A stretch of DNA of 26,244 nucleotides from a virus, in IMG/VR virus record IMGVR_UViG_3300031227_000360, positions 1 through 26,244 of that record. The stretch is one strand, 5' to 3'. Both the position numbers and the translations under genes were made by a program. Shown one piece after another: positions 1 to 26,244 of this stretch. The notes beneath the pieces were generated by a model. The model searched no databases. It saw nothing but the letters and a program-made list of their open reading frames with translations, and was not told the DNA's origin. Each line of letters begins with the position of its first letter. Position 1 is the stretch's first letter.

Positions 1-99
1 TCTGGAATTTATGGAGTTCAAAGTAAACCATTAGAAGCTAAAGGTAAAACCATAAAAATTTCAGTAGCTAATTTTTATTTGAAACTTAATTCTAAATAA
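1..99 (+). CDS. C-terminal end of an unidentified protein (partial)
   Basis: An open frame runs from base 1 to TAA at 97-99, giving 32 residues that begin SGIYGVQSKPLEAKG and end FYLKLNSK. The start lies outside the window. The fragment is too short to assign to a family. It is followed seven bases later by the next + strand gene, in the tightly packed style of the block up to 1851. It is called coding because the frame is open from the edge and the downstream gene begins immediately after its stop. Confidence 0.55.
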   Translation, partial: SGIYGVQSKPLEAKGKTIKISVANFYLKLNSK

Positions 100-105
100 T
101 AAATA

Positions 106-276
106 ATGAGTATGGAAAAACAAGCGTTATCAATGTCAATATTAAAAAGAATATTAGATCAAGATGAATTAAATAATATTATTAATAAATATGAAACTGA
201 GAAAGAAAATACAAAAAAGAAATATGGAGTTTTTTGTCCCCATTGTGGTAAAAAATTAAAACCAATTAAAAAATGA
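106..276 (+). CDS. Small zinc-ribbon protein, 56 aa
   Basis: Reads MSMEKQALSMSILKRILDQD and so on, ending with a CPHCGKKLKPIKK tail. The single CxxC at residues 44-47 is half of a zinc ribbon, so metal binding may need a dimer or partner; this is inference. The N-terminal 40 residues look helical and charged. The TGA stop at 274-276 overlaps the next ATG at 273 (ATGA), which indicates translational coupling. No Shine-Dalgarno sequence is visible before the start. Function unknown. Confidence 0.6.
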   Translation: MSMEKQALSMSILKRILDQDELNNIINKYETEKENTKKKYGVFCPHCGKKLKPIKK

Positions 277-557
277 CCAAAAAAGAACTAAAACAATGTC
301 TGATGAATATCAGAAATGGCTGGGCAATAACTCCTGTATTAAAAAAAATATTGGAAGAGTTTGAAACCCAAAAGAAAGAATTTAAAAAGTTGCTTGATGA
401 GATTGTTGGGGAGGAAGCAACTGAAGCAGATGGTTGGGATATAATTGATGAAATTGATGAAAATGGTAGTTGTTGTCCTGGAGATGATTGTGCTGATGGC
501 TACAATCAAAAAAGGAATGAGATTATAGAAATAATAAAAAAATATGAACAATTTTGA
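273..557 (+). CDS. Hypothetical acidic protein, 94 aa
   Basis: Begins MTKKELKQCLMNIRNG. Two lysine/glutamate-rich helical stretches flank an acidic middle with a GSCCPGDDC segment at about residues 64-72. No family recognised. It overlaps the upstream gene by ATGA and runs 14 bases into the next gene, so it is very probably co-translated with its neighbours. The cysteine cluster could bind metal, but the spacing fits no standard ribbon. Confidence 0.65.
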   Translation: MTKKELKQCLMNIRNGWAITPVLKKILEEFETQKKEFKKLLDEIVGEEATEADGWDIIDEIDENGSCCPGDDCADGYNQKRNEIIEIIKKYEQF

Positions 558-753
558 TGAAATTACAAACGAACAACTTGATGAATATTCAACTCTTTTA
601 AGATGCGATTTGCCTAAAGATTTTCAAAATTTAATGTTTGATCGTATTATTATAAACGAGAAAGTAGTAATAAAAATTTATAATGTTCAAAGAAAATTAT
701 TATATAAAAAAACTATTCCCTTTATTTTTAAAAAGGGCAGAAAAAGAAAATAA
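544..753 (+). CDS. Hypothetical protein, 69 aa
   Basis: Begins MNNFDEITNEQLDEYSTLLR and ends in the basic tail FIFKKGRKRK. An acidic N-terminal half and a basic C-terminal tail suggest nucleic-acid contact, but no domain is recognised. The start overlaps the previous gene by 14 bases, consistent with coupling. No Shine-Dalgarno sequence is visible. Confidence 0.55.
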   Translation: MNNFDEITNEQLDEYSTLLRCDLPKDFQNLMFDRIIINEKVVIKIYNVQRKLLYKKTIPFIFKKGRKRK

Positions 754-772
754 ATAATTTAAAATAAAATCT

Positions 773-1123
773 ATGATTTTTACAAAATTTTTTAGGAGAA
801 AGAAAGAAAAAGAAGTTGATTTTTTAAATCCTGATGAAAAATTGAAAAAACAGCTTGAAACAATAAAAGCATTAGATGTAGGATTAGTGGAGTTAGATCA
901 AAAGATTGCCGAAGCCGTTACTTCAAAAGGTTGTTTTGTTTGTGTTACCAAATTGTATAAGGATGAAGATGAAATAGATAGATTAGATCATTATGTTTAT
1001 CGAAAATCTTTTAAAGAAGAAGATATAGTCCAATCATTGGATGAATATAAGAAACTTTCAAGGCCAGAATTATCTTCTAATAATAACAATGATGATAATG
1101 AAAAGGACATACAAAAAGCGTAA
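773..1123 (+). CDS. Hypothetical protein, 116 aa
   Basis: Begins MIFTKFFRRKKEKEVDFLNP and ends in a low-complexity NNNNDDNEKDIQKA tail. The body is helical and charged, with one cysteine pair (GCFVC, about residues 53-57). No recognised family. The preceding spacer is short and A/T-only with no Shine-Dalgarno sequence. Its 3' end overlaps the start of the zinc-finger gene at 1098 by 26 bases. Confidence 0.6.
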   Translation: MIFTKFFRRKKEKEVDFLNPDEKLKKQLETIKALDVGLVELDQKIAEAVTSKGCFVCVTKLYKDEDEIDRLDHYVYRKSFKEEDIVQSLDEYKKLSRPELSSNNNNDDNEKDIQKA

Positions 1124-1583
1124 AATCACATTAATTAATTGTATTGTTTGTGGTAAAGAAATTAAAACACAAAGTGGAAGAAGAATTTATTGTGATGGAT
1201 GTGCTTTGATTAAAAGAAAAAAGAATTTGATTAAAGCTAACAAAAAAACTCAAACTAAAAAGCGTGTAGAACATAAGAAAGATATGTTTTGCTGTATTTG
1301 TGGTAAAAGTTTAATCGAGGAAAATTCTTCAAGAATATGTTGCCACAATCCAGAGTGTCAAAAAGAATATCATCAACGAACAACGAAAAAATATTACAGA
1401 GAAAACAAAGAAAAATGTAAGGTTGCTATCGCTAAATGGTATAAAGAGCATCCCGAAAAGCATCGTGCGTATTCTAATTACTATAATAAAACCCATCGTA
1501 AAGAACGAGCTGAATATGCTAAAAAATATACACAAAGGAAGATGGAAGAATGGAAAAAAATAGGTAAAAGAAATAACAAATAA
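1098..1583 (+). CDS. Cysteine-rich zinc-finger phage protein, about 161 aa
   Basis: From ATG at 1098 the product begins MKRTYKKRKITLINCIVCGK. It has two zinc-ribbon-like modules: CIVCGKE with YCDGC, and CCICGKS with CCHNPEC. A long basic helical tail rich in Y, K, E and R follows (YYRENKEK, KWYKEHPEK, YAKKYTQRK), a pattern seen in many phage proteins of unknown role annotated as zinc-finger or HNH-like. I see no complete HNH catalytic set. The frame is open further upstream (from 1041), and ATGs at 1089 and 1092 are alternatives; 1098 gives the smallest overlap with the preceding gene. DNA or RNA binding is likely but inferred. Confidence 0.6.
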   Translation: MKRTYKKRKITLINCIVCGKEIKTQSGRRIYCDGCALIKRKKNLIKANKKTQTKKRVEHKKDMFCCICGKSLIEENSSRICCHNPECQKEYHQRTTKKYYRENKEKCKVAIAKWYKEHPEKHRAYSNYYNKTHRKERAEYAKKYTQRKMEEWKKIGKRNNK

Positions 1584-1610
1584 ATTGATCTAAATTAAAA
1601 GGTTTATTAA

Positions 1611-1718
1611 ATGAATTTAAAAAATAGAAATAAAAAGTTACATAAAGAAAAGGTAAAAATAAAAAAGTTAGAAAAATCAAATGCCAGAAATAATACCGCC
1701 AAAGCCAAATCCTATTAA
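1611..1718 (+). CDS. Small basic peptide, 35 aa
   Basis: Begins MNLKNRNKKLHKEKVKIKKL and ends TAKAKSY. Almost half of the residues are K, R or N. AAAAGG at 1597-1602 could act as a weak ribosome site, ten bases from the ATG. The 3' end overlaps the membrane peptide at 1681 in another frame. Its small size and simple composition make the call tentative. Confidence 0.35.
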   Translation: MNLKNRNKKLHKEKVKIKKLEKSNARNNTAKAKSY

Positions 1719-1851
1719 AAGGAATTTAGAGAGTAAGCCAGATTTTTCACTCAACCTTGTGTGGTGGATATTTTGTTCTTTATTGATTATTATTCTTTGT
1801 TTACTTCCTATTCTTTTTCTTTTTTATTTACTTATGGTAATATATAGGTAG
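1681..1851 (+). CDS. Small single-pass membrane protein, 56 aa
   Basis: Begins MPEIIPPKPNPIKRNLESKP. A strongly hydrophobic stretch of about 27 residues follows (VWWIFCSLLIIILCLLPILF and on) and the protein ends MVIYR. The layout is a short proline-rich N-terminus and one C-terminal membrane helix. Holins, spanins and superinfection-exclusion peptides can look like this, but no specific family is recognised. It overlaps the previous small gene by 38 bases and is the last gene of the left + strand block; the terminators at 2041 and 2227 lie downstream. Confidence 0.5.
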   Translation: MPEIIPPKPNPIKRNLESKPDFSLNLVWWIFCSLLIIILCLLPILFLFYLLMVIYR

Positions 1852-2040
1852 TAATTTAAAATTAGAATAAAAGATTGGAAAGCATTAGAAAAAAGTAAAA
1901 AATTTCATTTTTATTTTAGCTTTAATTACTATTCCTTTAATTTTTAGATATTATTAAAGCGTTGACATTGGGGATATATGGCTTTGGCTATTTATTTTTT
2001 CAATAGAGTTATGATAATTTTTAAAGATCATAAGGGAATT

Positions 2041-2069
2041 AAAGGGAGAAACTTCGGTTTCTCTCTTTT
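2041..2069 (+). terminator. Rho-independent terminator with UUCG loop
   Basis: AAAGGGAGAAAC (2041-2052), loop TTCG, then GTTTCTCTCTTT (2057-2068): a 12-bp stem with one G-U pair and a short T tail. It closes the left + strand block. The 190 bases before it (1852-2040) hold no convincing gene. Confidence 0.7.
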
Positions 2070-2108
2070 GATTGGATAGTGAATTCTATTATTATGTGTA
2101 ACAAAATC

Positions 2109-2183
2109 TTGATAAAATCGTCTAAAATATTGAAAAGGATATATTTCTCCTTCCCCCTTGATTTAGCCGTAATGATTTTATCA
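2109..2183. other. Closed-stem structured element between convergent gene blocks
   Basis: TGATAAAATC at 2110-2119 is the exact reverse complement of GATTTTATCA at 2174-2183, with a further possible U-G pair outside. The enclosed 54 bases contain an AAGGA/TCCTT hairpin (about 2136-2152) and a C-rich stretch. It lies between two terminators, so it may be an RNA element, an attenuator or a DNA palindrome site. Function unknown. Confidence 0.4.
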
Positions 2184-2226
2184 GTATCGGACAGGGGTTT
2201 TTAAATGATAGTTGTATGTATAACTT

Positions 2227-2269
2227 AAAATCCCGCTTCTCTTTTTTTAGAGTGAGCGGGATTTTTTTT
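2227..2269. terminator. Strong bidirectional terminator between convergent blocks
   Basis: AAAATCCCGCT (2227-2237) pairs with AGCGGGATTTT (2255-2265), with an inner CTCT/AGAG helix and a T-rich loop. T runs follow on the + strand and A runs precede it, so it can end transcription from both sides. It separates the + genes ending at 1851 from the - genes ending at 2289. Confidence 0.85.
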
Positions 2270-2288
2270 GGCTTATTTGACTTTATAA

Positions 2289-2396
2289 TTAAAAATGTTT
2301 AAGAAATTGGAGGAGTTTGTGGATTAGAAACAGAACAAATACCCAACTGCTTAATCCACCGATTATGATCAAGGTGTCTTTGGTATTATTTTTCAT
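2289..2396 (-). CDS. Putative one-helix membrane peptide, 35 aa
   Basis: Reads MKNNTKDTLIIIGGLSSWVF, continues VLFLIHKLLQ, and ends FLKHF. A polar N-terminus, one hydrophobic segment and a basic C-terminus suggest a small membrane peptide. It starts three bases after the stop of the upstream - strand gene (2400-2933), so it would be the last gene of the left block before the terminator at 2227. An 8-bp inverted repeat (GTGGATTA/TAATCCAC at 2319/2352) lies inside it. Very short, so tentative. Confidence 0.4.
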   Translation of the reverse strand: MKNNTKDTLIIIGGLSSWVFVLFLIHKLLQFLKHF

Positions 2397-2399
2397 TGT

Positions 2400-2933
2400 T
2401 TATTTATTGTTAAAGAGTTTGATTAACTTGTCGGCTTTTTTGGGCGAACACTCTAATAAAAGGTTTTGAGGATCGTCTTTAACATATATTCCAACAAGGT
2501 CTTCTCCATTAACAACGGAAACAACGCAATCTCGTTTTAATTTTCTTTTGTTATTGAATTTTGCGGGTTTCTTATTTTCTTTTTTGATTTTGGTTTCATA
2601 TTTCCGCTGTGAGATATTACCATTAATTATATTTAATTTAAGCAAAAAAAGACTTGCCAGTTTTTCAGTCCAATCTCCATCCATAGCAGTTTCAATGTCT
2701 TTGCCATATATTTCTGTTTGCTTTTGTAGCACAAGACCAGCTAATTCTTGGGCGAGTTTTTGTAAGTCAAGTTCCTTTGGGATTGGTATAACTTTAGTGT
2801 GTTCGTCAATAAAGTCATAGAGTAATTTTTCTTTTGGAAAAATATTATCCCAAAAATTTTGATAAGCACTATTGGTATCATCGTTCTCAATCGGATCTGT
2901 TTCATAGTGGATTTTAAAGATGAATTTAGGCAT
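2400..2933 (-). CDS. Hypothetical protein, 177 aa
   Basis: Begins MPKFIFKIHYETDPIENDD. The N-terminal two thirds are helical and mixed-charge; a lysine-rich linker (residues 113-134) is followed by a small beta-like C-terminal part (CVVSVVNGEDLVGIYVKDD). No family recognised. It is preceded by the TAACTAACC-type leader shared by the upstream - strand genes, which supports this start. It is among the largest of the left-block proteins. Confidence 0.65.
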   Translation of the reverse strand: MPKFIFKIHYETDPIENDDTNSAYQNFWDNIFPKEKLLYDFIDEHTKVIPIPKELDLQKLAQELAGLVLQKQTEIYGKDIETAMDGDWTEKLASLFLLKLNIINGNISQRKYETKIKKENKKPAKFNNKRKLKRDCVVSVVNGEDLVGIYVKDDPQNLLLECSPKKADKLIKLFNNK

Positions 2934-2947
2934 AGGTTTATGGTTAG

Positions 2948-3283
2948 TTAGTCAAAAAATTTGATAGTAAGTGATTTAACTCTTTTATCACTTTGTTTTT
3001 TAGTTCCAATTTCAACAATTTCAGCATAGACAGGATAAACACCATCACCAAAGCCAGAAGAAGATACTACTCCAATTTCTGCCCCAATTTTATTTTTAAA
3101 TTGACCTCCTTTTTTTGTAGGGTGAGTGGTTAATTCACAAGCACCACGATAAGAGAAATTGCCGTCTTCGTCCTTTTCTTTTATGCCAAATGGTTCATTG
3201 TCTTTCCAAGTGGATAGATAGCACGGATCAGTTATCATAATTTGTCCGCTATCAACTCCACAATACCCAATTAGTGTTTTCAT
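2948..3283 (-). CDS. DUF4241-like conserved protein, 111 aa
   Basis: Begins MKTLIGYCGVDSGQIMITDP and contains CYLSTW, a central SYRGACELTTH, and VVSSSGFGDGVYPVYAEIVE near residues 73-92. The order VDSGQ-ITDPCY, GAC, then SSGFGDGVYPVY is characteristic of a family common in phage and bacterial genomes that is usually annotated as DUF4241 or an uncharacterised phage protein. I recognise the pattern but not a biochemical role. Length fits small members. The leader carries the block's TAACCAT motif, and 78 bases separate it from the next gene downstream. Confidence 0.65.
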   Translation of the reverse strand: MKTLIGYCGVDSGQIMITDPCYLSTWKDNEPFGIKEKDEDGNFSYRGACELTTHPTKKGGQFKNKIGAEIGVVSSSGFGDGVYPVYAEIVEIGTKKQSDKRVKSLTIKFFD

Positions 3284-3361
3284 AGTTTTATGGTTAGTTT
3301 TAGTATTTTACCTTTTTGGGGTTTAAATCGCTTAAATCGGCTTCTAACAACCTTAAAATGG

Positions 3362-3598
3362 TTATTCTGCGTCAGCTTCAATAGCTAATTCTTCTAATTC
3401 CTCTCTTTCTTTGTCGGTTAAATCTGCTGATATAGGAGTTTCTATAATTTCTAAAATATAATTTTGTGTGTCATTGTTAGGATCGTAATTTTTAATAAGA
3501 GTGGCCTCAATTTCTCTGCTGTCTTCCAGTTCAAAATAAATATGAAAGTATTTAGTTATGCCAGTTAATTCTTTTGTTGTGGTTATTGTTTTAATCAT
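3362..3598 (-). CDS. Hypothetical acidic protein, 78 aa
   Basis: Begins MIKTITTTKELTGITKYFHI. The N-terminal part alternates like beta strands (YFHIYFELEDSREIEATLI); the C-terminus is a strongly acidic helix (LTDKEREELEELAIEADAE). Not recognised. Preceded by a full TAACTAACTAACC linker that supports the ATG at 3598. Confidence 0.6.
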   Translation of the reverse strand: MIKTITTTKELTGITKYFHIYFELEDSREIEATLIKNYDPNNDTQNYILEIIETPISADLTDKEREELEELAIEADAE

Positions 3599-3610
3599 AT
3601 GTTTGGTTAG

Positions 3611-3784
3611 TTAGTTATTATTGATTACTTTCACTATTTCAAAACTATCTTCAACATATTCGCTGGGTAGTTCATAATTCTCGGCATATATTTTGGCTTC
3701 CTCCTCTGTGGTATGAGGAGTTTTTATTTCTAAATTGACATTGACTATTACATTTTTTGTTTCTTTTTTTGTTTCTTTTTTCAT
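3611..3784 (-). CDS. Hypothetical small protein, 57 aa
   Basis: Begins MKKETKKETKNVIVNVNLEI and ends EDSFEIVKVINNN. A lysine/threonine-rich N-terminus is followed by a strand-helix-strand-like body. The final AAC TAA comes from the TAACTAACTAACC linker itself, so the stop codon and the next gene's leader share bases. The gene's own start is preceded by TAACTAACCAACAAAACT. Function unknown. Confidence 0.55.
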   Translation of the reverse strand: MKKETKKETKNVIVNVNLEIKTPHTTEEEAKIYAENYELPSEYVEDSFEIVKVINNN

Positions 3785-3799
3785 AGTTTTGTTGGTTAG

Positions 3800-4000
3800 T
3801 TATTTTATTATTTCAGATTTATTATATCCATCTTTAAAATTATTTATCATTTCTCCAATTTCAACACCAATACCCTTTGACAATGAACCGTGTTCTTCAA
3901 CTGCGGTATCAATAGTTCTATTAATGCCACTAAAAATAAACCAAACAATAAATATCCAAGCACAGAAAATTAAAATTGGAATTATTAAAAGTTTTATCAT
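3800..4000 (-). CDS. Small membrane-anchored protein, 66 aa
   Basis: Begins MIKLLIIPILIFCAWIFIVW, an N-terminal hydrophobic helix of about 24 residues, followed by a soluble part containing GSLSKGIGVEIGEMINN. It resembles a signal-anchor peptide with a short soluble tail. No family recognised. The leader is a variant linker (TAACCAACTAAC). Confidence 0.6.
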   Translation of the reverse strand: MIKLLIIPILIFCAWIFIVWFIFSGINRTIDTAVEEHGSLSKGIGVEIGEMINNFKDGYNKSEIIK

Positions 4001-4015
4001 ATATTTGTTAGTTGG

Positions 4016-4174
4016 TTAATCTTCTTTCCCGCTACACCACCGACAGATTGATATGTCGTCAGTGGCACAAAAACAATCAAAGTATTTTTCGCCACATTTG
4101 GCACATTTAAAATATCCCTATCCTTTTCTACAATCGGGCTTATAATGATTTTCTGATATTCCTATATCTTCCAT
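4016..4174 (-). pseudogene. Zinc-ribbon gene interrupted by an in-frame TAG
   Basis: From ATG at 4172-4174 the frame reads MEDIGISENHYKPDCRKG, then TAG (4118-4120), then GYFKCAKCGEKYFDC and SICRWCSGKED to TAA. Downstream of the TAG the frame keeps a zinc ribbon (CAKC, CFC, CRWC), and gene spacing on both sides is normal, so one coding unit broken by a nonsense change is the simplest reading. TAG is used as a normal stop elsewhere in the window (for example 1849-1851 and 23331-23333), which argues against general UAG recoding. Programmed readthrough or an assembly error are alternatives. Confidence 0.6.
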
Positions 4175-4196
4175 ATGTTTGGTTAGTTAGTTAAAA

Positions 4197-4466
4197 TTAC
4201 CATTTTGGTTCGCAATTATCGCATAAGTGATAATTATAATCATCATTCATTCCAGTTTCTAAAATAGTATGATTTTTTCCATATTTACCTTTTTTATTTA
4301 TTGACCATTCAATCATTACTTCTTGGATATTGCGAGTTGCTGGTTTGTCGCAGTATTGACAGGCAGGAACTAATACTAATTGTTTTGAGCCACATTTTTG
4401 GCATTTTTTAGTTTCTTCATCACTACCAAACCACCCACATTTTTGACATTTATTTTTTTCTTCCAT
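4197..4466 (-). CDS. Double zinc-ribbon protein, 89 aa
   Basis: Begins MEEKNKCQKCGWFGSDEETK. It has four CxxC pairs: CQKC (7-10), CQKC (22-25), CQYC (36-39) and CDNC near residues 82-85. This is enough for two zinc-binding sites. The middle holds a charged segment (IEWSINKKGKYGKNH). It is probably a nucleic-acid or protein adaptor, but no family is recognised. A perfect TAACTAACTAACC linker precedes the ATG, and another lies just after the stop. Confidence 0.65.
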   Translation of the reverse strand: MEEKNKCQKCGWFGSDEETKKCQKCGSKQLVLVPACQYCDKPATRNIQEVMIEWSINKKGKYGKNHTILETGMNDDYNYHLCDNCEPKW

Positions 4467-4474
4467 ATGTTTGG

Positions 4475-4648
4475 TTAGTTAGTTAATCTTTTTAATATTT
4501 TTTCCAATATTTTATAACAACCTAAATCATACGCTTCTTCGCTATTTAAACGGAATATCTCGGTATAACCACTATAAATATGTTCAATATTAGGCCATAT
4601 TTCTTTCATTTCGGCCTTAATTTCTTTAATTAGGGCTGTTTTGTCCAT
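4475..4648 (-). CDS. Hypothetical small protein, 57 aa
   Basis: Begins MDKTALIKEIKAEMKEIWPN and ends KILEKILKRLTN. It looks largely helical and amphipathic. The last residues T and N and the stop codon are encoded by the TAACTAACTAACC linker of the downstream gene, a direct example of a stop supplied by the repeat. Function unknown. Confidence 0.55.
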   Translation of the reverse strand: MDKTALIKEIKAEMKEIWPNIEHIYSGYTEIFRLNSEEAYDLGCYKILEKILKRLTN

Positions 4649-4663
4649 ATGTTTGTTGGTTAG

Positions 4664-5107
4664 TTATTGTATGAAATTAAATGTATTATTCAAATCTTCG
4701 TAGTTCCAACTATTATCTTTTTCACGGTAAGCATTTCGGACTTCGGCAACACAAACTTGTCCGTCAGTTTCTTCTGCGAATTTATTTGCTTCTTCCATAA
4801 ATTCAAATATTTCTGTGTTGTTTTCTTCGTGTGTTACAGCAAAAAATACTCTTGTAAAGTCGTCCATTTCATCTTTAACAAATTCAGCACAATCATCATT
4901 TTGACAGTATTTATCTTTTGTTGGTTCACCACATAGATGACATTTTCTATCATCAAATTCTTCTATTTCGGTTATACTATCAAGATAATTTTCCATATCG
5001 GTGTTAGGATACATATTATCTCGCCAAAATATCTCATTCGCTTCTTGCTCATTTTCTGCTGTTATAAATTCACTTTCGTCTTTTATTTTGATTTTAAATT
5101 TTTTCAT
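4664..5107 (-). CDS. Zinc-ribbon-containing hypothetical protein, 147 aa
   Basis: Begins MKKFKIKIKDESEFITAENE, a small strand-helix motif like those seen in many phage accessory proteins. A CHLCGEPTKDKYCQNDDC segment follows at about residues 56-73, giving four cysteines in a C-x2-C ... C-x4-C arrangement. The C-terminal half is acidic. No catalytic motif is recognised. Preceded by a linker variant with TAACCAATAAATATAT before ATG. Confidence 0.6.
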   Translation of the reverse strand: MKKFKIKIKDESEFITAENEQEANEIFWRDNMYPNTDMENYLDSITEIEEFDDRKCHLCGEPTKDKYCQNDDCAEFVKDEMDDFTRVFFAVTHEENNTEIFEFMEEANKFAEETDGQVCVAEVRNAYREKDNSWNYEDLNNTFNFIQ

Positions 5108-5120
5108 ATATATTTATTGG

Positions 5121-5378
5121 TTAATAAATTAGTTCCTTATTTATTTTAGGCAATTTTTTAAGCGGTTTTAGTTTAGTATCATCAAAACAAGTATTATTAT
5201 TATAATCTTCTCTCAATTCGTTCATTTCTTCCAAACTCATCTGATCGCTTTTAGTGTAGTAGCAAAATCCACAATACATACATTCACCGCTAACAGTATC
5301 AAAGGGCTTGTGGTCGGAGTAAGCGTTTAATTCTTCCCCGCAGTTTGGGCAAATAGTGCCGTAAGAGTGTCCTGACAT
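5121..5378 (-). CDS. Zinc-ribbon protein, 85 aa
   Basis: Begins MSGHSYGTICPNCGEELNAY, with CPNC at residues 10-13 and CMYCGFC at about 33-39, a classic two-knuckle zinc ribbon. An acidic helix and a lysine-rich tail follow (KLKPLKKLPKINKEL). It may bind nucleic acid; the fold class is clear but the role is not. Leader: TAACCAATAACTAT before ATG. Confidence 0.65.
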   Translation of the reverse strand: MSGHSYGTICPNCGEELNAYSDHKPFDTVSGECMYCGFCYYTKSDQMSLEEMNELREDYNNNTCFDDTKLKPLKKLPKINKELIY

Positions 5379-5382
5379 ATAG

Positions 5383-5583
5383 TTATTGGTTATTTATTAA
5401 ATTTGCTACATACTCGTCAATGTCATTTTCGGGACAATTCTCAACCGCTTCAACAACCTTATTCATAATTTCGTGTCTTTCTTCTGCTCTTGACTGGTTT
5501 GGGTTGCTTGTATTTGCTGTGTGCCAACCAAATTCAATTCCAAGTTCAATGGCTGTGTAAATGTCTTTTAATATTTTGTTCAT
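5383..5583 (-). CDS. Hypothetical protein, 66 aa
   Basis: Begins MNKILKDIYTAIELGIEFGW and ends DIDEYVANLINNQ. It appears all-helical and acidic. Unrecognised. The linker TAACTAACTAACC precedes its ATG, and its stop lies four bases upstream of the next gene's start. Confidence 0.6.
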   Translation of the reverse strand: MNKILKDIYTAIELGIEFGWHTANTSNPNQSRAEERHEIMNKVVEAVENCPENDIDEYVANLINNQ

Positions 5584-5594
5584 AATTTTATTGG

Positions 5595-5813
5595 TTAGTT
5601 AGTTAAATGACTAAAATCTTCTGCTTCGTGTCCTTCTTCAATCATAGTTAGAGCATATTCTAATTCACATAACAAAGAGAGTTTTTTAGCTGGTTCTTCT
5701 ATTTCAGCATCAGCTAAAATATCAAAAATTTCTGAAAAAATAAGATTAGATTTATCTTTTATTTTATTTCTAATTGTTTTTTCTACTTCTTTTATAAGTT
5801 CTTTTTTTGTCAT
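5595..5813 (-). CDS. Hypothetical helical protein, 72 aa
   Basis: Best start is ATG 5811-5813, giving MTKKELIKEVEKTIRNKIKD and so on, ending EDFSHLTN. The frame is open further upstream (to about 5891), but that part overlaps the MerR-like gene in another frame, and the block's CTAACC leader sits just before 5813. It appears helical and acidic. The opening MTKKEL is also seen in the gene at 273, which may be chance. Confidence 0.6.
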   Translation of the reverse strand: MTKKELIKEVEKTIRNKIKDKSNLIFSEIFDILADAEIEEPAKKLSLLCELEYALTMIEEGHEAEDFSHLTN

Positions 5814-5817
5814 AAAT

Positions 5818-5994
5818 TTATTGGTTAGTTTGTTTATTAAATAATTTATCAAGTTCTTCGGTTGAGTAAATCCGATCCTTGCGTGAGCCAAAGCGTTGAG
5901 GAGTGATAAGTCCCTTTCGTTCCCAATTCCGCAAGGTGTCGGGGTGGATATTGAGATATTGACTGGCCTCTTTTATTTTTAAGTATTTCTTCAT
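5818..5994 (-). CDS. MerR/excisionase-type helix-turn-helix protein, 58 aa
   Basis: Begins MKKYLKIKEASQYLNIHPDT, continues LRNWERKGLITPQRFGSRKD, and ends RIYSTEELDKLFNKQTNQ. This is a MerR-type winged helix-turn-helix: a KIKEASQYLNI helix, a HPDTLRNWERKGLI recognition helix and wing, then RIYSTEELDKL. Solo 55-70 aa versions serve as excisionases or small repressors and activators in phages. Its stop TAA lies inside the linker, four bases before the start of the next gene. It is the only clear transcription-factor fold in the left block and lies at the upstream end of the TAAC-linker group, so it is a candidate regulator of it (inference). Confidence 0.8.
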   Translation of the reverse strand: MKKYLKIKEASQYLNIHPDTLRNWERKGLITPQRFGSRKDRIYSTEELDKLFNKQTNQ

Positions 5995-6005
5995 AGTTTT
6001 ATAAA

Positions 6006-6215
6006 TTAGTAAGTCATATAAGGGAATATATCAATATCAATTCCAGCGTTGTTAAGATTAAAAAGTTTATCAATTCCTAATTGTTTTGAGTGTTTATTTA
6101 TTGGCGTGTTAGTATTATTTTTTCTAACACTTGCCCAGTAATTGATTATATGTTCTTTTAATTCTTTCTGTGTTTTATCTGATAATTCATAAAAACAAAG
6201 GTGTAAAGTTTCCAT
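6006..6215 (-). CDS. Hypothetical protein, 69 aa
   Basis: Begins METLHLCFYELSDKTQKELK and ends AGIDIDIFPYMTY. No recognised domain. It is the first gene after the strong - strand promoter at 6243-6271, with a leader of about 20 bases and no Shine-Dalgarno sequence. Confidence 0.6.
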   Translation of the reverse strand: METLHLCFYELSDKTQKELKEHIINYWASVRKNNTNTPINKHSKQLGIDKLFNLNNAGIDIDIFPYMTY

Positions 6216-6242
6216 ATTTTTGTGATTATTGATTATATATCC

Positions 6243-6271
6243 ATTGTATCATATTTAAAATAATTTGTCAA
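6243..6271 (-). promoter_or_regulatory. Sigma70-type promoter driving the 6.2 to 2.3 kb block
   Basis: On the - strand: TTGACA (6271-6266), 17-base spacer, TACAAT (6248-6243). Upstream lies TTATCCACA (6290-6282), a perfect match to a DnaA box. The arrangement CATAACTTATCC ... ACTATTGAC is shared with the promoter at 10859-10887. It would transcribe the genes from 6215 leftward. Confidence 0.8.
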
Positions 6272-6304
6272 TAGTGTATAGTGTGGATAAGTTATGATAA
6301 GCAA

Positions 6305-6544
6305 TTATAATTTATCTGTTTCAAAAACCCATGCCCCTACATAAATAAAAGGATATTTTTCGTAGTTTATATTCTTTTTACAGAATTTAGCAATTCCTCT
6401 ACATAGTTTTATCGGGCAAGGATCTTCTATACTGCTTGATACAATAGACAAAAATCCCTCTTCTTCGTTGTGTTCATCTAAAAAAAATCGTTCAGTATTA
6501 AAACAATGGTAATGTTTTATAAGTTTTTCGTTTAGAGTTTCCAT
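6305..6544 (-). CDS. Hypothetical protein, 79 aa
   Basis: Begins METLNEKLIKHYHCFNTERF and ends YVGAWVFETDKL. Unrecognised. It lies between the promoter at 6243 and the palindromic repeat at 6553, so it is read from promoters farther upstream. No Shine-Dalgarno sequence. Confidence 0.55.
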   Translation of the reverse strand: METLNEKLIKHYHCFNTERFFLDEHNEEEGFLSIVSSSIEDPCPIKLCRGIAKFCKKNINYEKYPFIYVGAWVFETDKL

Positions 6545-6552
6545 ATTGTTTT

Positions 6553-6622
6553 TTATTTATTAGCGGTTAGCATAAATTCCCTTGCGTAGTGCGTGGGTAT
6601 TTATGCGTTTCCGTCAATAAAC
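6553..6622. repeat. Diverged copy (sixth) of the TTATTTATT palindrome family
   Basis: The outer arms TTATTTATT and AATAAACAA and the unpaired AG/TC pair match the array at 8.6-9.6 kb. The inside differs: GCATAAATTCCC pairs with GGGTATTTATGC (11 of 12). It sits just upstream of the start at 6544. The stretch 6623-6717 that follows has an AGATAAC/GTTATCT inverted repeat (about 6690-6718) and no gene. Confidence 0.6.
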
Positions 6623-6717
6623 AAAATGCTTATTGAAAGGATAGAAAGGATACTGGCGTTTTTTACTCCTGCCTGTGTCGGCTTTATAGAGATAACTTGT
6701 CTTTAAGGCGTGTTATC

Positions 6718-7152
6718 TTATGCCACCAGTATTTTATTTTTGTATTTTTGTTGGCTTTTTTTTATGGCCTCTTTTCTGTGGATCGGGCAATACAGGCCAT
6801 ATCTCGGCAACATCTTTTTACATTTTATACAGTAAAATGTTTTGCGGGTGTCTATTCTTAATCCCAGTTTTTTCTTTTTTGCCCTCCAATTTCTTGTAGC
6901 TTTGGTTAGCTGTTCTCGGTTATAATATTTTTTCCAATGCTTGGTTTTGCGATTATGTTCTTGTAATGCTTTTAGGCGTTCGGGATATAAAATGAAGATA
7001 ATCAGTCGGCGGGACACGCCAAAAAATTCGGCTGTTTGCCGTTGGCTTTTTAATTCCTTGTATTTTGCCCTCACTTCCTTGTGCTGTTCGGGCATTATTT
7101 TCCGCCGTCCGTCTTGTTGTGGCGTGAATTTGTGGTATTTTTCGTTTCCCAT
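6718..7152 (-). CDS. Helix-turn-helix plus zinc-ribbon phage protein, 144 aa
   Basis: Begins MGNEKYHKFTPQQDGRRKIM. Residues about 33-56 (SQRQTAEFFGVSRRLIIFIL) form a helix-turn-helix. A basic linker with YYNREQLTKATRNWRAKKKK follows, then a C-terminal CIKC ... YCPIH ribbon. The architecture matches a widespread family of small phage DNA-binding proteins without assigned function. The leader contains AAGGAACTCC from the repeat module at 7159-7195. Confidence 0.65.
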   Translation of the reverse strand: MGNEKYHKFTPQQDGRRKIMPEQHKEVRAKYKELKSQRQTAEFFGVSRRLIIFILYPERLKALQEHNRKTKHWKKYYNREQLTKATRNWRAKKKKLGLRIDTRKTFYCIKCKKMLPRYGLYCPIHRKEAIKKSQQKYKNKILVA

Positions 7153-7199
7153 ATAAAAGTTTTTAGGAGTTCCTTAATCGCCCCGCAAGGTGTTATTAG

Positions 7200-7538
7200 T
7201 TATTGGATATATGATATATCCTCTCTAAAACTAAATCCCTCTTCCATTGTTATATTTTTAATGTTAGCCATATTAGCATATCGGTTAAAATGTTCAACAA
7301 TAATATCAAGCATTAGTTTTTTGTTTTTATAGATAACAGTTTCGCCAGACATATCATATTCTTCCATTGTAAAGGGTATGTCATAAATTGCCATACTATC
7401 GGGTAATTTTTCTTTTGTGGTGATAAAATTTTCAAAGTCGGCAAAGGTTTTAAATTTTTTTTCGCAAATATTCAAAAGTTTTTGACTTTTTCTATATTTA
7501 TGTTCTTGTTTGTATAGTTTAAGTCCTAATAAATTCAT
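7200..7538 (-). CDS. Hypothetical protein, 112 aa
   Basis: Begins MNLLGLKLYKQEHKYRKSQK. It contains a LPDSMAIYDIPFTMEEYDMS stretch and ends EGFSFREDISYIQ. No family recognised. ATG is preceded by GAAAGGATTAAACAA, a good Shine-Dalgarno match within the repeat module, which supports this start. Confidence 0.65.
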   Translation of the reverse strand: MNLLGLKLYKQEHKYRKSQKLLNICEKKFKTFADFENFITTKEKLPDSMAIYDIPFTMEEYDMSGETVIYKNKKLMLDIIVEHFNRYANMANIKNITMEEGFSFREDISYIQ

Positions 7539-7662
7539 TTGTTTAATCCTTTCAATCCTTGCGGAGTGATTAAGAAGTTCCTGTTGTTATCCCGTCAAAA
7601 CTCCTCTATTTCCTTATATAAATTTTTAGGAGTTCCTTAATCGCCCCGCAAGGCGTTATGAA

Positions 7663-7977
7663 TTAAAATATTTCATATTCTAAATTGTTTTCGTATTCTA
7701 TTAAATTGATTATAAACTTATCTTTTTTTGTTAAGGGTGAGATTTTAGTGTCTTTTGGAACTATTATAATTTTATAATTAGTTTTAAGATTATAGGGCTT
7801 ATAATTATCGCTAAACATACCACCAGCCAGTTTACTTTTTCTTTCTTTGGCTATTGTTCTTGCCTTTCGTTCTGCTTCATCAATGCTTATTTTATCATTC
7901 ATCAAAACACGATAAATAATAAAATGCTCTTGGTCATTGATTAGTTTAGTTTTGTTATCATAAAAATAGTAAAACAT
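7663..7977 (-). CDS. Hypothetical protein, 104 aa
   Basis: Begins MFYYFYDNKTKLINDQEHFI. It has the charged helix DEAERKARTIAKERKSKL and then strand-like segments (YKIIIVPKD). Unrecognised. GAAAGGATAAAAAATCT before the ATG is a Shine-Dalgarno match supplied by the repeated leader. Confidence 0.65.
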   Translation of the reverse strand: MFYYFYDNKTKLINDQEHFIIYRVLMNDKISIDEAERKARTIAKERKSKLAGGMFSDNYKPYNLKTNYKIIIVPKDTKISPLTKKDKFIINLIEYENNLEYEIF

Positions 7978-8036
7978 AGATTTTTTATCCTTTCATTCCT
8001 TGCGAAGTGATTAAGAAGTTCCTGTTATCCCGTCAA

Positions 8037-8054
8037 AACTCCTCATAAGGAGTT
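8037..8054 (-). terminator. Hairpin after the 8053-8520 gene
   Basis: AACTCCT and AGGAGTT form a 7-bp stem with a 4-base loop overlapping the stop codon. On the - strand a short TTTT follows before GACGGG. It may act as a weak terminator or attenuator inside the repeat module. Confidence 0.45.
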
Positions 8055-8520
8055 ATTTATTATTAGTTAAGTATTTTAAAAATACATCTTTTGCTAAATT
8101 ATATACCTCACACTTGGCAATATATTGAGCCATAGCAAGTAAATCAAAGCCGTTTTTAAATTCGCCAAACTCTTGTAATGCTTGTGTAATATAATCAACA
8201 TTTATATTATTAGAATTTAACCAGTTTGTAAGTTGAGAAGTGTAGGGATCGGCTTCCAGTTCGTCAGTTATTGAGTCAAAATCTTCTATGATTTTAATTG
8301 CTTCATTAATACTTTTAGCGTCTGTTATGGCGTCATTCATTAAATCAAAAGCATAATCAGAGTTATCATAATAGAAGTTATCTATTTCAAAATCATTTTT
8401 AAAAAATAAATCTTTTAACTCGGTGGGCATATTATCATCAAAAATAGTTATGGTGTCCTCGCCTTTTTTAGTTGTGGTAAAAGATTTTGACAATATGTCT
8501 TTTACATTTATTATGTCCAT
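8053..8520 (-). CDS. Hypothetical acidic protein, 155 aa
   Basis: Begins MDIINVKDILSKSFTTTKKG. It is strongly acidic and mostly helical (DYAFDLMNDAITDAKSINEA), ending KDVFLKYLTNNK. The acidity resembles DNA-mimic anti-restriction proteins, but no ArdA or Ocr motif is recognised, so this is only a speculation. GAAAGGATTAAAAC before ATG supports the start. Inverted repeat copies (8024-8044 and 8545-8565) flank the gene. Confidence 0.65.
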   Translation of the reverse strand: MDIINVKDILSKSFTTTKKGEDTITIFDDNMPTELKDLFFKNDFEIDNFYYDNSDYAFDLMNDAITDAKSINEAIKIIEDFDSITDELEADPYTSQLTNWLNSNNINVDYITQALQEFGEFKNGFDLLAMAQYIAKCEVYNLAKDVFLKYLTNNK

Positions 8521-8590
8521 AGTTTTAATCCTTTCAGTCCTTGCGAGGAGTTTTTACGGGATAACATTATTGTAAATTGTCAACGAACTT

Positions 8591-8637
8591 TTATTTATTA
8601 GCTTAACCGCTAAAAAAGCAGTTAAGTCAATAAACAA
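8591..8637. repeat. Palindromic cassette repeat, copy 1 (diverged)
   Basis: TTATTTATTAGCTTAACCGC ... GCAGTTAAGTCAATAAACAA: the arms pair over about 18 positions around a short A-rich loop, with the unpaired AG opposite TC kept. It lies just downstream of the stop of the gene at 8639-8761. Confidence 0.75.
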
Positions 8638-8638
8638 A

Positions 8639-8761
8639 TTAAATCAAGTCAGCAATGGCAATGTATTCTCTTATCTTTTGCCAAAAACTATTTTTTTGAC
8701 AGTTGTCAGCGGATAAGAGTTTATCTTGCCATAGTCCAAAAAAGGTTTTTTTGAGGTTCAT
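8639..8761 (-). CDS. Cassette gene: 40-aa peptide
   Basis: Begins MNLKKTFFGLWQDKLLSADN and ends REYIAIADLI. A small basic/aromatic N-terminus is followed by a helical tail. It fits exactly between palindrome copies 1 and 2, with the stop two bases from copy 1 and the ATG 11 bases from copy 2. Unrecognised; it is supported by the regular cassette layout and an intact frame. Confidence 0.5.
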   Translation of the reverse strand: MNLKKTFFGLWQDKLLSADNCQKNSFWQKIREYIAIADLI

Positions 8762-8772
8762 TGTCTTTTTGA

Positions 8773-8826
8773 TTATTTATTAGCTTAACCGCTATAAGAG
8801 AGAAGCGATCAAGTCAGCAAATAATA
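8773..8826. repeat. Palindromic cassette repeat, copy 2 (diverged)
   Basis: TTATTTATTAGCTTAACCGC ... GCGATCAAGTCAGCAAATAA. It has the same outer design as copies 3-5 with substitutions in loop and right arm. It lies between the cassette genes at 8639 and 8834. Confidence 0.75.
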
Positions 8827-8833
8827 AAATGTA

Positions 8834-8968
8834 TTATCTTGTCGCCATTTTACTTGCTTGTTTAACTGTTTCAAAGTCCATTTTTTTTAGTTCGTCCATT
8901 GTTATTCTGTTTTCTTTTCTTGTGCCAAAATAGCGGTTCACCGCTTTTAGGGTTTTAGTGTTATACAT
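8834..8968 (-). CDS. Cassette gene: 44-aa peptide
   Basis: Begins MYNTKTLKAVNRYFGTRKEN and ends FETVKQASKMATR. Basic and helical; it might bind nucleic acid. The leader contains CATACTAACTATCCACT before ATG, a weak echo of the TAAC leaders. The stretch 8969-9062 upstream holds no gene; it carries GGGCGTTGTTTTTTGGCTAA, also found in similar form at 11046-11065. Confidence 0.5.
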   Translation of the reverse strand: MYNTKTLKAVNRYFGTRKENRITMDELKKMDFETVKQASKMATR

Positions 8969-9062
8969 AGTGGATAGTTAGTATGTTTTTTAATTTTTAA
9001 GGCGTTAAAGGCGAGTTTTGGGCGTTGTTTTTTGGCTAAACTTCGTGAGTGTTGTTTTTTTG

Positions 9063-9116
9063 TTATTTATTAGCTTAACCGCAATTTATAAGAAAAGCGG
9101 TCAAGTCAATAAATAA
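9063..9116. repeat. Palindromic cassette repeat, copy 3
   Basis: Arms TTATTTATTAGCTTAACCGC and GCGGTCAAGTCAATAAATAA around loop AATTTATAAGAAAA; identical over all 54 bases to copies 4 and 5. The arms pair at 18 of 20 positions, the AG/TC positions being the unpaired ones. Confidence 0.9.
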
Positions 9117-9117
9117 A

Positions 9118-9291
9118 TTATACTATTGTCAACTCGGCGTCTTTTTCAATATTCCCGTCTATTCGGACGACATATTTTGTCTTGTCGTTTAAAACTCCCT
9201 CTTTGCCATTTTTGCCGTTGTATTCCCATTTTTTATAAGTGTTTGTTAAATACTCCGCCCCGCCGTCAGTTTTGTGGTGATATAGTTTCAT
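9118..9291 (-). CDS. Cassette gene: 57-aa hypothetical protein
   Basis: Begins MKLYHHKTDGGAEYLTNTYK and ends GNIEKDAELTIV. Alternating polar and hydrophobic residues (EGVLNDKTKYVVRIDGNIE) suggest a small beta fold. The stop TAA lies one base after copy 3 and the start eight bases from copy 4. Codon composition is less AT-rich than its neighbours, fitting independent acquisition (inference). Confidence 0.6.
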   Translation of the reverse strand: MKLYHHKTDGGAEYLTNTYKKWEYNGKNGKEGVLNDKTKYVVRIDGNIEKDAELTIV

Positions 9292-9299
9292 AATGGTTA

Positions 9300-9353
9300 T
9301 TATTTATTAGCTTAACCGCAATTTATAAGAAAAGCGGTCAAGTCAATAAATAA
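9300..9353. repeat. Palindromic cassette repeat, copy 4
   Basis: Identical to copies 3 and 5 over 54 bases. It lies directly between cassette genes 9118-9291 and 9354-9521; the stop codon of the latter abuts it. Confidence 0.9.
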
Positions 9354-9521
9354 TTATTCAGTTTCAATATAAGAGTTATAACAGTCAATTCTATTTACTA
9401 TTTTTGTTTCGTCCATATCCTCTCCGCTTTTTATTGTCGCTTCAAACATTTTATAAATCCAATTACTTAATGGCGTTGACATTTTGCCATAATCGTTATG
9501 TTCAAAATATACAATATCCAT
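9354..9521 (-). CDS. Cassette gene: 55-aa hypothetical protein
   Basis: Begins MDIVYFEHNDYGKMSTPLSN and ends DCYNSYIETE. Acidic, with no recognised domain. Its stop directly abuts copy 4 and its start is nine bases from copy 5, leaving no room for a separate promoter. Confidence 0.6.
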   Translation of the reverse strand: MDIVYFEHNDYGKMSTPLSNWIYKMFEATIKSGEDMDETKIVNRIDCYNSYIETE

Positions 9522-9530
9522 TTTATTGTA

Positions 9531-9584
9531 TTATTTATTAGCTTAACCGCAATTTATAAGAAAAGCGGTCAAGTCAATAAATAA
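9531..9584. repeat. Palindromic cassette repeat, copy 5
   Basis: Identical to copies 3 and 4 over 54 bases. It is the right-most copy; beyond it the gene at 9597-9788 ends 12 bases away. Confidence 0.9.
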
Positions 9585-9596
9585 AATTATCAAGTA

Positions 9597-9788
9597 TTAG
9601 TTATTAGTGTTTTTTTTAATAATTGCTTTTCTAAACTTATCAGCGTAAAAGTTTTGATTGTCTGTTTCAAAATATTTGATAAGTTTATTAGTGATATTAG
9701 TAATAGCGTCAACCTGTTCAGGCGTGGCCTCTTGGAGCTGTTCGCCTAAAATGTTGGCTATTGCTTCGTAGTGTTGGCGTGAGAACAT
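9597..9788 (-). CDS. Hypothetical protein, 63 aa
   Basis: Begins MFSRQHYEAIANILGEQLQE and ends RKAIIKKNTNN. Small and helical, with VDAITNITNKLIKYF in the middle. The opening pattern FSRQHYEAIANIL is one I have seen in short phage proteins of unknown function. It is the gene immediately upstream of the palindrome array. Confidence 0.65.
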   Translation of the reverse strand: MFSRQHYEAIANILGEQLQEATPEQVDAITNITNKLIKYFETDNQNFYADKFRKAIIKKNTNN

Positions 9789-9806
9789 AGTTTTATATGT
9801 TATTTA

Positions 9807-9977
9807 TTAAATTGTAAGATTTTTTTTGAGCCATTTTTCAGTTGATAATGGAGAATATTTTAGCGGGTCTTTGCCATTTTTAAAACATTTCCAACAGATA
9901 ATAGCTAATGGTGATTTTTCTTTTCCGCAGAGAATACAATTTTTTGTATGTCTTGCTTTTTGTTCTATTGTTGACAT
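9807..9977 (-). CDS. Zinc-ribbon protein, 56 aa
   Basis: From ATG at 9975-9977: MSTIEQKARHTKNCILCGKE and on, with CILC and CWKC knuckles. The frame is open upstream to an ATG at 10032-10034, but that extension is encoded mostly by a 26-base leader repeat (10001-10026) also present non-coding at 10415-10440. The downstream ATG also has the CATAAAACT leader seen at 3283, so the shorter form is preferred. Confidence 0.6.
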   Translation of the reverse strand: MSTIEQKARHTKNCILCGKEKSPLAIICWKCFKNGKDPLKYSPLSTEKWLKKNLTI

Positions 9978-10000
9978 AGTTTTATGATTATTATTGAAAG

Positions 10001-10026
10001 GGGCGGAGTTCCCGTCCTTTGATAAT
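10001..10026. repeat. 26-bp leader repeat, copy A
   Basis: GGGCGGAGTTCCCGTCC followed by TTTGATAAT; it recurs at 10415-10440 with one change. Both copies lie 20-50 bases upstream of a - strand start, which suggests a duplicated regulatory leader. Confidence 0.7.
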
Positions 10027-10048
10027 TTATCCATTTTAATTAATTAAA

Positions 10049-10366
10049 TTAGTTAATGATAATCGGAGTTGATTTTATTTCATAAACAGTTATCCAGTCC
10101 TGTTGATACCAGTTTTCAACGGGAGCGTGTGAATAATCAGAGTTTTTGAAGCAATAGATAAAGCCAATGTGTTGCGAGTGATTGTCTTTGTCGTCAATGT
10201 AGATTTTTGCTTTTTTACATTGATTATAGTTTTCTTTTAAAAACTCCTTAACTTCTTTGATAGTTTTAAAAGTTTTTGTGTTTTTATCAAATGTTTGATA
10301 TTTTTCTTTTTTGTTGTTTATGGCCTTGCTTGTCTTTATGATAAGCACTTCATAATATTTTTTCAT
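10049..10366 (-). CDS. Hypothetical protein, 105 aa
   Basis: Begins MKKYYEVLIIKTSKAINNKK. A strand, the helix TIKEVKEFLKENYNQCKKAK, a strand (IYIDDKDNHSQHIGFIYCF), then a WYQQDWITVYEI end. The pattern resembles a family of short phage proteins with a conserved tryptophan/tyrosine C-terminus; no function is known to me. Start supported by the repeat leader upstream. Confidence 0.65.
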   Translation of the reverse strand: MKKYYEVLIIKTSKAINNKKEKYQTFDKNTKTFKTIKEVKEFLKENYNQCKKAKIYIDDKDNHSQHIGFIYCFKNSDYSHAPVENWYQQDWITVYEIKSTPIIIN

Positions 10367-10414
10367 AAAAGGTATGTTTTATAAAATGAATAAATTGTCA
10401 AAAAGCAGAAAAAT

Positions 10415-10440
10415 GGGCGGAGTTTCCGTCCTTTGATAAT
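10415..10440. repeat. 26-bp leader repeat, copy B
   Basis: Second copy of the element at 10001-10026, 25 of 26 bases identical. It is preceded by AAAAAGCAGAAAAA, and a looser third relative (AGGGCAGAAAAACAGAGTTTC) is at 10671-10691. Confidence 0.65.
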
Positions 10441-10465
10441 CCAGCCACCTGTGTTATTAGAGTGT

Positions 10466-10633
10466 TTAATTATGTTGTAATTCTCTTTTAATTATCCACC
10501 AGTAAGGAGTATTAAAATAATCAGCTATATCTTGATATTGTTCGTCTGATAATTTTTTTGGGTTATAATTTAATTTTATATGATTTTTAGCTTTTTCTAT
10601 ATTTTTTGTGATAGTATTCGGTAGATTATTCAT
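10466..10633 (-). CDS. Hypothetical protein, 55 aa
   Basis: Begins MNNLPNTITKNIEKAKNHIK and ends YWWIIKRELQHN. A helical N-terminus is followed by a KLSDEQYQDIADYFNTPYWW segment. Unrecognised. It is the first gene of the left block downstream of the promoter at 10859-10887, with a leader of about 215 bases containing the 17-bp hairpin. Confidence 0.55.
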   Translation of the reverse strand: MNNLPNTITKNIEKAKNHIKLNYNPKKLSDEQYQDIADYFNTPYWWIIKRELQHN

Positions 10634-10738
10634 AATCTTTTATCTTTCTAAAAAGTGGTTGGATTGTCAAAGGGCAGAAAAACAGAGTTTCAGAGTTAAA
10701 AAGCATTTATCAATTTATTATATAATACGGCGGGAGCG

Positions 10739-10788
10739 GACAAGCCACAAAATAAACGGGGTTAAATCGTGTTATTTTGTGGCTTGTC
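10739..10788 (-). promoter_or_regulatory. 17-bp leader hairpin with a competing arm
   Basis: GACAAGCCACAAAATAA (10739-10755) pairs perfectly with TTATTTTGTGGCTTGTC (10772-10788) around a 16-base loop. AGCGGACAA (10735-10743) can instead pair with TTGTCCGCT (10809-10817), excluding the outer 5 bp. It lies in the 5' leader of the left block. No T run follows on the - strand, so it is not a simple terminator; an RNA switch, processing site or operator is possible. Confidence 0.7.
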
Positions 10789-10858
10789 TTGTCATTTTAA
10801 TTAAGCCATTGTCCGCTTGTCTGTTGGTTTATCGGTTCTTGGCTTGATTACTGCTTTC

Positions 10859-10887
10859 ATTATATCAAAAAAGAAGCTATAAGTCAA
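10859..10887 (-). promoter_or_regulatory. Near-perfect sigma70 promoter for the left block
   Basis: On the - strand: TTGACT (10887-10882), 17-base spacer, TATAAT (10864-10859). The upstream part ATAAGTTATCC ... TACACTATTGAC repeats the arrangement at the 6243 promoter. It probably drives the genes from 10633 leftward. Confidence 0.85.
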
Positions 10888-10926
10888 TAGTGTAACGGGG
10901 GATAACTTATGAATAAATCAATAAAA

Positions 10927-10946
10927 TAGCTAAAATTAGCTAAAAG
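10927..10946. repeat. Tandem 10-bp direct repeat TAGCTAAAAT
   Basis: TAGCTAAAAT and TAGCTAAAAG in direct tandem, one helical turn apart. A single copy lies at 11058-11067 and another tandem pair at 11449-11468. Candidate iterons or operator sites in the divergent control region. Confidence 0.6.
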
Positions 10947-11021
10947 TAATTAAATTAAATCTAAAATTAAGATATAAGAGTTTTTGATTATTGAGTTGAT
11001 AGTTTATACCCTTTCGTCAAT

Positions 11022-11044
11022 AGAATTGTTTATATCGCAATTCT
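11022..11044. repeat. Inverted repeat AGAATTG/CAATTCT
   Basis: A perfect 7-bp inverted repeat with a 9-base spacer in the non-coding divergent region; possibly a repressor site or a small hairpin. Confidence 0.5.
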
Positions 11045-11057
11045 GGGCGTTGCTTTT

Positions 11058-11067
11058 TAGCTAAAAT
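11058..11067. repeat. Single TAGCTAAAAT copy
   Basis: Exact match to the tandem repeats at 10927-10946, just before the broken HNH gene. Confidence 0.5.
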
Positions 11068-11091
11068 TAAAACTTATGTTATAATTTTAAT

Positions 11092-11366
11092 ATGATATAC
11101 AATAAGGGACAATTTTTTATATGGTCAAATTCAGAAGAGTTTAAGAGTAAAGAGTATTAAGAGAAGAGATAAAGAGTAAAAGAGTTGATTTTATTGCTTG
11201 TTATCATTATACTTGCCAGAGATGTTATCGTGTTTTTGACTTATCAAAATTAAGAATACATCATATAAATAAATTAAAAAATGGTAATAATTCAAATAAT
11301 TTAATGGTGGTCTGTAATGTTTGTCATAGATTTTTACATCAAGATATAAATATAAGATTATTTTAA
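11092..11366 (+). pseudogene. Frameshifted HNH endonuclease remnant
   Basis: From ATG 11092 the frame reads MIYNKGQFFIWSNSEEFKSK, then EY and TAA (11158-11160). In the next frame the sequence continues ...KSKRVDFIACYHYTCQRCYR, then RIHHINKLKNGNNSNNLMVV and CNVCHRFLHQDINIRLF to TAA at 11364-11366. CxxC, HHIN, the N-N spacing and CxxCHxxxH make a complete HNH/zinc core, so one gene split by a frameshift is the best reading. Stops in the downstream frame just before 11154 rule out an intact shorter gene with a normal N-terminus. TATAAT at 11080-11085 lies close before the ATG. Probably a dead homing endonuclease. Confidence 0.75.
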
Positions 11367-11448
11367 TTGTATATACAAGGCAGGTTATTAGTCATATACT
11401 CTTATAATATACATTAAGAGATGCTATTTTATTGTATAAGATGAATAA

Positions 11449-11468
11449 TGGCTAAAATAAGCTAAAAC
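11449..11468. repeat. Second tandem pair of the GCTAAAA 10-bp repeat
   Basis: TGGCTAAAAT followed by AAGCTAAAAC. Same 10-base phasing as at 10927-10946. Nearby are CTCTTA/TAAGAG (about 11398-11419) and the palindrome TTGTATATACAA (11367-11378). Confidence 0.55.
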
Positions 11469-11474
11469 ATAGCA

Positions 11475-11508
11475 GGGGACGGCGGGGGTATGGAATGGCA
11501 AGGGGGGG
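11475..11508 (+). other. G-rich tract, possible G-quadruplex
   Basis: G runs of 4, 5 and 7 within 34 bases (GGGG, GGGGG, GGGGGGG), followed by GGG at 11522 and a run of nine G at 11713-11721. This is exceptional in so AT-rich a genome. It could fold as a G-quadruplex or mark an origin or packaging region. Confidence 0.5.
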
Positions 11509-11575
11509 AGTGGTTCGTTTTGGGTGGTAAGAAATCGTGTATAATACTATATATGAACCTCATCCGCGTATTTTA

Positions 11576-11649
11576 CTCCACTACCCCTCCTTCTACCCTC
11601 CTTCTATCTTCTTTCTACCCCTCCTTCTATCCCCTCTATCCCCTTCCTT
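11576..11649 (+). repeat. Pyrimidine-only tract with CCTTCTA repeats
   Basis: About 74 bases of almost pure C/T, with CCCTCCTTCTA and CTACCCCTCCTTCTATCC recurring. Such tracts form H-DNA or easily unwound DNA and occur near origins; the role here is unknown. No gene is visible in 11367-11802. Confidence 0.6.
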
Positions 11650-11721
11650 AAACCAGTAAGTGGTAAGTGTAATAGGAATCCCATATTCCAAAAAATAAAA
11701 TTTTAAAATTTTGGGGGGGGG

Positions 11722-11775
11722 TTGACAAGTTAAATAACTATAGGATATAATGTTTATAGTAGTTCTTTATAGAAC
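11722..11775 (+). promoter_or_regulatory. Consensus sigma70 promoter plus operator-like inverted repeat
   Basis: TTGACA (11722-11727), 18-base spacer, TATAAT (11746-11751), both perfect. GTTCT-TTAT-AGAAC (11762-11775) follows at about the start of the transcript and could be an operator or a 5' hairpin. It drives the gene at 11803 and probably the following ones. Confidence 0.85.
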
Positions 11776-11802
11776 AGTGTCAAGTTAAGGAGAAGTTAAG
11801 TT

Positions 11803-12132
11803 ATGTCAAAGTTAAGTCCATTTATCGTTTTAAAACGAAAAATTGTAGAAATTCAATATGATATACAAAGATATTATATTGGTAAAGTATTAACGATTAT
11901 AGATGCCTCTATTGCTGATAAAGAACAAAGGAAAGGTATCAAAGATTTAATACACGAAGCATTTAGTGCCAAACATTATTATAATTATAGTTTATGGGAT
12001 ATGATAATGCAGTTTGGTAAAGATTATTGTCCAGATGTAGATTGTAAAAGAGAAATCTTTTTTGGAAATCCAAAGGGAGATATAGTAGAACAAACACCAA
12101 CACCACCAGATTATTTTAAGGATTGCGAATAA
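11803..12132 (+). CDS. Hypothetical protein, 109 aa
   Basis: Begins MSKLSPFIVLKRKIVEIQYD and ends TPPDYFKDCE. Mostly helical, with a C-terminal CPDVDC segment and a proline-rich end. AAGGAG at 11787-11792 is one of the best Shine-Dalgarno sites in the window, ten bases before ATG, and a consensus promoter lies directly upstream. It is therefore expected to be strongly expressed, perhaps early. No family recognised. Confidence 0.7.
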   Translation: MSKLSPFIVLKRKIVEIQYDIQRYYIGKVLTIIDASIADKEQRKGIKDLIHEAFSAKHYYNYSLWDMIMQFGKDYCPDVDCKREIFFGNPKGDIVEQTPTPPDYFKDCE

Positions 12133-12177
12133 ATAATTAATTATTTGACGCTGTTTTATAGAGAATTATTTAGATTA

Positions 12178-12460
12178 TATAGTTCATTAAAATGTTAGGA
12201 GATATGACTAAACAACCCTTAGTAACTTCCTTGAGGGAGCGAAAAGCAATCGTTGGTTATGCGATAAGGTGCGTGCAAAAGTAAAACTATGGGGATAACC
12301 CATAGCGGTGATGGACAAATGTCTGAACCACTGTCAGCATGGCACGAGTAGGTGCATGACATTAAGATTACTTTAATTATATGCCAGTAGTAACCCACCG
12401 AAAGTTGTAGGTTAGCCTTTAGCGAGTGAATCCTACCTCCTAATATTTTAGTGAATTATG
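12178..12460 (+). ncRNA. Structured RNA A, about 283 nt, closed by a 24-bp stem
   Basis: Bases 12178-12201 pair without interruption with 12437-12460, 24 bp with four G-U pairs. Inner part of the stem: ATGTTAGGAG with CTCCTAATAT. Inside are CTTCC-TTGA-GGGAG (12226-12239), CTATGGG-GATAA-CCCATAG (12287-12305), CGTGC/GCACG, ATTAAG/TTTAAT, and GTAGG/CCTAC (12407-12436), which abuts the closing stem. The interior is clearly richer in G+C than its surroundings and has no open frame. G-U pairs favour RNA over DNA function. It resembles no group I intron core, tmRNA or RNase P that I can identify. It lies 45 bases after one gene and 12 before the next start. Confidence 0.75.
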
Positions 12461-12472
12461 ATAGAGTGAAAT

Positions 12473-12682
12473 ATGATAGAAGGCAATTATAAGTTTAAAA
12501 TTTGGAAAAAAGCTGACATATATTTTGCCAAATGTTTTAAGGATGAAAAAAAATTAGGGATAACTGATGGAGAAACAGAAGAAGAAATCTTTGAGATGAT
12601 AGCTGATTTCTATATGTCAGTTGATGATGTAAAAGTATCTGGCTGGAGCAAATTCTGGCATCGTATTCTTAAATTATCTTGA
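12473..12682 (+). CDS. HicB-like small protein, 69 aa
   Basis: Begins MIEGNYKFKIWKKADIYFAK. The pattern of strands ending in ITDGETEEEIFEMIADFYMS (about residues 31-50) matches the HicB/UPF0150 fold, in which a strand pair is followed by GDTEEEA-like residues and a helix. No HicA toxin or C-terminal DNA-binding domain is present, so this is a solitary HicB-like domain; such proteins are frequent in phages. It ends in TGA. RNA A lies directly upstream and the HNH gene 12 bases downstream. Confidence 0.55.
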   Translation: MIEGNYKFKIWKKADIYFAKCFKDEKKLGITDGETEEEIFEMIADFYMSVDDVKVSGWSKFWHRILKLS

Positions 12683-12694
12683 AATTAAAATTAT

Positions 12695-13318
12695 ATGGGA
12701 AGATTAATAGGATTTAAAGTTTCAGAAGAAACTAAAATAAAAATAAGTAATTCACATAAAGGTAAAAAACAATCAGAAGAACATAAAAGAAAAATTGCTC
12801 AAGCTAATAAAGGACAAAAAAGAAGTGAAGAAACGAGACAGAAAATGAGTAAAATTGCTAAAAATAAAGGATTTGGTAAATGGGGTAAAAATAAAATAGT
12901 ATCAGAAAAAACTAAACAAAAATTAAGAAAAGCAAGAAAAGGACAAAAACCTACTTTAGGGTTTAAACATTCAGAAGAAACAAAAAGAAAAATAAGTAAA
13001 ACACAAATGGGAGAAAAAAGTCATTTTTGGCAAGGTGGAATTACTTTAGAAAATAAAATAATAAGAGGAAATATTGAATTTAGATTATGGAGAGAATCTG
13101 TATTTGCTCGTGATAATTGGGCTTGTCAAAAATGTAAAGTTAAAGGCGGTAAATTACATCCTCATCATATTAAAAATTTTGCTCAATTTGAAGAATTAAG
13201 ATTTGCTATAGATAACGGAATTACACTTTGTGAAAAATGTCATATGGAATTCCATAAAATATATGGTCGTAAAGATAATAATATAGAACAGTTAGTTTCT
13301 TCTGGCATAAAGTATTAA
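12695..13318 (+). CDS. NUMOD3/HNH homing endonuclease, 207 aa
   Basis: Begins MGRLIGFKVSEETKIKISNS. Five NUMOD3-type DNA-binding repeats occur at about residues 9, 26, 43, 68 and 90 (for example SEEHKRKIAQANKGQK and SEETKRKISKTQMGEK). A C-terminal HNH nuclease has CQKC, HPHHIK as the catalytic/metal pair, then CEKCHMEFHK. Free-standing enzymes of this kind are selfish endonucleases that cleave an allele lacking them and are copied in by repair. No Shine-Dalgarno sequence. It lies between the HicB-like gene and a 41-aa gene, where it looks inserted. The catalytic residues appear intact. Confidence 0.85.
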   Translation: MGRLIGFKVSEETKIKISNSHKGKKQSEEHKRKIAQANKGQKRSEETRQKMSKIAKNKGFGKWGKNKIVSEKTKQKLRKARKGQKPTLGFKHSEETKRKISKTQMGEKSHFWQGGITLENKIIRGNIEFRLWRESVFARDNWACQKCKVKGGKLHPHHIKNFAQFEELRFAIDNGITLCEKCHMEFHKIYGRKDNNIEQLVSSGIKY

Positions 13319-13325
13319 GATTAAA

Positions 13326-13451
13326 ATGACCAAAAAACTACAAAAACTGATGGTTAAATATGGTTTAACAGTCAAGGATTTACCTGCTTTTCCTCCTAAA
13401 GTTACTGATTTAGAAAAACTGATAAAACTTATAGGAGAAGCTAAAAGATAA
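13326..13451 (+). CDS. Hypothetical small protein, 41 aa
   Basis: Begins MTKKLQKLMVKYGLTVKDLP and ends LEKLIKLIGEAKR. Two short helices are separated by AFPPKVTD. Its stop codon TAA overlaps the first bases of the closing stem of RNA B. Unrecognised. Confidence 0.5.
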   Translation: MTKKLQKLMVKYGLTVKDLPAFPPKVTDLEKLIKLIGEAKR

Positions 13452-13576
13452 TTGGTTATTAACAGTTGGTTTTCTGAAACCAAACAGATTTCCAAATAAA
13501 AATTGGTAGAGGATAGTATCAGAAGCGACCGTTAGGACGCAGCTCAGTATTATCCTCCAGCTGTTAATACCTAATT
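13450..13576 (+). ncRNA. Structured RNA B, about 127 nt, three or more helices
   Basis: Closing stem: AATTGG-T-TATTAACAG (13450-13465) with CTGTTAATA-CC-T-AATT (13561-13576). Next, TTGGTTT-TCTG-AAACCAA (13466-13483). Then GAGGATAGTA (13509-13518) with TATTATCCTC (13548-13557), enclosing GCGACC-GTTA-GGACGC (13525-13540). CTAATT-GGA-AATTAG (13571-13585) is an alternative to the outer end of the closing stem. It begins on the stop codon of the 41-aa gene and ends 27 bases before the second HNH gene. Confidence 0.7.
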
Positions 13577-13603
13577 GGAAATTAGTTATTAAACTATAAT
13601 TTT

Positions 13604-14089
13604 ATGAAACCAGGACCAAAACCAGGATTTATAATGTCAGAGGAACATAAACGAAAAATAAGCATAACTAAAAGTGGTGTGCCAGTTTCTGACGCACATA
13701 AAGAGAAATTAAGAATAGCAGCCACTGGTCAAATATTTACTGAAGAGCGTAAAAGAAATATATCAAACAGTAGGGTTGGAGCAGATAATCCAATGTGGAA
13801 AGGTGGTAGAATCATTAAAAGAGGTGGATATATTTACATCAATATTGGAAAGAATAAAATGATTATGGAACATAGATTTGTTGTTGAAAAGATATTTGGT
13901 AGAAAACTAAAGAAAACTGAGATTATACATCACATTAATGGAATTACAAATGATAATAGAGAGTGTAATCTGTATTATTTTAGACTTAATTGTGCTCATT
14001 TAAGGTTTCATAGATATTGTAAAAAAATTGGTATTAATTTTAGAAAATTATTAGAGAGTAATTTAAAAATATATACCTTTAGCAACTAA
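13604..14089 (+). CDS. NUMOD3/HNH_3 homing endonuclease, 161 aa
   Basis: Begins MKPGPKPGFIMSEEHKRKIS. Three NUMOD3-like repeats (SEEHKRKISITKSGV, SDAHKEKLRIAATGQ, TEERKRNISNSRVGA) precede NPMWKGG and a C-terminal HNH_3-type nuclease: EHRFVVEKIFGRKL, then the active-site segment IIHHINGITNDNRECNLYY. The usual HHxNGxxxDNRxxNL pattern is complete. It is a different subtype from the first HNH gene, so not a recent duplicate. Stop TAA (14087-14089) shares its last base with RNA C. Confidence 0.85.
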   Translation: MKPGPKPGFIMSEEHKRKISITKSGVPVSDAHKEKLRIAATGQIFTEERKRNISNSRVGADNPMWKGGRIIKRGGYIYINIGKNKMIMEHRFVVEKIFGRKLKKTEIIHHINGITNDNRECNLYYFRLNCAHLRFHRYCKKIGINFRKLLESNLKIYTFSN

Positions 14090-14167
14090 TTAATTCTTTA
14101 GTTCCTCGCAAGAGGATGTCCATTGTATAATTGTTCCCAACTTCGTGTTGGGGACTGAAGAATTAAT
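14089..14167 (+). ncRNA. Structured RNA C spanning exactly stop to start
   Basis: ATTAATTCTTTAGT (14089-14102) pairs with ACTGAAGAATTAAT (14154-14167), 14 bp with one U-G. Inside are TCCTC-GCAA-GAGGA (14103-14116), stacked on the stem, and CCCAAC-TTCGT-GTTGGG (14136-14152). The structure begins on the last base of the upstream stop codon and ends on the base before the HU-like ATG, folding away the whole 78-base gap. GCAA and UUCG-like loops are typical stable RNA loops. Confidence 0.75.
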
Positions 14168-14494
14168 ATGACAAAAAAAACTATGCCTAGAAAACTTTAT
14201 AGATTAAGCCCTTCACAAAAGAATGCGTTGTTTAGTAAGATAGCGATTGAAGGCGGTATAAGCAGTTTAGAAGAGGTTCAAAAGATTTATTATGGCATGG
14301 TCAGGGTAATTGGCAGAGAACTCAAGAAACATGGCATAGTGGTTCTTCCTGATTGGGGGAGATTTAAGATACTTGAACAAAAAGAAAGGAGATATGGGCA
14401 TATTGTAACTAAAGAAGTTAAGACTGCTCCTGCCTGTAAAATTGTTAAGTATGTGCCAGATCAAAAGCTTAAGGAATTTGTTAAAAATTTATAA
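14168..14494 (+). CDS. HU/IHF-like DNA-binding protein, 108 aa
   Basis: Begins MTKKTMPRKLYRLSPSQKNA. It contains an HU-type arrangement: helical IAIEGGISSLEEVQKIYYGM and RVIGRELKKHG, then the strand VVLPDWGRFKILEQ corresponding to HU's LxGFGxF, a basic arm with ERRYGHIVTKEVK, and a C-terminal KYVPDQKLKEFVKNL resembling HU's FxPgkxLkxxVn. Expected role: DNA bending or compaction, possibly in packaging or replication. Its start is at the foot of RNA C, which could couple or limit its translation (inference). Confidence 0.7.
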   Translation: MTKKTMPRKLYRLSPSQKNALFSKIAIEGGISSLEEVQKIYYGMVRVIGRELKKHGIVVLPDWGRFKILEQKERRYGHIVTKEVKTAPACKIVKYVPDQKLKEFVKNL

Positions 14495-14501
14495 ATAGTA
14501 T

Positions 14502-14669
14502 ATGAGTATTGATAAAAAGGAAAAAAAAGATACACCCAAGCGCGAAAGACAGCATTGTGAAGTATATAGCAGAGTTGTAGGTTACATCAGACCGATTAGT
14601 GCTTGGAATCCTGGCAAACAAGCTGAATATGAGGATCGCAAAGTATTTAAAATAAAGAAAACTACTTAA
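14502..14669 (+). CDS. NrdD-type glycyl-radical C-terminal stub, 55 aa
   Basis: Begins MSIDKKEKKDTPKRERQHCE, followed by VYSRVVGYIRPISAWNPGK and AEYEDRKVFK. The segment RVVGY (24-28), then WNxGKxxEYEDRK, matches the C-terminal end of anaerobic ribonucleoside-triphosphate reductase (NrdD), where the glycine of RVxGY carries the radical. The roughly 600-residue catalytic barrel is absent here. It could be a spare radical domain, as YfiD/GrcA is for pyruvate formate-lyase, or a structural relative without the radical. It starts seven bases after the HU-like gene's stop. Confidence 0.6.
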   Translation: MSIDKKEKKDTPKRERQHCEVYSRVVGYIRPISAWNPGKQAEYEDRKVFKIKKTT

Positions 14670-14692
14670 TTGTACTTTAAAAAATTAATGCC

Positions 14693-14757
14693 AAGCATAA
14701 ATGGCTTAAATCGCATGTAGTTGCGTTAGAAGTCCTAGAAGGAATAAATTTATGCTT
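14693..14757 (+). promoter_or_regulatory. Structured RNA D hiding the next gene's start
   Basis: AAGCATAAAT (14693-14702) pairs perfectly with ATTTATGCTT (14748-14757), which contains the ATG of the downstream gene (14752-14754). Inside are CGCA/TGCG (14712-14725) and TCCT-AGA-AGGA (14733-14743); the latter includes the AAGGA Shine-Dalgarno sequence. Both ribosome site and start codon are thus paired, suggesting translational control. Confidence 0.65.
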
Positions 14758-15558
14758 AAAAATAATTTCGAAGTTGAAATTTTAGTCAATGGCAAACCAG
14801 TTAAGGAATATCATAAGGATGGCAAAGTTTTTATAGAAGGCAAAAAAATATCCAAATATAGCATTAGAATTAGGAATAATTCTAGCAGGCGCATATTGGC
14901 CGTTCCTACTGTTGACGGTCTTTCTGTTTTAAATGGCAAGACAGCGTCATATGATTCAACTGGTTATATCATAGACAAATATAATTCAATTACAATTGAT
15001 GGATGGCGCCGAAGCGATAAAGAAGTGAATGAATTTTACTTTTCGTTTACTGAAGATTCATACGCTGAAATGAAGGGCGAAGGTAGAAATCAGGGTGTTA
15101 TAGGAGTAGCTATATTTTATGAAAAAGAGAATGAACATCTTGAAACTAAATATAAATATACTTTTGATCGATTTGATCGAGAAGGTACTCCGTATTATCC
15201 GCCAACTACTCCATTGCCACATATACCTCCTTATATTTATAATGAAAAAATATTATGTGTAGCTGATTGTAATGAAACATTATTTACTTATACTACTGAT
15301 AATGTTTCAAATTGTTTTTGTGAAGTAAGTAATAAAGATATCAAACAAGATGTTGGAACTGGATGGGGAGATAGTAAACGCAGTGAAGTAACTCAAGTCA
15401 GTTTTAAAAGAGAACCTGGTACTGTAGCTGTATTTGAGATTTTTTATAATACGCGTGAAGAATTAGATAAAATTGGAATAGATTTTAATAAGAGACCAAC
15501 TTATGTAAATGAACCTAAATCTTTTCCAAACGAGTATTGTGAACCCCCTCGCAAGTAA
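14752..15558 (+). CDS. Conserved protein of unknown function, 268 aa
   Basis: Begins MLKNNFEVEILVNGKPVKEY. A well-conserved-looking core, YSIRIRNNSSRRILAVPTVD, GLSVLNGKTASYDSTGYIID and ITIDGWRRSDKEVNEFYF, recurs in bacterial and phage proteins I recognise only as uncharacterised. A proline-rich linker (PYYPPTTPLPHIPPY, about residues 147-161) leads to a C-terminal half with GWGDSKRSEVTQVSFKREPG. The beta-rich look suggests an extracellular or virion-associated module, but this is inference. Start and ribosome site lie in RNA D; terminator at 15606 follows. Confidence 0.65.
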   Translation: MLKNNFEVEILVNGKPVKEYHKDGKVFIEGKKISKYSIRIRNNSSRRILAVPTVDGLSVLNGKTASYDSTGYIIDKYNSITIDGWRRSDKEVNEFYFSFTEDSYAEMKGEGRNQGVIGVAIFYEKENEHLETKYKYTFDRFDREGTPYYPPTTPLPHIPPYIYNEKILCVADCNETLFTYTTDNVSNCFCEVSNKDIKQDVGTGWGDSKRSEVTQVSFKREPGTVAVFEIFYNTREELDKIGIDFNKRPTYVNEPKSFPNEYCEPPRK

Positions 15559-15605
15559 ATAAAAAAATAATCGCTTGGTATTAATTTTTAAAGTATATTT
15601 TTTAG

Positions 15606-15633
15606 AAAATAGGTTAATAGCCTATTTTTTTTT
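15606..15633 (+). terminator. Rho-independent terminator
   Basis: AAAATAGG-TTAATAG-CCTATTTT with a run of nine T. It ends the 11803-15558 unit just before the packaging promoter. Confidence 0.85.
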
Positions 15634-15659
15634 GTAAAGTGATGAACTTGTGTTATAAT
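15632..15659 (+). promoter_or_regulatory. Extended -10 promoter of the packaging/head operon
   Basis: TTGTAA (15632-15637), 16-base spacer, TATAAT (15654-15659) preceded by TG (TGTTATAAT). The sequence ACTTGTGTTATAAT recurs at 23340-23353. It lies directly after a terminator and 52 bases before the first gene. Confidence 0.75.
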
Positions 15660-15710
15660 TGAATTAATATTTTAACTTTTGAGGTAAAATTTACTTAATT
15701 TTTTAAATTT

Positions 15711-16238
15711 ATGGCTAAAAAAACTCTAAAAAATGAAAAAGTTGTTCAAAATGAGGAAGCAAACTCATTAAATGAGATAAAAAGTGATTTAGACAGAGGA
15801 TTTGAGGATGTACAGAATCGTAAGCGACAGTTGAATTCTAAGAAAATAATCAATGAGAATAAATTGGAAGAAACTAGACAAGAGATATTGAAATCTTTGA
15901 TGGGTACTTTATCTGATTTTGGCGTGGACTTGAATGATATAAATTCTATTGGTCAGTTCATACAGCGTTTACAGGAACAGAATCCTGATATGGCTGAATT
16001 ATTTGAAATCGCTTTTAAGGGTTTGACTACAAAAGAATTTGGAGAAGAACCTGTGGAACAATCTATTCCTTCAGAGGGATTAATGGGAAATAAATATGGC
16101 AATTTAATTAATGATGTTATGCAACCAAAAGGGGAAACTCCTTTAGCGACTCCTGTTCCTGCTAATTTATCGCCTGCTCCACAGCTTGGTGGCGCGCCAT
16201 TGGAAGCTGAACCGCCACTGCAATTTCCAATTAGATAA
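15711..16238 (+). CDS. Hypothetical protein at the head of the packaging operon, 175 aa
   Basis: Begins MAKKTLKNEKVVQNEEANSL. A long charged, probably coiled-coil region (residues 1-65) precedes a helical middle (LSDFGVDLNDINSIGQFIQR) and a proline/alanine-rich tail. Unrecognised. First gene after the promoter, with an A/T-only leader and no Shine-Dalgarno sequence. Confidence 0.65.
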   Translation: MAKKTLKNEKVVQNEEANSLNEIKSDLDRGFEDVQNRKRQLNSKKIINENKLEETRQEILKSLMGTLSDFGVDLNDINSIGQFIQRLQEQNPDMAELFEIAFKGLTTKEFGEEPVEQSIPSEGLMGNKYGNLINDVMQPKGETPLATPVPANLSPAPQLGGAPLEAEPPLQFPIR

Positions 16239-16255
16239 AATATATAATATAAATT

Positions 16256-16888
16256 ATGAAATTGTATAAAAAGGAGTATGAAGATGTTTATACTTCTAAG
16301 AATGTTTTAAAAAAATGTAAATTTAAACACATAACAACTGACAATGGAATTCCAATAGATGAATATTTAAAGTTATTTAAAAAAACTTTTAAAAAACTTG
16401 AAAAGAACTTTTTTGATGATTTGATTAAAATAGTATGGCTTGGAAAAAGATTTTGCTATTATGAATATTGTAAAAATAAATATAATAATAATGGAAGATT
16501 TTTAGATTATTCTTATGGAATATTTTTACGTACATATGTTGGATTTGAAAGTAAGATTCTAAATGGAATAAAATATTTTATCGTTTCTTACTTTGATGAT
16601 TTTTTTCCAGATTTTGATAAAAAGAATCCATTCAAAGAAAAATTTAAATATCCTTATAAATATATGAATTTTGAGTGTTTGATTTTGGTTTATCAGATGC
16701 CAGAGAGATTAGAACTTTTAGAACATGGTGAAAAGAAAAGAATGAGTTATATAAAATTTGTTGATTTTGTAATCAATTATGTTAAGTGCCATAATGATGA
16801 AGTTGGTTTAGAGGAATATTATGTTACTTTTCTTTTTTATCTTGATTTGATGTTTATAAAAGTTAAAGGATATAAAAGAAAAAAATAA
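16256..16888 (+). CDS. Hypothetical protein, 210 aa, unusually AT-rich
   Basis: Begins MKLYKKEYEDVYTSKNVLKK. It is rich in K, Y, F and N, with no recognised domain (segments such as YVGFESKILNGIKYFIVSYF). Codons are more biased to A/T than in the flanking packaging genes, and its position between the leader gene and the small terminase is not a standard operon slot, so it may be a moron-type insertion (inference). Stop and the next ATG are separated by one base. Confidence 0.6.
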   Translation: MKLYKKEYEDVYTSKNVLKKCKFKHITTDNGIPIDEYLKLFKKTFKKLEKNFFDDLIKIVWLGKRFCYYEYCKNKYNNNGRFLDYSYGIFLRTYVGFESKILNGIKYFIVSYFDDFFPDFDKKNPFKEKFKYPYKYMNFECLILVYQMPERLELLEHGEKKRMSYIKFVDFVINYVKCHNDEVGLEEYYVTFLFYLDLMFIKVKGYKRKK

Positions 16889-16889
16889 T

Positions 16890-17429
16890 ATGAAAGAACA
16901 AAAAAAATTAAAGCCTGTAACATTTTTAAAGGGTCACTATAATTATTATCGTGATAATAAATTTCAACAAAATCTTCTTTTAAAAGCATTACAGATAACG
17001 ACTGATCCAAATGAATTAAAAAAAATGATTGGGGTTAAGAGGGTTGCTGATGTTTATCGCACTTTAGATAAATTGGCTATTAGAAGGGAATATCATGAGG
17101 CGTTGGTGGCTGCTGGAATTGACTTGGATACGATTGTGGCTGGTATTAAGGATGTTGCTGATAATGCTTCTCCAGCCATTAAATTGCAAGCTTGGCAGAC
17201 TTTGATGAAATCTCTTGGTCTTGATAGGTATGAAGAAAGTTCAGATGATAAAGCAAAGGGTTGGGAAGATATATTAATTCAGACGATAGATGAAAATGAA
17301 AAAAAAGGATTGCCAGAACCAAAAAATATTAAAGTAGCTGATTATGAAGTAATAGAACCTGAAATGCCAGAAGAAGAGAAAAAGAAACAGGAAGAAGAAG
17401 AAAAAATTGGTAAAGAATTATATGAATAA
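16890..17429 (+). CDS. terS: Terminase small subunit, 179 aa (probable)
   Basis: Begins MKEQKKLKPVTFLKGHYNYY. The central part (VADVYRTLDKLAIRREYHEA, then LVAAGIDLDTIVAGIKDVAD and IKLQAWQTLMKSLGLDRYEE, about residues 50-117) follows the pattern of phage small terminases, with repeated helices and NASPAIKLQAWQ-type wording. The C-terminus is acidic (PEEEKKKQEEEEK), as is common for contact with TerL. It overlaps the large-subunit gene by 8 bases (ATGAATAATAA). Assignment rests on this pattern plus position. Confidence 0.75.
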   Translation: MKEQKKLKPVTFLKGHYNYYRDNKFQQNLLLKALQITTDPNELKKMIGVKRVADVYRTLDKLAIRREYHEALVAAGIDLDTIVAGIKDVADNASPAIKLQAWQTLMKSLGLDRYEESSDDKAKGWEDILIQTIDENEKKGLPEPKNIKVADYEVIEPEMPEEEKKKQEEEEKIGKELYE

Positions 17430-20400
17430 TAAATATGATGAAAAAAAGTTATTTGAGAATTTAAAAGATCCTAAAAAATATTTAGAAAATTTTTGTAAAA
17501 TAAAAACCAAGAAGGGTGGACTTCGTCCGTTCATTTTAAATGAAGCTCAAAAAGATATATTCAATACAATTAAGAATCATAATCGTGTGATGATCTGCAA
17601 GGCTCGCCAAATTGGATTTTGTTTTCATCCATATACAAAAATATTAACTAGTGAACTTAGGTGGAAAAAAATAGTTGATTTAAAAGTTGGTAATAAAATA
17701 ATTGCTAGTGATGAAAGTGTTAATGGTGGTAGAGGTTCATCAAGAAAAATGAGAACTGCTATTATTGAAGGTAAATCAGAGGTTTATGAATATTCGATTA
17801 AATTAAAAATGGATGATGGTAGAGATTTGATATTAACACCAAGTCATAGAATGTTATGTAAGGTAAGAGGTGCTGTTCATACTCAATGGAGAAAGGCAAA
17901 AGATATTAGAATTAATGATGAAATAAGATATATAACTAAAATATGGGATGATAATAATAATTATGAAGATGGATGGATTAGTGGAATAATAGATGGAGAA
18001 GGATGTCTTAGAACAAAGAAAAATGCTGGAACAGAATTAACAATTAGTCAAATTGATGGTTATGTATGGGATAGAATCTTAAAATATTTTGGAGATAATA
18101 ATTATTCATATAGAGTAGAGGTTGATAAAAGGTTATCTGGTACTAGTAGTAAATATGGAAGTAAACCAGTAAATAAACTTGTTCTTAATAAAATGGATGA
18201 ATTGTTTTATTTAATTGGTAAAGTACGACCATCAAGATTTATTGATAGACATTGGTGGGAGGATAAGAAATATCCAAATAATGGTTGGTTAAAAGTAAGT
18301 AGTATTGAATTACTTCCAAGACAAAGAATGATAGATTTGCAAACATCAGAAGGTACATATATAGCAAATGGATTTGTTTCTCATAATTCTACGGCAATCA
18401 CTGGCTACTTCTATCATAGTACAATTATGAATCCTGGAACCACCACTGCTTTGATTGGTTATAATAGTGATTTGGTTTCTGAATTATTAGATAAGGTAAA
18501 AACATTTTATAGAACTACTCCGCCGTCTATAAGGCCAACTATTAGATATAATTCTAAATATGAAATTAGTTTTCCAAAGACGGATTCTAAGATAATGATT
18601 TTACCTTCATCAGAGAATGTTGGTAGTGGATATACTTTGAATAATTGCTTGTTGACTGAACTTCCAAAAATTGAAAAAGCAGAAGAAAAGATGGCTTCGT
18701 TATTTCCTGCTGTTCCTTTAAATGGTAAGTTTGTAATTGAAAGTTCACCGAAAGGACAAGGTAATCTATACCATCGAATGTGGATGACTGATAATGAATG
18801 GGTAAAGAAAAAATATGGTTGGTGGTGGGGATATTGTTTAGATGATGAAACAGAAATTTTAACTGTAAAAGGTTGGAAAAATAGAAAAGATTTTAATATT
18901 GGCGATAAACATTTTACTGTTAATTTGAAAACAAAAAAATTAGAAATTAAAAAGGCAACAGATAAATTTGAATATGATTATGAAGGTAATATGGCGCATT
19001 TTGAAAGTCATAATTTAGACATGTTAGTGACTCCGAATCATAAATGTATTTATCAACGTTATCATAGTTATAATGGTAGTAAGGACTGGAAAGATAATTG
19101 GATGTTAAAAATGGCTAGTGAATTTAATACTAATGATGTGATACCAGTTTCTACAATGGGTTGGCATAAAAATAAGGTAAAAAAGTATACTGATGAATTT
19201 GTTGAATTAATTGGTTGGGTTATAACAGAAGCAAGTTATGAAAGATATTTAATATATATATATCAGAATGTTGGTAAAAATTTAGATAGAATAGAAAATT
19301 TGTGTAAAATATTAGGATTAAAATATACAAGATACATAAGGAAAAATAGAAATTCTGGCGAGATTAGGATACATTCACAATCAACAAAAAATATTAGAAA
19401 AGTTTTATCAAAAAGTAAAGAATTACCTTTAAAATTTATTTTAAGTTTGACTTATGGTCAAATGGTTCTATTACAAAAAACAATGATAGAAGGAGATGGT
19501 TGGAATGACGGTGGTGGGGGAAGTTTTGTGCAAAAAGATAAAGATGTTTCTAATAATTTTCAGATATTAACTACTTTAATAGGAAATACATCTAGAATAA
19601 AGCAAAATAAAAGTGAGGATAAATGTTATATTGTTAAGATTAAAAATGCTGAAACGGCGCGAAAATTTTCTATAAAAAATAAAAGATATAATGGAAAAGT
19701 TTGGTGTCCTACTAATGATAATGGAACTATAGTTATTAGAAGGAATGGTAAAGTGATGATAACTGGTCAGAGCAAAGAAGAAATAAATCAGATTAAAAAT
19801 GAAATTAATAATCCTCAAATTTTTGCTCAAGAATACGAAATGGAATTTCTTGCTTCTGGACGTTCAGTTTTTGACCAAAATGTAATTAAAAAACAGAGAA
19901 AAAATGTTTTGGAAGTTGGTGATAAAGTTAAATTAGATGATGGTACTGAATTTATAGTTTATGAAGAAGATGGATTTATATTTTATGAACCAATAGATAA
20001 AAATGGCTTATATATATTTGGATGCGATTCAGCAGAAGGCGTAGAAGGTGGAGATTATTCAACTGCTATTGTGTGGAATAGAAAAACAGGGAATCAAGCT
20101 GCCATGTATCGCGATCAGATTGCGACAGATAGATTTGGTGAGTTATTGGATAAGTGGGGACGAAGATTTAATAATGCTTTGATGGTGGTTGAACATAATT
20201 CGTGCGGACTGACTGTTATACTTACTTTGAAGAAATTGGTATATCCGTCAATGTATTTTCGTCCTACTAAAGTTGAATCAATTAGTTCCAGTTATACTGA
20301 TAAATTAGGATGGCGGACAACAGGAGCTAACAAACAGAATTTAATTGATGATTATGCTCAAGTATTGCGAGATGATGGATTGATAATTCATAGTAAGATT

Positions 20401-20583
20401 TTGTTGGATGAAATGTCAGTATTCATTTATGATGATAATAATAATATGAAGCCACAGCCAGGATTTCATGATGATACGATTATGGGCGCGGCTATTGGAT
20501 TCCAAGGATTCAAGATAATGTATGGTGGAAAGTTAGAACAGTTAGATTATGAAAATTATATGCCTAAAAGTTTTGCTTATTAA
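17422..20583 (+). CDS. terL: Terminase large subunit with two inteins, 1053 aa precursor
   Basis: ATP-driven DNA packaging motor and nuclease. ATG at 17422 is preferred over an in-frame TTG at 17407. Removing inteins at residues 67-322 and 472-783 leaves a 485-aa protein of normal length. Motifs: CKARQIGF joined to STAITGYF as Walker A; LLTEL (T412, E413) as Walker B; FVIESSPKGQGNLYH coupling motif; RNase H-like nuclease with GCDSAEG (D869), VVEHNS (E924) and FHDDTIMGAAIG (D1017, D1018). It begins within the small-subunit gene; the portal follows after 22 bases. Function depends on both splicing events. Confidence 0.95.
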   Translation: MNNKYDEKKLFENLKDPKKYLENFCKIKTKKGGLRPFILNEAQKDIFNTIKNHNRVMICKARQIGFCFHPYTKILTSELRWKKIVDLKVGNKIIASDESVNGGRGSSRKMRTAIIEGKSEVYEYSIKLKMDDGRDLILTPSHRMLCKVRGAVHTQWRKAKDIRINDEIRYITKIWDDNNNYEDGWISGIIDGEGCLRTKKNAGTELTISQIDGYVWDRILKYFGDNNYSYRVEVDKRLSGTSSKYGSKPVNKLVLNKMDELFYLIGKVRPSRFIDRHWWEDKKYPNNGWLKVSSIELLPRQRMIDLQTSEGTYIANGFVSHNSTAITGYFYHSTIMNPGTTTALIGYNSDLVSELLDKVKTFYRTTPPSIRPTIRYNSKYEISFPKTDSKIMILPSSENVGSGYTLNNCLLTELPKIEKAEEKMASLFPAVPLNGKFVIESSPKGQGNLYHRMWMTDNEWVKKKYGWWWGYCLDDETEILTVKGWKNRKDFNIGDKHFTVNLKTKKLEIKKATDKFEYDYEGNMAHFESHNLDMLVTPNHKCIYQRYHSYNGSKDWKDNWMLKMASEFNTNDVIPVSTMGWHKNKVKKYTDEFVELIGWVITEASYERYLIYIYQNVGKNLDRIENLCKILGLKYTRYIRKNRNSGEIRIHSQSTKNIRKVLSKSKELPLKFILSLTYGQMVLLQKTMIEGDGWNDGGGGSFVQKDKDVSNNFQILTTLIGNTSRIKQNKSEDKCYIVKIKNAETARKFSIKNKRYNGKVWCPTNDNGTIVIRRNGKVMITGQSKEEINQIKNEINNPQIFAQEYEMEFLASGRSVFDQNVIKKQRKNVLEVGDKVKLDDGTEFIVYEEDGFIFYEPIDKNGLYIFGCDSAEGVEGGDYSTAIVWNRKTGNQAAMYRDQIATDRFGELLDKWGRRFNNALMVVEHNSCGLTVILTLKKLVYPSMYFRPTKVESISSSYTDKLGWRTTGANKQNLIDDYAQVLRDDGLIIHSKILLDEMSVFIYDDNNNMKPQPGFHDDTIMGAAIGFQGFKIMYGGKLEQLDYENYMPKSFAY
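17620..18387 (+). other. Intein 1 (256 aa) in the terminase Walker A motif
   Basis: Starts at C (CFHPYTKILTSELRWKKIVD, block A), has TPSH at intein residues 73-76 (block B), and ends GFVSHN before Ser (blocks F/G). A single LAGLIDADG-like motif, ISGIIDGEG (about 120-128), marks a small homing endonuclease domain. Insertion is between GF and ST of the P-loop, so the ATPase should be inactive until splicing. All splice residues (Cys1, block B His, His-Asn, Ser+1) are present. Confidence 0.95.
18835..19770 (+). other. Intein 2 (312 aa) in the terminase, ending in Gln
   Basis: Starts CLDDETEILTVKGWKNRKDF, has TPNH at residues 66-69, and ends GKVMITGQ before Ser. The usual His-Asn end is replaced by Gly-Gln, so Gln must do the C-terminal cyclisation; such inteins are a known minority. 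Two LAGLIDADG-like motifs: LIGWVITEAS (125-134, degenerate) and TMIEGDGW (216-223). It sits between GWWWGY and SKEEINQI of the extein. Confidence 0.9.
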
Positions 20584-20605
20584 TAAAAATAAATAAATAA
20601 AATAT

Positions 20606-22669
20606 ATGGCAGCTGAAACTTATACATCAGGAATGTATGGTAATAAAGAAGTAAACATGATGAAAAAATTTAATTTGCAGGTTGATGATGCAAGGAATTA
20701 TTTTGTTGCGATTACTAAACCTCGTCTTGATCGTTCTTATAAACTCTATATTGCTGATAATACTGATAGGGCAAAAGAAATAGATCCATGGCAAGCTAAT
20801 ATTGCCGTGCCATATATTCAAGGCGTGATAGAAACTTTAAAGCCTAGAATTTTAGATGCTCGTCCAGATTTTTCAGTTCAGGGTAGGAATAAAGATGACC
20901 AGCCGAAAGCTACTAGGATTCAATCGTTGGGTGACTTTACGTGGGAAATAGCTGAAGGTGATAAGACCGCAGAATTAGTATCTAGTTCATCATTAATTTA
21001 TGGAACAGCTTTTTTGCAGGTTAGTTGGAAGAAAGATGTTAGAACCCATAAATTTTTACAAACCAAAGATTTGTCTAAAAAGAAATATGTTTGGAAAGAA
21101 AAGGAACAGGTTTTTTATGATGCTCCTTATGTTGAATGGGTAGATAATTATTCTCTTTGGTATGATTGGCACAATGTTGACAGAGAAAGCAAACAGTATT
21201 GGTTTAAGCGTAGAATTTTGACTGGCGTTGAAATTAAAAGGCGTTATAATATGGCTGATAAAAAAAGATTAGCAATGGCGCTGGAAAAGCCAGGAGGAGA
21301 TTTGACAAATTATGGTTCAGTCAGGACACAAGTTAAACTTGACCATGAAAAGATTACTAAAGGAGCTGATTATAAAAGTAGTGTGACGGGATTGACAAAT
21401 GAAACTTATCAAGCTAATGCTGATCCTGATTTAAAGATGTATGAAGTTTTTGAGTGGACTCGTCCATTTGATGATGCTTATGCGGTAATAGTAAATGGGG
21501 TACCAATTTTAAAAGGCGGTTTTATTCCTATGATTTATGATTTTAAGGAAACAACATTTATTGAAATTCCTTATTTGAGAATACCTGGAGAGTTTGAGGG
21601 TTATGGCATTCCAATGATTTTGGAAAATCCTCAAATAATGCTTAATATGATTAAGAATCAGAGATTGGATGCCACTACTTTAAATATTCATAAAATGTGG
21701 GTGGTTAATCCATTGGCGAATATTGATAAGAAAGATTTGGTGACTCGACCATTTGGTATAATTTATTCAACCGATCCTAATGGTGCCAGAGAAATTCAGA
21801 TGTCTGATATTAAGCCTAGTGCTTATAAGGAAGAAGAATCATTAAAGAGTGACATGAGATATGGTTCTGGTGTTGATGATTTTTCAATGGGTATTGGTGG
21901 ATCATCTGGAAGTGCGACTGAAACTAGACACTTGCGCGAATCAACATTAGAACGTGTTAGATTATATGTTAATCATTTGGGTGAAGGTTATGGTAAAGTA
22001 TTACGTTATTGGATTTCTATGTATAGTCAATTTTGGACAAAGGAAATGATTATAAGGATTACTGGTGAAAATGGAACTGTAGAATTTCCGATAATTGAGA
22101 AGGATGATTTGAAAGGTGAATTTGATATTAAGGCTACAGTGATTCCATCTATTGCTGGACAGAATGATGTTAAGAAAAAACAAGATATGGATTTGTTTCA
22201 GTTATTGGTTGAAATGGAATTTATTGATCCTGAGAAACTTACTGCTAAAATGTTACATGATTGGAATTGGGATCTTCAGTCGATCAAAAGAACAGAAGAA
22301 CCTCAAATGCAAGGAATGCCAGGAATGATGCCAGGAGAAATGCCACCTGGAGGCATGATGCCAGGAGGTATACCGCCTGCTGGAGTACCGCCAACTGGAG
22401 GAAAAGGTGTGCCAAATAAAATTGCTAAGGAAGCTTTGGCTATGCTTGGCGCTGGCGCTGGAACTCCATCTCCTTTTGGAGAGGCTGGCATGCCGATTAA
22501 TTTATTACAGGCAGGAGCACCACCTACGGCAAGAGGAATTCCTGCGCCTAAGACTACTAATCCAAGGGGGATGAATCGTGGTGGAAAAATTAATACTAAT
22601 ATATCTCAAAAAGCACCTAATGGAATTGAAGCGCAGTTGAATCAACAATCAAAAAATATTCAAAGATAA
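20606..22669 (+). CDS. Portal protein, 687 aa
   Basis: Dodecameric channel at the head vertex through which TerL pumps DNA. Begins MAAETYTSGMYGNKEVNMMK. The N-terminal region DPWQANIAVPYIQGVIETLK (about 61-80) and PRILDARPDFSVQGR are typical of portals, as is GYGIPMILENPQIMLNMIKN, QRLDATT in the stem and GSSGSATETRHLRESTLERV further on. The last 130 residues are low-complexity (MPGMMPGEMPPGGMMPGG and similar), an unusual Gly/Pro/Met extension. Position right after terL supports the call. Confidence 0.9.
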   Translation: MAAETYTSGMYGNKEVNMMKKFNLQVDDARNYFVAITKPRLDRSYKLYIADNTDRAKEIDPWQANIAVPYIQGVIETLKPRILDARPDFSVQGRNKDDQPKATRIQSLGDFTWEIAEGDKTAELVSSSSLIYGTAFLQVSWKKDVRTHKFLQTKDLSKKKYVWKEKEQVFYDAPYVEWVDNYSLWYDWHNVDRESKQYWFKRRILTGVEIKRRYNMADKKRLAMALEKPGGDLTNYGSVRTQVKLDHEKITKGADYKSSVTGLTNETYQANADPDLKMYEVFEWTRPFDDAYAVIVNGVPILKGGFIPMIYDFKETTFIEIPYLRIPGEFEGYGIPMILENPQIMLNMIKNQRLDATTLNIHKMWVVNPLANIDKKDLVTRPFGIIYSTDPNGAREIQMSDIKPSAYKEEESLKSDMRYGSGVDDFSMGIGGSSGSATETRHLRESTLERVRLYVNHLGEGYGKVLRYWISMYSQFWTKEMIIRITGENGTVEFPIIEKDDLKGEFDIKATVIPSIAGQNDVKKKQDMDLFQLLVEMEFIDPEKLTAKMLHDWNWDLQSIKRTEEPQMQGMPGMMPGEMPPGGMMPGGIPPAGVPPTGGKGVPNKIAKEALAMLGAGAGTPSPFGEAGMPINLLQAGAPPTARGIPAPKTTNPRGMNRGGKINTNISQKAPNGIEAQLNQQSKNIQR

Positions 22670-22683
22670 ATAACTAGAAAAAT

Positions 22684-22974
22684 ATGGCAACCTCTAAAAC
22701 AAAGAATAGTTGGGTAAAACGTTTTTTAAAAAAAGCTAAAGATGTTACTAGTTCTAAAATGGTTCTTCCCCAAAGGGGATATTATGCAGTAAGAGATTGG
22801 ACTAGAAAGGAAAAATTAATTTCCAAAAAAGCACATGAAAATACAAAGAAAAAATATGGTGTTGAAAGTGTTAAAGGAGGAATTGGAAAACAGGCATTTG
22901 CCGAAATGAAAGCTAAAGAAATACATCGATTGAAAAAAATACTTAAAAAACAAAAGGAAGAAGCTAAAAATTAG
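22684..22974 (+). CDS. Basic head-region protein, 96 aa
   Basis: Begins MATSKTKNSWVKRFLKKAKD and ends KILKKQKEEAKN. Very lysine-rich, with a GYYAVRDWTRKEKLISKKAH centre. Probably DNA-binding or head-internal given charge and position between portal and scaffold, but unrecognised. Confidence 0.65.
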   Translation: MATSKTKNSWVKRFLKKAKDVTSSKMVLPQRGYYAVRDWTRKEKLISKKAHENTKKKYGVESVKGGIGKQAFAEMKAKEIHRLKKILKKQKEEAKN

Positions 22975-22997
22975 AGATAAATAATAAATAAAAAATT

Positions 22998-23333
22998 ATG
23001 AAAAAAGAAACAAAACTAAAAAAAGAAGAAAAAAAAGAAGAAAAAAAAGAAGAGAGAGTAATCATTCCAATAGGAGAAATGACTAAAGATATTATGGAAG
23101 ATTTATTGGTTGAATTGTCTTATTCTGTCTATTGGCCAGCAATTATGAGTTATTTTGAAGGCAGAAGAATATATGTAAGGGATGGAATAGCAAGCGTTGA
23201 TCCATTTAAAGAACCCACTTTGGTAGCCAGATATCAAGGAAATTTACAGAGTTTAAATGATTTGTCAGATGCTATTGAAGTAATTAAAAAAGATAGAAAA
23301 AAAGCAGAAGAAAATGAGAATGATAAACAATAG
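22998..23333 (+). CDS. Hypothetical protein, 111 aa
   Basis: Begins with an almost pure K/E stretch (MKKETKLKKEEKKEEKKEER), then a small folded part (IGEMTKDIMEDLLVELSYSV) and YEGRRIYVRDGIASVDPFKE. Ends in TAG, confirming TAG as a stop here. Unrecognised. Confidence 0.65.
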   Translation: MKKETKLKKEEKKEEKKEERVIIPIGEMTKDIMEDLLVELSYSVYWPAIMSYFEGRRIYVRDGIASVDPFKEPTLVARYQGNLQSLNDLSDAIEVIKKDRKKAEENENDKQ

Positions 23334-23339
23334 ATTGAT

Positions 23340-23353
23340 ACTTGTGTTATAAT
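23340..23353 (+). promoter_or_regulatory. Possible extended -10 promoter
   Basis: ACTTGTGTTATAAT repeats the packaging promoter's -10 region (15646-15659) exactly. No good -35 element is seen, so activity would rest on the TGT-TATAAT extended -10. It could give extra expression of the small head genes. Confidence 0.5.
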
Positions 23354-23372
23354 AATTAAGTAATATAAACAC

Positions 23373-23531
23373 ATGCCTTATCCAGGAGTTTCAAAATCTA
23401 AAGAAAGTAAGATGGAACGTTGTGTTGCTAAAGTAAAAGCAAGTGGAGATAATGTGAATCCCTATGCTGTTTGTTTTTCTTCTATAATGGGAAAAACATT
23501 ACATAAGAGAAAGAAAAAAGCTGAAAAATAA
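23373..23531 (+). CDS. Small phage protein with CVxKVKxxG motif, 52 aa
   Basis: Begins MPYPGVSKSKESKMERCVAK. The part MERCVAKVKASGDNVNPYAV plus CFSSIMG matches a short motif common in phage virion-region genes (roughly C-V-x-x-V-K-x-x-G-x-x-x-N-P-x-A-V-C) with unknown role. Follows the possible promoter at 23340 by about 20 bases. Confidence 0.65.
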   Translation: MPYPGVSKSKESKMERCVAKVKASGDNVNPYAVCFSSIMGKTLHKRKKKAEK

Positions 23532-23540
23532 GTTAAATAT

Positions 23541-23849
23541 ATGCCAAATAACAAAGAAAAAAGAAAAATTCTTGACAATGTATTGGGCAAAATAAAAATG
23601 CATGATGCTGGGATAAAACGTAATAAAATAGAAGATATGCCTGAGATGGCAAGTAAATCTCGCATTAATTATCCATCGCTTTATTTGAATGTAAAACAAG
23701 CTCCAGAGTTAAAGGGAAGTGATGTGCATGATGGTATTACTTTAGTTATTAAGGGAAAAGTTATATCTCATTCAGTGGATGAAAATATTAATAGTGATTC
23801 TAGAGAAACATTTGATATTCAAATTAATAAGATTGGTATAATTAAGTAA
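23541..23849 (+). CDS. Hypothetical head-region protein, 102 aa
   Basis: Begins MPNNKEKRKILDNVLGKIKM. The C-terminal half (YPSLYLNVKQAPELKGSDVH and DGITLVIKGKVISHSVDEN) looks like a compact beta barrel and resembles small phage proteins encoded near portal and scaffold genes. Role unknown. Leader A/T-only. Confidence 0.6.
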   Translation: MPNNKEKRKILDNVLGKIKMHDAGIKRNKIEDMPEMASKSRINYPSLYLNVKQAPELKGSDVHDGITLVIKGKVISHSVDENINSDSRETFDIQINKIGIIK

Positions 23850-23856
23850 TAAATAT

Positions 23857-24111
23857 ATGACAAATAATGAACCACTTCATACACTTGGTGTTAAAACTAC
23901 TGCTGATTCATTAGGTGAAGGCAGGCTTAAAGTTGGTATGGGTAGGAGAAAAAAAAGAAGAGTTCTTAATAAAGTTTTAGACGGAGTTGGTACTGGTAAT
24001 CGTAGAGCTGGCAATCCGAGAACAGATGCTGAAAGACGAATTCGTCATAAAAAACTATATGGTACTTTAGATGATTTTCCTAAAAAACGAAGGTTTGCTA
24101 ATCAAATATAG
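23857..24111 (+). CDS. Basic hypothetical protein, 84 aa
   Basis: Begins MTNNEPLHTLGVKTTADSLG. Rich in G and R/K (GMGRRKKRRVLNKVLDGVGT), with KKLYGTLDDFPKKRRFANQI at the end. Probably nucleic-acid binding; unrecognised. Confidence 0.6.
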   Translation: MTNNEPLHTLGVKTTADSLGEGRLKVGMGRRKKRRVLNKVLDGVGTGNRRAGNPRTDAERRIRHKKLYGTLDDFPKKRRFANQI

Positions 24112-24133
24112 ATAATGTTTAAATAATAAATAT

Positions 24134-24688
24134 ATGGCATTAAAAGATAGAAAACGACAATTAGTTAGGGATAGGGTAAAACTATCACAACCTGCTTTAA
24201 TAGGAGCAAAACAAACAAGAAGATTAGGAGGAGAATCAGACTTCTCTTTATCTGCTGCTGTTAAAAAACTTCCACCAAGAGTTTCAAACAAAACTCTAGC
24301 AAGTAAAGCAGAATTATTAAAGGCTAGTAAGGCTAGTAGAAGACCAGGTTTACCAAAAATACTACAACCAATAACAAGAAGATTAGGAGGAGAATCAGAC
24401 TTCTCTTTATCTGCTGCTGTTAAAAAACTTCCACCAAGAGTTTCAAACAAAACTCTAGCAAGTAAAGCAGAATTATTAAAGGCTAGTAAGGCTAGTAGAA
24501 GACCAGGTTTACCAAAAATACTACAACCAATAACAAGAAGACCACCAGAATCACCAATACCAACTAGATCAGACCCTGGTGGAAGGACTATTGATAATTC
24601 AAAACAGCGAAAAAGAAAAAGACAAACAGTAAGAGAAAGATTAAGCAGTTTAACTGGATCTGAATCATTTGGTTTAAAAAGAAATTAG
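24134..24688 (+). CDS. Basic protein with an internal 53-residue exact duplication, 184 aa
   Basis: Begins MALKDRKRQLVRDRVKLSQP. Two identical 53-residue units follow, each containing LGGESDFSLSAAVKKLPPRV and SNKTLASKAELLKASKASRR, then a basic tail. DNA is also identical (24214-24541), so the duplication is recent. Low-complexity, positively charged and probably disordered; unrecognised. The second copy keeps frame because the unit is 159 bases. Confidence 0.65.
   Translation: MALKDRKRQLVRDRVKLSQPALIGAKQTRRLGGESDFSLSAAVKKLPPRVSNKTLASKAELLKASKASRRPGLPKILQPITRRLGGESDFSLSAAVKKLPPRVSNKTLASKAELLKASKASRRPGLPKILQPITRRPPESPIPTRSDPGGRTIDNSKQRKRKRQTVRERLSSLTGSESFGLKRN
24214..24541 (+). repeat. Perfect 159-bp tandem duplication
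   Basis: Unit 1 24214-24372, unit 2 24373-24531, plus 10 bases of a third. No difference between units was found by eye. It lies entirely inside the 184-aa gene and adds 53 codons in frame. Confidence 0.9.
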
Positions 24689-24711
24689 TAAATAAAGAAT
24701 AATATATAATT

Positions 24712-24942
24712 ATGAATTTAAAAAAAGTAAAACGTCCTTCTTCTCAAGCTAAAAAAGTTTCTGAAGCCATCAAAAAATTGGGTAAAAAGAAAAATGAAGT
24801 TAAAGAAGGGGTTGATTTGTCTAAAATGGCTCAAAAGCTTTTTAAAAGAAAGTCGAAGCAAGAACAAGAAGAACAAGAAGAACAAGAAGAACAAGAAGAA
24901 CAAGAAGAACAAGAGGAAGAGGAAACAAATGATGAAGAATAA
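24712..24942 (+). CDS. Lysine-rich protein with QEE repeat tail, 76 aa
   Basis: Begins MNLKKVKRPSSQAKKVSEAI. A basic N-terminal half is followed by an acidic tail of QEE triplets ending in TNDEE. The polarity (basic then acidic) might suit a head-assembly chaperone or scaffold helper, but this is inference. Confidence 0.6.
   Translation: MNLKKVKRPSSQAKKVSEAIKKLGKKKNEVKEGVDLSKMAQKLFKRKSKQEQEEQEEQEEQEEQEEQEEEETNDEE
24857..24915 (+). repeat. 9-bp tandem repeat GAACAAGAA
   Basis: About six copies of a 9-base unit encoding QEE, likely to vary in number by slippage. Confidence 0.85.
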
Positions 24943-24945
24943 TTT

Positions 24946-24990
24946 TGAAGGAAACCTTAAGGTCTTTTAAAATTATTGATTTTAATAATT
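24946..24990 (+). other. Small hairpins before the scaffold gene
   Basis: AAGG-AAA-CCTT (24947-24957) and AATTATT-GATTTT-AATAATT (24971-24990) lie in the 65-base gap. They may attenuate transcription or adjust scaffold to capsid ratios; weak evidence. Confidence 0.35.
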
Positions 24991-25007
24991 AATTATGAAA
25001 TAAATTT

Positions 25008-25925
25008 ATGCCAGAAGAAAACAAAAATGGGTCCGCAATTGCTCCTGAAAATGAAGCAAACAAAGCGGGTAGCCCTGATAATCTTATTCAAAAAGAGGCT
25101 GATCCTAATCTAGGCGGAGAAACAGGGGAATCAGCGGCAACAACACCGCCCAAAGATGAAAAAAGTAAAGAAGATGATAAAGACAAAGATGATAAAGGCG
25201 CTAAAGACGCTGAAGCTAAAGAGGAAATGGTGCCTATATCTCAATATGAAAATTTAGAAGAGAAACTTGGCGAACAAGGGAACGAATTGGGAGAGTATAG
25301 AGATTTTTATGAAAAAATTTCTCCTTTCCTTGATAAAGTTGATGAACAGCCTGATTTAGTGAAAGCTATAATGGCTAATAAAATTACTCCCGAGTTAGTC
25401 GAGTCTGTTTTGAAAGGAAAGGTTTCTACTAAAGAAGCCGAAACTGTTACCGAAGCTCATAAAAAAGTTAAAGAACAATTAGGTAAAAAGGAATATGATA
25501 AAACTTCTCCTGAGGATATCGAAAATATGGTTTCAGAAAAGGTGAAAGAAGGTGTTAGTGAAGCAAAAAAAGAATTTGATAAAGGTTTAAATAGTGTCAA
25601 AGAAGATGCTGAATCTGATAAGTTTGAGCGTCAATTAACTGCTTTTATTGAAAAGACTCCTGATTATGCTGATTATGCAGAGGATATCCAAAAATGGTTT
25701 GGTAAGAATCCAACTCAGTATGATATTAAAATTGCTTATGATGTGGTTAAGGGTCAAGTCTTGGCTGATAAAGTTGCTAAAGATGCTACCGAAGCTGATG
25801 GTGAAGCTGGCAAAGATATTGCTGGCAATGCTGCTGGCGGTGGTTCTCAAACAGCTGGTGTTATTGAAGATAAGAAGTTAGTTGATGAGTTGATTGCTGA
25901 TAAAGCAAATCCTAATGTTTTTTAA
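25008..25925 (+). CDS. Scaffold-like head protein, 305 aa
   Basis: Begins MPEENKNGSAIAPENEANKA. A long acidic, disordered N-terminal region (DEKSKEDDKDKDDKGAKDAE) is followed by helical coiled-coil segments (ISQYENLEEKLGEQGNELGE) and a C-terminal IAGNAAGGGSQTAGVIEDKK with an end DKANPNVF. Length, charge and position immediately before the capsid gene fit a scaffolding protein that directs shell assembly and leaves before packaging. Codons contain more C and G than in the small genes before it, consistent with high expression. Confidence 0.75.
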   Translation: MPEENKNGSAIAPENEANKAGSPDNLIQKEADPNLGGETGESAATTPPKDEKSKEDDKDKDDKGAKDAEAKEEMVPISQYENLEEKLGEQGNELGEYRDFYEKISPFLDKVDEQPDLVKAIMANKITPELVESVLKGKVSTKEAETVTEAHKKVKEQLGKKEYDKTSPEDIENMVSEKVKEGVSEAKKEFDKGLNSVKEDAESDKFERQLTAFIEKTPDYADYAEDIQKWFGKNPTQYDIKIAYDVVKGQVLADKVAKDATEADGEAGKDIAGNAAGGGSQTAGVIEDKKLVDELIADKANPNVF

Positions 25926-25982
25926 ATTTTGTTTGTGGGTATTCGTAACGCACATTTAAAAAATAACTAAATTGTTAAATAT

Positions 25983-26244
25983 ATGGCAGAATATCCATAT
26001 CACAGTGAACCTACCCATGATCGTGGTTCGCTTGTTACTGCTGCACGTACTACCGCTGTATCAAAAGCTGAAGGTAAGTTAAAGTTAGATGTTGTAGATA
26101 AGATACATCTTTTGGAACCTGCCAAGCATCCATTAACTACTTTATTGACTCAGGTTGGTAAGGTATACGATGGTAAGGCTTGGACTGGAACAGGAATGCG
26201 AAAAGCATCCTGTGGAAATCCAGAATTTGGTTGGCTTGAAGATT
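25983..26244 (+). CDS. Major capsid protein, N-terminal part (cut by window end)
   Basis: Begins MAEYPYHSEPTHDRGSLVTA. It contains KIHLLEPAKHPLTTLLTQVG and GMRKASCGNPEFGWLED. The EPxxxPLTTLL ... NPEFxWLED arrangement near the N-terminus is typical of a group of phage capsid proteins. The frame remains open at the window edge. The 57 bases upstream hold no Shine-Dalgarno sequence, only an A/T-rich leader. Position after the scaffold-like gene supports the call. Confidence 0.8.
   Translation, partial: MAEYPYHSEPTHDRGSLVTAARTTAVSKAEGKLKLDVVDKIHLLEPAKHPLTTLLTQVGKVYDGKAWTGTGMRKASCGNPEFGWLED

Follow-up and report, generated by a model that had tools for sequence, protein, structure and literature searches.

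How do ribosomes start on twelve consecutive phage genes that lack a conventional binding site and are each preceded by nearly the same stop-rich sequence? The window, by which we mean the whole stretch of DNA analysed, is a phage genome fragment of 26,244 bases (GC 0.31) that carries rows of small minus-strand genes from ~2400 to 10600; its plus strand encodes a terminase large subunit with intein-like interruptions (17407-20583) and a P22/SU10-like portal (20606-22669), and no tRNA or Rfam families were found in it. On the minus strand the G-free leader TAACTAACCAATAAA-ATG stands in near-copies before twelve consecutive small genes, with TAAC or AACC preceding the starts at 2933, 3283, 3598, 3784, 4000, 4174, 4466, 4648, 5107, 5378, 5583 and 5813; TAACTAACTAACCAAACAT-ATG, TAACTAACTAACCAATAAAATT-ATG and AAAACTAACCATAAAACT-ATG are examples. 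TAAC occurs 25 times in the 30 nt before these starts, against 6.7 (sd 2.3) in dinucleotide shuffles, and TAACTAAC 11 times against 0.2. These 11 are the only copies of TAACTAAC in the window, all on the minus strand and all within the twelve leaders, where shuffles expect 1.1. With the motif so far above shuffled expectation, the original prediction of twelve consecutive genes with TAAC-type leaders is borne out. Its description of the leaders as TAAC repeats is accurate insofar as TAAC or AACC is found in all twelve, but a true tandem TAACTAAC is present in only seven, with three units in four of the leaders and single, broken or degenerate units in the others. Likewise the distance to the ATG, described as nearly fixed, is fixed only roughly, the CC-to-ATG spacing in the block being ~6-11 nt. 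Of the 25 nt nearest each of the twelve ATGs, 1.3% overall are G, and position -1 is T in every case. Across the window's leaders A is found at -6 in 80% and at -3 in 44%; within the block A at -3 is present in part of the leaders only, several having C or T there.

The leaders are interleaved with the ends of the preceding genes. In the direction of transcription the row begins with AAACTAACCAATAAATTT (5814..5831), which precedes the gene at 5595-5813 and whose CCAATAA supplies the TAA that ends the gene at 5818-5994. The stop of 5595-5813 is contained in TAACTAACTAACCAATAAAATT (5584..5605), the leader of 5383-5583, and that gene ends on the TAA of CCAATAA in AAATAACCAATAACTAT (5379..5395), ahead of 5121-5378. 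TTAACCAATAAATATAT (5108..5124) precedes 4664-5107, the stop of which is the first TAA of TAACTAACCAACAAACAT (4649..4666), the leader of 4475-4648. The same TAACTAACTAACCAAACAT stands at 4467..4485 before 4197-4466, where it contains the stop of 4475-4648, at 4175..4193 before a small zinc-ribbon-like gene starting at 4174, and at 3599..3617 before 3362-3598. TAACCAACTAACAAATAT (4001..4018) precedes 3800-4000, a gene that stops on the first TAA of TAACTAACCAACAAAACT (3785..3802), itself the leader of 3611-3784; AAAACTAACCATAAAACT (3284..3301) and GACTAACTAACCATAAACCT (2934..2953) lead into 2948-3283 and 2400-2933. Gaps from an upstream stop to the next ATG are mostly 4-22 nt, which puts the gene end within the leader or immediately ahead of it. 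The exception is the 3283/3362 junction, with a gap of 78 nt, and both junctions of the gene at 4174 were read by eye because of an in-frame TAG in that gene. The stops used are the first TAA of TAACTAACC, the last TAA of TAACTAACTAA or the TAA of CCAATAA, in differing frames, and the operon has none of the -4/-1 overlaps typical of tight coupling. That some genes use the leader stops was correctly anticipated, since gene ends often fall on the leader's UAA. The further claim of stops in every frame holds in part: leaders close a mean of 2.5 frames within 30 nt, above the 1.87 of dinucleotide-shuffled sequence (p=0.002), but all three in only 6 of 12, so that the stop-rich character is real but incomplete.

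Several patterns suggest that these genes are transcribed together. Gene spacing, a candidate promoter and a hairpin delimit a probable single minus-strand operon of small genes at 2400..6215. The candidate sigma-70-type promoter TTGACA-17-TACAAT (minus strand, 6243..6271) agrees with the consensus at 11 of 12 positions, as a pattern match only, and lies 27 nt before the ATG at 6215. A GC-rich hairpin with U-rich tails at about 2227..2269, listed on the minus strand (-19.9 kcal/mol there, -21.8 on the plus strand), is the likely operon terminator. Together they fit one transcript of ~4 kb, from which we infer the operon. Its gene content includes a MerR/HTH_17-like protein (5818-5994), a DUF4241-like protein (2948-3283) and several CxxC proteins.

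An ordinary Shine-Dalgarno (SD) site would pair with the CCUCC of the 16S 3′ tail, and these leaders, with 1.3% G, do not pair with the tail of the candidate host. As candidate we take G001, a MAG of ~0.8 Mb that carries a close portal relative (63% identity), the one such genome record found. The 16S genes of G001 and of nearly all order-mates read have the canonical GGATCACCTCCTTTCTA tail, two sequences having no recognisable tail in the stretch read. No GGTTAGTTA partner or anti-TAAC stretch was found inside the 16S genes of G001 and its order-mates, and TAACTAACC has no counterpart in the 16S tails of the leading host candidates. Window leaders carry SD-like motifs in 10% of cases against 8% after shuffling, and 305 leaders of portal-gene relatives in 8% against 8%. 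SD is thus absent genome-wide while the anti-SD, as read in the candidate host order, is kept. The TAAC leader had been proposed to stand in place of an SD sequence; SD is indeed absent from the leaders, but its absence is a trait of the whole phage (the same 10% against 8%). With a canonical tail and no GGTTAGTTA in candidate-host 16S, the view that the leader is not an ordinary ribosome site stands, and that of an operon-wide, translation-related leader is supported.

What the leaders share beyond sequence is predicted accessibility. By local folding of the predicted transcript their openness is 0.33, compared with 0.18 at random positions, and 12 of 2000 samples reach 0.33. The leader would be unstructured because it has no G. 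Leaders shuffled in place are equally open, which attributes openness to composition and rejects any need for the TAAC order in keeping the leader open; since letter order is unneeded for openness, composition alone fails to explain the choice of TAAC.

On balance we favor, with moderate confidence, the interpretation that the TAAC leaders initiate translation independently of SD on a single polycistronic mRNA of early type. The observations on which it is based are the motif and its lack of G, the T at -1 and the A at -6, the predicted openness, the absence of SD and recurrence in unrelated phages; from these we infer the ribosome contacts and the functional effect. The working part would be a G-free unstructured stretch with the core AACCAAUAAA(A)(C/U)UAUG, A at -6 and U at -1. 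The 30S subunit would enter the open leader and find the start codon there, probably via S1 and the mRNA channel and not by rRNA pairing, and U at -1 may extend pairing to the initiator tRNA. The leader would double as the end of the upstream gene, in that UAAC and CCAAUAA give UAA in most frames, which would account for genes ending 4-22 nt before the next start. Some local re-initiation may supplement independent initiation.

The wider start style of the phage resembles that of its candidate host lineage. T at -1 is found in 84% of window leaders, 81% in the phage family and 74% in G001, and in 69% for G001's order versus 45% for other phylum members (Fisher p ~3e-7), host figures that are blurred by taking starts as the first ATG per open frame. 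Leaders are G-poor in the window, the phage family, G001 and its order, and SD words are commoner (32%) outside that order. The phylum of G001 has members of 0.4-2.0 Mb, a size range that suggests Patescibacteria. A host within G001's order is probable from the shared start style together with, mainly, one MAG contig. The values for T at -1 in crAss001 (67%) and Flavobacterium phage 11b (54%), versus 84% in the window, lean against a Bacteroidota host. Most simply, the phage would share the start style of a host lineage that makes little use of SD and relies instead on a leader poor in G, rich in A and ending in U before AUG. The motif itself does not follow the host in this way. A longer motif pattern was found in 1 of 380 genomes of the candidate phylum, and AACTAACCAATN{2,9}ATG in 23 of 381 genomes of G001's class, not above a reversed control pattern. 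A host ribosome-site motif, for which enrichment before genes was absent in the candidate phylum (380) and class (381), is not supported. Since candidate host genomes make no use of the motif, it would, if sequence-specific, be a phage element.

Nor is the TAAC form shared by the relatives of the phage. The block has no DNA match in phage records, where portal matches cover about a third of the protein and stay below 60% identity. One contig (L014/G384) matches window positions 10606-26244 at at least 99.98%; its left end corresponds by position to ~9155 of the window, so it does not cover the block. TAAC-like words are found in 12 of 50 window leaders and in 0 of 300 leaders of portal-gene relatives. 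In two of these relatives, G381 and G387, the corresponding small-gene region has A/T-rich, TAA-rich leaders instead, and the matches there to the block genes g5818 and g6718 have no TAAC leader. The block genes are otherwise nearly without matches in relatives, g2948 being found in other phages, and scans with two block proteins gave two distant relatives for one of them and nothing for the other. The TAAC leader form is thus specific to this operon among the relatives compared, and the SD-poor, G-poor style is wider.

Similar leaders recur in phages of other lineages. An exact search of the viral collection for TAACCAATAAAACTATG gave 27 stretches, one of them the 42 kb contig G418 (L184), which has five copies in ~0.9 kb, within its first 1 kb, each preceding a small gene. 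Gene ends in G418 lie 4-19 nt upstream of the starts, with several ways of ending inside the leader, and window proteins find no match in it. A second instance is a C75C1-related group with AACCAAT(A/C)AAAACTATG-like leaders (L045, L049, L210, L252, L259, L260, L263, L269 and L270; contig GC 0.44-0.50), arranged in rows in the longer contigs. In these leaders G is at 0-6% per position, 90% have A at -3, 86% have A at -13 and 69% have T at -1. Phage C75C1 itself (GC 0.38) has few such leaders, and SD words in 34% against 21% shuffled. Single exact matches of AACTAACCAATAAAN{0,4}TATG, in 31 stretches of the viral collection, hardly exceed those of the permuted control AACCAACTAATAAAN{0,4}TATG (27) and therefore constitute no evidence; because the contigs were found using the motif itself, only rows within one contig were counted. 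The question of whether the motif is absent from relatives consequently has a split answer, for it is absent from portal-gene relatives and present in unrelated phages. We advance only tentatively the stronger proposal that AACCAAUAAAACUAUG, together with UAAC units upstream of it, recruits ribosomes in a sequence-specific and SD-independent way, that several unrelated phage lineages independently acquired this element, which drives small early gene rows in SD-poor hosts, and that it may be recognised by some conserved part of the ribosome or by a factor that the phage makes.

Strict coupling and cassette shuffling are weaker rivals than SD-independent initiation. In the first, the TAAC repeat would exist chiefly to end upstream translation, whatever its frame, near the ATG, where the same ribosome restarts. 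Most gene ends lie 4-22 nt before the next start, often on a leader UAA and in differing frames; the leaders close more frames than shuffled sequence (2.5 versus 1.87), and a like arrangement exists in the unrelated G418. Against these points, half of the leaders leave a frame open, -4/-1 overlaps are missing, and re-initiation reporters lose 40-80% at 13-14 nt and nearly all activity by ~20-38 nt (PMC10666635), losses that make re-initiation unlikely to carry the operon alone, while leaving it room to contribute. Two TAAC runs in the phage contig L045, before 2394 and 5454, lie ~88-90 nt past the stop of the upstream gene and terminate nothing. Since these runs are kept so far from upstream stops, termination is not the sole role of the leader, and stops are not supported as its main one. 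Translation coupling, part of the original prediction, survives to the extent that the gaps permit some of it, and falls short on the reporter losses and the missing overlaps. As a full account of the operon we consider termination and restart unlikely.

Somewhat less probable still is that the leaders are duplicated junctions, copied by local duplication or recombination and marking a cassette-like region of swapped accessory genes. A stretch of 28 nt spanning leader and first codons is the same at 4174 and 4466 (family D9), distinct intergenic repeats (families D3, D6, D7 and D13) are found in other blocks of this phage, and the near absence of the block genes from relatives (g5818 and g6718; g2948 in other phages) would fit such exchange. 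The block proteins, however, are not paralogues by sequence (all-against-all E >= 0.03), the leaders vary in length and sequence, and local copying leaves the recurrence in unrelated phages unexplained. Finally, the likeness of the twelve sites exceeds the needs of openness and the operon encodes a MerR/HTH_17 protein, yet a recognition site for a regulator (an RNA-binding protein, a small RNA, or a DNA-binding protein such as the MerR-like one) is very improbable, as TAACTAAC has no plus-strand match in the window and hence no antisense RNA matching it is encoded there, no Rfam family is found, the motif is not palindromic and the leader also occurs in phages with no detectable relatedness to the window.

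SD-independent initiation of the kind we favor has a close parallel in the Kozak-like starts of Bacteroidota. Measurements in Flavobacterium johnsoniae show that SD-independent initiation is promoted by A at -3, -6, -12 and -13 and by low structure (PMC6847099). The leaders described here share with that system the lack of SD, the canonical anti-SD, a G-poor, A-rich leader, low structure and A at -6, and in the C75C1-like group A at -3 and -13 as well; in the core AACCAATAAAACT, as in G418, all four positions (-13, -12, -6 and -3) are A. They differ in that T at -1 is the strongest position, A at -3 is weak in the window, an extended TAAC/AACCAAT sequence is shared, and the candidate host is a small-genome lineage and not a member of the Bacteroidota. 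The proximity of upstream stops to the next start without need of SD recalls termination-reinitiation coupling (PMC6728339, PMC10666635), from which these junctions depart in having 4-22 nt gaps instead of -4/-1 overlaps and, in L045, in keeping the leader without a nearby stop. Several UAA codons in a row after genes likewise resemble tandem stops, that is, additional in-frame stop codons, but here the stops are in different frames and precede start codons; in eubacteria, selection for fail-safe stops was not found in a survey (PMC6764699). A described equivalent, sought under TAACTAAC, tandem stops and non-SD phage leaders, was not found in the searchable literature, which mostly excludes subscription journals, in agreement with the original statement that none was known.

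How start codons are found without SD pairing is still unsettled. SD-less initiation seems little studied in the small-genome lineages that the phage probably infects, on which the literature searched gave no paper. A leader repeated twelvefold in one operon, with natural variants and parallel copies in other phages, offers ready material for mutagenesis and ribosome profiling, and host assignment of such phages could be aided by T at -1 as a signature.

Beyond the TAAC block, the row of twelve small minus-strand genes with G-free leaders, repeated intergenic units recur in the window. A 63-nt unit is present in three copies of 90-95% identity at 9055-9117, 9292-9354 and 9523-9585, with two diverged copies at about 8584-8641 and about 8766-8830; it is predicted to form a long hairpin with arms TTATTTATTgACTTGACCGC...GCGGTTAAGcTAATAAATAA, and small genes start directly after the copies. 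A separate set occupies 7146-8545, where a CGCAAGGA-TGAAAGGAT unit precedes three starts and a CCTTGCGGGGCGATTAAGGAACTCC unit precedes others. The leaders of this block are Shine-Dalgarno-like, whereas those of the TAAC block are not. In the C75C1-like phage contigs L045 (8250 b) and L049, spacers of 80-90 nt lie between many of the small genes and contain recurring GCTTAC(G/A)A-type stretches upstream of the AACCAAT leader. Between divergent gene blocks of the window lies a strand-biased CCCTCCTTCTA tandem array (11585-11649), pyrimidine on the plus strand and purine on the minus strand.

The terminase large subunit (17407-20583) is a reading frame of 1058 aa with matches to intein splicing, Hint and LAGLIDADG, and it apparently carries two inteins. 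The small CxxC gene at 4016-4174 contains a single in-frame TAG (CRKG*GYFKCAKCG), which could reflect a broken gene, a sequence error or read-through. The gene at 24134-24688 contains an exact 159-bp tandem duplication (24214-24541) that is single-copy in the nearly identical contig L014, giving a protein of 184 aa in the window versus 131 aa; this may be either a real variant or an assembly effect.

A repeated leader distinct from the TAAC leader, TTAATTAATTATGAA-AAAATAT-ATG, lies ahead of structural genes and is common to the phage relatives (L016 at 9465 and 13216, L003 at 4384 and 7490, L025 at 18127, L011 at 8475) and the window (at 25008); it may act as a late promoter or as a start element.
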